Below, piece after piece: positions 1-64,000 of a DNA stretch of 64,000 bases. Source of the DNA: an uncultured Psychroserpens sp. (lineage in GTDB: Bacteria; Bacteroidota; Bacteroidia; Flavobacteriales; Flavobacteriaceae); the NCBI RefSeq assembly GCF_947501425.1, contig NZ_CANMVN010000006.1:1-64000 (forward strand), in the 5' to 3' direction. A program made the translations under genes and the position numbers. Numbering within the stretch: the stretch's first letter is position 1; the number at the start of each line of letters is the position of its first letter. The notes beneath the pieces were generated by a model, which worked only from the letters and a program-made list of their open reading frames with translations, was not told where the DNA came from and did no database searches.

Positions 1-335
1 ACAGATTTATAGCCAAGATCTTCGGCAGCAACTTCCAGGTATGAATCTTGAATCATTGCATCTAAGTCTTTTTTTAATAACAATTTTTTTAGTTGTTCAA
101 TCTCTTTTTGAAGTTCTTTAATACGTGTTATTTCGTCTTTGGTTTTCACTGTTATTCTAGTGTTCATAAGGTCTTTACGGTTGTACTTTCTAATCCATTC
201 ATTAATGGTAGTTGGTGCAATTCCATAAGCCTTACCTAATTGATACTTGTTTAATTTTCCAATTGTAAGTTCGTCTAAAATTTTCAATTTAAAAGGTTCT
301 GAATACCGTCTGATTACTTTGTCATTTTTATACAT
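1..335 (-). CDS. IS3-family transposase orfA (partial)
   Basis: About 111 codons are open from an ATG at 333-335 to the window edge with no stop. The translation starts MYKNDKVIRRYSEPFKLKIL, followed by a helix-turn-helix segment (YQLGKAYGIAPTTINEWIRKY, about residues 32-52). A leucine-zipper-like coiled coil (about residues 70-90, with KELQKEIEQLKKLLLKK) comes next. HTH plus zipper is the layout of IS3-family OrfA, which binds the IS ends and is fused to the catalytic OrfB by programmed frameshifting. OrfB and the frameshift site would lie left of base 1. The truncation is due to the window, not a visible mutation. Confidence 0.85.
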   Translation of the reverse strand, partial: MYKNDKVIRRYSEPFKLKILDELTIGKLNKYQLGKAYGIAPTTINEWIRKYNRKDLMNTRITVKTKDEITRIKELQKEIEQLKKLLLKKDLDAMIQDSYLEVAAEDLGYKS

Positions 336-374
336 AATGTTTGAAATTATGTAGCCTTTATTCAGGACGGGTCA
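1..374 (-). mobile_element. IS3-family insertion sequence, left end, cut by the window edge
   Basis: The element is read on the minus strand from about position 374. On that strand its outer end starts TGACCCGTCCTGAATAAAGG, a TG-starting terminal inverted repeat of the kind seen on Bacteroidota IS3-family elements. The transposase orfA start lies 39 bases inside it. The other end is outside the window, so orfB, the second inverted repeat and any target duplication cannot be seen. The insertion point lies only 14 bases past the core GTT of the attC-like repeat at 381-517, so the element has landed in the first bases of a third cassette. The exact outer boundary is inferred from that terminal sequence. 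Confidence 0.75.
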
Positions 375-380
375 AGCTTG

Positions 381-517
381 TTGCCAACGTGTTTGTGTAT
401 GATTTAGTTGCGGGCAAGTACACGATTCATTTTCCGCAGTAACAATATAGTAAATTGTAAGAAAAGATTCTGCCCTTAGTCAGCAAACCGCAATTAATTA
501 TACACGTTGTTGGCAAC
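381..517 (-). repeat. attC-like recombination site of cassette B
   Basis: An imperfect palindrome of about 137 bp that follows the 543-1688 gene on the minus strand. One end is TTGCCAAC (381-388), the other GTTGGCAAC (509-517), so the ends are complementary and flank the invariant AAC/GTT. Inside these, GTGTTTGTGTATGATTTAGTTGCG (389-412) pairs partly with the arm at 491-508. The pairing leaves a few unpaired bases on one arm only, as in integron attC sites where extrahelical bases choose the strand. The first 38 bases (375-412) are identical to 1719-1756 and the 21 bases 491-511 are identical to 1917-1937. The middle (413-490) is unrelated to the other copy. The attC role is an inference from this layout and the nearby recombinase. 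Confidence 0.7.
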
Positions 518-542
518 TGGCTTTTTAATTATCAATTAGTTC

Positions 543-1688
543 TTAAAAGTAAGTAATGTTCAATATTGTAGATTTATCCAATATTTTTTCATTGAATTGA
601 ACTATATAATTTAGTATTTTAACTGGGTTATTTAAATCGTCAAAGAAATACTCATAATTTAGTTCTCTTATCTTTGGTTCAGAAGTCGAACTTGACTTTT
701 TTGTAGTAATAGTATTAATTGTTCTAACATGTAATTTGTCATCATAATCTATAGTACAGTTTCCGTTTTCCCATACAAATTGCTCTTTTTTTCCGTAATC
801 CTGTACGAAGGTTTCTACATATTTAATAATTCTATTTTTATTATCGTATTCGTAAGTAGTTTTCCAACTTAGTGGATTATAATCCGTTAAGTTAATTTCT
901 TTTAAATACCAGTTTATTGGATTATCGCCTTGCTCATTATTATAATCTCTATGATATTTTTTAAAAACTTTTTCATCAGTTTTTAACTGGTTTACGTCAT
1001 TGTATAAGTATGAAGTTCTGTAATGTTCAATTATATCATAACCAATTATATATTTGTTTTTTTCAATAAGATTATTACTATCGTTATATGTAACTTTTTC
1101 AAAGACTTTTATTTCAAATTCGTCAAAAACTATATTATTTTCGTCTACATTACCATTTTCATCTGTTTTGTGTATTCCATAAGATTGATAATGTTTAATC
1201 TCTATTAATTTATTATAGTGGTTGTAGTTATAAACAATGCTATCTATCGATCCATGAAATCTATCGGTTTCCTTTTCTAAAGTTAACAATCCTTTTTTAA
1301 AAGTATATTCAGTTATATCTTGATTTATAATGGTATCTTTTTTAGTTGTAAATTCATTTTTTATGTTGAATGATTCAATTGTTTTGTCATCATATTCGTT
1401 TGAACTCACGTAGCTAATTATTTGTTTTGAATCGTTTAATTTGTACATGTAGATTTTGGTATCCTTAGCAATGTTACCATAGATAGAACTGTGCTGTTCG
1501 TACTTACGCTCTACAGTTTTTACATTGCCATTTAAATAAATTGGGTTATAAATTTTATCTTCTTCATATATTTTAAAGTATTTATTTTCAGGCGATTCAA
1601 AAGTCGGAGTTTCTATAACTAGATTTTGACTATTAGAATAATTACAAAGTAGTATAATAATTAGAAGATATTTAATTTTCAAAGTCAT
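543..1688 (-). CDS. exported protein with YD-like repeats (cassette B)
   Basis: A 381-residue protein with an N-terminal signal peptide (MTLKIKYLLIIILLCNYSNS, cleavage predicted just before QNLV), so it should be exported. The body contains several YD/RHS-like beta-strand repeats of the form tYeYDnknrIikY, visible around residues 145-170, 200-215, 225-240 and 275-295. No catalytic motif or named family is recognised. It is the only gene between two attC-like repeats and is read away from the recombinase at 2679-3839, as expected for a gene cassette. The ATG lies 44 bases inside the cassette, and I see no exact -7 box between the boundary and the start. It could be a surface or secreted YD-repeat protein; its function is unknown. 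Confidence 0.8.
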   Translation of the reverse strand: MTLKIKYLLIIILLCNYSNSQNLVIETPTFESPENKYFKIYEEDKIYNPIYLNGNVKTVERKYEQHSSIYGNIAKDTKIYMYKLNDSKQIISYVSSNEYDDKTIESFNIKNEFTTKKDTIINQDITEYTFKKGLLTLEKETDRFHGSIDSIVYNYNHYNKLIEIKHYQSYGIHKTDENGNVDENNIVFDEFEIKVFEKVTYNDSNNLIEKNKYIIGYDIIEHYRTSYLYNDVNQLKTDEKVFKKYHRDYNNEQGDNPINWYLKEINLTDYNPLSWKTTYEYDNKNRIIKYVETFVQDYGKKEQFVWENGNCTIDYDDKLHVRTINTITTKKSSSTSEPKIRELNYEYFFDDLNNPVKILNYIVQFNEKILDKSTILNITYF

Positions 1689-1718
1689 AACAAATTTTAA
1701 AATCAGAATTGCTTTTTT

Positions 1719-1944
1719 AGCTTGTTGCCAACGTGTTTGTGTATGATTTAGTTGCGATCTTAGGGTCTTGCTCTAGTTTAGCTTTTGCCGAATCAGCCGA
1801 CTGCAAGGAGGTAGGCAAAAACAGCGTTGGCAGGAGCGAGGCTTGTGCGCAACTAATCAATTAGTTAAAGATAGTAATTTGTAGGAATATTTGGTAAACT
1901 TAAAGCACTTGCGCAGCAATTAATTATACACGTTGTTACCTGTA
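1719..1944 (-). repeat. attC-like recombination site of cassette A
   Basis: A 220-bp imperfect palindrome between the two cassette genes. The plus-strand left end has TTGCCAAC (1725-1732), which is the start of cassette B on the minus strand. The right end is GTTACCTGTA (1935-1944). The right end is the exact reverse complement of TACAGGTAAC at 2636-2645, the first bases of cassette A. Thus the end of cassette A matches its own start and not its neighbour, the rule for R'' and R' in integron cassettes. Outer arms 1719-1756 and 1917-1937 are identical to those of the 381-517 copy. The interior is longer and different, and holds a second palindrome around 1785-1820 (TTTTGCC / GGCAAAAAC). Confidence 0.7.
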
Positions 1945-1945
1945 G

Positions 1946-2632
1946 TTACTCACGATTAGCTTCATTCATTTTCTTTTTCGCAAGTATTGGACTTAAATTC
2001 CGTTTTGTCATTTCCCTTGCAATTAATTCAGCTGTTATTCCAGAAGCATATAAATCTCCAGTTTTTGTATTTTGGTAAAGTTCCATTAATTCTACATTCG
2101 AGGACTTAATAGATTCTGATAATTCCTGAGCAAATTCTTTGTCAATTTTAAAATCACTGTTTAATGATTTTAAGTAATTTTCTTCGTAATAAGTAAAGCC
2201 AAATTTATTATCCAAAAGACTCAATTCAAAAGGCATTTTTGAAATTGAATCTTGAGTATAGCTTGTAACTTCGTTAATGAGCTTGATTTTATTTTCAGAT
2301 AGTTTTTCAATTCCGATTATGAAGAATCGATTGTCTCTTATTGGTTTAGCAGAAAGTGGAATTGAGTCTAATCTTTCCACAGCGAGTAAAGTCAGATTTC
2401 CTTTTTGTTTGGATTTAATGATTTTATAATGTTTTCGAGCCTTTGTTCTGCAATCAAAATTTGCATCACAACGATATTCATAAAGAGTATCATTTTGTTG
2501 TTCAATGGAAAATAGTTTTCCACTATTCACAAAATAATATTTCGATTCCAACACACTTTGAGAACACGAAATATTTAACGTGCAGACTGTAATAATTAAA
2601 ATCAGATATTTAATTTGAAGTAGGTTTTTCAT
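1946..2632 (-). CDS. putative lipoprotein of unknown function (cassette A)
   Basis: A 228-residue protein starting MKNLLQIKYLILIITVCTLN followed by ISC, a lipobox, so it is probably a lipoprotein with the acylated Cys at about residue 23. No recognised domain follows; the C-terminal 60 residues are mostly helical and charged. The ATG is only 13 bases inside the cassette boundary at 2645. Its promoter must therefore lie outside the cassette, in the attI-like stretch next to the recombinase, where an exact TATATTTG box is found at 2660-2667 on the minus strand. This is the first cassette of the array. Function unknown. Confidence 0.8.
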   Translation of the reverse strand: MKNLLQIKYLILIITVCTLNISCSQSVLESKYYFVNSGKLFSIEQQNDTLYEYRCDANFDCRTKARKHYKIIKSKQKGNLTLLAVERLDSIPLSAKPIRDNRFFIIGIEKLSENKIKLINEVTSYTQDSISKMPFELSLLDNKFGFTYYEENYLKSLNSDFKIDKEFAQELSESIKSSNVELMELYQNTKTGDLYASGITAELIAREMTKRNLSPILAKKKMNEANRE

Positions 2633-2635
2633 AAT

Positions 2636-2678
2636 TACAGGTAACTAGTTATATCTTTTCAAATATATACATTAATCA
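2636..2678 (-). promoter_or_regulatory. attI-like junction with a promoter facing the cassettes
   Basis: The 43 bases between the recombinase stop (2679) and the first cassette gene. TACAGGTAAC (2636-2645) marks the start of cassette A on the minus strand (GTTACCTGTA). The remaining 33 bases are AT-rich and contain TATATTTG on the minus strand (2667 to 2660), an exact match to the Bacteroidota -7 box TAnnTTTG. Initiation would be expected about 6-8 bases further on, leaving a leader of about 20 bases before the ATG at 2632. I see no clear -33 TTG. By position this corresponds to attI plus Pc of an integron; that reading is an inference. Confidence 0.55.
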
Positions 2679-3839
2679 TTATATGTTTCGGGATAACAGA
2701 ACATTTGTTTGCTCTTTTTGCGCAGACTTTAATTGCTTGACAATCACGTCTAACGGACTCGATATTTGCATTAAATCCTTACGTGTCACATGTGTGTAAA
2801 TCATAGTCGTCTCTGGACGGGCATGACCTAATAAAGATTGAATATGACGTAAATCAACACCTTGCTCCAATAAATGAGTCGCATAACTGTGACGTAACGT
2901 ATGTGGTGTAACCACCTTGTTAATCCTTGCTAACTGACTGCTGCGTCGCAAAAATTGCCTAACACTTCCAGGACTATATCTCGACCCATTCATACCCTCA
3001 ACAAAATATCGCTTAGGTCGGTAAGTACTAAAGTAATTAGATAAAATCGGCAAAAAGCTCTCAGCTAAACTAACATAACGGTCTTTACGCCCTTTACTAT
3101 CTCGTATCAATAATTGCCGCCTGTCAATATCAAAATCGGATAGATTTAAGTTAATTAATTCACTTATACGTAATCCGCAAGAATAGAGCAGCGCTATTAT
3201 GGCACGATGCTTTAAGTTTCTCGTTGATCGAATCAAATCAATAACCTCTTCTTGCGATAACACCACAGGTAAACGTTTTGATTTACTTGGTCTTACTAGT
3301 GCCAAATCATCAATGTTTGTTGTAGGCTTAAAAACTGTAAATAGTTTTAAGGCACTAATAAATTGACGTTGAGTGCTTACACTATAACGACGCTTTATAA
3401 ATACATTTTCAATATATAATTCTACAGCTCGGTTATCCAAGCTTTCTAATTCGGTATCATGGTAAAACGATAAGAAATCAGCAATTGCAAACACATAAGT
3501 TCTAATAGTGCTCTTACTATAGCGTTTGCCTTGTAAATAACGATAAAAGGCATTCAAAAGTTTCTTTTGATCTTCCCTCAAATATAGATCACGCTTAGGC
3601 TTAGCATCAAGTTGATCAGTGTCTTCCAGATGAGCTATCTTCGATAAAACACCACGAACCAAGTTTAAATGTTCTTTAGAATACGCAACTAACCAAACTC
3701 GCTTTGGAGGATACCACCTGGCTGTAGGAATTTGTCTTAAGCACTCAATGATTTCCGAATTGTACGAAAAGGAAATGGTTATATAAGATGCACCTTCAAT
3801 GGATTCAATAGCTATTGTTATGTGAGTTTTATTTGACAT
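2679..3839 (-). CDS. tyrosine recombinase, integron-integrase-like / XerC-like
   Basis: A 386-residue site-specific tyrosine recombinase. All catalytic residues are present: R224 (CGLRISELI), K249 (DSKGRKDR), H313 and R316 (HTLRHSYATHL), H339 (LLGHA) and Y348 (TTMIYTHV). A SAM-like core-binding domain spans about 88-180. The end of the catalytic domain (TTMIYTHV then SSPLDVI) resembles integron integrases. The extra helix IntI proteins carry between the Lys patch and HxxR (the RKYPRAG-type segment) is absent, so this is not canonical IntI. Residues 1-75 form an additional N-terminal domain with RWYPPKRVWLVAYS, found on many Bacteroidota recombinases and reminiscent of a HARP-type fold. It lies directly upstream of, and co-oriented with, the cassette array. 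Confidence 0.9.
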   Translation of the reverse strand: MSNKTHITIAIESIEGASYITISFSYNSEIIECLRQIPTARWYPPKRVWLVAYSKEHLNLVRGVLSKIAHLEDTDQLDAKPKRDLYLREDQKKLLNAFYRYLQGKRYSKSTIRTYVFAIADFLSFYHDTELESLDNRAVELYIENVFIKRRYSVSTQRQFISALKLFTVFKPTTNIDDLALVRPSKSKRLPVVLSQEEVIDLIRSTRNLKHRAIIALLYSCGLRISELINLNLSDFDIDRRQLLIRDSKGRKDRYVSLAESFLPILSNYFSTYRPKRYFVEGMNGSRYSPGSVRQFLRRSSQLARINKVVTPHTLRHSYATHLLEQGVDLRHIQSLLGHARPETTMIYTHVTRKDLMQISSPLDVIVKQLKSAQKEQTNVLLSRNI

Positions 3840-3858
3840 GTGCTATAACTTATATAAT

Positions 3859-3866
3859 CAAATATA
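3859..3866 (-). promoter_or_regulatory. -7 promoter box for the recombinase gene
   Basis: On the minus strand 3866-3859 reads TATATTTG, an exact TAnnTTTG box, 20 bases before the recombinase ATG at 3839. A matching -33 TTG is not evident, so this is a reasonable but not certain promoter. Confidence 0.45.
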
Positions 3867-3908
3867 GAGAAAATAATCTATAAATGTATGTCTCTATTGG
3901 TTTTGTGG

Positions 3909-4979
3909 CTAAGAGTTGGAATAGTATTCGAAGCTTTTTTTAATCAAATCATTATCAACCAGACAATTGATTTTTGGCTGTCCGATCTGTTTGAGCAATA
4001 CAAAATTGATATTTCCGTGTTCATTCTTTTTATCATACTTCAACAGATCAATAATGGCATCATAATCTCTAGGCACTATAGGCACAGGTGCATAAGTGGC
4101 AGTAATGGCATTGGTGATATAATCCAGATCTGCTTTTGGGAAATCTAATAACTCAGCAGAAATATAGGTTTCCAGAATCATACCAATAGCAATAGCTTCT
4201 CCATGCAAGAGTTCCTCTTTTTCTGGATGACTTAAAAAATACGATTCTATAGCATGACCAAGTGTGTGACCATAATTAAGATGCTTACGTTCAGCTTGTT
4301 CTAAAGGGTCTTTCGTTACAATATCTTTTTTAATCACAACAGATTCATGTATCAAAACATCCAAATCTTTTAATGTGAGCTTCGAAAGATCAGTCAGTTT
4401 ATCAAAATAAGCTCTGTCGCTTATGAGGCCGTGTTTTAACATTTCGGCTAAACCAGAACGTAACTGGTTTTGAGGTAAAGTATCTAAATACGAAGTATCG
4501 ATAATAACCATATCTCCAGAGCTGATAACGCCTACCTGATTTTTTAAATTACCAAGATCTACACCTGTTTTTCCACCTACCGAAGCATCTACCATTGCTA
4601 GTAGTGATGTTGGAATATTGATGTATTTGATGCCGCGTTTGAAGGTGCAGGCTACAAATCCGCCAAGATCGGTCACCACACCACCTCCAAGATTGAGAAG
4701 GAGGCTTTTACGATCTGCTTCCAGTTCTGATAATGCATTCCACACACCAACACAGGTATCTATGGTTTTGTGAGTTTCACCAGCTTCAATTTCAATCACT
4801 TCAATCGCAATATCTGTTTCTAAATACGACATAAATTTTGCTAGACAATGCTCATGCGTATTGGTGTCTACTAAAATAAATACTTTTGAAAAACGATGGG
4901 TTTCAATGTATGTGTTGAGCGCTTCATAGGCCTTAGTATTAAAATGAACCTTATAGGTTTTGGTTTCTATGGAATTCAT
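3909..4979 (-). CDS. aroB: 3-dehydroquinate synthase
   Basis: 356 residues, usual length. It converts DAHP to 3-dehydroquinate, the second step of the shikimate pathway, using NAD and a divalent metal in the cytoplasm. Visible family motifs: the NAD-binding GGGVVTDLGGFVA (about 97-110), the substrate segment SLLAMVDASVGGKTGVDLGNLKN (about 125-147), metal ligands in GLAEMLKHGL, LNYGHTLGHAIE and LHGEAIAIGM. It starts at the ATG at 4979 and is divergent from proline dehydrogenase. No other aromatic amino acid genes are adjacent. Confidence 0.97.
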   Translation of the reverse strand: MNSIETKTYKVHFNTKAYEALNTYIETHRFSKVFILVDTNTHEHCLAKFMSYLETDIAIEVIEIEAGETHKTIDTCVGVWNALSELEADRKSLLLNLGGGVVTDLGGFVACTFKRGIKYINIPTSLLAMVDASVGGKTGVDLGNLKNQVGVISSGDMVIIDTSYLDTLPQNQLRSGLAEMLKHGLISDRAYFDKLTDLSKLTLKDLDVLIHESVVIKKDIVTKDPLEQAERKHLNYGHTLGHAIESYFLSHPEKEELLHGEAIAIGMILETYISAELLDFPKADLDYITNAITATYAPVPIVPRDYDAIIDLLKYDKKNEHGNINFVLLKQIGQPKINCLVDNDLIKKSFEYYSNS

Positions 4980-5049
4980 ACCTGTTTGTGGATTGTCTAA
5001 GAAAGTGGAAAATTAGCGACTTTTAGTAAAATAATAACTACCGAATAAT

Positions 5050-5057
5050 TATTTTTG
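5050..5057 (+). promoter_or_regulatory. -7 promoter box for proline dehydrogenase
   Basis: TATTTTTG at 5050-5057 matches TAnnTTTG and lies 17 bases before the ATG at 5075. The -33 region (around 5022-5028, TTTTAG) is only a weak match. Confidence 0.45.
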
Positions 5058-5074
5058 TTATATATTTTTAACAA

Positions 5075-6247
5075 ATGAAGACAAACACGCTTTTTGATAA
5101 TACTGAAGTGGCTTTTGCCCTTAAAAATGATTCTCAGTTAGAACGCGCTTACTTTTTATTTAAAATGATTTCCCATCAGCCGCTGGTTAGAATTGGCACT
5201 GCAGCAACTAATTTTGCTCTTAAAGCAAATCTCCCAGTGGAAGGGTTAATTCGATCTACTGTCTTTGATCATTTTTGTGGTGGAGTTAATGAGGATGATT
5301 GTCTGTCAGTTATTGATAAGATGTTCACTAAAGGCGTGAGTTCGGTTTTAGATTATTCGGTAGAAGGGAAGGAAGAAGAAGCTACCTTTGATGAAGCCAG
5401 AGATAAAATACTCAAAATCGTACAGTTTGCTGACGAGAAAGAAGCAATGCCTATCGTGGTGTTTAAGCCTACAGGATTCGGACGTTTTTATTTGTATCAG
5501 AAGAAAGGTGAAGGTGTTCCTTTTTCTGCTGAAGAACAAGCCGAATGGGATAGAATCGTCGCACGATTTGATACGGTTTGCCGTCTTGCTAAAGAGAAGG
5601 ATGTGGAAGTATTGATCGATGGAGAGGAGAGTTGGATGCAAGATGCTGCAGACGACCTTTGCGAAACGATGATGCAAAAGTACAATACCGAAAAACCTAT
5701 TGTGTATAATACTTTGCAGACCTACCGTTGGGATCGTTTGGAATATCTAAAAGGAATTCATGAACGTGCTAAAGCTGGTGGTTTTAAAGTGGGCTTTAAA
5801 ATTGTTCGTGGTGCGTATATGGAGAAAGAGCGTGATAGAGCAGAAGATAAAGGGTACAAATCTCCTATTTGTGAGACTAAACAGGAAACAGATGATAATT
5901 TTAATACCTGTATGACTTACATGCTCAATAATCTGGATACTATTTCCATTTTTATTGGAACTCATAATGAGCAAAGCTGCTATCTGGCAATGGACCTCAT
6001 GCAGCAGCTTGGTATTAATAAAAAAGATAATAATGTATGGTTCGGACAACTCTACGGAATGAGTGATCATATCAGTTTCAACCTAGCAAAACAAGGGTAT
6101 AATGTTGCTAAATATGTGCCTTTCGGACCAGTAAAGGATGTTATGCCTTACCTCATAAGACGCGCTGAGGAAAATACATCTGTCGCCGGACAAACGAGTC
6201 GGGAGCTCAATTTACTCAAACAGGAAAAGAAGCGTCGGAAGCTATAA
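5075..6247 (+). CDS. proline dehydrogenase (single-domain PRODH)
   Basis: 390 residues. FAD-dependent oxidation of L-proline to pyrroline-5-carboxylate, the first step of proline catabolism, at the inner face of the membrane. The PRODH barrel is recognisable from VVFKPTGFGRFYLY, DGEESWMQDAADDL, VYNTLQTYRWDRLEYL, KIVRGAYMEKERDRA, FIGTHNEQSCYLA, WFGQLYGMSDHISF and PYLIRRAEENTSVAGQ, which supply FAD and substrate contacts. It is a stand-alone enzyme; the P5C dehydrogenase partner is not in this window. The gene ends 4 bases before a strong terminator at 6251-6282. Confidence 0.95.
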   Translation: MKTNTLFDNTEVAFALKNDSQLERAYFLFKMISHQPLVRIGTAATNFALKANLPVEGLIRSTVFDHFCGGVNEDDCLSVIDKMFTKGVSSVLDYSVEGKEEEATFDEARDKILKIVQFADEKEAMPIVVFKPTGFGRFYLYQKKGEGVPFSAEEQAEWDRIVARFDTVCRLAKEKDVEVLIDGEESWMQDAADDLCETMMQKYNTEKPIVYNTLQTYRWDRLEYLKGIHERAKAGGFKVGFKIVRGAYMEKERDRAEDKGYKSPICETKQETDDNFNTCMTYMLNNLDTISIFIGTHNEQSCYLAMDLMQQLGINKKDNNVWFGQLYGMSDHISFNLAKQGYNVAKYVPFGPVKDVMPYLIRRAEENTSVAGQTSRELNLLKQEKKRRKL

Positions 6248-6250
6248 ATA

Positions 6251-6282
6251 AAAAAATCTGCAATATACTTGCAGATTTTTTT
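6251..6282. terminator. bidirectional intrinsic terminator
   Basis: AAAAAATCTGCAA ... TTGCAGATTTTTTT forms a stem of at least 12 pairs with a 5-base loop and an A-run on one side and a T-run on the other. It separates the convergent proline dehydrogenase (ends 6247) and wzc (ends 6302) genes and can serve both. Confidence 0.85.
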
Positions 6283-6301
6283 ATGTCGTTTAGATAGGGT
6301 A

Positions 6302-8644
6302 TTAGAATGGTTTGTACCATTTTTTATTTCGATGTGGATTATTTCCGTAGCCATAACCGTAACCTTTCTTTTTAATCGTTCCGTTAAGAAGCGTTACCAT
6401 ATTTGGCAAACGTTTTTCTTCATACATGGTTTGCGCTATGTGTAATTGACGCTTATCAATATTATTTGCACTTACAACATATATAAATATATCGGCATGT
6501 TCACTAATAAGCAAGGTATCGGTTACCAAACCAACAGCTGCTGTATCAACAATAACATAATCGTAATGCTTTTTGACGTTTTCAAAAAGATAGTTCACAC
6601 GATCACTCATTAATAACTCTGCTGGATTAGGCGGAATAGATCCTGAAGGAATCACATCTAAAAATGGATTATCCTTTACCTTTACAGTCACATCTTCAAT
6701 GCTTAAACTTTTATCTGAAATGAAATCTGTAAGCCCTTTATCTGTTTTCATATTCAAATAATCATTAACTCTTGGGACTCTAATATCAGTTTCAATTAGT
6801 AATACTTTCTTTTCTGAAAATGAAAATGAACTGGCCAGATTGGTCGTAGTATGAGATTTTCCCTCTTGTGCTGAAGTAGAGGTTACAAATACTGTTTTGC
6901 AAGGGCTATCTACTTTTTGCAACATGAAATCAATATTGGTTCTGATAATTCTGAAAGCCTCAGCCTTTGGAGAATAATCTACTTTGTTAACGACTTTTAA
7001 TTTTTTCTCCGATTTCGGAATGTCACCAATAAAAGGTGCTTTGATCAATCGCAATACATCTTCTTTGTTATGCACTTTTGTGTCAATAAGATCTTTAGCG
7101 TAGACAAATGATACAGGAACAAAAAGTCCGAGTAATATAGCAGCCAGATAGATGACCTTTTTCTTAGGTGAAACAGGATCTTCATTGGTATAGCCATAAT
7201 CGATGACCTTTGCATTAGCTGTTGACATACCAAGAGTAATGGCTGTTTCCTCACGCTTTTCTAATAAATAGAGGTAGAGTGATTCTTTAATATCTTGCTG
7301 ACGTTTAATATCTCTAAACTGACGCTCTTTTCCTGGTGCAGAATAAATTTGTCCGCGAATTCTGCTTTCTTCTCTATTCAGGTTTCTCAGCGTGATTTCA
7401 TTTGCTCTCTTAATATTATTTAAACTCTGATCAAGGTTGTTCTTTAATGCATTTATCTGATCGTTTAATTTAACAACAGTTGGATTCTTATCACTTGAAT
7501 TTTTTAAAATACGATCCCGTTGCAACACTAATTCATTATGACTTTTGGTAATTTGTGCGACATCACTATCTGCAATACCAATATCGGCAGGTAGCAGATC
7601 GGTTTCTACACTATCATCGTTAAGACGTTCACTCATGAATTCAACCAATTGCAATTGATTACTGGTTTGGTTGATCTTGGCATCGGTTTGACGTTCGCTT
7701 TCTAAAAAGATGTTAGATTGAGCAGATAGCGCAGTAAGCCTGTTGTCTTTTTGTAGTTTTTCGGCAGTAAAATCCACTTGTTCCAATTCGTTGGACACAA
7801 CATTTAAACGATTGGTAATAAACTCTGATGTTGTTTTTACAATTAGCTCCTTGTCATTAATAACATCTGCATTATATTTTTCTATGACCTTGTCTAATAT
7901 TAAACGAGCTTTTTCCTTAATACTCTCCTTTAGAGATAACCTAATCACGTTAGAGTTTTCAGTAGTACTAATCTGTAGCTTGGTTAAATACTCCTCAACA
8001 ACACTATGTAGCGGTCTGATGCTAATTTCAACATAAGAACCAGGTTCAGAACCGTAAGTTCCAATATTAGGTGTGATAACAAATTCGCCAATAGAAGCGC
8101 TTACCTTGTCACCAAAACTATGGGTTGTAGTTTCTCCATCATTAAATTCCAATAGTTTATTGGTGTTGAGTTTAGAGAGTTCAAACTGTTGCTCTGATAT
8201 GACTTTTATAAACAGTGATTTATTAATGTTCTCAACAATGGAATCACTCATAAAGAAATTGACATTCATTGGAGGATTTGAGTAAACTTCCTGATTCTTT
8301 AATTTACCACTAACAAAATACCTGATGTTGAGTTTAAGGTCTTTTACAACTTCAGTAAGAATCGATCGTGAGCGGATGACTGCAATTTCATCTGTGACAT
8401 TAGGCAAGGTAGTTCCTAACATGCCATTTTGGAGTGAGGATATTTCAGATAAACTCCTTGAGTTCTCGTCTTCTTTTAATTTGATAGTAGCATTTGCTTC
8501 ATATAAAAAAGTACTATACCTGATTTTTAAAAACGCAATGGCCAATGCTATAAACAGGCAAACCAGAATGAGCTTCCATTTGGATAGATATAACTCAAAC
8601 AGGTTAACAATAGTATCTTTATTTGTAAGGGAATTTTGCGACAT
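6302..8644 (-). CDS. wzc: polysaccharide co-polymerase and tyrosine autokinase (Wzc)
   Basis: 780 residues. A bacterial tyrosine kinase fused to a chain-length-control domain; it regulates polymer length and drives export through the outer-membrane Wza channel. Wzz domain near the N-terminus with a membrane helix at about 30-50, long periplasmic coiled-coil region (about 250-470), second membrane helix at about 510-530, then the kinase domain: Walker A variant TSAQEGKSHTTTNLA (about 588-602), Walker A' VLLIETDIRVPRV (about 615-627), Walker B VIVDTAAVGLVTD. The C-terminal end is a tyrosine-rich tail with GYGYGYG, the autophosphorylation cluster. It is the last gene of the polysaccharide locus and follows wza with a 20-base gap. 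Confidence 0.95.
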   Translation of the reverse strand: MSQNSLTNKDTIVNLFELYLSKWKLILVCLFIALAIAFLKIRYSTFLYEANATIKLKEDENSRSLSEISSLQNGMLGTTLPNVTDEIAVIRSRSILTEVVKDLKLNIRYFVSGKLKNQEVYSNPPMNVNFFMSDSIVENINKSLFIKVISEQQFELSKLNTNKLLEFNDGETTTHSFGDKVSASIGEFVITPNIGTYGSEPGSYVEISIRPLHSVVEEYLTKLQISTTENSNVIRLSLKESIKEKARLILDKVIEKYNADVINDKELIVKTTSEFITNRLNVVSNELEQVDFTAEKLQKDNRLTALSAQSNIFLESERQTDAKINQTSNQLQLVEFMSERLNDDSVETDLLPADIGIADSDVAQITKSHNELVLQRDRILKNSSDKNPTVVKLNDQINALKNNLDQSLNNIKRANEITLRNLNREESRIRGQIYSAPGKERQFRDIKRQQDIKESLYLYLLEKREETAITLGMSTANAKVIDYGYTNEDPVSPKKKVIYLAAILLGLFVPVSFVYAKDLIDTKVHNKEDVLRLIKAPFIGDIPKSEKKLKVVNKVDYSPKAEAFRIIRTNIDFMLQKVDSPCKTVFVTSTSAQEGKSHTTTNLASSFSFSEKKVLLIETDIRVPRVNDYLNMKTDKGLTDFISDKSLSIEDVTVKVKDNPFLDVIPSGSIPPNPAELLMSDRVNYLFENVKKHYDYVIVDTAAVGLVTDTLLISEHADIFIYVVSANNIDKRQLHIAQTMYEEKRLPNMVTLLNGTIKKKGYGYGYGNNPHRNKKWYKPF

Positions 8645-8664
8645 AATAATGTGTTTATACTATG

Positions 8665-9465
8665 TTAGTTTCGAAAAATGAAAATTGCTGCAATAGTTGC
8701 TAATGTTGATACAGCAGATATGACCAACGGTGTATTAGGATTGTAAGATGATGTTTTAACTCTGGCATTATTTGGTTCTACATAAATAACATCATTCTGT
8801 GATAAATAATACACTGGTGAGTTTACAACATTGATAGAGGTAAGGTCATACTTTGCATACTTTTTCTTTCCATCTATTTCGCGAATTAAGAATATATTAT
8901 CTCGCTTTCCGTAGATAGTTAAATCACCAGCTAAACCTAAAGCCTCTGTTAATGAGATTCGTTCATCTTGAACAGTGTAAGCACCAGGACGATTAACTTC
9001 ACCAAGAACAGTGATGGTGAAATTGACAAGACGAATGTTTACAATAAACTCTTTAACGTATTCACCTATTTTTTCTTTGAGCATTTGAGTGGCCTCAACT
9101 CTGGTAAGACCTCCAATTTTTACAGTTCCCAATACTGGAAACTCAATATTACCATCCTTATCAATCAAATAGGTTTGTCTCAATATGTTGGCTTGGTTTA
9201 CAACACTGGCATTATTAGCATTGTAGCTAACTACAGGTAAATTAAATGCTGCAACCGATTCTGCAACTTCTGCTGAAACATCAATAGTTAGTAAATCGTT
9301 GGGTTTATACTTGATTTCATAAATATTATCCAGCTCACTTAAACTTTGATCTGTAATAGGTTCATCCTGAAAGTAGATGATCTCTTTTCTCGAGCCACAT
9401 GAGGATAAAATGGCTAAAGAGAGTACAAGAAATACTCGAAATATGTGGTTGAAATTTTGACGCAT
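8665..9465 (-). CDS. wza: outer-membrane polysaccharide export lipoprotein (Wza)
   Basis: About 266 residues from the ATG at 9465; an upstream in-frame ATG at 9516 would overlap the preceding gene and add residues before the signal sequence. The chosen start gives a clean lipoprotein signal with lipobox LSSC followed by GSRKEI. A polysaccharide export (SLBB-neighbouring) domain includes YKPNDLLTIDVS (about 55-66) and DKDGNIEFPVLGTVKIGGLT (about 120-139). A SLBB segment follows (VLGEVNRPGAYTVQ), and a C-terminal hydrophobic helix ends the protein. It should form the outer-membrane channel that works with Wzc encoded immediately downstream. Confidence 0.93.
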   Translation of the reverse strand: MRQNFNHIFRVFLVLSLAILSSCGSRKEIIYFQDEPITDQSLSELDNIYEIKYKPNDLLTIDVSAEVAESVAAFNLPVVSYNANNASVVNQANILRQTYLIDKDGNIEFPVLGTVKIGGLTRVEATQMLKEKIGEYVKEFIVNIRLVNFTITVLGEVNRPGAYTVQDERISLTEALGLAGDLTIYGKRDNIFLIREIDGKKKYAKYDLTSINVVNSPVYYLSQNDVIYVEPNNARVKTSSYNPNTPLVISAVSTLATIAAIFIFRN

Positions 9466-9490
9466 AATGTTTTGTTTGATTTGGTTTAGC

Positions 9491-11383
9491 TTATTTTTTT
9501 GAATCCAAAACCTCATATTTTGAGTTGTTGGAAATATATTCGGGAATTATATCTTTTATCATGGATACAATCTCTAGATTTTGAGACTTAGAATTAACAG
9601 CACATAAACTTGAGATTTTATCACTAATGGTTAAAATATCTAAAGGTTTGGTTTTAGCAATCATGATCTTTTCATGATATGTAGGTCTTGTGTTTTCACC
9701 ATCTGCTAATAGCTCCTCATAAATTTTTTCACCTGGGCGTAAACCTGTAATTTTAATATCTATATCTTCTGGATATCTTAATCCAGAAAGAATGATCATA
9801 TTTTTTGCCAAATCATGGATTTTAACAGATTCACCCATATCAAACACAAAGATCTCACCTCCATTACCCATAGTTGCCGCTTCTAATACAAGCTGACATG
9901 CTTCGGAAATGGTCATAAAATATCGTGTAATTTCTTTGTGAGTAACAGTTAGCGGTCCGCCATTTTCAATTTGTTTTTTAAATAATGGAATAACAGAACC
10001 GTTAGACCCTAATACATTTCCAAATCGAGTGGTAATGAATTTTGTCTTTCCTTTTCCTTGTAAACAATTTACATAAAGCTCTGCAATACGTTTTGTTGCT
10101 CCCATTACATTGGTTGGATTTACCGCTTTATCTGTGGAGATCAATACAAATTTATTGACACCATGCTTTACTGAAAGACTTGCGACATGTCTGGTTCCGC
10201 CAATATTAACACTAACGGCTTCATAAGGGTTGTTTTCCATTAATGGTACATGCTTGTATGCTGCAGCATGAAATATGATTTTAGGTTTATGGATTTGAAA
10301 TAGTTTTTCCATGCGTCTAAAGTCTCTTACATCTGCTACAATGGAAATGAAGTTCTTTACACCATTTTGTATAAATTCCTGCTGAAGCTCGTACAATGGC
10401 GATTCAGCACTGTCTATAAGAATTAATTTTTTATAGTTATAATGTGTTGCTTTTCTAGCAATTTCACTACCAATAGAACCAGCAGCACCAGTTATTAAAA
10501 TGATTTGATTTTCATACTCGTCTATCAATGCAGGATTGGTTATAGAAATAGGATCACGTCCTAGCAGGTCTTCGATATTAACCTCTTTAATTTGACCAAC
10601 ACTAAGGTCGCCATCAATCCAATTTTGGACAGGTGGTACAATTTTAACTTTCAGCCCCAATTCAAATAACTGGCCAGAAATCTGTAATAGTCTTGAAGAT
10701 TCAATATTTTGAATAGAAATGATAACTTCCTCAACACCGTACTTTTCTATAAACTTCGGAGTGATTTTATCCAAGCTATATACCGATAAGGTATTTATCT
10801 TTTTACCAATCTTACTATCATTGTCATCAATAAACCCAATAATTTGATGGCTATTCTTCGGGTCATTTGTAATAGCATCATATGTGATCATTCCAGAATT
10901 CCCTGCACCAAAGATCAAAACACGTCTTTGGGTTTTAAAATCCTGCATAAGCTTATTATACATAGATTTTATAAACAACTTGAAACCTACTAGAAAAAGG
11001 ATATTGAGTAGTAAATGAATATAAATAATCGATCCGGAAATATTGAAAATCCCATCAAAATGAAAGCGTCTGCTAAAAAAGGTTGTTACAATAAGAATGG
11101 TAGCTAAAATATTGACGCCAATGATAATATTGATAACATCTTTAAACCCTGTAAATCTAACAACACCTTTATACGAACCAACTAAAAGAAAACTGATTAA
11201 AGCAGCTAAAACCACAAAGGGGATCTGCTTGAACATTGTAATAAAATCAAAGTCTAGAATAAAATTAAAACGTATAACATATGCAGCAATGAAGGTAAAT
11301 GCTACGATACTTAAATCGAAAAGCATTACCAACCATCTGGATGCATATTTATGCGAAATATTTTGAAGTAAACTTTTAATCAT
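9491..11383 (-). CDS. membrane nucleotide-sugar dehydratase, CapD/WbpM/FlaA1 type
   Basis: 630 residues. Four N-terminal membrane helices (within about 1-130), then a first Rossmann-like CoA-binding domain (RVLIFGAGNSGM, about 153). The catalytic SDR domain follows: NAD motif ITGAAGSIGSEIARK (about 298-312), FHAAAYKHVPLMENNPYEAV, and the catalytic region STDKAVNPTNVMGATKR, in which the usual Tyr of YxxxK is replaced by Met, the large-enzyme subtype. The family performs 4,6-dehydration of UDP-GlcNAc, the first step to UDP-QuiNAc4N-type sugars. The aminotransferase gene overlaps its start by 4 bases and would act on the 4-keto product. Confidence 0.92.
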   Translation of the reverse strand: MIKSLLQNISHKYASRWLVMLFDLSIVAFTFIAAYVIRFNFILDFDFITMFKQIPFVVLAALISFLLVGSYKGVVRFTGFKDVINIIIGVNILATILIVTTFFSRRFHFDGIFNISGSIIYIHLLLNILFLVGFKLFIKSMYNKLMQDFKTQRRVLIFGAGNSGMITYDAITNDPKNSHQIIGFIDDNDSKIGKKINTLSVYSLDKITPKFIEKYGVEEVIISIQNIESSRLLQISGQLFELGLKVKIVPPVQNWIDGDLSVGQIKEVNIEDLLGRDPISITNPALIDEYENQIILITGAAGSIGSEIARKATHYNYKKLILIDSAESPLYELQQEFIQNGVKNFISIVADVRDFRRMEKLFQIHKPKIIFHAAAYKHVPLMENNPYEAVSVNIGGTRHVASLSVKHGVNKFVLISTDKAVNPTNVMGATKRIAELYVNCLQGKGKTKFITTRFGNVLGSNGSVIPLFKKQIENGGPLTVTHKEITRYFMTISEACQLVLEAATMGNGGEIFVFDMGESVKIHDLAKNMIILSGLRYPEDIDIKITGLRPGEKIYEELLADGENTRPTYHEKIMIAKTKPLDILTISDKISSLCAVNSKSQNLEIVSMIKDIIPEYISNNSKYEVLDSKK

Positions 11384-12504
11384 GCTCTAAAATACGTTTT
11401 TATTGCAGATGTTACTCTATTTAATTCATTTTCAGTTAAGTTGGAACCGCTAGGCAAACATAGGCCTTTTTCAAATAAATCATCTGAGACACCATTGAGA
11501 TACTGAGGTGCATCTTTGAAAATAGGTTGTTGATGCATAGGCTTCCAAAGTGGTCTGGTTTCTATATTTGAGGCTTCTAATGCAGTTCTAATTCCTTCTC
11601 TTACGGTTTCTGAAGGCGTTAACATGCAAGACAACCATCTGTTAGAAAAATAGTCGCTAGGCTCATCAATAAACCTTAACTCATCTATAGCTTTGAAACT
11701 GTCTTTATAAAACTCATAATTGCGTCTGCGAGCAGCCACACGATCATCTAAAACTTCCATCTGACCTCTGCCAATTCCAGCAAGAACATTGGATAGTCTA
11801 TAGTTATAACCAATTGTAGTATGTAAATATTCAACAGCTTTCTCTCTGGCTTGAGTAGCTAAAAACACAGCTTTCTCTTTAAGTTTAAGGTCTTTAGTGA
11901 CTATAGCGCCTCCACCAGATGTTGTAATAATTTTATTTCCATTAAACGACAATATAGCGATATCTCCAAAAGTCCCACACTTCACTGATTTATAGGAGCT
12001 ACCCAGAGCTTCGGCACTATCCTCTAAAACAGGAATGTTGTAAGCTTTAGCAATCTTATGAATAGCTTCTACTTTATATGGCATTCCGTACAGATGAACA
12101 GCAATTATAGCCTTTGGTGTTTTTCCTTTGGATATACGATCTTTTATTGCAATTTCCAGTTGCTCAGGACACATGTTCCAAGTGTCAGCTTCACTATCAA
12201 CAAATACTGGAGTAGCGCCTTGATATATAATTGGATTTGCTGAAGCTGAAAATGTCTTACTTTGACAAATTACTTCATCATCTTTACCAATATTCAATAA
12301 AATAAGACCAAGATGAATAGCAGCTGTGCCAGAACATAGCGCAGCAACATGACTATCTTCTTTGAGATAGTTTTGGATATCGCTTTCAAAACCATTCACA
12401 TGAGGCCCCAAAGGAGCGATCCAGTTTGTTTCAAAAGCATTATTAATATAAGATTGCTCTTTTCCACTCATATGTGGAGTTGACAACCAAATTTTTGATT
12501 CCAT
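11380..12504 (-). CDS. DegT/DnrJ/EryC1 sugar aminotransferase
   Basis: About 374 residues from the ATG at 12504; a TTG two codons upstream is in frame but less likely. PLP-dependent transfer of an amino group to a nucleotide 4-keto-sugar. Seen: the N-terminal WLSTPHMSGKEQ substrate segment, CSGTAAIHLGL phosphate-binding stretch, VLEDSAEALGSSYK with the Asp that holds the pyridine nitrogen, and the PLP Lys in LSFNGNKIITTSGGGA. Its 3' end overlaps the CapD-type dehydratase by 4 bases, a strong hint that the two enzymes act in sequence in making an amino-deoxy sugar such as a bacillosamine-type residue. The exact sugar cannot be told from sequence. Confidence 0.93.
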   Translation of the reverse strand: MESKIWLSTPHMSGKEQSYINNAFETNWIAPLGPHVNGFESDIQNYLKEDSHVAALCSGTAAIHLGLILLNIGKDDEVICQSKTFSASANPIIYQGATPVFVDSEADTWNMCPEQLEIAIKDRISKGKTPKAIIAVHLYGMPYKVEAIHKIAKAYNIPVLEDSAEALGSSYKSVKCGTFGDIAILSFNGNKIITTSGGGAIVTKDLKLKEKAVFLATQAREKAVEYLHTTIGYNYRLSNVLAGIGRGQMEVLDDRVAARRRNYEFYKDSFKAIDELRFIDEPSDYFSNRWLSCMLTPSETVREGIRTALEASNIETRPLWKPMHQQPIFKDAPQYLNGVSDDLFEKGLCLPSGSNLTENELNRVTSAIKTYFRA

Positions 12505-12720
12505 AATCAACTTGTTAAGTAAGTTTATTACTATTCAACAGTATTGTCTAGCGAGGGATTGGGGTTTGAAATTAAAGAAATGACGCGTTGTACAACTCAT
12601 TATTTCTGAAAATTCTGTCTAAATATGCGTTAATACCATAAGAACAACCAAATAAACACGATAAAAAACAATTTTTGACGTTGACTTATAAACAAAAGAT
12701 TTGTAGGAAAAGGTATTTGT

Positions 12721-13725
12721 TTATAAAGCAGACTTCACCTTATCTGTTAAACCTGTCATCGTTTCGCTTTGAAAACCGTAAGTCTCATGCAAGGCTTTGT
12801 AGGTTTTAAAAACAGTTTCGAGGGTGTTAAAATTTTCTTCTGTATACTTACCAAAATTATGTGGATGCCACCATAAGTGATAGACTTGGTTGTTTTTGGC
12901 AGCATAGGTCATTGCCTTTTTTATTCGCTTAAGTTTAAGAGGTTCAAAATATTTAAGTTTTCTGTTGAAAGGCCTCAAAAAACGACTTGAGGGTATATTG
13001 TAAAGCATCCCGCTGTCAGCAAATGCTCTCGCATCATAGGTATTAGTGCCTGTAAGATTAACATATGCATCTAATGGCTTTAATGCTCTAAATATCCATA
13101 GGTTCCGGTATGTTTTGGTGCTATGAATGTTATATATAAACGATTTTTCCTTTCCTCTAAAACTGGTAATTCCATACTTTTTGCAAGCCTGTAAATAAGG
13201 TTTGTCTGCTGCATCATCAGGATTTATTTGATTTTTAGGAAAAACAATGCTTTTAATCGTAATTCCCAAAGCTTTTGCAATGTTAATAGATGCCTTAAGA
13301 TCTTCATCAAACTGTTCAGGTGTTTGTCCTGGCGCATGACAATTGAAATGAGAAAAGGTGTGCGTTCCTATTTCATGATTGCCATTATCTCTTATCTCTT
13401 TAATTTTGGAGTTCGCATAGTGAAATGAATCGTCTGTTTCATCATGACCAATGCTATCTAGTAATTGATACGGATTCAACTTTTCTAATGAGTAGGTGGG
13501 TTTATTTTGTGGAAGATGATGTAAGAGATCGTTTTTGTCTTTGGCAAACAATAAACCTACTGTACAGAAGGTGAGTTTAACGTCGTATTTGCTACTCATG
13601 TCTAAAAGCCTGTCAATAACCTTACTAACATTCTCTAAGTTCTCTTTATAGTCATTGACAGATTTTTTATCAAAAACTCCCCAATGAATCTCATAATCCA
13701 AAGACACAACAAAATGACCGTTCAT
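12721..13725 (-). CDS. polysaccharide deacetylase family protein
   Basis: 334 residues. The NodB-type domain is visible: catalytic base and first metal Asp in VVSLDYEIHWG (residue about 10), metal His pair in GTHTFSHFNCH (about 118-128), and FPKNQ further on. WWHPHNFGKYTEENF near residue 290 carries the C-terminal catalytic His. There is no signal peptide, so the protein is probably cytoplasmic or membrane-associated and may act on a lipid-linked precursor. It is separated from the aminotransferase by about 216 bases without a recognised gene and is divergent from the GNAT-like gene. Confidence 0.88.
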   Translation of the reverse strand: MNGHFVVSLDYEIHWGVFDKKSVNDYKENLENVSKVIDRLLDMSSKYDVKLTFCTVGLLFAKDKNDLLHHLPQNKPTYSLEKLNPYQLLDSIGHDETDDSFHYANSKIKEIRDNGNHEIGTHTFSHFNCHAPGQTPEQFDEDLKASINIAKALGITIKSIVFPKNQINPDDAADKPYLQACKKYGITSFRGKEKSFIYNIHSTKTYRNLWIFRALKPLDAYVNLTGTNTYDARAFADSGMLYNIPSSRFLRPFNRKLKYFEPLKLKRIKKAMTYAAKNNQVYHLWWHPHNFGKYTEENFNTLETVFKTYKALHETYGFQSETMTGLTDKVKSAL

Positions 13726-13788
13726 AGCTTAATTCATAATGGGGTTAAAAATAATTAAAATAAACAATTTATTTTTTAATTCTCTTAA

Positions 13789-13820
13789 TTGATTAATACG
13801 TATCAAAAATGTTACTTTTG
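13789..13820 (+). promoter_or_regulatory. promoter of the GNAT/FemAB-like gene
   Basis: TTG at 13789-13791, a 21-base spacer and TACTTTTG at 13813-13820 give an excellent match to the Bacteroidota consensus TTG-N19-21-TAnnTTTG. The box overlaps the bases before an in-frame TTG at 13823, which therefore cannot have a leader. This argues for the ATG at 13850 as the real start. Confidence 0.75.
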
Positions 13821-13849
13821 CATTGAATTTTAGATGCTTTTATAATTCA

Positions 13850-15088
13850 ATGAAAATCAATCCTTTTACATCATCTAGCTTTGAATCTATTTGGGCTAAA
13901 CACTTCAATCACGGAAAAGATCTGGAGGCTTTTGATTTTATTAAAGGTGTAAAGTTTGTAAAGAATTCACGTGACGGTATCTATATCAACGCAGGACGAA
14001 ATCTAACCAAAGGAATTTCTTATTCTTTAGACTATTCTAAGCATGATTACAAAGGGAAAACATTTCTGCTGTATGATGTGCCTGCATATTTTGATTTGCA
14101 AGAATTTAAACCACCTGCAGATAGTTCGCTTAAGTTAAAGACCTTATTTCAGTATCAGGGTTTTTTGATGGATATTACAAATTTTAATGATCAAGATGAG
14201 TATATAAATTCGCGATTTAGTTCTAAAAACAGAAGAGAGTTTCGCTCAAATAAAAGACGATTAGAACAATGTTTTGATATCAGCTATTCGTTTATAAATG
14301 AAGCTATGTCTCAAGCTGATTTTGATGTGCTTTTTGAACAATTCTATCAGTTACTCAGTAAACGTTTTGCAGATAAGCAAACCAACTATCATCATCTGAG
14401 TTCTAATAAATGGAATTACTACAGAGAGTTAGTTTTTAAAATGTTGCAGGAACAAAGAGCATCATTATTGGTAATCTACAATGAAACAACACCAATAGGA
14501 ATTACACTTAATTTTCATGCTGAAGATATTCTTTTTGAGACCATAACTGTTTTTGATCCAGATTACTATAAATTCAGTATTGGAAAAACGTCAATTATTA
14601 AATTGCTGGAATGGTGTTTTGAGCACAACTATCGTATTTCTGATTTTTCTAAAGGAGATTTTGATTATAAACACAAATGGAGTAATCTGGTCTATGATTT
14701 TAATTACCATGTATTGTACGATTCAAAATCTTTAAAATCGGTTGTAAGAGCTAAGTATGCTGAAACTTACTACAGGTTGAAGCTTTATTTGAGGAAAAAG
14801 AAAGTCAATGAACTGTACAGAAAATATAAGTTTTTACTAAAAGGTAAGGAGAAGGATACATCTTATCAAAATTTTAAATTTGAAAAAATCACTGATTTTA
14901 CACCTTCGGATGCCTATAGTACTATAGATTTCAGATCTGAAACGTATCGTTTTTTAAAACAATTTGTGTACACATTTTTGTTTGCTAATCCTGAGTCTGT
15001 AGCAAACATAAAAGTATTTAAACACAATACTAGCAATGAGTTTGTGATTGTAGGTTCAGAAAAGGCCCAGAAAGTAATCTTTAGTTAG
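13850..15088 (+). CDS. GNAT / FemAB-like acyltransferase of the polysaccharide locus
   Basis: About 412 residues from the ATG at 13850. Residues of about 130-290 match the BioF2-like acetyltransferase (Acetyltransf_6) / FemAB fold: SSKNRREFRSNKRRLEQ, LLVIYNETTPIGITLNFH, FDPDYYKFSIGKTSIIKLLEWCFEHN and DFSKGDFDYKHKWSN. Such proteins transfer acyl or aminoacyl groups and are common in polysaccharide loci. It is the only plus-strand gene in the 21-kb minus-strand locus, has its own strong promoter, and its stop overlaps the 3' end of the opposing ATP-grasp gene by 8 bases. Donor and acceptor are unknown. Confidence 0.8.
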   Translation: MKINPFTSSSFESIWAKHFNHGKDLEAFDFIKGVKFVKNSRDGIYINAGRNLTKGISYSLDYSKHDYKGKTFLLYDVPAYFDLQEFKPPADSSLKLKTLFQYQGFLMDITNFNDQDEYINSRFSSKNRREFRSNKRRLEQCFDISYSFINEAMSQADFDVLFEQFYQLLSKRFADKQTNYHHLSSNKWNYYRELVFKMLQEQRASLLVIYNETTPIGITLNFHAEDILFETITVFDPDYYKFSIGKTSIIKLLEWCFEHNYRISDFSKGDFDYKHKWSNLVYDFNYHVLYDSKSLKSVVRAKYAETYYRLKLYLRKKKVNELYRKYKFLLKGKEKDTSYQNFKFEKITDFTPSDAYSTIDFRSETYRFLKQFVYTFLFANPESVANIKVFKHNTSNEFVIVGSEKAQKVIFS

Positions 15089-16106
15089 TTGGTTTTATCT
15101 CTAACATTCTGTCGCATTTTGCAAATTGTTTTCCGGAAACATAATTATTAAAAGCATCCACATTAGTATTGCCTTTTAGCCATTCAATATAAATGGCAGC
15201 GGTATTAATTCCTGCTTCATGTGAGAACGGGTAACCTCCTCCAAATCTTGGGTTTAACTCAAGTACGTAAAGTTGATTGTTTGTAATAAAAACATCACAA
15301 TCCAGACTTCCAATATGTTTGAGATGCTCGGAAATTTTCTTTCCTATTTGTTCAAATCTTTCATCGATTACAGACACTGCTTTATCAGTTTCACCAGAAC
15401 GCATATTAAGTTTTTCTCTAACAAAAGTCCCGAAGTAATTTCCGTTAAAATCATTGACAATATCCATACCAAATTCTCTTCCATCTAACTTCTCTTGAAT
15501 AAGAATGGCGTGTTCCATATCCTGTTTACTGGCTGTATTAAGAATGGACTTTTTGAGTTTGATATGCTGTAGTTGGAATGCGAGTTTTAATTCTTCAGCA
15601 GACTCAGGAAAATCTATACCAATAGATGCACTTCCCCAACGAGGCTTAACAACCAGAGGGTAGTTAAGACGTCCTTTATCAATTTCAGCAAAGGCATCAT
15701 CTAAGTTGGTGAAGGTTTTAGGCGTCTTTAAGCCAATATCATTTAGAAATTTGAATGTTTCTACTTTATCAAAAGCAATATTGATGATATGCTCATTAGA
15801 CACTATAATTTTAGTGCCTGTAGCTTCTAATTCGTCTTTATGCTTTGCAAGAATAGGTAATTCTAGGTCGTTTAAAGAAATGACTGCTGAAACACGATGC
15901 TCAATGATGATTTTCTTTAGCTCTTCAATATAATTGTCATTGTAAATACTAGGAACTAAAATGGCTAAATGTGCGTCAACCATAGCAGGAGCAGAGAGAT
16001 TCATATCTGCTGCAATGATTTTTCCCTGACCTTTAATAGCCTCTTTAAAATAGTTGATCAAGTAATTGCGTCGTCCTGCGCAAGTAAATAATAGGTTAAT
16101 TGCCAT
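15081..16106 (-). CDS. ATP-grasp carboxylate-amine ligase-like protein
   Basis: About 341 residues from the ATG at 16106; the ATG at 16121 (five codons earlier) is also possible. Carbamoyl-phosphate-synthase-like ATP-grasp fold: an N-terminal pre-ATP-grasp Rossmann region (LLFTCAGRRNYLINYF) and the ATP-grasp core YPLVVKPRWGSASIGID (about 150-166). Further on are ILIQEKLDGREFGMDIV and VLELNPRFGGGYPFSHEAG, the Mg-ATP Glu/Asn end of the domain. It probably joins a carboxylate and an amine, perhaps an amino acid decoration of a sugar. It overlaps the sugar transferase gene upstream and the GNAT-like gene at its 3' end. Confidence 0.87.
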   Translation of the reverse strand: MAINLLFTCAGRRNYLINYFKEAIKGQGKIIAADMNLSAPAMVDAHLAILVPSIYNDNYIEELKKIIIEHRVSAVISLNDLELPILAKHKDELEATGTKIIVSNEHIINIAFDKVETFKFLNDIGLKTPKTFTNLDDAFAEIDKGRLNYPLVVKPRWGSASIGIDFPESAEELKLAFQLQHIKLKKSILNTASKQDMEHAILIQEKLDGREFGMDIVNDFNGNYFGTFVREKLNMRSGETDKAVSVIDERFEQIGKKISEHLKHIGSLDCDVFITNNQLYVLELNPRFGGGYPFSHEAGINTAAIYIEWLKGNTNVDAFNNYVSGKQFAKCDRMLEIKPTN

Positions 16107-16734
16107 GAGATGATTGTTCATTTGATGCTGTTCCTGTAAAATCTGGAACTATATCGTTTTCTACACTGTAAATTCCGTCTTTCTTAAACACTTTATATAC
16201 TGTTAAAAATAGAATTTTTATATCTAAAAATAGTGACATGTTTTTGACATACCACACATCGTATTCAAATTTTTGTTCCCAACTTATGGCATTTCTACCA
16301 TTTACCTGTGCCCAACCTGTAATTCCTGGTTTTATATTATGCCGTTGTTTTTGAAAGTCATTATATCGTGGTAAATAGCGAATTAACAATGGTCTGGGAC
16401 CAATAAGACTCATATCACCTTTAATAACGTTAAGTAATTGCGGAATCTCATCGAGTGAGTACTTCCGAACGAAGATACCAGCTTTTGTTAAGCGTTCTGA
16501 TGGTGGAAGTAGTTCGCCATTAGCATCGGTTTTATCGTTCATGGTTTTGAACTTGATGATCTTAAAGATACGCTCATTTTTTCCTGGTCGCTTCTGATAG
16601 AAAAATGCCTTGCCATTGTTCTTTATCATAAGTACTAACCATGTTATAGCAAAGATTGGAAATAACAATATAAACCCAATGCTAGCAGCAATAGTGTCGA
16701 AAAAAGGCTTTATGATGTTTCTATACAATGCCAT
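16096..16734 (-). CDS. undecaprenyl-phosphate sugar transferase (initiating enzyme)
   Basis: About 212 residues from the ATG at 16734, which overlaps the previous stop as TAATG; an earlier in-frame ATG at 16773 would run 40 bases into that gene. Short PglC/WcaJ C-domain type: one N-terminal membrane segment (FDTIAASIGFILLFPIFAIT) and the catalytic stretch FFYQKRPGKNERIFKIIKFKTM. KYSLDEIPQLLNVIKGDMSLIGPRPLL follows, then the closing RHNIKPGITGWAQVNGRN. It places the first sugar phosphate on undecaprenyl phosphate at the inner membrane, starting the repeat unit. Confidence 0.94.
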   Translation of the reverse strand: MALYRNIIKPFFDTIAASIGFILLFPIFAITWLVLMIKNNGKAFFYQKRPGKNERIFKIIKFKTMNDKTDANGELLPPSERLTKAGIFVRKYSLDEIPQLLNVIKGDMSLIGPRPLLIRYLPRYNDFQKQRHNIKPGITGWAQVNGRNAISWEQKFEYDVWYVKNMSLFLDIKILFLTVYKVFKKDGIYSVENDIVPDFTGTASNEQSSHGN

Positions 16735-17879
16735 TAATGTAAACTCTTGTAATAATTTAATAGTTCGTTCCACACAAATTCCTGTTCATATCGATCAATA
16801 ATTCTAGTGCGTGTGTGTTGGATCATTTCTCGTCGCTCATGAGGATTATCGATCATAAACTGCATTGCGTTTTCCAGAGCCATTTCATTTTTAACAGGAA
16901 TAACCAAGCCATTAACTTGGTCTTCAATAACTTCATTACAGCCGTTAATATTAGAAACAATAGCAGGTAAACCCATACAACTACATTGAAGAACGACATT
17001 TGGAAAGCCCTCACGATAACTAGGAAAAGTGAGCACATGCGAAATAGCAACGTATGGCCTGATATCTTTTTGTACACCAACAGCTAAAATTTGGTTGTTT
17101 TCTGCGATTCGTTTTTCGGTTTCAGGTAACAAAGGATCTAAATGGTTTTCTCTGGGACCTACCAGAAGCAACTTACAATTCAATTGTTTCTTTGATAATC
17201 TATCAAAAGCATTCACTAGCTCATTAATGCCTTTGTCTTTTACTATCCGACCAATAAAGATAAATACAATGTCATCGTTTGTAATTTCAAGTTCTTGTTT
17301 TAGCGCTTCTTTTTTTTCTTTGGAAACTAAAGCGGTATCATAATGCTTAGTGTCTATGCCATTGGAACTTCCGTTAGCAATTACCAAAAGTTTTTCTGGT
17401 GATGTGTACTTGTTCTCAATAATGATTTGCTCTAATCCATAAGAATTAGGTAAAATCTTTGTGGCGCATTTATAGGTGAATTTTTCGACGATATCCAGAA
17501 GTTTACGCTTTTTACCTGAAACTTCAAGTAATGGCAATCCAGCTATGGTATGTAGTCTGTGAGGTACTTTAGCCATCTTAGCAGCAAGCATACCCAAGGT
17601 GCCAGCTTTTGGTGTATGAGTATGAACAATAAAAGGCTTTTCAGCTTTAAAAAACTTATAGAGTTTATAGGCTGCTTTTAAGTCTTTAAGAGGTGTTATG
17701 GTTCTTGTCATCTCAACCACATGAGTTTTGATGCCTTCATTTTGTCTAACTTCAGCTAAAGCATCACCATCACCAGAAACACCTATGACCTCATAGTGCT
17801 GACTCATAAAACGAGACTGACCTTTTAAGAGTGTTCTTAAAGAGGATGGAACTGTGGTGATACGAATTAGTTTTTTCAT
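16734..17879 (-). CDS. glycosyltransferase family 4
   Basis: 381 residues. GT-B fold: acceptor side with RTLLKGQSRFMSQHYEVIGV and HTHTPKAGTLGMLAA. The C-terminal donor domain has FIFIGRIVKDKGINELVNAF and the EGFPNVVLQCSCMGLPAIVSN motif, with the EX7E pair of GT4 enzymes. It should add the second or a later sugar to the lipid-linked unit at the cytoplasmic face, since its stop overlaps the start of the initiating transferase gene by one base. Confidence 0.92.
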   Translation of the reverse strand: MKKLIRITTVPSSLRTLLKGQSRFMSQHYEVIGVSGDGDALAEVRQNEGIKTHVVEMTRTITPLKDLKAAYKLYKFFKAEKPFIVHTHTPKAGTLGMLAAKMAKVPHRLHTIAGLPLLEVSGKKRKLLDIVEKFTYKCATKILPNSYGLEQIIIENKYTSPEKLLVIANGSSNGIDTKHYDTALVSKEKKEALKQELEITNDDIVFIFIGRIVKDKGINELVNAFDRLSKKQLNCKLLLVGPRENHLDPLLPETEKRIAENNQILAVGVQKDIRPYVAISHVLTFPSYREGFPNVVLQCSCMGLPAIVSNINGCNEVIEDQVNGLVIPVKNEMALENAMQFMIDNPHERREMIQHTRTRIIDRYEQEFVWNELLNYYKSLH

Positions 17880-17882
17880 GAT

Positions 17883-18965
17883 CTAATTCTTTACTTGTGA
17901 ATCAATAATATCTAAAAAGGACTCTATGCTTCTTGAGTTCAAATAGCTATCAAAAATAGCTCTAATACTTGTATTATCAGTGTCAAAACAAGTTTTCATA
18001 GCTTCAAAAAGAGCTTTTCCATTGTTAGGCTCGCATGTGTAAACACCTTCTATGTGTTCAATACCACCTGCACAAAGTGTACTGACAACGTTAGAGTTTT
18101 GAGACATCATTTGCAAAAGTACATTTGGAAAGCCTTCAATACGTGATGATACTACACACATCTTTGCCTGTTTAAAATACGCATATACATTTTTTACAAA
18201 ACCTCGAAATATAACTGAATCACTTATGTTTAGGTCTTTAGCTTGTGTTTGCAAGGTGTCCAGTAATCCTCCTTCGCCTAATATGATTAATTTTAGATTT
18301 GGATGTTCTGCTTTTAATTTTGAAAATGCGTCAATAAGCAAATCATAACCTTTAAGTTCGATTAATCGTCCTGCAGAAACAATATATTCATCAGGTAGCG
18401 TAGTTTCTAATTCAACCGAAGCCAGAGTATTTGAAAGCTTTAAATCAATAGGATTGGGAATTACACTAACTTTAGTTCGCCTTTCTATTTTACTAAAATG
18501 CTCAGAGAATTGTTGTTTCATTAATTCTGTTTGACAAATTAATACATCCATTTTTCTGTAGCCTAAGTTGATGATGTTTTTATAAAACTTAAGTTGTTTG
18601 CCTTTAAATCTGATAAAAATTGAAGTAGATTCTCTGGCAATGAAATACTTTGATTTTAAGATGCCCAATGATTTCATAATCCCTACCATTGCATTGGCGT
18701 AGACCTGTGATGTGAAGATATAATCGTATTTTTTTCTTTTGAAAAGCATGATAAAGAAAAATTGTATCAATCCAACAATCTCGTGAGTTTTAGATATAAA
18801 CCTAAGATTGGTAAAATCTTTAATATCATCCCATCGACCTCTTTCATTATTTTTAAATGAATATACATCTACATCATCATTTTTATAATGAATAGCAATC
18901 ATTTTCAGGTAGTTCTCTGCGCCACCTAATGAATCTGTTGGAAGTACAATTAAAATTTTCTTCAT
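17883..18965 (-). CDS. glycosyltransferase family 4
   Basis: 360 residues. N-terminal LPTDSLGGAENYLKMIA is the acceptor-side glycine loop of GT4 enzymes; the donor half has VSAGRLIELKGYDLLIDAF, LIILGEGGLLDTLQ, VIFRGFVKN and SRIEGFPNVLLQMMSQN. Three bases separate it from the next gene, so translation is probably coupled. Sugar specificity cannot be told. Confidence 0.92.
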   Translation of the reverse strand: MKKILIVLPTDSLGGAENYLKMIAIHYKNDDVDVYSFKNNERGRWDDIKDFTNLRFISKTHEIVGLIQFFFIMLFKRKKYDYIFTSQVYANAMVGIMKSLGILKSKYFIARESTSIFIRFKGKQLKFYKNIINLGYRKMDVLICQTELMKQQFSEHFSKIERRTKVSVIPNPIDLKLSNTLASVELETTLPDEYIVSAGRLIELKGYDLLIDAFSKLKAEHPNLKLIILGEGGLLDTLQTQAKDLNISDSVIFRGFVKNVYAYFKQAKMCVVSSRIEGFPNVLLQMMSQNSNVVSTLCAGGIEHIEGVYTCEPNNGKALFEAMKTCFDTDNTSIRAIFDSYLNSRSIESFLDIIDSQVKN

Positions 18966-18966
18966 T

Positions 18967-20064
18967 TTACTGGCTTCTCTGATTAGCTATTAGGTGTTCA
19001 AAAGTGGTTTCGTAACGCATTAAAATGACATCGCTGTTAAATTTTCCGACTACTGAGTTTTTAATTTTCTTAGCGTTCCATTGTTGAGATAAGGCTTTGT
19101 TTAAATAGGCTAAATAGTCGTCTTCATTTTCTGCTAAGTAGCCATTAGTGTTGTGTGCAACAATTTCTTGAGTACCACCAGGCGCTCGAAATGCTAGTAC
19201 AGGAGTTCCAATGACACAACTTTCTAGGAGCGCATTAGGAAAACCTTCTACAAACGAACCTTGTAAAAACAGATCACTTTCAGATAGATATTTCGAGACA
19301 TTGTCGGTATATTCAATCCATCTTATCTTATCAGAAATATTAAGTTCATCAGCTAAAGCTATTAACTGCTCTTTTTGGTCGCCATCACCAATTATAGTAT
19401 ATCTATAAGGAACTTCAAGTTTCGAAAGCGTTTCCATAATTCGTTTGTGACCTTTTTCTAAACTCAATCTGCCAATCGTGATTAATTCTCTTGGTTCATT
19501 TGCATTGATAGGTAAGGACCTCAAAGGCAAGTTGCTTGAGATTGGGTTATTGATAACGCTTATTTTTTCTTCGGAAATTCTAAATCGCTTTTTGACGTTT
19601 TCTGCCATTTCATGGGACTGGCAAACAATTAAATCAAGGTTTTTATGATAATTTTTATAAAGCCTGTGATATTTAAAGCCTTTATTGACTGTATATTTAG
19701 ATATAATTCCGTTAAGACTAGCTTCTCTGCCTACAAAAAGTGTGGATTTAAAATACGGTCTGAAAATTGTTAAAATACGATTGACATGCGCTATTGATCC
19801 TAATACAATATCAGGTTTTTGTGCATTAATAATGTTAAACAGTGGTCTTATGGCCTTTCTAAGCCTTGGTCTGTTTAGGAAATGGACATCAATACCTTCT
19901 ATTTTGTAAAGCGCAGTTTCTTTAGTGCCAAGTACTACCAAGACCGATTCAAATTTAGTTTTATCTAAATTTTGAGATACAAATGAAATGACACGTTCCG
20001 CTCCACCTGCTTTGAGAGAAGGGAGTATAAATAGTATTTTTATTCTTGAGTTTTGTGTTGACAT
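18967..20064 (-). CDS. glycosyltransferase family 4
   Basis: 365 residues. LPSLKAGGAERVISFVSQNL at the N-terminus is the classical GT4 start; donor domain with LITIGRLSLEKGHKRIMETL, YTIIGDGDQKEQL and GSFVEGFPNALLESCVIGTPVLAF. One base separates it from the following GT4 gene and two from asnB upstream, so it is part of one transcription unit. Confidence 0.92.
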   Translation of the reverse strand: MSTQNSRIKILFILPSLKAGGAERVISFVSQNLDKTKFESVLVVLGTKETALYKIEGIDVHFLNRPRLRKAIRPLFNIINAQKPDIVLGSIAHVNRILTIFRPYFKSTLFVGREASLNGIISKYTVNKGFKYHRLYKNYHKNLDLIVCQSHEMAENVKKRFRISEEKISVINNPISSNLPLRSLPINANEPRELITIGRLSLEKGHKRIMETLSKLEVPYRYTIIGDGDQKEQLIALADELNISDKIRWIEYTDNVSKYLSESDLFLQGSFVEGFPNALLESCVIGTPVLAFRAPGGTQEIVAHNTNGYLAENEDDYLAYLNKALSQQWNAKKIKNSVVGKFNSDVILMRYETTFEHLIANQRSQ

Positions 20065-20066
20065 TA

Positions 20067-21911
20067 TTATACTATTGAGTAACCTTTACCATTAGTTTTG
20101 AGCCATTGTTTCAGAACGAGAAGTTTCCAGATGATTGGATATCTATTTCGTTTGTTGGTCATGTGTTCATTAATGATAGTTTTAATTTTATCCTGATGAA
20201 TCAACGGAATATCCATTAAGCTTTCATCATTAAGTTCGTCTAAAACAAAATCTTTTAAATCTTCTCTAAACCAATTTGCAAAAGGCATAGTAAAACCAGC
20301 TTTAGGTCTGTCAAAAATTTTCTCAGGGACATAATCGTACAGTACTTCTTTTAGCAAACGTTTTTTATTAGACCCTTGCATTTTAAAATTTGTAGGAAGC
20401 GATCTGGCAAATTCCACAACACGATAATCGAGTAGAGGCGCTCTAACTTCTAGCGAGTATGCCATTGATGCTCTGTCAACTTTAGTATTAATATCCCAAT
20501 TAAGGTAGGTTTTTAAATCAAAATCAGAGACACGTTCTAATAAACCCTTATGAGTATGTCTGAGATATTTTTGCTCATCAACTTTCGCATAATTTGGAAA
20601 ATCATACCAAGACGAGTCTGTACCTGTCATTGCCATAAGATATGCATCGTTGACATCTTTTACTTTTAAAACTTCAGAAATTATTTTATGTCTGTAATTT
20701 GGCGACATTTTTACAATTGGTGCAGCCATTTTACGCACTAGGCGAGGGATCTTTAAAAGCTTATTACCATTAGTAATCCAGTCATATCTATGGTATCCAA
20801 TGAAACTTTCATCACCTGCATCTCCAGATAAAGCTACAGTTACTTTTTGTCTGGTGTGTTTAGAAAGTAACATTGATGGTATTGCAGAAGAATCTGAAAA
20901 AGGTTCGTCATAATAGTATGAGAAATTTTCAATGAGATCAATACCTTCATTATAATTACATTCAATAACCTGATGCTCTGTTTTTAAATGATCTGCTACT
21001 TGCTGTGCATAGACACTTTCATCAAATCCTTTTTCATTAAATTTTACTGAAAAGGTCTTTACTTTCGATGTAGAGGTTTCGTTAGCTAGTGCTGCAACGA
21101 GAGAGGAATCAACACCACCAGATAAAAAGACACCTACAGGTACATCGGCAAAAAGACGTTTTTTTACAGCATCTTTAAGCAAGCTATCTAAATCTCCTTT
21201 TGCATCTTTAAAAGACCCTTTGTATTTGTGTGTTCCGTGGTAATCAATGTCCCAGTATTGTTTGATTTTAATATCGCCAGTATTTAAATCGAAATTAAGT
21301 GAATGACCAGCTTTAAGCTTTTTAATTTCATTAAAGATAGACATGGGATCTGGTACATTTCCCCAGGATAAATAGTAACCAATAGCATCTTTTGAAATGG
21401 TTAAATTGTCATTGAACATTTGTATTGAAGACAACTGACTTGAAAATTCAAAGTCTTTTCCGTTGTGATAGTAGTAAAACGGTTTCTGTCCTAAACGATC
21501 TCTAGCTCCAAAAAAGCACTGTTTTATTTCGTCGTAAATAACAAAGGCAAACATACCGTTGAAGTGATGTATGCATTCCTCACCATATTCTAGGTAAGCA
21601 GCACAGATAACTTCTGTATCTGATGTTGTACGAAAACTATAACCTTTTTGATGTAATTCATGCTTAAGCGTTTGGAAATTGTAGATCTCACCGTTAAAAG
21701 CGATATGTATTTTATCGCTATAAGTAAATGGTTGATCAGATCTGTGGTCTAAATCTATAATAGAGAGTCTATTATGCCCAAAAATAACGTTGTGTTTGTT
21801 TTTGTAGGTTTGCCAACCCATTTTATCTGGACCTCTGAACGCAGTTCTTTTGAGCTTGTCTTTGACCTGTTGTTCACTATATGGTAAGGTTGATCCGTAT
21901 ATTCCACACAT
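20067..21911 (-). CDS. asnB: asparagine synthase (glutamine-hydrolysing)-like
   Basis: 614 residues. Class II glutamine amidotransferase domain with the N-terminal nucleophile Cys2 (MCGIYG), RLSIIDLDHRSDQPF and FNGEIYNF. The ATP-pyrophosphatase synthase domain follows with the PP-loop GVFLSGGVDSSLVAA (about 250-264) and DAGDESFIGYHRY. Copies inside polysaccharide loci are thought to amidate uronic-acid-type sugars rather than make free asparagine; here that is an inference from position. It is the first gene after a 113-base gap with a good promoter box, so it likely heads the downstream part of the locus. Confidence 0.92.
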   Translation of the reverse strand: MCGIYGSTLPYSEQQVKDKLKRTAFRGPDKMGWQTYKNKHNVIFGHNRLSIIDLDHRSDQPFTYSDKIHIAFNGEIYNFQTLKHELHQKGYSFRTTSDTEVICAAYLEYGEECIHHFNGMFAFVIYDEIKQCFFGARDRLGQKPFYYYHNGKDFEFSSQLSSIQMFNDNLTISKDAIGYYLSWGNVPDPMSIFNEIKKLKAGHSLNFDLNTGDIKIKQYWDIDYHGTHKYKGSFKDAKGDLDSLLKDAVKKRLFADVPVGVFLSGGVDSSLVAALANETSTSKVKTFSVKFNEKGFDESVYAQQVADHLKTEHQVIECNYNEGIDLIENFSYYYDEPFSDSSAIPSMLLSKHTRQKVTVALSGDAGDESFIGYHRYDWITNGNKLLKIPRLVRKMAAPIVKMSPNYRHKIISEVLKVKDVNDAYLMAMTGTDSSWYDFPNYAKVDEQKYLRHTHKGLLERVSDFDLKTYLNWDINTKVDRASMAYSLEVRAPLLDYRVVEFARSLPTNFKMQGSNKKRLLKEVLYDYVPEKIFDRPKAGFTMPFANWFREDLKDFVLDELNDESLMDIPLIHQDKIKTIINEHMTNKRNRYPIIWKLLVLKQWLKTNGKGYSIV

Positions 21912-21944
21912 AAAATTTAGATATTTGGGAGTTTATGTTCGGAA

Positions 21945-21952
21945 CAAAAATA
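21945..21952 (-). promoter_or_regulatory. -7 promoter box ahead of asnB and the downstream glycosyltransferases
   Basis: On the minus strand 21952-21945 reads TATTTTTG, an exact TAnnTTTG box 33 bases before the asnB ATG. It lies in the only sizeable gap between asnB and the GT4 gene at 22025, which supports an internal promoter. The -33 region holds a T-run (TTTTTTA) about 21 bases upstream. Confidence 0.5.
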
Positions 21953-22024
21953 GATATTATATTCACTTTTACTTAAAAAAGACTATTAAAGGTTGTTTTA
22001 GACTATGAAATGAAAATAGACTAG

Positions 22025-23092
22025 CTAGGATACAGATTCATAAAGCTTTAAATGCGCTTCGTAAACTTCATCAATATTATAGGTTTTCTTCATTTGACTG
22101 TATAGCAGTTCAGCTTTTTCAAGTGCAGAATTATAATTTTGAACGCAATTTATCATTGAGTCATGAAAATGTTCTAAATCTGATACATAGGCATTATGTT
22201 GATTTAAAAAATCAGGAATACTACCAACAGGAGTGGAAATAATTGGAAGTTTTGCAGCAGCAGCCTCAATGATAACCATTGGCATTCCTTCCCACTTAGA
22301 AGGTAAAATTAGTGCGTTTCCAGATCTTAGATAAGGCTTGATGTCACTCTTAAAGCCATGACAATTAAAATGCTTTTTAAAGTCGGAGTGATCTTTGGCT
22401 TCTAATTCAATAAGATGTAATAGTTGTGGTTGTAACTTACCTTCACCAACCACATCAAAAACAAAATTTGTAATTCCTGCCGCTCTGAGTTTTTTTGCAG
22501 CACTTATCATGTAGATAGGATTCTTTTCATCGCTCAGCCTTCCCAAATAAAGAAAAGAAAAGGGTTGAGTTGGACTGATAGTTCTTTCAGATTTTACTGA
22601 TAGATTTTCAAAATCTACTCCATTTGGTATAACAGCACTGTTTTTCAAATACCATAGTTTAGCGTTGTTACTAAAGACAATATCTTTTTTCCGTAGTAAT
22701 TTGGTTAAGAATAGAATTACTTTTCTTGGGTATATTTCTATTGTACTTGAATGTAAGGTGAATACAATAGGTATCCTTTTAAAAAACAGTCTGTAGAGCA
22801 TTCCTAATGCTACTCCATGAAATTGATGACAATGAAAAACAACACCATCAAAATCCTTAATGATATGATGCATTTTTTTAAGTCCGATCTTTAAACTTGA
22901 ATTTTTAAAAGATGTGATATTTAAAAAATGGTATTCTATGTCATGTTCCTTGAACTTGGGCTCTAATGTATTTACACTAGAAATTGAGAAAACGATGGTT
23001 TTAATATGAGGTGTAGAGCTTTTTGCTAATTGGAGGACCATTTGTTCGGCACCTCCACCGCCTAAAGAACTTGAAATATGAACTATAGTCAA
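22025..23092 (-). CDS. glycosyltransferase family 4
   Basis: 355 residues. SSSLGGGGAEQMVLQLAKSS at the N-terminus and HCHQFHGVALGMLYR form the acceptor side; the donor side has FLYLGRLSDEKNPIYMISAA, VVGEGKLQPQLL and PSKWEGMPMVIIEAAAAKLPII. It is followed by a 113-base gap before asnB. Two bases separate it from the polymerase gene. Confidence 0.92.
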   Translation of the reverse strand: MTIVHISSSLGGGGAEQMVLQLAKSSTPHIKTIVFSISSVNTLEPKFKEHDIEYHFLNITSFKNSSLKIGLKKMHHIIKDFDGVVFHCHQFHGVALGMLYRLFFKRIPIVFTLHSSTIEIYPRKVILFLTKLLRKKDIVFSNNAKLWYLKNSAVIPNGVDFENLSVKSERTISPTQPFSFLYLGRLSDEKNPIYMISAAKKLRAAGITNFVFDVVGEGKLQPQLLHLIELEAKDHSDFKKHFNCHGFKSDIKPYLRSGNALILPSKWEGMPMVIIEAAAAKLPIISTPVGSIPDFLNQHNAYVSDLEHFHDSMINCVQNYNSALEKAELLYSQMKKTYNIDEVYEAHLKLYESVS

Positions 23093-23094
23093 AG

Positions 23095-24213
23095 CTAAAT
23101 TGTTTTAGTAATTAATTCTTCCTTGATCGTTTCCTCTTGATTCTCTTCGTGTAAGAGCCTTACAAATATCCAGATAGAAGTAAATAGAATTAGACTGTTA
23201 TCAAAATAGTTGTGCATGATCATTAAGATACCAACCATTGAAATGGTAAGCATAAGTTTATGTGGATCTGGAGTAAACTGCTCGACACTTCGTTTTAACA
23301 TGAAAACATAAATACCTATCATCATGAGAAGCGGAAATATACCAGCTTCACCTAAAACCATTAAAAATGTGTTGTGTACGCCTTGTTTTGTAGGGTTTAA
23401 ACCGCTCAACATTTGAAAACCATTACCAAAAAATGGGTTATTGGTAATTTGGTCATAGTACTCAGACCAGGTTTCTAATCTTGAACCTTGTTGAATAGTT
23501 GAGATACTGGATTCAGACTGGTCTGTAAAAAGCCCTTCAAATGCCGAAAACCGCACAGCATTAAATTTCAGTAAGCTGGCAAGACTTAATACAATTATTA
23601 TAGCACCAGCACCTAAACCAAAAGTCAATGAATTTCTTCGATCTGCAATAACCGATATGACACTTATGACTAGCCAGAGTGAAATAAAAGTTCTTGAAAA
23701 GGTAATGATTCCAGCAAATGTGAGTACAAATTGTCCAAAGAGCCTCAGCTTTTTATTATCAATAACATAACTTAAACAATATCCAATGATACAAATAAAA
23801 CCAGCGCCATTTGGATTTAGGTAAAATCCACTATAGCGACCATATCCATTGGGAAACGCTACTGCGTGAACAAGAATGCTCAAACTACCTAATATGGCAA
23901 GTATAAAGAACTCTTTCTTAGTGGTGTTTCTTGCTAATTCTGCACCTGATATTATTAGTATGATATATTTTATGAGTTTATATGTGAAATCTTCTACATC
24001 ATTGACGAAAGTGTAACCACTAATTAAAAAATAGGAAATACCTAAAATTAGAAACGGAATTAACAATTTCCGTTTAGCACTTAACAAATAATACACCAAT
24101 AGTAATCCATAAGTGAGATAACTCAACATACTACCAATAGATTGATCGTATGAGAAGAAACTTGGAATTCCCCATAGCAGCATTATTAAAGTGACGTATT
24201 TTAATAATTTCAT
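23095..24213 (-). CDS. O-antigen polymerase/ligase-like membrane protein (Wzy candidate)
   Basis: 372 residues with about ten hydrophobic segments. A periplasmic loop of about residues 215-265 holds RLETWSEYYDQITNNPFFGNGFQM and HNTFLMVLGEAGIFPLL, the pattern of the Wzy/WaaL O-antigen ligase family (R, H and the P-x-G-x-G-like stretch). It most likely polymerises flipped repeat units in the periplasm, since a flippase, Wzc and Wza are all encoded in this locus. Ligase activity is the alternative. Confidence 0.85.
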   Translation of the reverse strand: MKLLKYVTLIMLLWGIPSFFSYDQSIGSMLSYLTYGLLLVYYLLSAKRKLLIPFLILGISYFLISGYTFVNDVEDFTYKLIKYIILIISGAELARNTTKKEFFILAILGSLSILVHAVAFPNGYGRYSGFYLNPNGAGFICIIGYCLSYVIDNKKLRLFGQFVLTFAGIITFSRTFISLWLVISVISVIADRRNSLTFGLGAGAIIIVLSLASLLKFNAVRFSAFEGLFTDQSESSISTIQQGSRLETWSEYYDQITNNPFFGNGFQMLSGLNPTKQGVHNTFLMVLGEAGIFPLLMMIGIYVFMLKRSVEQFTPDPHKLMLTISMVGILMIMHNYFDNSLILFTSIWIFVRLLHEENQEETIKEELITKTI

Positions 24214-25097
24214 AATACTTTCTTAAGTAGTCTAACAGGCATTGAAGCTAAGAAAATAAATAACGACACTAGGTATTTGCCAGTAGATAATTTTAGTTTT
24301 TTATCTGAAAAATACAACCTAGATTTAATGTATTCAAATGCTAAGCTACGGTAGAACTTATGTTTGATGATTTCAGATACAGAAACATCTTTTAAACCAT
24401 AATATGAACTGTAGTAGTATCCTTTTGCCAATCGTTTTCTCGATTTTTTTGAATTGATCAAACTCACTTCAGAATAGTGAGCAGTGAGGTGAGCAATGTT
24501 AAAGCAGAGAAAATCATGCTTTTTATTAATTGTATTCCATGTATGACTTTCTCCAATATGGCAATTGGGTTGAGAATATAAAGGGTGTTTTTTCAAAATC
24601 TCTGTTCGCCAACTGTGCCATTTATCACCTGTTAATTGCTTATTTCTATTCAGAACACGTTGCTCAAAATTAACTTGCCATTTATCCTCCGGAAATGCAT
24701 CACCTTTTACATTTCCGTCTTCATCAAGAACTAATGTCCATACAGCAGCTATATTACTTTTAGATGCATCAATCGAAGACCAGATCTCTTTTAGATCTTT
24801 TAAGGTGTTTGGTACAAAACTGTCGTCACTATCAACAATTATAGTGTATTTTCGATTACATTTCTGAAGTCCGAAATTTACAGCACTTGGTTTTCCTTGA
24901 TTTGTGGGAAGTACATGGTACTGAATTTCCATTTTTGATTGCTTCATCCAATCTTCTACAAGCTCATGTGTATCATCTGAGCTGCAATCATCAACTATGA
25001 TCCAAATAAAATCTTTACAAGATTGATTCAGTAGAGAGTTGTATACGCGATCTAGTGTATGTTTTCTATTATATGTAGGTGTTACAATGTTAAACAT
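24210..25097 (-). CDS. glycosyltransferase family 2
   Basis: 295 residues. GT-A fold: NIVTPTYNRKHTLDRVYNSL at the start, WIIVDDCSSDDTHELVEDW, and YTIIVDSDDSFVPNTLKDL with the DxD metal motif (about 90). The later half has WHSWRTEILKKHP and no membrane helix of note. It overlaps both neighbours by a few bases, so is co-translated with the polymerase and flippase genes. It closely resembles the GT2 gene at 26449-27399 in layout and could be its paralogue. Confidence 0.92.
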   Translation of the reverse strand: MFNIVTPTYNRKHTLDRVYNSLLNQSCKDFIWIIVDDCSSDDTHELVEDWMKQSKMEIQYHVLPTNQGKPSAVNFGLQKCNRKYTIIVDSDDSFVPNTLKDLKEIWSSIDASKSNIAAVWTLVLDEDGNVKGDAFPEDKWQVNFEQRVLNRNKQLTGDKWHSWRTEILKKHPLYSQPNCHIGESHTWNTINKKHDFLCFNIAHLTAHYSEVSLINSKKSRKRLAKGYYYSSYYGLKDVSVSEIIKHKFYRSLAFEYIKSRLYFSDKKLKLSTGKYLVSLFIFLASMPVRLLKKVL

Positions 25098-26427
25098 GCA
25101 ATTTATTTAAGTGACTAATGTAAAGATATAAAATGATACTATTGATAATAGAAACCAAAGATGTTGAAAGTGCTAATCCGTAAACTCCCATAGTATCAAT
25201 AAGTATATAGTTTAGTGTAAAGTTCATCACCAGAGATATTACCGATGTGAGTACCATAAAATAATTTTTATTTATTGAGGTTAGGAATTTCACCATGATG
25301 AGTCCTGTAACATATGAAGGAATCTGTAAAAGATACATCTGTTGAATTCTAGAAACAACCTCTGAATCTGATGCCGTAAAAGCGTTTCTTTCAAATACCA
25401 AACTTATAATAGGGAATGATAATAGAAGTAGGACTACCATTACTAGAGCGCTACCTAAAATCAAAAATTTCAGAATACGTTTTAATTTTTTAAAGGTTTC
25501 TTTTTTATTGTCAATAGCACTTTTTGAAAAATAGGGCAACAATACATTACCAAGAGCAATACCAAAGATGCCAATAGCAAAAGCAGGAATTTTAATTCCG
25601 TAATTCAAAGCTGCGATGGAACCAACAATTAATTGAGCAGAAAAAAATTGATCAACCAGAGGATTGATTCCAGTAAGTAAACTCGATGACAGTTTTGCAG
25701 GTAATTGCCTAATTAAGACCTTGATATTAACTGAGGCAAAGTCGGGTTTATTAAGGTGTAAAATATGTCGTTTGAGAGCGACAAACAGTAAAAACAAAAA
25801 GCTGAGAAAACTTCCTATTAATGTTCCTAATGCTAATACAATATTTCCTAATTCCTCCTTGAAAAAAAACAAGCAAATAATGATGGAAATAGGTGTGAAT
25901 ATTGTGGCTATTGAAGAATAGGTAAACTCGTCGTCAATAGTGAGCATTCCACTTATTAAGGACGAAAATCCCCAAAATAGAATACTTGGAGCAACGTAGT
26001 AAAACTGTACTTTAATGAGTTCGTAATACTGTTGGGTATGGCCTGCAAAAAAGGATTCCAGATACACATCTGTAAATAGGTAAGCGATTAGAAAGAAAAG
26101 TAGAGCAACAAAAATAGTAATGATAAAACTAGTACTTTGAAATGCACCATGGTTTTTCCCTGTTTTGAGCTCGCTTACATAATTTGGGATAAACACACTT
26201 TTAAACGATCCAAGAAAAACACCACTAATAAATGAAGGCACTAAAATAGCAATCAAAAAAGTGTCTAATAACTCAGAAAGGCCAAAGTTATCTGCAATAA
26301 CGATCTCTTTAAAAAAACCAATTCCTCTAACAATTAATACAGTAATTCCAACTGTAATAACATTAGCAACAATAGGGTTTTTTAAAAATTTGTTTTTTAA
26401 ATCTTTAAAACGAGATTTTGACAACAA
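25090..26427 (-). CDS. MurJ/MVF-type lipid-linked oligosaccharide flippase
   Basis: 445 residues, about 12-14 membrane helices. The N-terminal signature IVRGIGFFKEIVIADNFGLSELLDTFLIA is that of MurJ/MVF proteins, and SLVFERNAFTASDSEVVSR near residue 345 also matches. In a capsule locus such a protein probably serves as the Wzx-like flippase that moves the undecaprenyl-linked repeat unit across the inner membrane. There is no ATG near the start: translation appears to begin at TTG 26427 or the next codon, TTG 26424. It is slightly shorter than housekeeping MurJ. Confidence 0.88.
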   Translation of the reverse strand: MLSKSRFKDLKNKFLKNPIVANVITVGITVLIVRGIGFFKEIVIADNFGLSELLDTFLIAILVPSFISGVFLGSFKSVFIPNYVSELKTGKNHGAFQSTSFIITIFVALLFFLIAYLFTDVYLESFFAGHTQQYYELIKVQFYYVAPSILFWGFSSLISGMLTIDDEFTYSSIATIFTPISIIICLFFFKEELGNIVLALGTLIGSFLSFLFLLFVALKRHILHLNKPDFASVNIKVLIRQLPAKLSSSLLTGINPLVDQFFSAQLIVGSIAALNYGIKIPAFAIGIFGIALGNVLLPYFSKSAIDNKKETFKKLKRILKFLILGSALVMVVLLLLSFPIISLVFERNAFTASDSEVVSRIQQMYLLQIPSYVTGLIMVKFLTSINKNYFMVLTSVISLVMNFTLNYILIDTMGVYGLALSTSLVSIINSIILYLYISHLNKLHV

Positions 26428-26448
26428 TTTAAGTGTTTTTAATAATGG

Positions 26449-27399
26449 TTACTTGAAAAATTTCCTAAACGGCCATAATAGTACAAATAAAAATTTTATA
26501 ACAAAGGGATCAATAGATGTTGTGTAGTTTTTTAGGTTTAAATCTAAATATTTAGACTTTGACAGTAAAAAGTAGAGGTTTTTTAAAAAGAATTTAGGAG
26601 ATGAGGTTGCATATGATTTGAAAAACCAATTACAAAGAACTGTATGATAGACTGCAGCTCCTAATGCGGTTTTATGTTTAGCACTTGATGAAATAGAGTT
26701 TTCAATATTGGTGTGATATATTCGCACTACAGTATTGATATATTTTGTTTTGTAGCCATGGGTTGCAAAGAGCGTCCAAATGATGCCTTCCATCATAAAC
26801 CCATTTTCAATAAAGCAATCATTGAATTTGATACTCTGCAAATGTTTAGTACTTGTAAATCCCCATTTTTCACCTTTAATACGTTTAATTGCTGAAACTT
26901 CAAAGGGATCACTAATTAGTGGGCTTGTAGGGAATTCATCACCTATCATATTACCATTTTGATCTTTACACAATCCTGTGATTGCAATAATTGTTGTCTG
27001 TTCGTCTTTAGTTAAAACATCATACTCAGTTTTAAAAGTATCTAAAGCGTATGGTAAACATTCGTCATCAGCATCAAATGTGAGGAACAACTCTCCATTT
27101 GCTTGATCTATAGCTTGAAAAAAGCAAGCCATTTTATGCTTGTTCGTTTCGTTGTTGATATACTTAATAGTAAGAGGCGAGGACGTTACTATTTCAGAAA
27201 TCACTTTATGCGATTCATCGGTGGAACCATCATTTATGATAATCCATTCAAAATCTTTGAATGTTTGTTTCAGTAAAGAATTGTGAACACGATCTATAGT
27301 GTTCTCTGCATTATAGACAGGTGTGAACACCGTAAAGGAATACTTAAAGCTTTTGCCCTGTATCTGCTTTAAACTTGGAATGTATTCTTTTATATCCAT
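26449..27399 (-). CDS. glycosyltransferase family 2
   Basis: 316 residues. FTVFTPVYNAENTIDRVHNSL, WIIINDGSTDESHKVI and LFLTFDADDECLPYALDTF carry the nucleotide-binding and DxD motifs of GT-A enzymes. It is the promoter-proximal gene of the polysaccharide locus, directly after the 337-base gap that separates it from the divergent pectate-lyase-like gene. The sugar transferred is unknown. Confidence 0.92.
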   Translation of the reverse strand: MDIKEYIPSLKQIQGKSFKYSFTVFTPVYNAENTIDRVHNSLLKQTFKDFEWIIINDGSTDESHKVISEIVTSSPLTIKYINNETNKHKMACFFQAIDQANGELFLTFDADDECLPYALDTFKTEYDVLTKDEQTTIIAITGLCKDQNGNMIGDEFPTSPLISDPFEVSAIKRIKGEKWGFTSTKHLQSIKFNDCFIENGFMMEGIIWTLFATHGYKTKYINTVVRIYHTNIENSISSSAKHKTALGAAVYHTVLCNWFFKSYATSSPKFFLKNLYFLLSKSKYLDLNLKNYTTSIDPFVIKFLFVLLWPFRKFFK

Positions 27400-27735
27400 T
27401 AAAACTTTTAAAGATTTTTAAATATAATCAATGCATAAAAGTAAGTACAATTGTTGATTATTTATTCTCCATTTTGAAATTACTTTTTATGATAAACCCA
27501 TCTGATTTTAGAACATAAATTCCTACAAACGTTAAAATTTTGTTGTTAAACGTCTTTTTCTATCATTTCGTCGTATTTATTACAATTGATTATTTACAAA
27601 TAATGGAAATATAAAGCAATAAGTAGGAATAATACTTCAAAAAAATACATCTAATCGAATAATAAATACTTTAAACGTTTTTTTTGAATTTAATTCTATA
27701 GATTGCCAACATATTAAGCCCCAAATTAATAGAAA
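27400..27735. other. 337-base AT-rich divergent intergenic region
   Basis: The stretch separates the first gene of the polysaccharide locus (minus) from the secreted pectate-lyase-like gene (plus) and must carry promoters for both. I find no exact TAnnTTTG box in a suitable place on either strand. A weak inverted repeat (ACGTTAA ... TTAAACGT, about 27534-27558) could be a regulator site. No RNA gene or convincing ORF is seen; the short minus-strand ORF overlapping its right end has no support. Confidence 0.5.
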
Positions 27736-30700
27736 ATGACATCCCCAAGACCCTACTACCATATACATGGTATTCAAGCTTATAGCTTAATTTTATTGTT
27801 TTTATTGATTTTTTTAACTCCCTCAACTTTTTTCGCTCAAGAGCAATTGGCATTCCCAACGGCTTCTGGAGCTGGGGCATATGCTACAGGAGGTAGAGGT
27901 AAGCCAGTCTATAAAGTTACTAATTTAAACAACTCCGGATCAGGAAGTTTCCGACAAGCATTAGAAGATACCAGAGACACTGATGGAGGTATTATTACAT
28001 TCGAAGTCTCAGGTACTATCAACCTTACTAGTCAGATTTATTTCACAAACCAAGATAATATTACCATTGCTGGTCAAACAGCACCAGAAGGAGGTATAAC
28101 TATTGCTAATTACAGATTGAGATTTCAAAATGTAAATAATCTCATAATGCGATATATTCGTATCAGACCAGGCTATTCACCATATCCTTCAACTGAGATT
28201 GATGCCTTTGAAATATTTAATTGTAGCAACTATATAATAGATCATTGTTCTTTCTCATGGGGAACAGATGAGGCAGCAGATAGTGGTAATGGAAGTAACT
28301 ATACATGGCAAAGAAATTTATTTGCTGAAAGTAATAAAACAGGTATGATTATGGGTGGAGAACCACAATTGTCAGAAAACCTGAGTTTTATTAATAATAT
28401 GTTTTATAACTGTAGCCACAGATTTCCAAATTTTCAATCTAATGGTAGAGTAGATGTTATAAATAATGTTGTATGGAATTGGAGAACACGAATGTCTGTT
28501 CCACAAGGTGGTTTTCAAGCTAACCACGTTAATAATTATTATGTTCACTTTAGAAGTGATCCACCAGCCGATCTTGATATTAGAGGAATGTTGTGGTATC
28601 CAAATCCAACAAATTTTCCAACCATATATACATCGGGTAATTATGTAAGTGATGTGCTAACAGATCCTAATGCAGACAACTGGCCAATGTGGCGTTTTAG
28701 ATTCAATCCATCAGGTACAATTTACTCTGGAGCTGGAAATGAGAGTCCGCTTACTGAAGATTTTAGAACACTAACACCATTTACACAACTCGGAAATCCG
28801 TTTGAAATCCTATCTGCTGTAGATGCTTTTGATGATATCAAATATGATGTTGGAGTAAATGCTCGTTTATTGGCTAATGGAGATGTTGCAGATAACACTG
28901 ATTTTCTAGACGATATTTATCTTACAAATGTTCAAAACGATGTTCTGGATCAATATACACAAGAAACTGTACTTAATACGCCTCATAGAACCGAATTTTT
29001 AAACTCTATCAGTACAACACCTATCAATACTCATCCAAGTAGTTATGATACAGATAATGATGGTATGCCAGATCAGTGGGAGTTGAATAACTTCGGAAAT
29101 TTGGATAATAATGGTCAGTCAGACACCAATAATAATGGATACTCAGATATAGAGGATTTCTTAAATGGTGTTGATTTTGATACACAAGGTACTACTGGAA
29201 ATGAAGTTAGTGTATCTGCAAATTTTGAAACTATTTGTGCTGGAGATGAAGTAACCTTAACTGCAACAGGAGCCGAAACCTATGCGTGGGATTACGACAA
29301 TCAAACGTCATCAAGTTTTACTGTGGCCTTAACAGAAACAACAACATTTACAGTTACTGGAACACATTCTGATGATAGTACAACTGAAGCTTCAATTACA
29401 ATTACAGTTAATGAGATTCCTACAGTAAATGCAGGAGAAGATGTAGCGATCTGTCAAGGGAGTTCAGTTACATTGACTGCTTCTGGCGGAACTTCTTATG
29501 AATGGAGTACAGGAGATACTTCATCGTCGATAACAGTTAATCCAAACGAAACAACCACCTATACTGTAGTCGCTACACAAAATGGTTGTGAAAGTATACC
29601 TGATGCAGTAGTGGTAACAGTTAATGATAGTCCTGTTGTTGATGCTGGCCCAAACGAAACTATATTTTTAGGAGAGAGTGTCACCTTAACAGCTACTGGA
29701 GCAGATTCTTATCTGTGGAGTACAGGTGAGACTACACAAAGTATAACTGTTAATCCAATTCAAGATACATCATACTCAGTTACAGGTACAACAAATAATT
29801 GTGAAGACACAGATACTGTAACCGTTTTTTTGCAAGATGACAGTGTCGATGCAAACGCTGGAATTGACACTGAGATTTGTAATGGAGAAACCGTTACACT
29901 TACAGCAACTGGAGGTTCAACGTATTTATGGAGTACAGGAGAAACAACACCATCAATAGAGGTGTCACCAACAGAAACTACTACCTATACAGTAACAGCA
30001 TTTAGTGAATCTGGAAATAATTCAGAAGAGGATAGTGTCATCGTAACAGTTAACGATATACCTGTTGCAGATGCTGGAGAAGATGTTGATATCTGCTTCG
30101 GAAATGTAACAACCTTGACGGCTTCGGGAGGAACTTCTTATGTATGGAGCACTGGAGCGACCACACCTTCTATTACAGTTAGTCCTAATGATACGACAAC
30201 TTATACTGTTGAAGTCTTTGAAAACAACTGCTCAAGTACTGATGAAGTGATTGTTACCGTTAATCAGATTCCAGATGTTAGTGCAGGAACCAATGTAACT
30301 ATTGAGTTAGGCGAATCAGCGACATTAACTGCCACTGGTGCGGATACCTACTTATGGGAAACAGGTGCTACTTCAGCTAGTATTCAAGTAACTCCAACTG
30401 TAACCACAACTTATACTGTTACAGGATTTTCTAATGGGTGTGAAGCATCCGCAGATGTCACTGTGACTGTCCAATCTGAAACTGTTATAGCCAATGCTGG
30501 TGAGGATATCACAATATGTGAAGGAAGCACTACAACGCTTACAGCTACAGGTGGAGCAACTTATTTATGGAATACTGGTGAAACAACAGCAAGTATAGAC
30601 GTATCACCAACAACTACAACAACATATACAGTAACTGCATTTAGTGAGTCTGGTAATCAGTCTGATGATGATACTGTAACAGTTACCGTTAATGCACTAC

Positions 30701-32274
30701 CTATTGTAGATGCAGGTAGTGATGTTACAATAACTGAAGGAGAATCGACAACATTAACAGCTACTGGAGCAGCATCTTACTTATGGAGTACAGGTGAAAC
30801 TACATCAAGTATTACAGTATCTCCAAATAGTACAGCAGTATATTCTGTAACAGGAACAACCAACGGTTGTGAATCTACAGATGAGATCACTGTAACTGTT
30901 GAAATAGAAAATGTAAATGCTAATGCAGGTAACGACGTTTCAATATGTGAAGGAAGCAGTACAACACTAACAGCTACAGGTGGAACAACCTATTTATGGA
31001 ATACAGGTGAAACCACATCAAGTATTTCTGTATCACCTTCAGTAACAACAATATATACGGTAACAGCATTCAATACATCGCAAACTGCTTCAGATGAGGC
31101 TAGTGTTACTGTATCAGTCGATGAGTTGCCAGCAACAAATGCTGGAGCTGATATCACAATCACTGAAGGAGAATCAACGACTTTATCAGTTACAGGAGCA
31201 GAATCTTACTTGTGGAGTACTGGAGAAACAACATCTACTATTTCGGTTACACCAGAGGTAACGACAACATATACTGTTACAGGTTTTTCAAACCAATGTG
31301 AATTTACTGATGAAGTGACAGTTATTGTAGAGCCATTTGAATTTACAGCTAGTGCAGGTTCTGACCAAACTATTTGTCAAGGTTACGAAACAACATTAAC
31401 AGCTTCTGAAGGCGATAGCTACTTATGGAGTACAGGTGAAACCACTCAGAGTATTACAGTAAATCCAGCCAATACGCAAACTTATTCTGTTACAGTATTC
31501 CAAGGGCAATATCAAGCTGACGCAGATGTTATGGTATCTGTAAATCCAAATCCAAATGTGGTGATATCAAACGGAGGAGAGGTTATGATACTAGAGGGTG
31601 AGTTTGTAACCTTATCTGCATCAGGTGCAAATACTTACCTTTGGAATAATGGTGCAACACAGCCGAATATTGCTGTAAGCCCATCATCAACAACTACTTA
31701 TGAAGTTACAGGTTATGTAAATAATTGTGAAGATACTAAAGCTGTTATTGTAAATGTATTTGAAACAGTTGAAGCATATGCAGGAGAAGACCTAACGATT
31801 TGTTCTGAAGACACTGTGACCTTAACAGCTGAAGGTGGAGATGAGTATTTATGGAACACTGGAGAAACAACACAAAGTATTGAGGTAAGTCCTGATGAAG
31901 ATACAGAGTATTCTGTTTTGGTGTATAATGCTTTAGACAGTGATGAAGCTACTGTTACGGTTTATGTTGACCAATGTAATGTGATTCAAACACCTCCGGA
32001 AAGTGAAGATTTCGATTTTGTAGTATTCCAGGAGCCAACAAGTGATCTTTTAAAAGTTAAAATAAATGGTTTACAAAATGTAACAGCTAAAGGCATTTCA
32101 ATTTATGATATGTCTGGTAAGATTCTTTACACTGAATTATTTTCGCCTTCAGAATCGCAAAATCAATCTCAAATGGTGAGAGAAATAAATACGAGTCCGT
32201 ATGCCAGAGGAATCTATATGGTAAGACTTATTTACGATGATACTAGTGTCATCAAAAAAATACCAATACGATAA
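27736..32274 (+). CDS. secreted pectate-lyase-like protein with 13 Ig-like repeats and a T9SS sorting domain
   Basis: 1512 residues. Signal peptide about 1-34 (hydrophobic AYSLILLFLLIFLTP, then FFAQEQ). Residues about 35-430 are a right-handed beta-helix of the pectate lyase type: AFPTASGAGAYATGGRGKPV, VTNLNNSGSGSFRQALED, FEVSGTINL, NYIIDHCSFSWGTDEAAD. Residues about 437-485 are an Asp/Asn-rich calcium-binding linker (DTDNDGMPDQWE, DTNNNGYSDIEDF). Thirteen 70-residue Ig-like repeats follow (about 489-1413), and a type A T9SS C-terminal domain ends it (SIYDMSGKILY ... RGIYMVRLIY). It is thus predicted to be exported by T9SS and attached or released at the surface. The substrate is not determinable; pectin or another uronic acid polymer is possible. 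Confidence 0.92.
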   Translation: MTSPRPYYHIHGIQAYSLILLFLLIFLTPSTFFAQEQLAFPTASGAGAYATGGRGKPVYKVTNLNNSGSGSFRQALEDTRDTDGGIITFEVSGTINLTSQIYFTNQDNITIAGQTAPEGGITIANYRLRFQNVNNLIMRYIRIRPGYSPYPSTEIDAFEIFNCSNYIIDHCSFSWGTDEAADSGNGSNYTWQRNLFAESNKTGMIMGGEPQLSENLSFINNMFYNCSHRFPNFQSNGRVDVINNVVWNWRTRMSVPQGGFQANHVNNYYVHFRSDPPADLDIRGMLWYPNPTNFPTIYTSGNYVSDVLTDPNADNWPMWRFRFNPSGTIYSGAGNESPLTEDFRTLTPFTQLGNPFEILSAVDAFDDIKYDVGVNARLLANGDVADNTDFLDDIYLTNVQNDVLDQYTQETVLNTPHRTEFLNSISTTPINTHPSSYDTDNDGMPDQWELNNFGNLDNNGQSDTNNNGYSDIEDFLNGVDFDTQGTTGNEVSVSANFETICAGDEVTLTATGAETYAWDYDNQTSSSFTVALTETTTFTVTGTHSDDSTTEASITITVNEIPTVNAGEDVAICQGSSVTLTASGGTSYEWSTGDTSSSITVNPNETTTYTVVATQNGCESIPDAVVVTVNDSPVVDAGPNETIFLGESVTLTATGADSYLWSTGETTQSITVNPIQDTSYSVTGTTNNCEDTDTVTVFLQDDSVDANAGIDTEICNGETVTLTATGGSTYLWSTGETTPSIEVSPTETTTYTVTAFSESGNNSEEDSVIVTVNDIPVADAGEDVDICFGNVTTLTASGGTSYVWSTGATTPSITVSPNDTTTYTVEVFENNCSSTDEVIVTVNQIPDVSAGTNVTIELGESATLTATGADTYLWETGATSASIQVTPTVTTTYTVTGFSNGCEASADVTVTVQSETVIANAGEDITICEGSTTTLTATGGATYLWNTGETTASIDVSPTTTTTYTVTAFSESGNQSDDDTVTVTVNALPIVDAGSDVTITEGESTTLTATGAASYLWSTGETTSSITVSPNSTAVYSVTGTTNGCESTDEITVTVEIENVNANAGNDVSICEGSSTTLTATGGTTYLWNTGETTSSISVSPSVTTIYTVTAFNTSQTASDEASVTVSVDELPATNAGADITITEGESTTLSVTGAESYLWSTGETTSTISVTPEVTTTYTVTGFSNQCEFTDEVTVIVEPFEFTASAGSDQTICQGYETTLTASEGDSYLWSTGETTQSITVNPANTQTYSVTVFQGQYQADADVMVSVNPNPNVVISNGGEVMILEGEFVTLSASGANTYLWNNGATQPNIAVSPSSTTTYEVTGYVNNCEDTKAVIVNVFETVEAYAGEDLTICSEDTVTLTAEGGDEYLWNTGETTQSIEVSPDEDTEYSVLVYNALDSDEATVTVYVDQCNVIQTPPESEDFDFVVFQEPTSDLLKVKINGLQNVTAKGISIYDMSGKILYTELFSPSESQNQSQMVREINTSPYARGIYMVRLIYDDTSVIKKIPIR
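29200..31975 (+). repeat. 13 tandem about 210-bp units coding for Ig-like repeats
   Basis: Each unit encodes about 70 residues with the pattern AGxDxxICxG-xTLTATGGxxYLWSTGETTxSIxVSPxxTTTYTVTxF. Two sub-types alternate over most of the array: one with xTIxEGE and GAxSY plus a late NGCE/NNCE, the other with ICEG and GGxxY and no late Cys. The even units 6, 8, 10, 12 and the odd units 7, 9, 11, 13 give a two-domain period of about 426 bp. This suggests growth by duplication of pairs. Confidence 0.85.
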
Positions 32275-32300
32275 AAAATTACTTGATGTTAGTTGGTAGA

Positions 32301-32340
32301 AACCATTGTTAGCGTTTTACGTTAGCAATGGTTTTTATTT
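32301..32340. terminator. intrinsic terminator after the pectate-lyase-like gene
   Basis: AACCATTGTTAGCG, loop TTTTA, then CGTTAGCAATGGTT followed by TTTATTTT; 12 of 14 pairs. The T-run overlaps the last bases of the convergent gene that ends at 32335. It serves the plus-strand gene. Confidence 0.75.
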
Positions 32341-32715
32341 TATAATAACCGACTGTACAGTTGCAGAAGAATCTGCCTCACAATTCTTCACACGAAGTTC
32401 TATAGCTTTATCGTTCAATTCGTTCTCTATTAGGTAGATCTTACAATCTTTAGGTTTTGTATCACTTTCAGAAAAGTTAACATCTCCACTTTTGATAAGC
32501 TTAGAAATGGCTAGGGTATCCAGATCGTAATTTTGCATTGCAGTTTGAGCTGCTTCAGAATAGAAACGCTTTTTTTTAGTACTGATGCTTTTAATAGTTC
32601 TGGCATTTGGTCCATAGGAACACGAGGCTTTTTTTCCTCCTAAAAAGAATGCTAATATAATAAGACCTATGGCAAAACCTCCCAAATAGTAACCTATTCG
32701 ATGAATTAATTTCAT
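32335..32715 (-). CDS. small membrane-anchored protein, DUF4258-like
   Basis: 126 residues. One N-terminal membrane helix (about 10-26, YLGGFAIGLIILAFFLGG), then an exposed domain of about 90 residues with YSEAAQTAMQNYDLDTLAISKLIKSGDVNF, which resembles DUF4258 proteins. Function unknown. It follows the alanine dehydrogenase gene by 18 bases and is probably co-transcribed with it. Confidence 0.75.
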   Translation of the reverse strand: MKLIHRIGYYLGGFAIGLIILAFFLGGKKASCSYGPNARTIKSISTKKKRFYSEAAQTAMQNYDLDTLAISKLIKSGDVNFSESDTKPKDCKIYLIENELNDKAIELRVKNCEADSSATVQSVIIK

Positions 32716-32733
32716 ATGATTGATGTTTTTTTC

Positions 32734-33933
32734 TTAGAAGATTAACAAGTTGACATCACTACAGTCGAGATCAAACCAATCTGCAACCGATTTATTGGTT
32801 AAAATTCCGTGGTAAAAATACAACCCATTTTTTAATCCGCGATCAAAACGTATGGCATTTTCTATACCACCATCTTCAGCAATCTTTAAGAGGTAAGGTG
32901 TAAAGATATTACTAATTGATACAGAGGCAGATCGAGAATATCTGGCAGGAATATTTGGTACACAATAATGTATGACACCATTATGAACGAAGGTTGGTTT
33001 ATCATGGTTTGTGACTTCGCTAGTTTCAAAGCATCCTCCCATATCAATACTAACATCAATCACCACAGCACCAGTTTTCATGGTGTTGACCATAGCTTCA
33101 GTTACAACAATTGGTGACCTGTTTTTTCCTCGAATAGCACCAATAGCAACGTCACAGCGTTTCAAAGCTTTTACTAGATTTTTTGGCTGCATCGTTGAGG
33201 TATAAATGGTACGACCCAAATTAGATTGTACACAACGTAATTTAGTGATGGAATTATCGAATATTTTAACATTAGCACCGAGGCCTATTGCTGAACGAGC
33301 TGCAAACTCTCCAACTGTACCAGCGCCAAGAATAAGTACTTCGGTAGGTGGAACTCCGCTGATATTTCCAAACATGAGTCCGTTGCCACCATTAACATTA
33401 GATAGTAACTCTGAAGCGATTAGGATAGAGGCTGTACCTGCAATTTCACTAAGTGATCGAACAGCAGGATAGGCACCATCATCATCTTTAATAAACTCAA
33501 AGGCTAAGGCAGTAATTCGTTTTGATGCTAGAGCTTCGAAGTATTTTTTATGTTGCGTTTTAAGTTGTAACGCAGAAATCAGCAAGGTTTGCGGATTAAT
33601 CATTTCCACTTCATCCAGTGAAGGGGGTTCTACTTTAAGTATGATAGGGCAGGAGAATACTTTTTTAGTATCGTTAGTAACTTCAGCGCCAGCTTCGCTA
33701 TACGCTTTATCATTAAAATTAGCACCTTTCCCAGCACCAGATTCGATCATTACGCGATGACCGTTAGACACTAATGCAGATACAGCATCAGGTGTAAGAC
33801 AAACACGTTTTTCCTGAAAGTGAGTTTCTTTCGGAATTCCGATAAAAAGATCGCCTTTCTTTTTATAAACTTCAAGCGTTTCTTCTTGTGGTAACAATTG
33901 TGCTTTGGTAAAAGGAGATAATGATTTGCTCAT
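32734..33933 (-). CDS. ald: alanine dehydrogenase
   Basis: 399 residues. NAD-dependent conversion of L-alanine to pyruvate and ammonia in the cytoplasm. The AlaDH/PNT domains are visible: N-terminal IGIPKETHFQEKRVCLTPDAV (about 32-52), VMIESGAGKGANFNDKAY, the NAD motif VLILGAGTVGEFAARSAIGLGA (about 200-221), and IDVSIDMGGCFETS near residue 295. Bacteroidota enzymes of this length with a 20-residue N-terminal extension are typical. The gene is divergent from the membrane protein gene at 34028. Confidence 0.92.
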   Translation of the reverse strand: MSKSLSPFTKAQLLPQEETLEVYKKKGDLFIGIPKETHFQEKRVCLTPDAVSALVSNGHRVMIESGAGKGANFNDKAYSEAGAEVTNDTKKVFSCPIILKVEPPSLDEVEMINPQTLLISALQLKTQHKKYFEALASKRITALAFEFIKDDDGAYPAVRSLSEIAGTASILIASELLSNVNGGNGLMFGNISGVPPTEVLILGAGTVGEFAARSAIGLGANVKIFDNSITKLRCVQSNLGRTIYTSTMQPKNLVKALKRCDVAIGAIRGKNRSPIVVTEAMVNTMKTGAVVIDVSIDMGGCFETSEVTNHDKPTFVHNGVIHYCVPNIPARYSRSASVSISNIFTPYLLKIAEDGGIENAIRFDRGLKNGLYFYHGILTNKSVADWFDLDCSDVNLLIF

Positions 33934-34027
33934 TGACTTATGAATTGGAAATTCAAATTACAAATAAAAATTCATTTTTTACAAAATAAGTTTCTTATAT
34001 TCGTTGTAGACAATTTTCTATGAACAA

Positions 34028-34615
34028 ATGGTTTTCAGAAATAAAATTGAATTAGTTGATATTATTGTAATAGTGCTAATAGCACTTTCACCTTATATTT
34101 TTTATGTACAATATTTGTTGCCAGATTCAGAGTTGAAAAGATTTATTATTGAATATGGGAATGATTTAGATACAGTTTTATGGTTTTGTGCCATTAAGAT
34201 TCATTTAATAGTTCTTTTACTAATTTGGTATTTCACATGTAAACATTGGTGGAGGATTTCAATTTTGATTCCTTTAATTCTGGAAATATTTAAGCTTATT
34301 GGACTTTTTAATACTAATGTGGATACTTTTGATGAAGTTGATTTTATTATAAGTTTTCCCGTTACTATTCCAATTATCTTTTTGGTGTTTTTTTTATTAA
34401 ACAAACTGCGATTATACTCTAAATCGAGAATTCTAATTGACGAGCTTAATGAAGAGATAGAATCCGTTTTTAGTCAAGTATCGTCTAATAACCAATCGAT
34501 AATTGGGCGAATAGAAAAAGATTTTCTGATTTTAAAAGAGAATAGAAAGCAATATAGTAAAGAAGATTATTTGAATAAATTACTAAAACTACATAATAGG
34601 TTTAATGATGGATAG
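34028..34615 (+). CDS. membrane protein of a three-member paralogous family (copy 1)
   Basis: 195 residues, no recognised family. Four hydrophobic segments: about 10-30, 55-75, 80-100 and 115-140, then a charged C-terminal helix of about 50 residues. The shared core is LLIWYFTCKHWWRISILIPLILEI, matched by KNWWRLVVLIPLSFEI in the next gene and NRNWWYHALLVPIVMYI in the 35715-36275 gene. It overlaps the next gene by 11 bases, so the two are co-translated. A near-consensus -7 box TATATTCG is at 33996-34003. Confidence 0.8.
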   Translation: MVFRNKIELVDIIVIVLIALSPYIFYVQYLLPDSELKRFIIEYGNDLDTVLWFCAIKIHLIVLLLIWYFTCKHWWRISILIPLILEIFKLIGLFNTNVDTFDEVDFIISFPVTIPIIFLVFFLLNKLRLYSKSRILIDELNEEIESVFSQVSSNNQSIIGRIEKDFLILKENRKQYSKEDYLNKLLKLHNRFNDG

Positions 34616-35201
34616 GGAGCTTAGTAAAGATGTAATAGTAATTTTTTTAGTTATAGCTTCTCCTTTTGGGTTCTTCTTGTATTTGTTATCACCTAATGAT
34701 GCCCAAATCTGGTCTACAAAATATTTTGTAATTGATGCTGGTTATTTTGAAGATATTCAGAATTTTTTATGGATTTTTAATTATAAGTTATTAGTCATTT
34801 TATTGATTTCTATTTGGTTTCTAACCTGTAAGAATTGGTGGAGGTTGGTTGTATTAATCCCATTATCTTTTGAAATTTACAAATTCCTTAGTTTCATCAA
34901 TGATAGAAATAATTATTTTTCAGATTTAGATTTCAATATTTCATTATTTATCATAATACCATATTGCCTTAGTTTATTTACTCTATCTAAACTATTTGGA
35001 TATTATTCAAAAAAGAACAACTCTAAATCTGAATTACACAATGAGATTAACAATCAAATGAATGAACTATCACGATTTAGAAAAAAAGAATTTAAATATA
35101 TAGATAAGGAATTTAAAGCTCTAAAGACACATAAAGATTATTTAGAAAGCAAAGAATACTTATCAAGATTAATTAGGCTAAGAGATAAACTAAGTAGCTA
35201 A
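34605..35201 (+). CDS. membrane protein of a three-member paralogous family (copy 2)
   Basis: 198 residues with the same layout as copy 1: about four membrane segments, the WFLTCKNWWRLVVLIPLSFEI core, and a charged, coiled-coil-prone tail (about 140-198) with ELHNEINNQMNELSRFRKKE. Its stop overlaps the stop of the opposing HTH gene by 4 bases. Function unknown; tail-to-tail packing with a small regulator and a third paralogue beyond it suggests one functional module. Confidence 0.8.
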   Translation: MMDRELSKDVIVIFLVIASPFGFFLYLLSPNDAQIWSTKYFVIDAGYFEDIQNFLWIFNYKLLVILLISIWFLTCKNWWRLVVLIPLSFEIYKFLSFINDRNNYFSDLDFNISLFIIIPYCLSLFTLSKLFGYYSKKNNSKSELHNEINNQMNELSRFRKKEFKYIDKEFKALKTHKDYLESKEYLSRLIRLRDKLSS

Positions 35202-35554
35202 TCTTTTGTATTGTTGATTTCTGATAAAATTTCATCCAAAAGTGCTTTCTTTTCATCAGACCACTGTGATTTAAGTTTATCATCGATGAAGGTCTCAATC
35301 TCTTGCTTGCTTCTTACTTTTGGTCGAGACGGTTGGTCTACAAACATATTGCCTTTACCTGTAATTAGCCATACTAAATTAATTTGAGGGTATTCTTTGA
35401 CAATACGCTCTATAACGTCACTGCCTACAGAAGCATTGTTTTTTTGCATTCGCAATATGTAACCATTTGCGGTGCCTATAGAGAGGTCAAATTGCCTGGC
35501 ACTCATATTAAGTGCAGAAATAACCTGCATAATTCTATTAATTGTTTTACTCAT
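35198..35554 (-). CDS. small XRE-like HTH regulator
   Basis: 118 residues. An N-terminal helix-turn-helix of phage-repressor type, about residues 5-60 (IMQVISALNMSARQFDLSIGTANGYILRM), followed by PQINLVWLITGKGNMF, a signature often seen at the end of the HTH in Bacteroidota XRE regulators. The C-terminal half is a charged helical region that may dimerise. A perfect 10-bp palindrome TAGTTAACTA (35554-35563) covers its start codon and could be an operator. It lies between copy 2 and copy 3 of the membrane protein family. Confidence 0.82.
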   Translation of the reverse strand: MSKTINRIMQVISALNMSARQFDLSIGTANGYILRMQKNNASVGSDVIERIVKEYPQINLVWLITGKGNMFVDQPSRPKVRSKQEIETFIDDKLKSQWSDEKKALLDEILSEINNTKD

Positions 35555-35598
35555 AGTTAACTAGGGAGAATTAGTATGTTATGATAATTAAATATATA

Positions 35599-35606
35599 CA
35601 AATGTA
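35599..35606 (-). promoter_or_regulatory. -7 promoter box of the HTH gene
   Basis: Minus-strand TACATTTG (35606-35599) is an exact TAnnTTTG box, 45 bases before the ATG at 35554. The palindrome TAGTTAACTA at 35554-35563 lies downstream of it, where a repressor could block transcription of its own gene. Confidence 0.5.
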
Positions 35607-35652
35607 ATTTTTTTTTGCCAAAACAAATAATTGTAGATTATTTTCTAAATTG

Positions 35653-35706
35653 ATTTCTAATAAAAAAGCACAAATAACTAGTTATTTGTGCTTTTTTATT
35701 AGAAAT
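35653..35706. terminator. 54-bp perfect palindrome, bidirectional terminator
   Basis: Positions 35653-35706 read the same on both strands over 27 base pairs per arm with no central spacer. The core GCACAAATAACTAGTTATTTGTGC is flanked by six A and six T, and then by ATTTCTAAT / ATTAGAAAT. It ends 8 bases after the minus-strand copy 3 gene stop (35715), so it is the intrinsic terminator of that gene, and is symmetric so it can also stop plus-strand transcription. Confidence 0.8.
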
Positions 35707-35714
35707 GTCAAAGT

Positions 35715-36275
35715 TTAAAAATATTGTTTTACTTTGCCCCAAACTCCTTTCGGTTTCATCATAAATTCATCTTCTAATTCTTGCATTGTTTTATTAACCT
35801 CATTTAGTCTATTAAACATTTTTGCTCGTATTAAATAGATAGATGGTATTACAAGTGCCATTATTGGAAGCATGTATATAAGCTGGAATTCGTCTACATG
35901 AGTAGTATCACCGTTTATTGTACCAACGATTTGAAAAATATACATAACAATTGGCACTAAAAGAGCGTGATACCACCAATTTCTATTTGTGAAAAACCAA
36001 ATTAATAATAATAATAAAGGGATGAACTTACCAGTTAATACCCACATTGCATATTGCGCATCTTCCCATAGAAGACTATCGTAAGTAAACAAAAAAGTGT
36101 CCCATACCTTTTCGGCAGGAACACTTTCATGTAATGAAAATAATAAGGGAGTCGAAGCTATAATTGTACCAAGAATACTTCCTACAACTGCACGACTACT
36201 TACATTAATATTTTTATTATGTGTTTTTGATAAGCTTTCGCTTTTTCTTTTCGATTTCGGTTTTAACTTGTCCAT
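35715..36275 (-). CDS. membrane protein of a three-member paralogous family (copy 3)
   Basis: 186 residues. A basic N-terminal tail of about 30 residues rich in Lys/Ser, then about four membrane segments (about 30-48, 72-95, 98-118, 130-152), and a short charged C-terminus. The core LLLIWFFTNRNWWYHALLVP aligns with copies 1 and 2. The long polar stretch between the first two membrane segments is also shared. Its start lies inside the 47-codon small ORF 36217-36360 in another frame, so it may be translated by coupling. The order relative to copies 1 and 2 is inverted across the HTH gene. Confidence 0.75.
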   Translation of the reverse strand: MDKLKPKSKRKSESLSKTHNKNINVSSRAVVGSILGTIIASTPLLFSLHESVPAEKVWDTFLFTYDSLLWEDAQYAMWVLTGKFIPLLLLLIWFFTNRNWWYHALLVPIVMYIFQIVGTINGDTTHVDEFQLIYMLPIMALVIPSIYLIRAKMFNRLNEVNKTMQELEDEFMMKPKGVWGKVKQYF

Positions 36276-36360
36276 CTAGGTTGATTAAATCAGTTGCGTG
36301 AGCAGTGAACAACATACCACCGAAAATCGCGATTGCTAGTACGTACTTTTTAGTCTTCAT
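36217..36360 (-). CDS. 47-residue exported peptide overlapping the copy 3 gene
   Basis: Starts MKTKKYVLAIAIFGGMLFTA, followed by HATDLINLDG and a basic tail ending KLIKNT. It has a basic start, a hydrophobic core and an Ala-x-Ala-type cleavage site after residue 22, i.e. a complete signal peptide and a mature peptide of about 25 residues. An exact -7 box lies at 36390-36397, 30 bases upstream, so this is the first ORF of the transcript. Its last 59 bases overlap copy 3 in a different frame. No known family was recognised; whether it is a functional peptide or only a leader is open. Confidence 0.55.
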   Translation of the reverse strand: MKTKKYVLAIAIFGGMLFTAHATDLINLDGQVKTEIEKKKRKLIKNT

Positions 36361-36389
36361 AATATAAGGGATTAAATTAATTAATTACT

Positions 36390-36397
36390 CAAATATA
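36390..36397 (-). promoter_or_regulatory. -7 promoter box of the small peptide / copy 3 unit
   Basis: Minus-strand TATATTTG (36397-36390) is an exact TAnnTTTG match, 30 bases before the ATG at 36360. Confidence 0.55.
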
Positions 36398-36518
36398 AGC
36401 AGCACTTACATTTTGAATAGTTAAATCGACTGTTAAAAACAGCCCTAATAATCACTTATAGTTACGGTTTTTCCGTAATTTCTAACAATGACGTGGTGTT
36501 AGGTTGCCAATTTATTTT

Positions 36519-36983
36519 CTAAATTTTGTACTGCTCCATAGCGTTTTTCTGGGTTAATGTTGTGTTCTGGCTCAATTTGAGGGATCTTGAGGTCTCGTTT
36601 TTATGATAAATCTCAATACAATTTACGTCTTCTGGTAATAAATTTTTAGCGTTTTCAGGCCACTCAATTAACACCCAATTTGAGGTGTATAAGTAGTCTT
36701 CAAAACCAAAATTCAAGGCGTCTTCTTCATCATTAATTCGATACAAATCAAAATGATAAATAGCATTGTCTTTTGTAACATATTCATTGACGATAGAAAA
36801 TGTAGGACTACTCACTTCATCATTACTGCCAAGTGCTTTTACAATGGCTTTGATGAGCGTAGTCTTACCAACTCCCATATCGCCATAGAACAATAGTGTT
36901 TTAGAACTAACATGCTCTAAAATCTGTTGCGCTACAGCGTCAATGTCTTCAATTTGATATGTTATTTCCAATAATTTTGACAT
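36519..36983 (-). CDS. tsaE: tRNA threonylcarbamoyladenosine biosynthesis ATPase TsaE
   Basis: About 154 residues from the ATG at 36983; an in-frame TTG at 37001 would add six residues and is less likely. TsaE is the ATPase of the TsaB-TsaD-TsaE complex that makes t6A at position 37 of ANN-reading tRNAs. Walker A GDMGVGKTTLIKAI, then SSPTFSIVNEY (switch region), YHFDLYRI and WVLIEWPENAKNLLP are the family motifs. The partner tsaD is at 61457-62479. It is followed by porX after about 130 bases. Confidence 0.95.
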   Translation of the reverse strand: MSKLLEITYQIEDIDAVAQQILEHVSSKTLLFYGDMGVGKTTLIKAIVKALGSNDEVSSPTFSIVNEYVTKDNAIYHFDLYRINDEEDALNFGFEDYLYTSNWVLIEWPENAKNLLPEDVNCIEIYHKNETSRSLKLSQNTTLTQKNAMEQYKI

Positions 36984-37133
36984 ATTACTTGAGTCTGTCA
37001 AAAAAGTTTTATCCTAATTTGACGAGCAATAATAAGCAATATTTATCAAAAAAACTAGAAAAAAGTGTATTTCGTCGGATTTTTTTGCAATACATGGATT
37101 TGTTAACAGTCGGGAAATCAATGAATTTTCGAC

Positions 37134-38687
37134 CTATTTCGGATTCATTACCACAAATGGAATGATCATTTCTTCTAACGAAACTCCTCCATGCTGATAG
37201 GTGTTTCGGTAATAACTCACATAATGATTGTAGTTGTTTGGATACGCTAAGAAGTAATCGCTTTTTGCAAAAATAAAGGAGCTACTCATCGTTATAGCTG
37301 GTAACTTTATGGCTTTTGGGTCTTTTGCAACCAGAACTTCGCGGTCCTCATAGGTTAAACTTCTTCCTGTTTTATATCTCAAATTCAAACTGGTATCACG
37401 ATCGCCAATAACCTTCGAAGGATTCTTAACATTAATAGTTCCGTGATCCGTAGTTAGAATAAGCTTAAACCCTAAATTTTGAGCTTGCTGGATCATCTCT
37501 AAAAGTGGTGAATTCTTAAACCAGCTCACTGTTAAAGATCGGTATGCCTTGTCATTTGACGCTAGTTCCTTGACTACATCCATTTCAGTTTTTGAGTGAG
37601 ATAACATATCCACAAAATTGTAAACCACAACAGAGAGATCATTATCCTTGAGTGTTTTAAAATTTTCAACCAGTTTTTTACCTGCTCTTAAATTGGTAAT
37701 CTTATGATACTCTGTTTTAAAATGTTGCAACCCTAAACGCTTCATTTGTGCTTCTAAGAATTCGGCTTCATGCATATTTTTCCCGCCTTCATCAATATCA
37801 TTTTTCCAGAGATCGGGATGCTTCTTTTCCATGTCTAAAGGCATTAATCCCGAGAAAATAGCGTTTCTCGCATATTGCGTAGCTGTTGGTAAAATACTAT
37901 AAAATGGAATTTCAGAATCTTTTTTGTAGTAGTTGTTGACTATGGGTTCAAATGCTTTCCATTGGTCATATCGTAAATTATCAATTACAATTAGTAATGT
38001 AGGCTGATCCTTACTTAATTCTGGTACAACCTTGTCTTTAAATAAATTGTGGGATAGTGTTGGTGCATCAGCATTTTGATCAAACCAATCTGGATAATTT
38101 TTATCAATAAACTTCCCAAATTGTACATTAGCTTCATTTTTTTGAGATTCCAAAATCTCTGTCATGCCAACATCTTCAATGTCTTCAAGCTGTAATTCCC
38201 AATAGATAAGTTTCTGATATAAGTCGCTCCATTCTTCGTAAGTGTTCACCATAGACATATCCATGGCAATCTTTCTAAATTCCTGCTGATAGTTGGATGT
38301 TGTTTTTTCTGAAACAAGCCTAGAGTGATCCAAATTCTTTTTCAAACTCAATAAGATCTGGTTAGGATTTACAGGCTTGATCAAATAATCGGCAATTTTA
38401 TTTCCGATAGCTTCTTCCATAATATATTCTTCTTCACTCTTTGTGATCATCACCACAGGAAGATTAGCACGACGTTCTTTGATTTCATTTAAGGTCTCTA
38501 GCCCTGTTAATCCTGGCATATTTTCATCTAAGAACACAATATCAAAGTTAGTGTCGTCAATAATTTCAATAGCTTCTGTACCACTTTGACACGTTGTGAC
38601 ATTATATTGTTTTTGTTCCAGAAAGATGATATGAGGTTTTAAAAGGTCGATTTCGTCGTCAACCCAAAGAATATTTATAGTGTTCAT
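37134..38687 (-). CDS. porX: T9SS response regulator PorX (REC plus PglZ domain)
   Basis: 517 residues. REC domain about 1-120 with acidic pocket VDDE (9-12), phospho-acceptor D54 in VFLDENMPG, switch Thr in MITKSEEE and Lys in LIKPVNP. A PglZ alkaline-phosphatase-fold domain occupies about 210-517: DNLRYDQWKAF, SGLMPLDMEKKHP, LTTDHGTINVKNP, TYQHGGVSLEEMIIPF. PorX is the response regulator that, with PorY, controls type IX secretion genes in Bacteroidota; the PglZ domain is a phosphodiesterase. The window encodes at least one T9SS cargo, the 1512-residue lyase-like protein. Confidence 0.95.
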   Translation of the reverse strand: MNTINILWVDDEIDLLKPHIIFLEQKQYNVTTCQSGTEAIEIIDDTNFDIVFLDENMPGLTGLETLNEIKERRANLPVVMITKSEEEYIMEEAIGNKIADYLIKPVNPNQILLSLKKNLDHSRLVSEKTTSNYQQEFRKIAMDMSMVNTYEEWSDLYQKLIYWELQLEDIEDVGMTEILESQKNEANVQFGKFIDKNYPDWFDQNADAPTLSHNLFKDKVVPELSKDQPTLLIVIDNLRYDQWKAFEPIVNNYYKKDSEIPFYSILPTATQYARNAIFSGLMPLDMEKKHPDLWKNDIDEGGKNMHEAEFLEAQMKRLGLQHFKTEYHKITNLRAGKKLVENFKTLKDNDLSVVVYNFVDMLSHSKTEMDVVKELASNDKAYRSLTVSWFKNSPLLEMIQQAQNLGFKLILTTDHGTINVKNPSKVIGDRDTSLNLRYKTGRSLTYEDREVLVAKDPKAIKLPAITMSSSFIFAKSDYFLAYPNNYNHYVSYYRNTYQHGGVSLEEMIIPFVVMNPK

Positions 38688-38688
38688 G

Positions 38689-38696
38689 TATATTTG
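38689..38696 (+). promoter_or_regulatory. -7 promoter box of the HD-domain gene
   Basis: TATATTTG at 38689-38696 exactly matches TAnnTTTG and lies 28 bases before the TTG start at 38724. It is right beside the start of the divergent porX gene, so the two promoters overlap. Confidence 0.5.
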
Positions 38697-38723
38697 TTTA
38701 AAATTAATGTAAAAGCTTAGCGT

Positions 38724-39944
38724 TTGAAGACCAACAACAAACTTAAAATCTTTAACGACCCAATTTACGGATTTATTACTATTCCAAATTCGGATATTTT
38801 CGATTTAATTGAACACAGATACTTTCAGCGATTGCGTCGCATCTCTCAAATGGGATTGTCATATTTGGTATATCCTGGTGCGCACCACACGCGTTTTCAT
38901 CATGCTATTGGTTGTATGCATTTGATGCAAAAAGCTGTCAATGTTCTTCGTTTTAAGGAGGTTAGCATTTCCGAAGCGGAAGAAAAAGCACTTTATATTG
39001 CAATATTATTACATGATATTGGTCACGGCCCATTCTCACATGCGATGGAACATAGCATCGTAAATGGTATATCACATGAAGAGATATCGATGCGATTCAT
39101 GGAAAAACTCAATCAAGAATTTAACGGAAGTTTAACGCTGGCCATTCAAATCTTTAAAGGAAATTACCACAGACCCTTTTTGTGTGAGCTGATTTCAAGT
39201 CAGTTTGACATGGATAGAGCCGATTATTTAAAACGCGATAGTTTTTATACAGGTGTAGCGGAAGGGAATATCAATAGCGAACGTTTAATTACTATGCTCA
39301 ATGTAGTTGATGATAAATTGGTTGTAGAAGAAAAAGGTATTTATAGTGTTGAAAAGTTTTTAGTAGCCAGACGTTTTATGTATTGGCAAGTCTATCTTCA
39401 TAAGACAGGCCTTGTAGCCGAACAATTACTGACTCGTGTTTTAAAACGAGCTAAAGAACTCACCAATGCTGGTGTGCATCTTAGGGCTAGTGATGCTTTG
39501 GATTTCTTTTTAAAAAATGAGATTACTGCCAAAAATTTTGATGATAACACCCTTGAGATTTTTTCAAGATTGGACGATACGGATATTATGGCTGCAATGA
39601 AAGATTGGCAATACCATGATGATTTCATTCTAAAAAACCTCTGTGAGATGATCATAAATAGAGAGCTTTTGAAGATAAAATTGAAGAATAAACCTATAAA
39701 GGCTTCTACACTAAACAAGCATATAAGTAGCCTTACTGAGCGCTATAATATTTCAAATGAAGATGCAAAATACTTTGTGTTTACTGATGAAATCTCAAAC
39801 CAGGCGTATCAATCAAAAAAGCAGAATATTAAGATATTACAAAAAACAGGAAAAGTTGTAGATATCACAAAAGCATCAGATCAATTTAGTATCAAAGCCT
39901 TATCTAAACCTGTAACTAAATATTATATCTGTTATCCTAAATAA
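38724..39944 (+). CDS. HD-domain phosphohydrolase (dNTPase-like)
   Basis: 406 residues. HD superfamily: IFNDPIYGFI at the start, QRLRRISQMGLSYLVYPGAHHTRFHHAIG (first metal His), ILLHDIGHGPFSHAMEHS (HD pair) and SSQFDMDRADYLKRDSFYTG (last metal Asp), the layout of YdhJ/SAMHD1-like enzymes. Members are deoxynucleoside triphosphate triphosphohydrolases or related hydrolases; the specific substrate here is unknown. The reading frame starts at TTG 38724; no in-frame ATG is available near it. It precedes the lipid A genes by 31 bases. Confidence 0.9.
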   Translation: MKTNNKLKIFNDPIYGFITIPNSDIFDLIEHRYFQRLRRISQMGLSYLVYPGAHHTRFHHAIGCMHLMQKAVNVLRFKEVSISEAEEKALYIAILLHDIGHGPFSHAMEHSIVNGISHEEISMRFMEKLNQEFNGSLTLAIQIFKGNYHRPFLCELISSQFDMDRADYLKRDSFYTGVAEGNINSERLITMLNVVDDKLVVEEKGIYSVEKFLVARRFMYWQVYLHKTGLVAEQLLTRVLKRAKELTNAGVHLRASDALDFFLKNEITAKNFDDNTLEIFSRLDDTDIMAAMKDWQYHDDFILKNLCEMIINRELLKIKLKNKPIKASTLNKHISSLTERYNISNEDAKYFVFTDEISNQAYQSKKQNIKILQKTGKVVDITKASDQFSIKALSKPVTKYYICYPK

Positions 39945-39962
39945 ACTTTAACACATTTTTCC

Positions 39963-39970
39963 TATTTTTG
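39963..39970 (+). promoter_or_regulatory. -7 promoter box of lpxD; transcript probably almost leaderless
   Basis: TATTTTTG at 39963-39970 is an exact box and its end is only 5 bases before the lpxD ATG at 39976, so transcription would begin at or about the start codon. The expected -33 TTG is not found (the region is AAATAAAC). Confidence 0.35.
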
Positions 39971-39975
39971 CGAGA

Positions 39976-41004
39976 ATGAACTTTACAGCACAACAAATAG
40001 CTGGAATTTTAGAAGGAGATATCGTAGGAGATCCTGAGGTAGAAGTTTCTAAACTTTCAAAAATTGAAGAAGGTACAGAAGGCTCTTTGACCTTTCTGGC
40101 AAACCCAAAGTACACGTCATTTATTTACTCGACCAAAGCGTCAATTACTATTGTAAATAAAACATTTGAGCCAGAAAACGATATTTCAACAACCCTAATC
40201 AAGGTTGAGGACGCTTACAAATCGTTTTCTAAGCTTCTGGAGTACTACAATCAGGTAAAACTTAACAAGCATGGTATTGAGCAGCCTTCATTTATTTCTG
40301 ATTCTGCTACTTATGGAGATGAGATTTATGTAGGGGCTTTTAGCTACATTGGAGATAATGTGACCATTGGTGAAAATGTTAAAATTTTTCCCGGATCATA
40401 TATCGGAGATAATGTATCTATAGGTGATCATACAATTATATTTTCCGGAGCAAAAATTTATTCAGAATGTACTGTTGGTAATCATTGTGTGATCAACTCT
40501 GGAGTTATTATAGGTGCAGATGGATTTGGTTTTGTACCAGATGAAAATGGAGAGTATAGTAAAGTGCCACAAACAGGAAATGTAATTATTGAAGATTTTG
40601 TAGACATAGGTGCGGCAACCACTATTGATAGAGCTACATTAGGTTCAACAGTAATAAGAAGAGGTGTTAAGCTGGATAATCAGATTCAGATAGCTCATAA
40701 TGTTGAAATAGGAAAAAACACGGTAATTGCAGCCCAAACAGGAATTGCTGGTTCTACTAAAATTGGTGAAAATTGCCAAATTGGAGGACAAGTTGGAATT
40801 GCTGGTCATATTACAATTGGTAATAATGTTAGAGTTCAAGCACAATCTGGAATAGGTAGACATGTAAAAGATAATGAAGTATTGCAAGGGTCTCCGTCGT
40901 TCAATTATGGAGATTGGAACAAATCCTATGTATACTTTAAAAATTTACCAAAGATTGTTAAAACTATTAATGATTTAGAAAAAAAAGTAGATGGCAATAA
41001 TTAA
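39976..41004 (+). CDS. lpxD: UDP-3-O-acylglucosamine N-acyltransferase LpxD
   Basis: 342 residues. Transfers a 3-hydroxyacyl chain from ACP to the 2-amine of UDP-3-O-acyl-GlcN in lipid A synthesis. N-terminal uridine-binding domain ([28 protein letters not shown]), then a left-handed parallel beta-helix of hexapeptide repeats. The catalytic His is in [23 protein letters not shown] (about residue 240). Overlaps lpxC/fabZ by 14 bases. A second LpxD-like gene is at 43889-44824. Confidence 0.95.
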
Positions 41005-42397
41005 AACAGACGTCAAGCAAAGAACCATAGAAAAAGAGGTGTCGTTAACTGGTGTTGGATTACATACAGGTAAAGATGTAATTTTAACCTTTTGTCCTGC
41101 ACCTGCTAATAATGGCTATTCATTTAAAAGAGTGGATCTGGAAGGTTCGCCTGTAATAGAAGCAGATGCGAATTATGTGACAAATACACAACGTGGTACC
41201 TGTTTAGAAAAAAATGGGGTAACCATACAAACTTCAGAACATGTCCTGGCAGCTTTAGTTGGTTTAGATATTGACAATGCAATCATAGAGCTAAACGCTT
41301 CTGAACCGCCTATTATGGACGGTTCTTCGAAGTTTTTTGTTGAAGCCCTTGAAAAAGCTGGTATTACCGAGCAAGATGATTTTAGAGAAGAATATGTAGT
41401 ATCTGATGTGATATCTTATTCTGATGAAGAATCTGGAAGTGAGATTATTGTTATGCCTGCTAAAGAATACCAGGTGACTGCTATGGTTGACTTTGGAACT
41501 AAAGTTTTAGGAACTCAAAATGCAACAATGAATCATATTTCAGATTTTAAAGATGAAATATCAGATTCAAGAACCTTTAGCTTTTTACATGAACTAGAAA
41601 TGTTGTTGGAACACGGACTCATAAAAGGTGGTGATCTCAATAATGCTATTGTTTATGTTGATAAAGAATTATCTCCTGAAACCACCGAAAAACTTAAAGT
41701 TGCTTTCAATAAAGACTCATTGGCTATTAAACCTAATGGGATCTTGGATAACCTAACATTGCATCATCCTAATGAAGCTGCAAGACACAAATTACTTGAT
41801 GTTGTTGGTGATCTTGCTTTGGTAGGAACACGAATTAAAGGAAAGGTAATTGCTAATAAACCTGGACACTTTATAAATACACAATTTGCAAAGAAATTAT
41901 CCAAGATAATTAAAAACGAGCGTCGTAATAATGTCCCTCAAATTGATTTGAATCAACAACCACTTATGGATGTTAATCAAATTATGGATATGTTACCTCA
42001 CAGACAACCATTCTTATTATTAGATAAGGTATTTGAGCTTTCAGATTCTCATGTTATTGGGATGAAAAATGTAACGATGAATGAAGAATTCTTCAAAGGG
42101 CATTTTCCTGGAGCTCCCGTGATGCCTGGAGTGTTGATTGTTGAAGCCATGGCTCAAACAGGAGGAATACTTGTGTTAAGTACCGTTCCTGATCCCGAAA
42201 ATTACCTTACTTTCTTTATGAAGATTGATAAAGTGAAATTCAAACAGAAAGTTGTTCCAGGTGACACCTTGATATTTAAATGTGATCTCATCACTCCAAT
42301 ACGTCGTGGTATTTGCCACATGCAAGGATACGCTTATGCTAACGGAAAACTCTGTGCAGAAGCAGAATTAATGGCACAAATTTCAAAAGTAAAATAA
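40991..42397 (+). CDS. lpxC/fabZ: fused LpxC deacetylase and FabZ dehydratase
   Basis: 468 residues. Residues about 1-300 are LpxC, the zinc deacetylase of UDP-3-O-acyl-GlcNAc: [30 protein letters not shown] (metal His), [20 protein letters not shown] (metal His and Asp). Residues about 315-468 are FabZ, the 3-hydroxyacyl-ACP dehydratase: [16 protein letters not shown] (catalytic His), [23 protein letters not shown] (catalytic Glu). This fusion is characteristic of Bacteroidota and links lipid A and fatty acid synthesis, with both reactions using hydroxyacyl-ACP. Lies between lpxD and lpxA. Confidence 0.96.
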
Positions 42398-42398
42398 A

Positions 42399-42494
42399 AT
42401 GAACCGAGCCCATATTAGTGCACGATATAGTTTGGATAACCTAATAGGTGAACACATTTTCTCCTATGCATCAAAAATAAAATCACGAAAATGA
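42399..42494 (+). CDS. possible 31-residue peptide between lpxC/fabZ and lpxA
   Basis: An ATG at 42399, one base after the lpxC/fabZ stop, opens a frame of 31 codons (MNRAHISARYSLDNLIGEHI ...) that ends TGA at 42492-42494 within the lpxA start (ATGA). The exact fit between two genes, with a start next to one stop and a stop that overlaps the next start, is what translational coupling looks like. It could also be chance. No known family is recognised. Confidence 0.3.
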   Translation: MNRAHISARYSLDNLIGEHIFSYASKIKSRK

Positions 42495-43276
42495 ACCAAC
42501 CTTTAGCTTATGTACATCCTGGAGCAAAAATTGCTAAGAATGTAGTCATAGAACCTTTTACAACCATATATAGTAATGTAACTATTGGTGAAGGCACCTG
42601 GATTGGAAGTAATGTTACCATTATGGAAGGTGCTCGCATTGGAAAAAATTGTAATATTTTTCCAGGTTCGGTGATTTCAGCAGTGCCTCAAGACCTAAAA
42701 TATAATGATGAAGATACACTTACAATAATAGGTGATAATGTTACTATAAGAGAGTGTGTTACGATCAACAGAGGAACTACTGATAGAATGAAAACAGTCA
42801 TAGGAAATAACTGTTTGATCATGGCGTATTGCCACGTAGCTCACGATTGTGTTGTTGGCAATAATTGCATCTTTTCTAACAACAGTACACTTGCTGGACA
42901 TATTACAGTTGGAGATTACGTTGTTCTTGCAGGTATGACTGCTGTGCATCAGTTTTGTTCTATCGGAAATCACGCTTTTGTTACTGGTGGATCATTAGTA
43001 CGAAAAGATGTACCCCCTTTTGTTAAAGCAGCTCGTGAGCCTTTATCTTACGTTGGGATTAATTCAGTTGGTCTTCGTAGACGAGGATTTACAACCGAAA
43101 AAATCAGAGAAATACAAGATATATACAGAATACTGTATCAAAAAAATTATAATAACTCTCAAGCTTCCGATTTAATTGAAGCTGAGATGGAAGCCACTCC
43201 AGAACGAGATGAGATTCTTCAGTTTATAAAGAATTCTCATAGAGGTATCATGAAAGGATATTTCAAATCAAACTAA
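42491..43276 (+). CDS. lpxA: acyl-ACP--UDP-GlcNAc O-acyltransferase LpxA
   Basis: 261 residues, typical. First step of lipid A synthesis: moves a 3-hydroxyacyl chain to the 3-OH of UDP-GlcNAc. Left-handed beta-helix from about residue 4 to 180 with hexapeptide repeats. The catalytic His is in CHVAHDCVVGNNCIF (about 120), with KYNDEDTLTIIGDN and TGGSLVRKDVPPFVKAAREPL supplying ligand contacts; a helical C-terminus starts near residue 190. It is the third gene of an lpxD-lpxC/fabZ-lpxA operon. Confidence 0.96.
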   Translation: MNQPLAYVHPGAKIAKNVVIEPFTTIYSNVTIGEGTWIGSNVTIMEGARIGKNCNIFPGSVISAVPQDLKYNDEDTLTIIGDNVTIRECVTINRGTTDRMKTVIGNNCLIMAYCHVAHDCVVGNNCIFSNNSTLAGHITVGDYVVLAGMTAVHQFCSIGNHAFVTGGSLVRKDVPPFVKAAREPLSYVGINSVGLRRRGFTTEKIREIQDIYRILYQKNYNNSQASDLIEAEMEATPERDEILQFIKNSHRGIMKGYFKSN

Positions 43277-43321
43277 AGTGTTCTTCGGAAAATAATATTT
43301 AAACAATTTAATAACTAAGAA

Positions 43322-43888
43322 ATGGCAAGTACTTCAGATATAAGAAACGGATTATGTATTAGATACAATCACGATATCTACAAAATTATTGAGTTTTTAC
43401 ACGTTAAACCAGGTAAAGGACCTGCTTTTGTAAGAACTAAACTAAAGAGTGTCACTACTGGAAAAGTGATCGATAATACATTTTCTGCTGGACATAAGAT
43501 TGATGATGTTCGAGTGGAAACACATAAGTTTCAGTACTTATATAATGATGGGGAATTTTATCATTTTATGAATGAAGCAGATTATACTCAAATACGATTA
43601 TTAGAGGCTGCTTTAGATCGTCCAGATCTTATGAAAGAAGGAGAAGTTGTAACTGTTTTGATCAACACAGAAGATAATATGCCGCTATCAGTAGATATGC
43701 CTGCCAGTGTTATTTTAGAAGTAACACATACTGAGCCTGGAGTTAAAGGAAACACAGCTACCAATGCTACAAAACCTGCTACTGTTGAAACTGGTGCTTC
43801 AGTAAATGTGCCTTTGTTTATTAATGAAGGTGATAAGATTAAAATAGAAACTGAAAAGGGAACTTATAAAGAACGTATCAAGGAGTAG
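43322..43888 (+). CDS. efp: elongation factor P
   Basis: 188 residues. Binds between P and E sites of ribosomes stalled on Pro runs and stimulates bond formation. The N-terminal KOW domain holds HVKPGKGPAFVRTKLKS with the conserved loop Lys at about residue 34, a modification site in many bacteria. Two OB domains follow; the last has VPLFINEGDKIKIETEKGTYKERIKE, the family ending. The next gene starts at the first base after its stop, so the two are coupled. Confidence 0.97.
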   Translation: MASTSDIRNGLCIRYNHDIYKIIEFLHVKPGKGPAFVRTKLKSVTTGKVIDNTFSAGHKIDDVRVETHKFQYLYNDGEFYHFMNEADYTQIRLLEAALDRPDLMKEGEVVTVLINTEDNMPLSVDMPASVILEVTHTEPGVKGNTATNATKPATVETGASVNVPLFINEGDKIKIETEKGTYKERIKE

Positions 43889-44824
43889 ATGAAATTTCCT
43901 AAACAGCATACACTCAAAGAGATTGCGGATATTATACATACAGAATATGTAGGCGCAGATGACTTTCCTGTTCTGGGAATGAATGAAATCCATGTAGTAG
44001 AGCCAGGAGACATTGTCTTTGTCGATCACCCTAAATATTATGATAAAGCACTAGACTCTGCAGCAACTATTGTTCTTATAAACAAAAAAGTAGAATGCCC
44101 TGAAGGTAAAGCGCTTTTGATAAGTGATGACCCATTCAGAGACTTCAACAAACTTACATTGCACTTTAAGCCGTTTAAAACAGCTAATGTTGCGATTTCA
44201 GATACAGCAACTATTGGAGAGGGAACAGTTATTCAACCCAATTGCTTTATAGGAAACAATGTCACCATTGGTAAAAATTGCATCATACATTCTAATGTAA
44301 GTATCTACGATGATACCATCATTGGTGATAATGTCACGATTCATGCTGGAGCCGTTTTAGGAGCTAGTGCATTTTATTATAAGAATCGCCCAGAAGGTTT
44401 TGACCAGTTACGTTCTGGTGGTAGAGTGGTTATTGAAGATCATGTTGATATTGGAGCCTTGTGCACTATTGATAGAGGAGTGACTGCCGACACAACTATA
44501 GGTGAAGGATCAAAATTGGATAATCAAATTCAAGTTGGACATGATACTATCATTGGTAAGAAATGTTTAATCGCTTCTCAAGTTGGGATTGCTGGTTGTG
44601 TGATTATTGAAGATGAAGTAACCATTTGGGGACAAGTTGGTATTACCAGCGGAATTACCATAGGAGAGAAAGCTGTTATTTCTGCTAAGGCAGGCGTAAG
44701 TAAATCACTTGAAGGACATAAAAGTTATTTTGGTGTTCCAGCTGATGATTTCAGAAGTAAATACAAAGAAATTGCTGCAATACGAAAGATTCCTGAGATT
44801 TTAGAAAAATTAAAAAACTTATAA
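43889..44824 (+). CDS. second LpxD-like N-acyltransferase
   Basis: 311 residues. Resembles LpxD: N-terminal domain with [20 protein letters not shown] and [19 protein letters not shown], then hexapeptide repeats. The catalytic His is retained in [26 protein letters not shown] (about 215). It is shorter than the 39976-41004 copy and its N-terminal domain is more diverged. Bacteroidota often encode this extra copy right after efp; it may be an LpxD isozyme or act on another acyl acceptor. It lies directly after the efp stop. Confidence 0.87.
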
Positions 44825-45229
44825 ATGACTGCAAAAGATGTTGTTAGATCGTTCTATGATTTGGATTTAGCCAAAGCTGATAATGCGATAGATCTAATCC
44901 ATAAAGATTGTAAATTGTTGTGGAACAGTAGTAATGGCTTTACATCTTTAGACTATGAGGGCGTTAAAACTATGCTTGAGGGTTTAAAGAAAGCGTTCCT
45001 ATCGTTTAACTATAGAATCAGTCATTTACTCGAAGATCAAAATATGGTGACTGCCAGATATACAATCTATGTCACACCAATAGAGAAGCCTGAGCAGGAA
45101 GAAGCCCTAGCGCATTTTATTTCTATTTGGGAAGTTAAAGACAATAAATTATATCGTGGTCATGAAATAAGTCAGCTTGCTGATGATAGTTCTGATAGTT
45201 TAAATTCTTATGCTGAAATAAAAGTTTAA
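44825..45229 (+). CDS. NTF2-like (SnoaL-fold) protein
   Basis: 134 residues of the nuclear transport factor 2-like fold: AKDVVRSFYDLDLAKADNAIDLIHKDCKLLWNS, then alternating strands and HFISIWEVKDNKLYRGHEISQL. No catalytic role can be read from sequence. It starts one base after the lpxD-like stop, so it is the last gene of the lpxD-to-here run before the sucD promoter. Confidence 0.75.
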   Translation: MTAKDVVRSFYDLDLAKADNAIDLIHKDCKLLWNSSNGFTSLDYEGVKTMLEGLKKAFLSFNYRISHLLEDQNMVTARYTIYVTPIEKPEQEEALAHFISIWEVKDNKLYRGHEISQLADDSSDSLNSYAEIKV

Positions 45230-45257
45230 AAAGGTTTAAAAATTATATCCAATAACT

Positions 45258-45265
45258 TATTTTTG
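45258..45265 (+). promoter_or_regulatory. -7 promoter box of sucD
   Basis: TATTTTTG at 45258-45265 is an exact TAnnTTTG box. The sucD ATG is 66 bases further at 45331, giving a leader of about 60 bases. A T-rich -33 region lies near 45234. Confidence 0.5.
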
Positions 45266-45330
45266 CAAAGCAAATTTGACACTATAAATTCATCTATTAA
45301 ACAAACACAAATCAAATAAAACAAACACAA

Positions 45331-46203
45331 ATGAGCGTTTTAGTTAATAAAGATTCGAAAATAATTGTACAAGGTTTTACCGGAAGCGAAGGAACATTTC
45401 ATGCTGGACAAATGATTGAGTATGGAACCAATGTTGTTGGAGGTGTGACTCCAGGAAAAGGAGGACAAACACATTTGGATAAGCCTGTTTTTAATACGGT
45501 TTCAGAAGCTGTGGAAGCTGTAGGAGCAGATACTACAATTATTTTTGTACCACCTGCTTTTGCTGCAGATGCCATCATGGAAGCAGCTGATGCTGGAATA
45601 AAAGTGATCATTACAATTACTGAAGGTATTCCTGTTGCAGACATGATTAAAGCCTCAGATTATATTAAAGGAAGAGATTGTAGGTTAGTAGGCCCTAACT
45701 GTCCAGGAGTAATTACTCCAGGTGAAGCTAAAGTTGGAATTATGCCAGGTTTTGTATTCAAAGAAGGAAAGGTAGGAATTGTATCTAAGTCAGGTACTTT
45801 AACTTACGAAGCTGCAGATCAGGTTGTAAAGCAAGGTTTAGGAATTACTACAGCAATCGGTATTGGAGGAGATCCAATTATTGGAACAACAACTAAAGAG
45901 GCTGTTGAATTATTAATCAACGATCCTGAAACCGAATGTGTTGTTATGATTGGAGAAATTGGAGGTCAGTTAGAAGCTGATGCTGCTAAGTGGTACCAAA
46001 ACAGTGGAAGCAAAAAGCCTGTAGTTGGGTTTATTGCTGGTGAAACTGCACCTGCTGGTAGAACAATGGGGCATGCTGGTGCCATAGTTGGTGGTAGTGA
46101 TGATACTGCTCAGGCGAAAAAGGCAATTATGAGAGACTGCGGAATTCACGTGGTTGATTCTCCAGCTGAAATAGGAAAGAAAGTAGCTGAAGTGATTGCG
46201 TAA
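45331..46203 (+). CDS. sucD: succinyl-CoA synthetase alpha subunit
   Basis: 290 residues. With SucC it makes succinate and ATP/GTP from succinyl-CoA in the TCA cycle. CoA-binding domain: [21 protein letters not shown] and [13 protein letters not shown] near the N-terminus; [21 protein letters not shown]; the phospho-histidine in [14 protein letters not shown] (about residue 247). The sucC gene is not adjacent, unlike in many bacteria. It has its own promoter and terminator. Confidence 0.97.
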
Positions 46204-46224
46204 TAATCATACTACTTAAAATAC

Positions 46225-46260
46225 AAAAAGCAACTAAATGATTTAGTTGCTTTTTTTTTT
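46225..46260 (+). terminator. intrinsic terminator after sucD
   Basis: GCAACTAAAT ... ATTTAGTTGC with ten T at the end (46251-46260); a stem of about 9-10 pairs. Ends the sucD transcript. Confidence 0.88.
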
Positions 46261-46345
46261 GAATCAATATTTATTCAGAATGAGCAAAGATTAATCATCA
46301 ATATTGTAGTTATTATATTGAAATACTAATTAAAAACACATAAAG

Positions 46346-46714
46346 ATGAAAAAGCTGATATTATTATTAATCTCATTAATCACATACAATACTTATGCTC
46401 AGGACTCAATGCTTCAAAGTAATAATGAGCAACTGGAGGATAAGGCTGTAAAAATCACACAAACATATAGCGATCAATTATCATTAACTGGTAAGCAATT
46501 TATGTTATTTCAAAAAACAGTTGAAGAATTTTTAATTCGTAGAGAAAAAATTGAAAACGCATATAAGGGTAAGGAAAAATTAAAATTATTATATGAGATG
46601 CAAGAAGTGGAAACTAAAGAAATGAATGATATATTAACACGTCCTCAATTAGACTTGTATAAAAAGATCAAACTAGAGATTCAGCCATTAGACAAGGTTG
46701 AAGAGAAGAAATAA
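46346..46714 (+). CDS. small exported helical protein, function unknown
   Basis: 122 residues. Signal peptide MKKLILLLISLITYNTYAQD, cleavage likely near residue 19-20. The mature part is a charged, mostly helical protein rich in Glu/Lys (KTVEEFLIRREKIENAYKGKEKL, then EVETKEMNDILTRPQLDLYKKI). No known domain is recognised. A single-gene unit between two terminators. Confidence 0.75.
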   Translation: MKKLILLLISLITYNTYAQDSMLQSNNEQLEDKAVKITQTYSDQLSLTGKQFMLFQKTVEEFLIRREKIENAYKGKEKLKLLYEMQEVETKEMNDILTRPQLDLYKKIKLEIQPLDKVEEKK

Positions 46715-46732
46715 TCGTAATTGAATATTGTT

Positions 46733-46767
46733 AAAAACCTCACAAGATTTTGTGAGGTTTTTTTATT
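46733..46767 (+). terminator. intrinsic terminator after the small exported protein gene
   Basis: AAAAACCTCACAA, loop GATT, TTGTGAGGTTTTTTTATTT: about 11 pairs plus a T-run. Symmetric A and T runs allow stops on both strands. Confidence 0.88.
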
Positions 46768-46786
46768 TCATGCAACTTGTAATTGC

Positions 46787-46794
46787 TATATTTG
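46787..46794 (+). promoter_or_regulatory. -7 promoter box of fabG
   Basis: TATATTTG at 46787-46794 exactly matches TAnnTTTG, 26 bases before the ATG at 46820. Confidence 0.55.
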
Positions 46795-46819
46795 AATACC
46801 AACTATTAAAAAATTAAAT

Positions 46820-47566
46820 ATGAAATTATTGGAAGGCAAAACAGCAATTATCACTGGTGCTAGTCGAGGTATTGGAAAAGGTATTGCTGAAGTTTTTGCA
46901 CAACATGGTGCTAATATTGCATTTACATATAGTTCTTCGGTAGAAGCTGCTAATGCATTAGAAAAAGAATTGAATAGCCAAGGTATAAAAGCGAAAGGGT
47001 ATCAGAGTAATGCTGCTAGTTTTGAAGACGCTCAGAAACTAGCTGAAGATGTATTAGAAGAGTTTGGCAGTATAGATATTTTGGTCAACAACGCTGGTAT
47101 TACTAAAGATAATCTATTGATGAGAATGGGTGAGGAGGATTTTGATAAAGTCATCGAAGTGAATCTGAAATCTGTATTCAATATGACTAAAGCTGTTCAA
47201 CGTACAATGCTGAAACAACGTAAAGGATCTATTATCAATATGAGTTCTGTTGTTGGTGTAAAAGGTAATGCAGGTCAGACTAATTATGCAGCTTCAAAAG
47301 CTGGAATTATTGGATTCTCAAAGTCGGTAGCTTTAGAATTAGGCTCAAGAAATATAAGAAGTAATGTGATCGCTCCAGGGTTTATCGAAACCGAAATGAC
47401 CGCAAAATTAGATGAAGAAACCGTTAAAGGCTGGAGAAATGCTATTCCGTTAAAACGTGGTGGTACACCAGAAGACATTGCTAATGCTTGTGTTTTTCTT
47501 GCAAGTGACATGAGTGCTTATGTTACTGGCCAGACTTTGAATGTCGATGGAGGAATGTTAACCTAA
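46820..47566 (+). CDS. fabG: 3-oxoacyl-ACP reductase FabG
   Basis: 248 residues. NADPH-dependent reduction of 3-oxoacyl-ACP in fatty acid synthesis. Classical SDR motifs: [20 protein letters not shown] (NADP), [14 protein letters not shown], Ser in [14 protein letters not shown], catalytic Tyr and Lys in [13 protein letters not shown], and the closing [12 protein letters not shown]. It begins a run that continues with the VWA, SPFH and SH3-like genes 16 bases downstream; whether they share a transcript is likely but not shown. Confidence 0.95.
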
Positions 47567-47581
47567 TATCTAGTCAAGTAA

Positions 47582-49615
47582 TTGCAGACAGACACAATTG
47601 TATATATCATTTTATCTGGAATCATAGCGCTATTTTTAGCGCTTTTTCAGTATGCTTACAAATCAAAAATTAAAGGTAGGCGAGCCTGGTTATTGACGGC
47701 TCTTAGGTTTGTGAGTCTGTTTTCTGTATTGATGTTATTGGTTAATCCTAAGTTTGATAAAACTACTTATTATAACGAAAAGCCAAATCTGATTGTTGCT
47801 GTAGATAATTCAGAATCGATAGACTACCTTAATCAATCACAATCCGCAATAAGCTTTGTTAATAGTTTAAAAGTTAATGAAGCTCTCAACGAAAATTTCA
47901 ATCTTGAGTTTTATAGCTTCGGAAAAGAGATCAACCCTACAGATTCGCTTTCATTTAATGAAAAGCAATCCAATTTAGCTTTAGCTTTTGAACGTTTATC
48001 TGAAGTTTATAATAACTCCATCTCTCCAACTTTGCTCATTTCCGATGGAAATCAAACCTACGGAAATGATTATGCCTATATGACGAAACGATATAAGCAG
48101 TCTGTGTTTCCTGTAATACTTGGTGATACAACAACCTATACAGATATTAAGATTCAGCAATTAAATGTTAATCGCTATGCGTATTTGAAGAACAAATTTC
48201 CTGTTGAAGTCATCGCCACTTATAACGGTAATTCCACAGTTAATACACAATTGAGAATTACAGTTGGAAATGCTACAGTGTTTTCAAAACCTATAACGTT
48301 CAGCAAATCTGTTGCATCTCAAATTGTTAATTTCACACTGCCAGCAAATCGAGTAGGAGTAACGAGTTACAAAGCGCAAGTGATCCCATTAGACAATGAA
48401 AAGAATACCATTAATAACGTTAAAAATTTTGCTGTAGAAGTCATTGATCAAAAAACTAATGTTGCAATAGTTTCTGATCTACTGCATCCAGATTTAGGAG
48501 CCCTTAAGAAGTCGATTGAAAGTAATGAGCAGCGTAATGCTGAGATTTTATCGACCACAGAGTTTTTAAACAAGTCTAATGATTTTCAGTTAGTTATCGT
48601 ATATCAACCTACTAATAATTTTAGGGCTTTATTTGATGAAATTGAAAAGCTAAAACTTAACAAAATTGTCATTGCAGGTACAAAAACAAATTGGTCTTTG
48701 TTAAACCAGTTGCAAAGCAATTACAAGCAGCAACAAACCAATCAAACTGAAGAATATCAACCCACTTTAAATCAAAACTACGCAACATTTATTGTTGATA
48801 ATTTGAATTTTAGTGAATTTCCACCTTTACTTGCAGAGTTTGGAGAAACATCATTTACTGTGCCTTACGAAACCATATTATATAAAACCATAAACGGTAA
48901 TGACATTGATGAGCCGCTTTTTGCAACTTTTGAGATTAATGATAAGAGAGAGGCTTTAATTCTTGGCGAAGGTATTTGGAGATGGAGAGCTCAAGCGTTT
49001 ATCAATGAGAACTCATTCAATACCTTTGATAACTTTATAGGAAAACTTGTTCAGTACTTGAGTACAAATCGTCAACGTACTCGACTTAACGTGAATCATG
49101 AATCGTTTTACAATGGTAATGACAATGTTAATATTACTGCCCAGTTCTTTAATAAAAACTACGAATTTGAAGATAACGCGACGTTAACTATTTCACTACT
49201 CAATAAAGATACCAACGAAACCAGATTGCTTCCGTTTGTATTAAGAAATACCAATTACGAAGTTGATCTAAGTGGTTTAGAAGCTGGAAATTACACCTTT
49301 ACCGTAAAGGTAAATAATGAAAATATATCTAGATCAGGCGAGTTCAAGATTCTGGAATATAACGTTGAGCAACAATTCTTAAACGCTAATGTGGCAAAGC
49401 TTCAGGGTCTAGCTGATAATAGCAATGGAAAATCCTATTTCATTGATAATACATCGTCAGTAATTGATGATTTATTAAATGATTCCAGATTTGCAACTAT
49501 TCAAAAAAGCACTAAAAAAGTCGTACCTTTGATAGATTGGAAATATCTTCTAGCACTCATCGCATTAAGTCTAGCTGCTGAGTGGTTTATTAGAAAATAT
49601 AACGGACTAATTTAA
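47582..49615 (+). CDS. membrane-anchored protein with a VWA-like region
   Basis: 677 residues. Two N-terminal membrane helices (about 5-22 and 37-55) and a C-terminal helix (about 648-665, WKYLLALIALSLAAEWF). The VWA-like domain follows the first two helices: NLIVAVDNSESI has the DxSxS metal-site motif (residues about 71-75), and SPTLLISDGNQTYGNDY the later strand. The rest is a periplasmic beta-sheet-rich region, similar to Bacteroidota proteins of the glutamine-amidotransferase-like/VWA family. The start is TTG 47582, with no ATG close by. Function unknown. Confidence 0.8.
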   Translation: MQTDTIVYIILSGIIALFLALFQYAYKSKIKGRRAWLLTALRFVSLFSVLMLLVNPKFDKTTYYNEKPNLIVAVDNSESIDYLNQSQSAISFVNSLKVNEALNENFNLEFYSFGKEINPTDSLSFNEKQSNLALAFERLSEVYNNSISPTLLISDGNQTYGNDYAYMTKRYKQSVFPVILGDTTTYTDIKIQQLNVNRYAYLKNKFPVEVIATYNGNSTVNTQLRITVGNATVFSKPITFSKSVASQIVNFTLPANRVGVTSYKAQVIPLDNEKNTINNVKNFAVEVIDQKTNVAIVSDLLHPDLGALKKSIESNEQRNAEILSTTEFLNKSNDFQLVIVYQPTNNFRALFDEIEKLKLNKIVIAGTKTNWSLLNQLQSNYKQQQTNQTEEYQPTLNQNYATFIVDNLNFSEFPPLLAEFGETSFTVPYETILYKTINGNDIDEPLFATFEINDKREALILGEGIWRWRAQAFINENSFNTFDNFIGKLVQYLSTNRQRTRLNVNHESFYNGNDNVNITAQFFNKNYEFEDNATLTISLLNKDTNETRLLPFVLRNTNYEVDLSGLEAGNYTFTVKVNNENISRSGEFKILEYNVEQQFLNANVAKLQGLADNSNGKSYFIDNTSSVIDDLLNDSRFATIQKSTKKVVPLIDWKYLLALIALSLAAEWFIRKYNGLI

Positions 49616-49627
49616 AAAACTTAAACT

Positions 49628-50443
49628 ATGGAAAAATTACCAAAAATTGCACTGCCAGTTATTTTTATTGCAGTTGTATTAATCATATTATTAGCCAAAT
49701 CAGCGGTTACGATTGGATCGGGTGAAGCTGGTGTTTTATATAAGACTTTTGGAGGTGGAGTTGTTACAGATGAGCCACCTTTAGGAGAAGGTTTTCATAT
49801 TATTGCTCCTTGGAATAAAGTATATGTATATGAAGTAAGACAGCAGGAGCTATTTGAAAAGATGAAAGTATTATCATCTAACGGTTTAGAGATTCAAATA
49901 GATGCTTCTGCATGGTATCAGCCTGTATATGCAACACTCGGACAATTACACCAGAATCTTGGAGAAAACTATTTGCAACGTGTAATTCAACCTGCTATTA
50001 GAAGTGCGGCACGTAGTGTTATCGGACGTTATACGCCAGACGATTTGTATTCAACTAAACGTGATGCCATTCAAATTGAAATTTTTGAAGAAACAAAAAA
50101 AATACTTGATAAACAGCACGTTCAATTAAATGAGGTGTTAGTGCGAGATGTAACTTTACCTCCAACAATTAAGGACGCTATTGAACGTAAGTTAAAGCAA
50201 GAGCAAGCATCTCTAGAGTATGAGTTTAGATTAGTTACTGCTGAAAAAGAAGCTGAAAAAGTTAGAATTGAAGCACAAGGTAAAGCCGATGCAAATAAAA
50301 TTTTAAGTGCATCACTAACCGATAAAATTTTGCAAGATAAAGGAATTGATGCAACAATTAAATTGTCAGAATCTCCAAACAGCAAAGTTATTGTGATTGG
50401 TTCAGGAGATTCTGGAATGCCAATCATTCTAGGAAATCAGTAA
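49628..50443 (+). CDS. prohibitin / SPFH-domain membrane protein
   Basis: 271 residues. N-terminal membrane helix (IALPVIFIAVVLIILLAKSA) and SPFH/Band 7 domain: SGEAGVLYKTFGGGVVTDEP, GFHIIAPWNKVYVYEVRQQ and YLQRVIQPAIRSAARSVIGRYTPDDLYS. RDVTLPPTIKDAIERKLKQEQASLEYEF follows, then a coiled coil of Ala/Glu/Lys (about 190-225) and GDSGMPIILGNQ at the end. Proteins of this group form large membrane ring assemblies. It sits between the VWA-like and SH3-like genes, 12 and 7 bases away. Confidence 0.93.
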   Translation: MEKLPKIALPVIFIAVVLIILLAKSAVTIGSGEAGVLYKTFGGGVVTDEPPLGEGFHIIAPWNKVYVYEVRQQELFEKMKVLSSNGLEIQIDASAWYQPVYATLGQLHQNLGENYLQRVIQPAIRSAARSVIGRYTPDDLYSTKRDAIQIEIFEETKKILDKQHVQLNEVLVRDVTLPPTIKDAIERKLKQEQASLEYEFRLVTAEKEAEKVRIEAQGKADANKILSASLTDKILQDKGIDATIKLSESPNSKVIVIGSGDSGMPIILGNQ

Positions 50444-50450
50444 CAATTTA

Positions 50451-50987
50451 ATGAAGGTCGTTTTTGTCTTTTTGATCTCTTGTTTTAGTCTTTTGGCACA
50501 AGATCAGGTGCAATTTCATTATACCAATTTAGTAGAGTCATATTACGACAAAACTAATGCAAAGCCTATCTTTATTTACAATGCAAAAAACGGTAAAATT
50601 GTAGATACTTTATCCAATGTAGAAGATAAAAACTCTTGGTATAAAATAGCTATACTGGATAGTGAATATGGATGGTTTAAGATTAAAAATATTCAAAGAT
50701 TACCAAGCTCTTTTAAAGATTTTGATTACGAAGATCATTGGGTTAAAACCCAAGGGTTCTTAATAGCTGTCGATAATTATGATGTTAATCATCATGTATA
50801 TCTTTATGATGAACCAACTAAGTATTCTAACAAAATTCACAAGGTGGATAATTTTCAGTTGGTAGCTGTTGCAGAGACGACCGACTTATGGGCAAAGGTT
50901 AGTTTTATGGTAGGGAAAGAAAAAGTTGAAGGTTGGTTAAGTTTTGAAGATCAATGTGCTTATCCATGGACTACATGTCCAAAATAA
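50451..50987 (+). CDS. exported SH3-like protein
   Basis: 178 residues. Signal peptide MKVVFVFLISCFSLLAQDQ, then two SH3-like beta-barrels: NAKNGKIVDTLSNVEDKNSWYKIAILDSEYGWFKI (about 45-80) and KYSNKIHKVDNFQLVAVAETTDLWAKVSFMVGKEKVEGWLSF (about 122-165). These segments look like bacterial SH3 (SH3b) domains that bind peptidoglycan or proteins. It follows the SPFH gene by 7 bases. Confidence 0.78.
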   Translation: MKVVFVFLISCFSLLAQDQVQFHYTNLVESYYDKTNAKPIFIYNAKNGKIVDTLSNVEDKNSWYKIAILDSEYGWFKIKNIQRLPSSFKDFDYEDHWVKTQGFLIAVDNYDVNHHVYLYDEPTKYSNKIHKVDNFQLVAVAETTDLWAKVSFMVGKEKVEGWLSFEDQCAYPWTTCPK

Positions 50988-51024
50988 GACGAATATTAAA
51001 TTAATCTTAATAATTTGAAAAGGA

Positions 51025-51057
51025 TTTGGAATTGTAAATAAAAAATTGCAACCTTTG
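51025..51057 (+). promoter_or_regulatory. promoter of the histidine operon
   Basis: TTTG at 51025-51028, a 21-base spacer and AACCTTTG at 51050-51057 fit the Bacteroidota consensus except for one base in the -7 box (AA instead of TA). Transcription would start near 51064, about 11 bases before the leader peptide ATG. Confidence 0.55.
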
Positions 51058-51074
51058 TGTATACAAAATAACAA

Positions 51075-51131
51075 ATGACTTTTATTCAACTACATCATCA
51101 TCATTTTCATACTAGCGCTCAAGCGAGGTGA
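51075..51131 (+). CDS. hisL: histidine operon leader peptide
   Basis: An 18-residue ORF MTFIQLHHHHFHTSAQAR, with five His in residues 7-12 (four in a row, then His after Phe), and stop TGA at 51129. It lies in front of the complete his operon and ahead of an intrinsic terminator. This is the hallmark of ribosome-stalling attenuation: when charged His-tRNA is scarce the ribosome stops on the His codons and the terminator does not form. The function is inferred from the His run and position, and is well established for such leaders in other bacteria. Confidence 0.9.
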   Translation: MTFIQLHHHHFHTSAQAR

Positions 51132-51159
51132 GAATGTATTGAATAAATTCAACATATTT

Positions 51160-51192
51160 AAAAACCGTTTGAGTAAATCAAACGGTTTTTTG
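51160..51192 (+). terminator. his attenuator terminator
   Basis: AAAACCGTTTGA, loop GTAA, TCAAACGGTTTT followed by TTG: stem of about 11 pairs with a T-run, ending about 60 bases before the hisG ATG and 29 bases after the hisL stop. Earlier bases between the His codons and the stem (around 51105-51150) would contain the competing antiterminator arm, which I cannot fold reliably by eye. Confidence 0.88.
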
Positions 51193-51250
51193 TTTCTATA
51201 ACAATGTCCGTTAATCGATTTACTCAAATACAAATAAGTAAAACTAAAAC

Positions 51251-52108
51251 ATGAGTAAATTAAAAATTGCAGTTCAAAAATCTGGTCGACTTCATGATGA
51301 TTCCATGAAGATTTTAAAAGCCATTGGGATTTCTATCGACAACGGAAAAGATCAGTTAAAGGCATCAGCCAAGAACTTTCCTTTAGAAGTATTTTACCTA
51401 CGAAACGGAGATATTCCACAGTATTTAAAAGATGGAGTTGTTGATTCGGCTATTATTGGAGAAAACGTTTTAATAGAAAAAGGAAGCGATATTCCTAGTA
51501 TTGAAAAGCTTGGTTTTTCTTCCTGTAAAGTTTCTATTGCAGTACCTAAAGGAGTTAGTTATAATTCTATTACAGACCTTGAAGGAAAGCGTATAGCAAC
51601 ATCTTATCCAAATACAGTAAATCAGTTTTTAAAGAAAAATAATGTCAATGCCAACTTACATATCATTAATGGATCTGTTGAGATTGCACCTAATATTGGA
51701 TTGGCAGATGCAATTGTAGATATTGTATCCAGTGGAAGTACATTATTTAAGAACGGATTAAAGGAAGTTGAAGTTTTATTGAAATCAGAAGCTGTATTAG
51801 CTGTATCGCCTTTAATTTCTTCGGAAAATGAACAGATTCTTAATAAGATTCAATTCAGATTACAGTCTGTTTTAAAGGGAAGACGCAACAAATATGTACT
51901 TCTCAATGCGCCTAATGAAAAATTAGATGCCATTATCAATATCCTACCTGGAATGAATAGCCCAACAATATTGCCCTTGGCCAAAGAGGGTTGGAGTTCA
52001 CTTCACTCTGTAATCAACAAAAATGAATTTTGGGAGGTCATTGATGAGCTTAAAAAAAACGGAGCTGAAGGAATTTTGGTATGTCCAATCGAAAACATGG
52101 TATTATAA
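51251..52108 (+). CDS. hisG: ATP phosphoribosyltransferase, long form
   Basis: 285 residues, the long form with a C-terminal ACT-like regulatory domain, so no HisZ partner is needed. First step of histidine synthesis: ATP plus PRPP to phosphoribosyl-ATP, feedback-inhibited by histidine. Seen: LKIAVQKSGRLHDDSMKIL, DSAIIGENVLIEKG, KRIATSYPNTVNQFL, the PRPP loop VDIVSSGSTLFKNGL, and the regulatory domain from about residue 210 (PGMNSPTILPLAKEGWSSLH). Stop overlaps the hisD ATG (TAATG). Confidence 0.96.
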   Translation: MSKLKIAVQKSGRLHDDSMKILKAIGISIDNGKDQLKASAKNFPLEVFYLRNGDIPQYLKDGVVDSAIIGENVLIEKGSDIPSIEKLGFSSCKVSIAVPKGVSYNSITDLEGKRIATSYPNTVNQFLKKNNVNANLHIINGSVEIAPNIGLADAIVDIVSSGSTLFKNGLKEVEVLLKSEAVLAVSPLISSENEQILNKIQFRLQSVLKGRRNKYVLLNAPNEKLDAIINILPGMNSPTILPLAKEGWSSLHSVINKNEFWEVIDELKKNGAEGILVCPIENMVL

Positions 52109-53391
52109 TGAACACAATAATCAACCCAAATAGAGCAGATTGGTCAGAGCTATTACAACGACCAACCCAAACAGTAGAGAATATTGAACACACTGTCAAT
52201 GAGATTTTTAATGATGTACAAAGGCACGGTAATCAGGCCATATCTAAATACACAGAGTTATTTGATGGAGCGCAAATAGAAACAGCAACAGTAACAGTCA
52301 ATGAGATCAATGAAGCGTCTCAGTTGATTGGAGCCGATTTGAAATTAGCAATCCAAACCGCTAAACAAAATATTGAAGCGTTTCACACAGCTCAAAAAAC
52401 TGAACGAGTAACTGTGAATACGTCAAAAGGTATTGAATGCTGGCAAGAAAAACGAGCTATTCAAAAAGTTGGACTCTACATTCCTGGCGGAACAGCACCT
52501 TTGTTTTCAACGGTTTTAATGCTAGCTGTTCCTGCTCAAATCGCAGGATGTAGAGATATCATACTATGTTCTCCTCCAAATAAAGAAGGTAAAATCGCAA
52601 ATGAAATTTTATACACAGCGCAATTATGTGGTGTCACTAAAATTATCAAAGTTGGAGGAATTCAAGCGATTGCTGGATTGACTTTTGGTACCGAAACTAT
52701 TCCGCAGGTCTATAAAATTTTCGGACCAGGAAATCAGTTTGTGACTGTGGCGAAACAATTGTCTACAAAATATGGCGTTGCTATTGATATGCCAGCTGGC
52801 CCGAGTGAGTTACTCGTAGTTGCCGATGACTCAGCAAATGCAAGTTATGTAGCATCAGACTTGCTAAGTCAAGCTGAGCATGGTGCTGACAGTCAGGTAG
52901 TCTTAGTATCAACCTCGAAAGATTTGATTAAAAGCACTCAAACCGAAATTGAAAAACAGATGCTTGAGCTACCAAGAAAAGAGATGGCTCAAAAAGCCAT
53001 TGATAATTCAAAGTTCATTTATGTAGATACTAAAGAAACGGCTCTAGATATTATTAATGAGTACGCACCTGAACATTTTATTATTTGTACTAATAATGAT
53101 CAGTATTACATTGAAAATATTGAAAATGCAGGTTCTGTATTCATAGGAAACTATACACCTGAGAGTGCTGGAGATTATGCATCTGGAACTAATCACACCT
53201 TACCTACTAACGGATTTAGTAAAGCCTACTCTGGTGTGAATCTGGACAGCTTTACTAAGAGCATCACATTTCAGAAGATTTCTAAAGAAGGTATTTTAAA
53301 TATTGGAAATACAATTGAGTTAATGGCAGAAGCTGAAGGCTTACAAGCACATAAAAATGCAGTTACACTACGATTAAAAGATTTGACATAA
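52108..53391 (+). CDS. hisD: histidinol dehydrogenase
   Basis: 427 residues from the ATG at 52108, which shares a base with the hisG stop; the in-frame ATG at 52081 overlaps hisG and is unlikely. Two-step NAD-dependent, zinc-dependent oxidation of histidinol to histidine, the last reactions of the pathway. Seen: KVGLYIPGGTAPLFSTVLMLAVPA, FGPGNQFVTVAKQL, DMPAGPSELLVVADDSANASYVASDLLSQAEHGADSQ (metal and catalytic residues), YAPEHFII and FIGNYTPESAGDYASGTNHTLPT. The stop overlaps hisC (TAATG). Confidence 0.97.
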   Translation: MNTIINPNRADWSELLQRPTQTVENIEHTVNEIFNDVQRHGNQAISKYTELFDGAQIETATVTVNEINEASQLIGADLKLAIQTAKQNIEAFHTAQKTERVTVNTSKGIECWQEKRAIQKVGLYIPGGTAPLFSTVLMLAVPAQIAGCRDIILCSPPNKEGKIANEILYTAQLCGVTKIIKVGGIQAIAGLTFGTETIPQVYKIFGPGNQFVTVAKQLSTKYGVAIDMPAGPSELLVVADDSANASYVASDLLSQAEHGADSQVVLVSTSKDLIKSTQTEIEKQMLELPRKEMAQKAIDNSKFIYVDTKETALDIINEYAPEHFIICTNNDQYYIENIENAGSVFIGNYTPESAGDYASGTNHTLPTNGFSKAYSGVNLDSFTKSITFQKISKEGILNIGNTIELMAEAEGLQAHKNAVTLRLKDLT

Positions 53392-54434
53392 TGGAAGATT
53401 TTAGCTTGGATGAACTAGTAAGAGATAATATCAAACGTCTGAAGCCATACTCTTCGGCAAGAGATGAGTACAAAGGTGTAACTGGTGATATGGTATTTCT
53501 TGATGCTAATGAAAATCCATTTGAAAACGGTGTAAATCGTTATCCTGATCCACAACAGCGTGATCTTAAAGCTAAGATCTGTGAATTGAAAGGTGTGACA
53601 GAAGCACAAATACTTCTTGGTAATGGAAGCGATGAAGTGTTGGATCTTATATTTAGAGCGTTTTGCGAACCAAATAAAGATTGTATTATTACATTGCCTC
53701 CAACTTACGGTATGTATGAAGTTTTAGCCAATGTAAATGCTATAGGAGTACTTAAAATTGAACTAGATGACCAGTTCAATCCTAAAGTTGATGAGATATT
53801 ACAGTCAGCTAATGAATCAACTAAATTATTATTTCTATGCTCACCTAACAATCCAACATCTAACAGTTTTGAAGCTAAGGATATTGAACGTTTAATTTCT
53901 GGATTTAAAGGTATAGTGGTGATAGATGAGGCTTATATCGATTTTTCTAATGCAGAAAGCTGGATCAGTAGACTAGTTGATTATCCCAACTTAATTGTCA
54001 CTCAAACCTTATCAAAAGCTTATGGCATGGCTGGAGTTAGATTAGGAATTTGCTATGCTTCAAACAAGATTATTTCAGTTTTAAACAGAATAAAACCACC
54101 ATACAATGTTAATGCCCTCACACAGATTAAATCTCTAGAGCGCTTATCTGTACCAGAAGAAGTTTCTACGGAAATTCAAAGAATTTTGAAGCAGCGAGAT
54201 TGGTTGAGTTTAGAATTAGAAACCATCTCTTTTGTAACACATGTTTATCCATCTGATGCTAATTTTATTTTAGTCAAAGTAGATGATGCTAATAGAAGAT
54301 ATTCGGAATTAATAGCCAAAGGTATTGTAGTAAGAAATAGAACCACACAACCACTCTGTGAGAACTGTTTACGATTCACAGTCGGTTCGCAAATAGAAAA
54401 TATAAAGCTAATCACAGCACTAAAAGAACTTTAG
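53391..54434 (+). CDS. hisC: histidinol-phosphate aminotransferase
   Basis: 347 residues. PLP enzyme converting imidazole-acetol phosphate to histidinol phosphate. The fold-I markers are visible: LDANENPFENGVNRYPDPQ, GNGSDEVLDLIFRAF, CSPNNPTSN, IVVIDEAYIDFS, and the PLP Lys in VTQTLSKAYGMAGVRLG (about residue 205). The phosphate-binding Arg is in VRNRTTQPLCENCLRFTVG. Followed by an unusual 80-base gap containing a palindromic element before hisB. Confidence 0.97.
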   Translation: MEDFSLDELVRDNIKRLKPYSSARDEYKGVTGDMVFLDANENPFENGVNRYPDPQQRDLKAKICELKGVTEAQILLGNGSDEVLDLIFRAFCEPNKDCIITLPPTYGMYEVLANVNAIGVLKIELDDQFNPKVDEILQSANESTKLLFLCSPNNPTSNSFEAKDIERLISGFKGIVVIDEAYIDFSNAESWISRLVDYPNLIVTQTLSKAYGMAGVRLGICYASNKIISVLNRIKPPYNVNALTQIKSLERLSVPEEVSTEIQRILKQRDWLSLELETISFVTHVYPSDANFILVKVDDANRRYSELIAKGIVVRNRTTQPLCENCLRFTVGSQIENIKLITALKEL

Positions 54435-54440
54435 AATTTG

Positions 54441-54501
54441 TTATTCTGAGCTCGTTTCAGATTAACACAAATAATGAGATGCTGAACTAAATTCAGCATA
54501 A
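54441..54501. repeat. REP-like palindromic element between hisC and hisB
   Basis: Two short hairpins make one imperfect 61-base palindrome: TTATTCTGAGCTCGTTTCAG (54441-54460) and ATGCTGAACTAAATTCAGCATAA (54479-54501), inverted copies of each other with mismatches. Each arm also folds on itself (TCTGA...TCAGA and TGCTGAA...TTCAGCA). It resembles dispersed intergenic palindromes found in flavobacteria. It is the only gap longer than a few bases inside the his operon and could affect mRNA stability or be inert. Confidence 0.6.
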
Positions 54502-54514
54502 CAACAATAAAATT

Positions 54515-55648
54515 ATGAAGAGAGTATTATTTATAGATAGAGATGGGACTTTGATCAAAGAGCCAGCAGATGAACAAATAGATTCCTTTGAAAAACTGGA
54601 ATTCTATCCTAAAGTATTTCAATATTTAAGTAAAATTGCCAGAGAGCTGGATTTTGAGATTGTCATGATTACTAATCAAGACGGTTTAGGAACAGATGTG
54701 TATCCAGAAGATACATTTTGGCCAGTACACAACTTTATTTTAAAAACTTTTGAATCAGAAGGTGTTACTTTCGAGGAGCAATTTATTGATCGAACGTTTG
54801 CAAAAGATAATGCACTAACAAGAAAGCCAAATACAGGATTATTGACAAAGTATTTTTCTTCGGAATATGACCTTGCAAATTCATTTGTTATTGGAGATCG
54901 ATTAACTGATATTGAGCTGGCTAAAAACCTAGGCTCTAAAGGTGTTTTTATTAATGACAACACCAATTTAGGAACTGATGAAATTACAGTAAAACGTGAC
55001 GAATTGAATGCTTTTATAGCTTTAGAGAGTAATGATTGGGAAGCGATCTATACTTTTCTAAAAGCCGACGCACGTCTAGGTAGTATTGAAAGAAACACCA
55101 ATGAAACCAAGATTAAAATTGATCTCAATCTCGATGGAACAGGTCAGAGCAATATCGATACAGGAATCGCTTTTTTTGATCATATGTTAGATCAGATAGC
55201 ACGTCATGGAGAATTAGATCTCAATATAACAGTTGATGGTGATCTTGAAGTTGATGAACACCACACTATAGAAGATACAGCTATTGCCTTAGGAGAGGTA
55301 TTTGCAACAACGCTTGGTAATAAATTAGGAATTGAACGTTATGGGTTTTCATTACCTATGGATGATTGCTTTGCTCAGGCTGCTATTGACTTTGGAGGTA
55401 GGAACTGGTTAGTATGGGAAGCCGATTTTAAGCGTGAAATGATAGGTAAAATGCCTACTGAAATGTTTTATCATTTCTTTAAGTCATTTACTGATGGTGC
55501 TAAGTGTAATTTGAATATTAAAGCAGAAGGAACTAATGAACACCATAAAATAGAAGCCATTTTTAAGGCTTTTGCAAAAGCGATTAAAATGGCTGTAAAA
55601 CGTGATGTAGAGAAAATGATCCTTCCATCAACTAAAGGAATGTTATAA
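54515..55648 (+). CDS. hisB: bifunctional histidinol-phosphatase / imidazoleglycerol-phosphate dehydratase
   Basis: 377 residues. N-terminal HAD phosphatase (about 1-165): [10 protein letters not shown] with the DxD nucleophile, [47 protein letters not shown]-terminal dehydratase (about 180-377): [39 protein letters not shown] and [16 protein letters not shown], metal His. Two steps of the pathway in one polypeptide, as in Enterobacteria and Bacteroidota. Overlaps hisH by 1 base (TAATG). Confidence 0.96.
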
Positions 55649-56229
55649 TGAAACTAGTAATTATTAATTATGGTGCTGGAAACATAAAAAGCATCCAGTT
55701 TACGTTTAAACGACTGGGATTTGATGCGAAACTAACAAGTGATCCTAAAGTTATCAAAGCTGCAGATAAGGTGATTTTTCCTGGTGTAGGAGAAGCAAGT
55801 TCTGCAATGTATATGTTGAAAAAGAGCGGACTAGACACACTTATTCCTAAGCTAACACAGCCTGTTTTGGGTATATGTCTAGGCATGCAGTTAATGTGTA
55901 ATACGACCGAAGAGGGAAACACTAAAGGTCTTGGTATCTTTGATGTCGACGTAAAACGATTCAGTAATGATGTTAAAGTTCCTCAAATGGGATGGAACAC
56001 AATAAAACATCTGAAATCTGATTTATTCAAAGGTATTAATGAAGGAGAATATATGTATTTAGTGCATAGTTATTATGCTGAAAATTGCAATCAGGCGATT
56101 TCAACTTCAGATTACGAATTAGAATATGCTTCAGCTTTGGAAAATGAAAATTTTTATGGTGTACAGTTTCACCCTGAAAAAAGTAGTGTGGCTGGAGAAC
56201 AACTTTTAAAAAACTTTATAGAATTATGA
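55648..56229 (+). CDS. hisH: imidazole glycerol phosphate synthase, glutaminase subunit
   Basis: 193 residues. Class I amidotransferase that feeds ammonia to His[21 protein letters not shown] at the start, oxyanion/nucleophile segment [11 protein letters not shown] with the catalytic Cys (about 79), and [20 protein letters not shown] with His and Glu of the triad. Acts with HisF encoded downstream. Overlaps hisA by 4 bases. Confidence 0.97.
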
Positions 56230-56942
56230 GAATAATACCAGCTATTGATATTATTGGAGGTAAGTGTGTACGCTTAACAAAAGGCGATTACGATACTAAA
56301 AAAGTATACAATGAAAACCCTGTAGAAGTCGCTAAGACCTTTGAAGGTGCGGGAATTCAGTATTTACACTTGGTTGATCTCGATGGAGCAAAAGCAAAGC
56401 ACATTGTCAATTATAAAGTGTTGGAGCAGATTGCATCTAAGACTAATCTTAAGATCGATTTTGGAGGCGGACTTAAATCTGATGAAGATTTGCATATTGC
56501 TTTTAATTCTGGTGCTAAACAGATAACAGGAGGAAGTATAGCAGTTAAAAATCCAAATACGTTTGAGAGTTGGATTGCAAAATATGGTGGTACAAAAATC
56601 ATTCTTGGTGCCGACTGTTACAATGATAAAATTGCAGTTAGTGGTTGGCAGGAAGAGAGTGATATGGATGTAATTCCTTTTATAAAGACTTATGAAGGTA
56701 AAGGTATTAATTATGTGATATGTACAGATATTTCTAAAGATGGTATGCTTGAAGGTCCTTCATTTGATCTCTATAAACGTATTTTGTCAAGTTCAAAAGA
56801 TATAAAGCTTATAGCGTCAGGAGGCGTAACATCTATAGAAGACCTCAACAAGTTGGAGGATTTAGGTTGTGAAGGCGCTATTATTGGTAAAGCTATTTAC
56901 GAAGGACATATTAGATTAAGAGATTTAGAAACACACTTTTAG
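56226..56942 (+). CDS. hisA: ProFAR isomerase
   Basis: 238 residues. Isomerises ProFAR to PRFAR by an Amadori rearrangement. TIM barrel with [18 protein letters not shown] (catalytic Asp at about 8), [42 protein letters not shown] (second Asp and phosphate loop) and [32 protein letters not shown]. Followed by hisF after 3 bases, to which it is related by ancient duplication. Confidence 0.97.
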
Positions 56943-56945
56943 ACT

Positions 56946-57701
56946 ATGCTAACTAAACGAATTATTCCTTGTTTGGATATTAAAAATGGTAGAACTGTAA
57001 AAGGTGTCAATTTTGTAGATCTGCGTGATGCAGGTGATCCGGTTGAATTAGCAAAACAATATGCTAAACTCGGTGCAGATGAATTGGTGTTTTTAGATAT
57101 TTCTGCTACACAAGAGCGAAGAAAAACGATGCATGACATGGTACTAAAAGTTGCTGAATATGTCAATATCCCATTTACAGTAGGAGGTGGTATATCGTCA
57201 GTTGAAGATGTTGATGATCTGTTGCATTGTGGTGCTGATAAAGTGTCAATAAATTCTAGTGCAGTAAAACGACCAGAGTTGATTAATGAATTGTCAAAGA
57301 AGTTTGGAAGCCAATGTGTTGTGGTTGCTATAGATGCAAAAGAGATCAATGGTGAATGGTTTGTGCATTTGGCAGGAGGAACTATTCCAACAGAGTTGAA
57401 GCTATTTGACTGGGCTCTGGAAGTTGAACAACGTGGTGCAGGAGAAATTCTGTTTACCTCAATGAATCACGATGGAACCAAATCAGGCTTTGCTGATAAA
57501 GCCTTAGCTACATTGTCAAATTTGGTAAACATTCCCATAATTGCATCTGGTGGTGCAGGAAACGTTCAGCATTTTGTTGATACATTTCAAAAAGGGAAAG
57601 CTGATGCCGCTCTTGCTGCCAGTGTTTTTCATTTTGGTGAGATTCAAATTTTAGACTTAAAAAGAGAATTAAGAGCGAATAACATAGAAGTAAGATTGTA
57701 A
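56946..57701 (+). CDS. hisF: imidazole glycerol phosphate synthase, cyclase subunit
   Basis: 251 residues. Makes imidazole glycerol phosphate and AICAR from PRFAR and the ammonia from His[29 protein letters not shown] (catalytic Asp about 11), [39 protein letters not shown] (second Asp), [17 protein letters not shown] and [14 protein letters not shown]. Two bases separate it from hisIE. Confidence 0.97.
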
Positions 57702-57703
57702 TA

Positions 57704-58300
57704 ATGAACATAGATTATAAAAAAAATAACGGACTCGTACCTGCAATTATTCAAGATGCATCAACTCGCAATGTGTTAATGTTAGGCTATATGAATGAAG
57801 ATGCACTGAAAAAAACAATAGATACAAAATTGGTCACATTTTTTAGTAGAACGAAGCAACGCTTATGGACTAAAGGTGAGGAGAGTGGTAATGTGTTACA
57901 TCTCGTAGATGTGAAATTAGATTGTGATAATGATACACTTCTGATAAAGGTAAACCCAGAAGGACCAACTTGTCACAAAGGTTCTGATACCTGTTGGAAT
58001 GAAGATAATTCTCAGGAGTATGGATTTCTATCACATTTAGAAGATGTAATTGAAAGTCGTAAAAACTCAGCGTCTGAGGACACATCCTATGTGGCTTCAT
58101 TGTTTGCAAAAGGCATTAATAAGATTGCTCAAAAAGTAGGAGAGGAAGCAGTTGAAGTCGTTATAGAAGCTAAGGATACCAATGATGATTTATTTCTTAA
58201 TGAAAGTGCCGATTTATTGTTTCATTACTTGATCTTATTACAAGCTAAAGGTTATAAGCTTGATGATATTGCCAATGTTTTAAAAAGCCGAGAAAAATAA
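57704..58300 (+). CDS. hisIE: phosphoribosyl-AMP cyclohydrolase / phosphoribosyl-ATP pyrophosphatase
   Basis: 198 residues. N-terminal HisI cyclohydrolase (about 1-110): ATP-site VLMLGYMNEDALKKT, FFSRTKQRLWTKGEESGN, DCDNDTLLIKVNPEGPTCHKGSDTCW, zinc ligands. C-terminal HisE pyrophosphatase (about 115-198): YVASLFAKGINKIAQKVGEEAVEVVIEAK and ESADLLFHYLILLQAKG, Mg-binding EExxE. Steps 2 and 3 of the pathway in one protein. It is the last gene of the operon. Confidence 0.96.
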   Translation: MNIDYKKNNGLVPAIIQDASTRNVLMLGYMNEDALKKTIDTKLVTFFSRTKQRLWTKGEESGNVLHLVDVKLDCDNDTLLIKVNPEGPTCHKGSDTCWNEDNSQEYGFLSHLEDVIESRKNSASEDTSYVASLFAKGINKIAQKVGEEAVEVVIEAKDTNDDLFLNESADLLFHYLILLQAKGYKLDDIANVLKSREK

Positions 58301-58302
58301 AA

Positions 58303-58328
58303 CTGTCGCTAAACTAATTTAACGACAG
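58303..58328 (+). terminator. hairpin after hisIE
   Basis: CTGTCGCTAAA, loop CTAA, TTTAACGACAG, 3 bases after the hisIE stop; 10 of 11 pairs. There is no T-run after it (CTATTCTAATG), so it is a weak intrinsic terminator or a stabilising 3' hairpin. The convergent S41-like gene ends at 58396. Confidence 0.5.
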
Positions 58329-58395
58329 CTATTCTAATGTAAAAGTTTAAAGTTTAATCGCGCATTAGAAACACTTGAACTTTTTATAGGATGAA

Positions 58396-59631
58396 TTAAT
58401 TACTACGATTTTCTATAATTTCTAATGTTTGTTGCATCCAATCTTTGTCATAATCCAATGTGATATCTGGAGCAACACCTTTGCCTTCAAATGCTATATA
58501 CTTATGAAAATTCATATCTGTTGGTGTCATTTTAAAATGACCAGATGGTGTATTGTATTGGTATCCATAATTTTTACCATAAGCAATAATGCCGCGTGTT
58601 GTTTGACCAAGATGAATAGCGTGTTTTAACTTTTTAAGTTTTACTGTAAATTGCTCTCCATTACTACCAGTAAAACAATTAGTTAAGATATAGATTTTTT
58701 TGCTTTTTAATAGCTTTAAAAACGTGTCAGAGTATTTTTTATTTCCACCACTATTGCTTCTAAGATCTACAATAATATGTTTGGCAGTAATCTTGTCTTT
58801 GACGTCTTTGTAGAAGTTTAGATGTGCTTCTTTTTCGCTATTACTGAAATTTCTAAAATGCAGATATTGAGTATTTTCATTAATCTGCTTAAACTCTAAT
58901 TGCGGTTGGTCATTTTCAGGGAATTCAAAATTATTTGTATTTCCTAATTTTTTATAAGACCATAGTCTTCCATTTTCAAATGATAAACTCTTTACAAAAT
59001 GTGGTATTCTGGTGTTTATATCATATTGATACACATTATACTTATTATCAGTAGTATGCGTTGCATAAAACCGAATTTCTCCTGGTATCCAATGGTTCAG
59101 ACTACTGTTTAAAACAACGCCTATTAAGTCCTTTTTATTTTCAGCATAATAAATGCCTATTTTCTGAGATTTTTGATAATTATAAATACCTTCAAGACTT
59201 TCAGCAGGTTTATTGCCCAGTTCTTTTTCCAGATCTCTAAGGTTATATGCTGATTTTGGATGATTTTGAAATAATACTGAGGCTTTAAAATTTGATAATT
59301 TGTCAGCATCTTCTGCAATGTCTTCTGATAGGTAAGAATTATTCATTTGAATAGACGCATGAACATCATTTACTAATAACATTTGCTCTAATAACATTTT
59401 GTAACACGCTTCAACAGGAATTGGTGTTTCCATTTTTGCTGAAAGTCTGTTATAAGTGTTTGTAAATTCTTCAGCTTTTTTGCCTTTAATCTGTTTTTTA
59501 TATGAAGGCATTTTCTTCATTTTTTCAACTACAAAATCTAAATCGGCTTTGCAATCGCAGGTTGATGATTGTGCAAATGTTGAACTGATTGTAAATATTA
59601 AAACAATACAAAATGTCTCTAATGGTTTCAT
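58396..59631 (-). CDS. exported S41-family peptidase-like protein
   Basis: 411 residues. Signal peptide about 1-20 (CIVLIFTISSTFAQSS), then a helical N-terminal part with a DCKADLDF start as in S41/tricorn-like proteins. The peptidase domain starts near 250: YLHFRNFSNSEKEAHLNF, HIIVDLRSNSGGNKKYSD (oxyanion strand), then TNCFTGSNGEQFTVKLKKL with the nucleophile Ser in SxxE (about residue 325). The PSGHFKMTPTDMNFHKY and KGVAPDITLDYDKDW end follows. A PDZ domain is not obvious. Active protease is likely but not certain. Confidence 0.85.
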   Translation of the reverse strand: MKPLETFCIVLIFTISSTFAQSSTCDCKADLDFVVEKMKKMPSYKKQIKGKKAEEFTNTYNRLSAKMETPIPVEACYKMLLEQMLLVNDVHASIQMNNSYLSEDIAEDADKLSNFKASVLFQNHPKSAYNLRDLEKELGNKPAESLEGIYNYQKSQKIGIYYAENKKDLIGVVLNSSLNHWIPGEIRFYATHTTDNKYNVYQYDINTRIPHFVKSLSFENGRLWSYKKLGNTNNFEFPENDQPQLEFKQINENTQYLHFRNFSNSEKEAHLNFYKDVKDKITAKHIIVDLRSNSGGNKKYSDTFLKLLKSKKIYILTNCFTGSNGEQFTVKLKKLKHAIHLGQTTRGIIAYGKNYGYQYNTPSGHFKMTPTDMNFHKYIAFEGKGVAPDITLDYDKDWMQQTLEIIENRSN

Positions 59632-59729
59632 AATAATTAAATTTTACGGATTAAACTTTCTGAGGCAAATGTATTTAACGAGTCTAATAAAACTCAATTA
59701 TAATGCGTGTTTGGGGTGAATTACACCTA

Positions 59730-60530
59730 TCATGTGGTGAAATTTAATAGTGCTTTTGTTGCTTCTAGGTAAGTTTTAGAAATAGGTACTTCAATGTCAT
59801 GAGAAAGTGACAAGAAATGTTTCCCTTTTTCTGTATTCCATGTTTGAAAATGATACGGATTGATGATATAACTACGATGTGTTCGTAATAATTTGGGAAA
59901 GCTGTCTGCAATGGTTGACAACTTATTTCTGATGAGCGTTTTTTTCAGGGCTTGTCCGTTAAGGTATATGACTTCAATATAATTGTCTGATGATTGAATA
60001 CAGATCAAATCGTTAAGGTGCAATCGCAAACTTTCGTAATGCCCTTCACCTTGTATTTCAATTTTTTGTTCTTCAAGTTTCTTGTCTTTATATTTTCCGA
60101 AGGCAAAACGACCAATGATAACAATAGGTAATATGGTGAGTATCGCTGGCAACATAATTGCTTTTATGTGATACCAAAGACCATATCGATTTGGATGCCA
60201 TTCTATTATAAAATGCAAGTAAAATAGACGTAAGATGACTATAGTTATACCAATAAAAACAACCAAAAACAGCACTTCATTTAGCAAAGTCCAAGATGTG
60301 TGGTTTCTTTTGAATAGCCAATTCTGAAAAGGTAGTACGACAACATATAATAGCGCTCCCAATACACCATAAATTGGTAAATAGATTAACTTTTCAGAAT
60401 CTCCAAATTCATTAACGTCTAGTGGTTCAGTAAAATATAGAAAGACAAAAATCCAAATAGCAAGACCTAATGCAATAAGCAAATGGTGTTTAGTAGATGG
60501 ATCAAATGGGTATTTTATATTCACAGACAA
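59730..60530 (-). CDS. LytTR DNA-binding regulator with membrane N-terminus
   Basis: 266 residues. Four membrane segments (about 13-32, 46-66, 84-104 and 124-146) followed by a C-terminal LytTR domain (about 165-266): LRLHLNDLICIQSSDNYIEVIYLNGQALKKTLIRNKL, then LLRTHRSYIINPYHF. There is no histidine kinase or receiver domain, so it is a one-component membrane-anchored regulator of the type common in Bacteroidota. Targets are unknown; it is divergent from the pseudouridine synthase gene. Confidence 0.92.
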   Translation of the reverse strand: MSVNIKYPFDPSTKHHLLIALGLAIWIFVFLYFTEPLDVNEFGDSEKLIYLPIYGVLGALLYVVVLPFQNWLFKRNHTSWTLLNEVLFLVVFIGITIVILRLFYLHFIIEWHPNRYGLWYHIKAIMLPAILTILPIVIIGRFAFGKYKDKKLEEQKIEIQGEGHYESLRLHLNDLICIQSSDNYIEVIYLNGQALKKTLIRNKLSTIADSFPKLLRTHRSYIINPYHFQTWNTEKGKHFLSLSHDIEVPISKTYLEATKALLNFTT

Positions 60531-60625
60531 TTTTAAAGTTTAAAAATATAACTTCATTCTTATATGGGCAATAACAAATCTCTCAAAAATTTTGTAAAAA
60601 CTTGTAGAATAGCGTTCTTGCTAAT

Positions 60626-61408
60626 ATGTTTAATAAGCGCTATTATTATTTAATTAAAATCCAATATTTGGGCTACAGGTTTCACGGTTGGCAAAAACAA
60701 CCTAAGCTTAAAACCATCCATTTAATGATTGATAGAACTTTAAATTTCATTCTAGATGGTAAGGAATTTAAAACTCTAGGTTCTGGTCGTACGGATGCTA
60801 TGGTGTCTGCAAACGAAACTGCATTTGAATTATTCATCTATGAGAAAATTGAAGACGAAGAAGCATTTTTAGCCTTATTTAACCATAATCTTCCTCAGGA
60901 TATAAGGGCTTTAGGAATTGAACAAGTAGATGCCGATTTCAATATTATTCAGCATTCTAAAATAAAGGAATACATCTATTTGTTTGCTTTCGGACAAAAA
61001 TGTCACCCATTTTGTGCACCAATAATGACAACCATTTTAGATGATTTGGATATAGATATCATGAAAGAAGGCGCAAAACTTTTTGAAGGGACACACAATT
61101 TTAAGCCGTATTGTTTTAGAGCCACAAATAACGGTGTGTATAAGAGAACTGTTGAAAGTTGTGTTCTTACAGAGAACACTTTGTTTACTGCGAGTTTCTT
61201 TCCGAAGCAAAGCTACACGCTCGTTGTGAAAGGAAAAGGCTTTGGTAGAAACCAAATCAGACTTATGATGGGAACGTTAATTAAATTGGGTAGAGGAGAA
61301 GTTGATTTAAAATATATTAAAGCATCGCTAAAACCAGAAAGCAATGAGGTCATGGATTTTATTGCGCCTGCTTCAGGCTTGATCTTAAATAGCGTAGATT
61401 TTGAATGA
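60626..61408 (+). CDS. TruA-family pseudouridine synthase
   Basis: 260 residues. KIQYLGYRFHGWQKQPKLKTI is the TruA family start, and the catalytic Asp is in LGSGRTDAMVSA (about residue 57). EGTHNFKPYCF and GKGFGRNQIRLMMGTLIKLGRGEV complete the TruA pattern. Bacteroidota often carry both a canonical TruA and this shorter relative; which tRNA positions are modified is not readable here. It has no neighbours on its strand until the TamB-like gene. Confidence 0.85.
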   Translation: MFNKRYYYLIKIQYLGYRFHGWQKQPKLKTIHLMIDRTLNFILDGKEFKTLGSGRTDAMVSANETAFELFIYEKIEDEEAFLALFNHNLPQDIRALGIEQVDADFNIIQHSKIKEYIYLFAFGQKCHPFCAPIMTTILDDLDIDIMKEGAKLFEGTHNFKPYCFRATNNGVYKRTVESCVLTENTLFTASFFPKQSYTLVVKGKGFGRNQIRLMMGTLIKLGRGEVDLKYIKASLKPESNEVMDFIAPASGLILNSVDFE

Positions 61409-61456
61409 TTTATTTTAGTTTGGGTTCTCTTTTTATTGCCTAAAATATAACAACGG

Positions 61457-62479
61457 TTAAATTTTTAATCTCGCAGAGGCCATCACACTCTGATCAGCAT
61501 AATTACCTTCTAAATATTTTAAGTGACCAACAATGGCAATCATTGCTGCATTATCAGTAGTGTATTCAAACTTTGGAATGTAAGTCGTCCATCCAAACTT
61601 TTGCTCTCCTTTTTTAAGTGCTTCACGTATACCAGAATTTGCTGAAACACCGCCTCCAATAGCAATATGAGTAATTCCAGTTTGTTTGGTCGCTAATTTT
61701 AGCTTGTCTGTTAAAATACCAATAATCGTATATTGAATGGATGCACAAATATCGTTAAGGTGCTCCTCAATAAAGTTAGAGTTAGCTTTGACTTGTTTCT
61801 GAATAAAATATAAAATCGCAGTTTTTAATCCAGAGAAGCTAAAGTTTAAACCATCTACTTTTGGTTTAGTAAACTGAAATGCTTTTGGGTTTCCCAATCG
61901 TGCTCGTTTGTCAATTTCTGGTCCTGCTGGATATCCTAAACCTAGAAGCTTCCCACTTTTATCAAAGGCTTCTCCAACGGCATCGTCGATAGTCTCTCCA
62001 ATAACCTCCATGTCAAAATACGAATTGACCTTTACAATTTGGGTGTGACCTCCAGAAATAGTCATTGCCAAAAACGGAAAAGGAGGTTTGGTGAAATCCT
62101 CTTCTTCAATAAAGTGCGCTAAAATATGCGCTTGCATATGATTAACATCTATGAGTGGAATATCTAAACCATAAGCCAATGATTTAGCAAATGATGTTCC
62201 TACCAGCAAAGACCCCATTAATCCTGGTCCGCGTGTAAAAGCAATAGCAGTTAATTGTGCTTTACTAATACCTGCCTTTTTTAAAGCCTGATCTACTACA
62301 GGAACAATGTTTTGTTGATGAGCTCTGGAGGCTAATTCTGGAACCACACCACCATACTCCTCATGTATTTTTTGGCTAGCTACAATGTTACTGAGAATCC
62401 GACCGTTATGCATTACAGCAGCTGCAGTATCATCACAAGATGACTCTATAGCGAGAATATATATATTTTGTGAGCTCAT
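61457..62479 (-). CDS. tsaD: tRNA N6-adenosine threonylcarbamoyltransferase TsaD
   Basis: 340 residues. With TsaB and TsaE it attaches threonylcarbamoyl to A37 of tRNAs. ASKHA-fold motifs: ILAIESSCDDTAAAV (phosphate loop), VVPELASRAHQQNI, DVNHMQAHILAHF with the metal His pair, FLAMTISGGHTQIV, VGEAFDKSGKLLGLGYPAGPEID, IAIGGGVSANSGIREAL and FEYTTDNAAMIAI at the end. The tsaE gene is at 36519-36983. It is divergent from the TamB-like gene. Confidence 0.97.
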   Translation of the reverse strand: MSSQNIYILAIESSCDDTAAAVMHNGRILSNIVASQKIHEEYGGVVPELASRAHQQNIVPVVDQALKKAGISKAQLTAIAFTRGPGLMGSLLVGTSFAKSLAYGLDIPLIDVNHMQAHILAHFIEEEDFTKPPFPFLAMTISGGHTQIVKVNSYFDMEVIGETIDDAVGEAFDKSGKLLGLGYPAGPEIDKRARLGNPKAFQFTKPKVDGLNFSFSGLKTAILYFIQKQVKANSNFIEEHLNDICASIQYTIIGILTDKLKLATKQTGITHIAIGGGVSANSGIREALKKGEQKFGWTTYIPKFEYTTDNAAMIAIVGHLKYLEGNYADQSVMASARLKI

Positions 62480-62505
62480 TAATATAATTTAGGCACAATA
62501 ATTGT

Positions 62506-62513
62506 TAATTTTG
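62506..62513 (+). promoter_or_regulatory. -7 promoter box of the TamB-like gene
   Basis: TAATTTTG at 62506-62513 exactly matches TAnnTTTG. Initiation would be near 62520, so the start codon should lie soon after; the only fitting in-frame candidate is the ATC at 62541. Confidence 0.5.
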
Positions 62514-62540
62514 AGGTCAAAGTTATAACTTTCATAGCGT

Positions 62541-64000
62541 ATCAAGAAATTCCTAAAAATAGTATCAAAGATATTAGCAATAATTTTGCTATTGTTCATC
62601 ATTTTGGTGTTGATATTATCTATTCCAGCTGTACAAACTAGTTTAGGGAAATACGTGACTAATAGAGTCAATGATGACTTCGGAACAAATATTAATATCG
62701 GTAAGGTAGGTCTTCAATTTAATGGTGATGTTGAACTCAAAGAAATATACATTGAAGATTATAAAAAAGATACACTTATAGCTATTGAAGAGTTGAATAC
62801 CTCAATTCTTAGCTTCAGAAACCTCTCAAACGGAAAACTTAATTTTGGCGATATTGATATTATGGACTTGGTATTCAATATCAAAACCTACGAAGGTGAA
62901 GAAGATACCAATCTGGATATATTTGTCGCTAGATTTGATGAGGACAACCCAAGAAAAGAAAAAAGTGAATTTTTATTATCATCAAGTGACGTATCAATTT
63001 ATGATGGTAAGTTTAATCTAATAGACGAAAATAAAGAAAATCATAACCTTCTAAAATTTCTTGATCTCAACATTAATGCAACTAATTTTGTAATCGCAGG
63101 AAGTGATGTCAGAACTCGAATCAATACCTTAGCCTTTAAGGATAGCAGAGGCGCTCATGTTCAAAACATGATGACAGATTTTGAATATACACTAACTCAT
63201 ATGACTTTTGATAATTTAAGTATTAAAAGTGAGAAGTCTATTTTAAAAGGAAATTTACGCTTTGATTACAATCGTGAAGATTTCAAAGAGTTTGAAGATA
63301 AAGTTCAGGTAACGGCTAATTTTACAGATTCTGAAGTGTATTTAAATGAGCTTAATTCTTTTTATAATGAATTTGGTATTAACCAAAGAGCAAACCTTAA
63401 TGTCAACCTAACAGGTACACTTAATGATCTAAATGCTGAACAACTTCAACTTAATGCCAGCGGTAGAACCAAAATATTTGGTGATCTTAATTTTAAAAAC
63501 CTGTTTAGTAAAGCTAAAGGTGATTTTTCTATGACTGGTCGTTTTGATAACCTATCATCAAATTATTACGATTTGCGTGCCATGTTGCCAAATATTCTAG
63601 GAGAATCTATTCCTTCGGTATTTTCAAAACTTGGAAATTTCACCATCACAGGAACGTCTTTTATTACAGATTCTACCATTGATGCCGATTTAAAGATTAA
63701 TACGCAATTAGGATTGATTGTATCTGATATGAAAATGACTCATGTGGACGATATTGATAATGCTGATTACGTTGGAAATGTAGTTTTTGATGAATTCGAT
63801 CTTGGTGTCTTAATAAACGATCCACTGGTAAAGACCACTTCTTTTGATCTGGATGTTGATGGAAAAGGATTCACCCTAGAAAATCTTAGTAGTCAAGTTT
63901 CTGGTCAAGTATTTCATTTGACTTACAATGATTATGACTATAAGGAAATAGAAGTGTCTGGTAAATTAGGAAATCAGATTTTTAATGGGTTATTAGAATC
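62541..64000 (+). CDS. TamB-like translocation/assembly protein (5' part, cut by the window)
   Basis: The reading frame is open from the in-frame TAG at 62535-62537 to the window end. The first residues would be KKFLKIVSKI, then a membrane helix (LLLFIILVLILSIPAVQTS) and KYVTNRVNDDFGTNINIGKVG, EIYIEDYKKDTLI and SGKLGNQIFNG at the edge. This is the N-terminal region of large Bacteroidota TamB/AsmA-like proteins, inner-membrane anchored, spanning the periplasm with beta-rich repeats, and linked to lipid and outer-membrane protein transport. No ATG, GTG or TTG lies between the in-frame stop and the membrane helix; I set the start at ATC 62541 as the best fit. Its 3' end is outside the window. 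Confidence 0.8.
   Translation, partial: MKKFLKIVSKILAIILLLFIILVLILSIPAVQTSLGKYVTNRVNDDFGTNINIGKVGLQFNGDVELKEIYIEDYKKDTLIAIEELNTSILSFRNLSNGKLNFGDIDIMDLVFNIKTYEGEEDTNLDIFVARFDEDNPRKEKSEFLLSSSDVSIYDGKFNLIDENKENHNLLKFLDLNINATNFVIAGSDVRTRINTLAFKDSRGAHVQNMMTDFEYTLTHMTFDNLSIKSEKSILKGNLRFDYNREDFKEFEDKVQVTANFTDSEVYLNELNSFYNEFGINQRANLNVNLTGTLNDLNAEQLQLNASGRTKIFGDLNFKNLFSKAKGDFSMTGRFDNLSSNYYDLRAMLPNILGESIPSVFSKLGNFTITGTSFITDSTIDADLKINTQLGLIVSDMKMTHVDDIDNADYVGNVVFDEFDLGVLINDPLVKTTSFDLDVDGKGFTLENLSSQVSGQVFHLTYNDYDYKEIEVSGKLGNQIFNGLLE

Follow-up and report, generated by a model that had tools for sequence, protein, structure and literature searches.

Sedentary chromosomal integrons of the Vibrio type combine a recombinase gene, an attI site and long arrays of mostly single-gene cassettes, which run in one direction and are bounded by G|TT hairpin sites with complementary ends. 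The additional domain of the integron integrase was reportedly found by Messier and Roy in 2001 to be necessary for integron recombination. The same necessity is described in the accessible part of PMC9668308, and the insert is called not fully conserved in an integron-like subgroup in the accessible part of PMC8138268. Integron surveys, as far as their available text goes, pick integrases by this IntI-specific domain (PMC2426708, PMC8352920, PMC9668308), so an insert-less integrase would be missed by them. An integron with a canonical IntI has already been reported from Salinibacter ruber M1, in the same phylum as the locus described here (available sections of PMC9024848), whereas the integrons of Treponema belong to another phylum (available sections of PMC3607928). 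The CALIN of Polaribacter phage P12002L is close in another respect, the phage having sites of the flavobacterial kind. Of the two attC sites of P12002L that were tested, one recombined with attI1 via IntI1, the top strand gave no clones, and no integrase is described in the accessible text (PMC9892861); the tested attC is possibly not among the sites matched here. A literature search with preprints outside its scope found no earlier description of an insert-less flavobacterial integron.

The window is a stretch of 64,000 nucleotides from an uncultured Psychroserpens sp. (Flavobacteriaceae), and its first part has the following features.

2679..3839, minus strand: integron-type tyrosine recombinase, 386 aa, with a weakly HARP-like N-terminal region (residues 1 to roughly 90), a SAM-like domain and a catalytic domain, without the IntI-specific insert
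2645..2695, minus strand: predicted attI, 51 bp, which reaches into the recombinase gene at its 3' end and has the G of G|TT as its last base
1732..2644, minus strand: gene cassette A, 913 bp, cut at G|TT
1946-2632, minus strand: gene A, 228 aa, sole open reading frame of cassette A
1732..1944, minus strand: attC-like site of cassette A, with R" 1935-1944, L" 1926-1931, L' 1739-1744 and the G|TT cut at 1732/1731
388..1731, minus strand: gene cassette B, 1344 bp, cut at G|TT
543-1688, minus strand: gene B, 381 aa, sole open reading frame of cassette B
388..521, minus strand: attC-like site of cassette B, a palindrome with R" 509-518 and a few bases beyond, and the G|TT cut at 388/387
374..387, minus strand: first bases of a third cassette, with a putative border to an insertion sequence
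3..335, minus strand: transposase fragment at the contig end (Pfam HTH_Tnp_1)

An earlier note on this DNA had described two single-gene units with shared arms, lying directly behind a tyrosine recombinase of the same strand. The recombinase was found at 2679-3839 on the minus strand, followed by two units of one open reading frame each, and the unit borders had to be moved by one base, since the G|TT cut gives 1732-2644 and 388-1731. The 38-base repeat was exact (375-412 and 1719-1756, 38/38 bases). The identity of the other repeat also held, and its length was corrected from 21 to 22 bases (490-511 and 1916-1937). Judging from their length, such repeats within 4 kb would be far beyond chance expectation. 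An Rfam search of window positions 1-4000 at E up to 1 gave no match. The attI at 2645-2695 and the transposase fragment at 3-335 go beyond what had been described; the fragment is presumably of the IS3 type, and the third unit appears to be broken by it.

The ends of the cassettes were compared with each other. The start of a cassette matched the reverse complement of its own last arm at 7.36 of 10 positions (53 cassettes); 1000 permutations within sources gave 4.94, with a maximum of 5.70. For 34 adjacent pairs, the last arm matched its own cassette start at 7.68/10 and the start of the next cassette at 3.82/10. As read from the sequence, such complementarity within a cassette marks circular cassettes that are cut at G|TT. 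The cassette starts were GTTR in 332 of 347 cases and the strict GTTRRRY in just 35, which sets them apart from the Vibrio type. Moreover, one cassette body was common to two genera (91.8% identical over 656 nt, starting at G|TT), the only cassette found to be shared between sources, and identical cassettes starting at G|TT were placed apart within one array. The longest reading frame ran along the array in 80 of 116 cassettes and opposite to it in 3; the other 33 had no ATG reading frame of 60 aa.

Ordinary palindromic repeats of the REP or MITE kind, dispersed over the genome and next to genes by coincidence, would fit the occurrence of at least one R' motif in 55 of the 98 family genomes that had no recombinase match at 1e-60. 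Such repeats would not give ends that match within but not between units, nor would they keep one orientation over tens of kb or border at attI, and this explanation can practically be discounted. Three further contigs of the same genome (C14, C15 and C3) carried 15 more arm pairs that were complete and 2 R" arms without a partner, the sites of the genome being spread over four contigs. Arms recurring genome-wide outside arrays had been named as evidence for dispersed repeats; all 15 matches with up to 2 mismatches in this genome sat in arrays. The 13 matches with 3 mismatches were divided into 2 in arrays and 11 elsewhere, and a reversed control pattern gave 3 matches in all. Arrays of at least two attC-like sites in one orientation were present, and no scatter regardless of strand or recombinase was seen. 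Around 80 close-relative loci, 126 sites lay downstream of the recombinase, 2 upstream and 3 on the opposite strand. Four relatives had 46, 46, 63 and 59 sites on the recombinase strand vs 3, 0, 0 and 0 on the other, the arrays spanning 46-63 sites in 70-90 kb. Where 3 kb or more of downstream sequence was available, the site pattern was absent in 9 of 35 close-relative loci and in 6 of 20 distant ones. A conserved genomic place for the locus was considered and rejected, as aroB and ProDH were neighbours in just 1 of 80 loci.

The border between recombinase and array was marked by a common attI motif, which was present at 41 of the 48 junctions found (110 loci) and bound to the recombinase gene across genera; the predicted attI lies beside the integrase gene. 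For pairs such as L054/L055, L050/L055, L068/L139 and L037/L123, with recombinases 80-84% identical, homology past the recombinase ended at most a few bases from G|TT. This comparison covers the 40 listed of 98 pairs, 13 of these 40 being one genome met twice. Among the pairs listed, close relatives carried different first cassettes behind similar attI sites, contrary to the identical arrays that the earlier note had named as an argument against an integron. Some listed pairs shared 97-168 nt behind the recombinase, their attI being preceded by a longer leader, and for several there was no match. TAnnTTTG, which we take to be a promoter consensus, occurred in 11 of 39 attI sites vs 2.7% of shuffles, and is suggestive only of a cassette promoter within attI. 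The claim of an integron architecture is borne out by end complementarity, the attI beside the recombinase, long one-strand arrays, similar attI sites followed by differing cassettes, and G|TT borders of cassettes that are duplicated or shared. The locus is therefore very probably part of a sedentary chromosomal integron of the Flavobacteriaceae, namely its integrase end, as judged from sequence comparison.

The folding of the sites was evaluated on both strands. Each unit had been said to end in a long imperfect palindrome, and this was true of site B, whose two strands both folded more stably than shuffled sequences (z -3.47 and -2.87). In its array context, site A was no better than shuffles (z 0.50 and -0.89 for the two strands), because half its outer arm is part of the neighbouring unit. 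When it was combined with the start of its own cassette, site A was stabilised on the bottom strand (-28.4 vs -24.0 kcal/mol) and destabilised on the top strand (-21.6 vs -24.1 kcal/mol). The bottom strand folded better than the top in 189 of 197 sites. This bias stands without a control, because a quick classical-attC pattern, applied to 30 canonical-IntI loci and 5 longer stretches, found 0 loci with three sites or more. The non-pairing positions of the top strand were A.C in 623 cases and G.T in 99. Asymmetric bulges were present in 148 of 221 sites, the commonest being a 3-nt spacer difference (counted 114 times), and single-base bulges in this set were counted 49 and 27 times. The flavobacterial sites appear to have an asymmetric spacer and G.T wobbles in place of the clear extrahelical bases of the Vibrio type. 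They show an R box, an unpaired spacer, an L box, a variable end and a G|TT cut, with AAC, GTT and the spacer lengths fixed by the finder pattern itself. L-box positions covaried in 137 sites, which were picked for at least 5/7 end matches, so that the R-box figures are inflated; the sites counted for end complementarity, array strand and folding bias were not picked by end matches.

By the usual definition, the recombinase of the window is not an IntI, because the IntI-specific insert is missing. This 42-residue insert, which in IntI lies near patch III, was missing in 48/48 close and 22/22 distant rows and present in 35/35 canonical IntI rows of the phylum (31 different genes), which form a separate clade in the tree (support 100). 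The spacing between two catalytic patches was 57-58 residues in all 48 and 22 rows vs 99 in the 35 canonical ones, and alignment to structure 2a3v left 49 of its residues unmatched. The enzyme scored 209.2 bits, below the cut-off of 265 of TIGR02249 (integrase_gron), and 217.6 bits, just below the cut-off of 220 of NF040815 (XerA). Its best structure matches by sequence were XerA-type (PDB 5hxy and 4a8e), from which it differs by some 90 N-terminal residues that the match does not cover and by the attached cassette array. Among 33 N-terminal regions, 7 matched PF07443 with E values no higher than 1 (3e-4 at best) and 10 matched DUF5710 (0.023 at best); the window's own recombinase reached 18 bits with PF07443, under the cut-off of 25. 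The N-terminal profile matched the HARP structure 4o66 at E 0.13, ranked below the unrelated 7uek (0.0021), and only F24 and W42 were invariant across the 33 regions. These matches weakly suggest a HARP-like region, and HARP domains bind branched DNA.

In one sample of the family, a recombinase of the insert-less kind was found at E 1e-60 in 101 of 199 genomes, and the site motif in 144 of 199. These counts point to a gene-capture reservoir that is large and so far uncounted, and such platforms may have gone unnoticed. The median motif number was 8, 7 and 1 in genomes with a close (49), a distant (52) and no (98) match at 1e-60. The earlier note had held that arms without a nearby recombinase would speak for ordinary repeats. 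The motif number tracks the recombinase, but the 55 motif-bearing genomes among those 98 do not conform, and 26 of them have at least five motifs. Fourteen no-match genomes, one of them with nine motifs and 13 with at least ten, were rechecked: 8 matched more weakly (1e-60 to 1e-43), 5 had matches of Xer strength only and 1 had none. Arrays without an enzyme, like the CALINs of known integrons, thus seem to exist. One of the 5 Xer-strength genomes also has a contig-end fragment.

The array could also have been built by a canonical IntI from elsewhere, the neighbouring recombinase being an unrelated Xer-like protein. The additional domain described as necessary (PMC9668308, available part) would fit this, and IntI may recognise such sites, given the recombined P12002L attC and the similar sites on that phage (PMC9892861, available part). 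Canonical IntI above the cut-off was found in 0/199 family genomes, as in 14 control genomes, vs 105/395 phylum genomes with the same query; TIGR02249 at a lax E-value matches all 14 control genomes and is uninformative. Together with the attI motif tied to the recombinase gene across genera and the motif number that tracks the recombinase, this makes a foreign IntI very improbable.

On the reading of a local integron with its own recombinase, the insert-less recombinase would be the active enzyme and the bottom strand its substrate, the N-terminal region, asymmetric spacer and G.T wobbles presumably replacing the insert and the extrahelical bases. It is possible, though less likely than not, that this is an integron lineage separate from all IntI-based ones, in which an insert-less Xer-like recombinase reads the folded bottom strand via a HARP-like N-terminal region, with strand choice by G.T wobbles and a 6/3-nt asymmetric spacer, not by extrahelical bases. 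If so, either integrons acquired the insert at a later stage, or the capture of cassettes as single strands has two separate origins. Furthermore, the supposed necessity of the insert for integron recombination becomes testable. The earlier note was not aware of any description of this layout in Flavobacteriaceae; its integron reading holds, with the qualifications that Bacteroidota integrons are known (PMC9024848, available sections) and that the enzyme here is without the IntI insert.

The integron may be old, its enzyme inactive in this genome and the array a relic, a possibility that concerns this strain and not the system. The transposase fragment that breaks the array at the window edge and the spread of sites over four contigs would agree with it. 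The recombinase is nevertheless an open frame, and R224, K249, H313, R316, H339 and Y348, which we take to be the catalytic residues by family roles, were invariant in 43/43 relatives. Gene A, with no Pfam match above the cut-off, matched 1 of 199 family genomes (its own) and 0 of the other 198, and a relic is accordingly unlikely. Gene B matched 3 of 199 family genomes, one of them its own. Restriction and other defence families were each matched by single members of a set of 80 cassette proteins.

A virus-borne enzyme was considered and rejected, the best full match in 61 viral loci being only 40% identical. One contig-end fragment among these loci was 61% identical over 49 residues, and the site motif was present on six viral contigs.

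The window is the beginning of contig C6 in a draft genome of 3.70 Mb (40 contigs), and the array on it was read from the tyrosine recombinase toward the contig end.

Features of the array, in array order
3839-2679, minus strand: recombinase, first in the array
2695-2645, minus strand: attI, after the recombinase
2644-1732, minus strand: cassette A, after attI
1731-388, minus strand: cassette B, after cassette A
After cassette B, minus strand: third cassette, initial bases only
Window 3-387 region, contig end, minus strand: transposase fragment, last in the array

The transposase fragment seems to have been inserted about 14 bases into the third cassette. The earlier note had described palindrome arms shared between two single-gene units beside a recombinase, and the repeats were exact on re-checking. 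In a pattern search of the same genome, the left arm occurred at 28 places with at most 3 mismatches, and the reversed control pattern gave 3 matches. The 15 matches with at most 2 mismatches were confined to two small contigs, C14 and C15, and to the beginnings of contigs C6 and C3. Of the other 13, each with 3 mismatches, 2 belonged to the C3 array and 11 were outside the arrays. C14, C15 and C3 contained 15 further complete arm pairs and two lone R" arms, with ORFs in between. Two other recombinases of this genome were 38% and 29% identical to that of the window. Genes A and B were matched in 1 and 3 of the 199 sampled Flavobacteriaceae genomes, respectively, with their own genome counted. 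A Wzz/AAA chain-length-type protein and a Poly_export protein were located at window 6302-9516 and may mark where a surface polysaccharide cluster begins, close to the integron.

An integron cassette is a circle before insertion; hence, pairing is expected between the start of a cassette and the last arm of that same cassette, not the arm of the neighbouring one. Cassette A starts with GTTACCTGTAATTA, and its own last arm read backwards is GTTACCTGTAGTTA; the start of cassette B is GTTGGCAACAAGCT, and its own arm reads GTTGGCAACTGGCT. The own-end match was 7.36 of 10 for 53 cassettes (84 sources examined, strict sites in 29), compared with 4.94 under within-source permutation. For 34 adjacent pairs, the match was 7.68 to the own cassette and 3.82 to the next. 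Moreover, the own match of 7 was 5.84 vs. 3.00 in G014, 5.07 vs. 2.11 in G068, 5.46 vs. 2.87 in G113 (one contig for each of these relatives' genomes) and 3.58 vs. 2.20 in G101 (10 contigs). Judged from sequence, the window and its relatives bear the signature of circular cassettes, the ends of which pair within the cassette and not with the neighbour.

The insertion point was searched for as a stretch behind the recombinase that could pair with the first cassette's end, with at most 2 mismatches. Such an attI junction was found in the window and in 48 of 110 loci; in the remaining 62, the contig ended or no junction was found by this search. Of the 48 junctions, 41 had a motif with ATATAACnAG|TT, or a near variant, as its end; the seven without it may be false. 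The motif was 23-42 bp downstream of the recombinase stop codon in 36 loci and 130-169 bp in 5 (L064, L069, L070, L077 and L128). Some loci represented one genome twice, and removal of three such rows left 38 plus the window in the follow-up attI set. In the locus pairs L054/L055, L050/L055, L068/L139 and L037/L123, the recombinases of which were 80-84% identical, homology continued for 36-39 bases after the recombinase, ended no more than a few bases from G|TT and was followed by different cassettes. Additional matches in such pairs were mostly 120-160 nt, about the size of one site. Other pairs had longer leaders in common or no match.

The sites were also oriented. In G014, G068, G113 and G101, 46, 46, 63 and 59 sites shared the strand of the recombinase, compared with 3, 0, 0 and 0 in the opposite orientation, within 90, 70, 70 and 80 kb, respectively. 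In the 80 named close-relative loci, 126 sites were downstream of the recombinase; another 2 were upstream of it, and the opposite strand had 3. Of the 35 close relatives for which 3 kb or more of downstream sequence was available, a site was present in 26 and two or more in 20; no site was found by the search pattern in the other 9. A downstream site was present in 14 of 20 distant-relative loci (two or more in 7), and none of the 20 had upstream or opposite-strand sites. The median cassette length was 863 bp (n = 347). The longest ORF followed the array direction in 80 of 116 cassettes and opposed it in 3; 33 had none of 60 aa. Among the families listed (25 of 53 and 25 of 37), single members of the 80 cassette proteins matched HerA, PifA, QatA, a type II restriction enzyme and others, and two matched transposase-type rve domains. 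Only one cassette body among 347 cassettes from 39 sources was common to two sources, G068 and G157 (91.8% over 656 nt), and its attC differed between them. Within sources, 229 similar pairs were found, among them identical cassettes at separate positions. Along the array of G113 (L160-L162), short cassettes of about 450 bp recurred in nearly identical form.

The L box and adjacent stem covaried in 137 sites, which were selected by end match; the spacers of 6 and 3 nt were set by the site finder in these sets. The bottom strand was more stable than the top strand in 189 of 197 circular-form sites. Non-pairing positions on the top strand of 204 sites were mainly A.C (623, with 99 G.T), indicating that the majority correspond to wobble pairs in the bottom strand, which is thereby the more stable. 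In known attC sites, the bottom strand is the one that recombines, and extrahelical bases are the main determinant of strand choice (PMC2727003), whereas clear extrahelical bases were not general in the flavobacterial sites. The top strand was more stable by over 2 kcal/mol in the circular than in the in-array form in 112 sites and less stable in 4. The poorer pairing of in-array sites would favour insertion over excision.

The recombinase scored 217.6 against the NCBIfam XerA/integron integrase model (cut-off 220) and 209.2 against integrase_gron (cut-off 265). Two stretches aligned with VchIntIA (2a3v), and the 49 structure residues between them were unmatched. Two catalytic patches were separated by 57 residues in the window recombinase; the spacing was 57-58 across 48 rows, made up of the window and 47 loci, and across 22 distant rows, whereas canonical IntI had 99 in 35 rows (31 different genes). 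A 53-row tree, in which Xer was represented by two long-branched rows only, placed close relatives and IntI in separate clades (support 100 each); the distant relatives were not one group. The N-terminal region was present in all 33 full-length members that were aligned, although variable, and is weakly HARP-like (PF07443). A recombinase with 44% identity over residues 131-366, named TnpF in one record, was matched repeatedly on Acinetobacter plasmids (H11-H25).

In the literature, Bacteroidota is one of the phyla with integrons (PMC8618304), and In0 is also named as the sole earlier find in Bacteroidetes. IntI is selected by its additional domain (PMC9668308, PMC8352920, PMC2426708), and this insert is described as essential for integron function, yet incompletely conserved in the study's own subgroup (PMC8138268). 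Treponema integrons (PMC3607928) and the CALIN of Polaribacter phage P12002L (PMC9892861) were further comparison sources. Among the papers listed in a search by title and abstract start, with preprints and most subscription journals outside its scope, none described flavobacterial integrons with an insert-less integrase. The window system, as its arrangement suggests, works like an integron, although the IntI-domain definition would leave it out.

Among 537 relatives of the recombinase in named genomes, the best 80 were mostly from Flavobacteriaceae, which suggests this family for the window as well, and every match better than 1e-90 in the phylum sample fell in this family. Canonical IntI was over the cut-off in 105 of 395 Bacteroidota genomes and in none of the 199 Flavobacteriaceae genomes. 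A recombinase of the window kind was present at E 1e-60 in 101 of these 199 (49 with close relatives and 52 with distant ones only, a division of our own). The median number of motifs per genome was 8 in the close group, 7 in the distant group and 1 in the 98 genomes of neither group (p = 1.6e-7 and 9.7e-8 vs. neither, relatedness ignored). Five or more motifs were present in 26 of the 98. A recheck of 14 such genomes gave a weaker match in 8, Xer-strength matches only in 5 (one of them, G122, with a contig-end fragment as well) and none in 1. Arrays without a detectable close enzyme thus seem to exist. Several arm motifs of the same attC kind were also observed beside a methyltransferase and other genes at about 31117-40932 of the lytic Polaribacter phage P12002L (L121).
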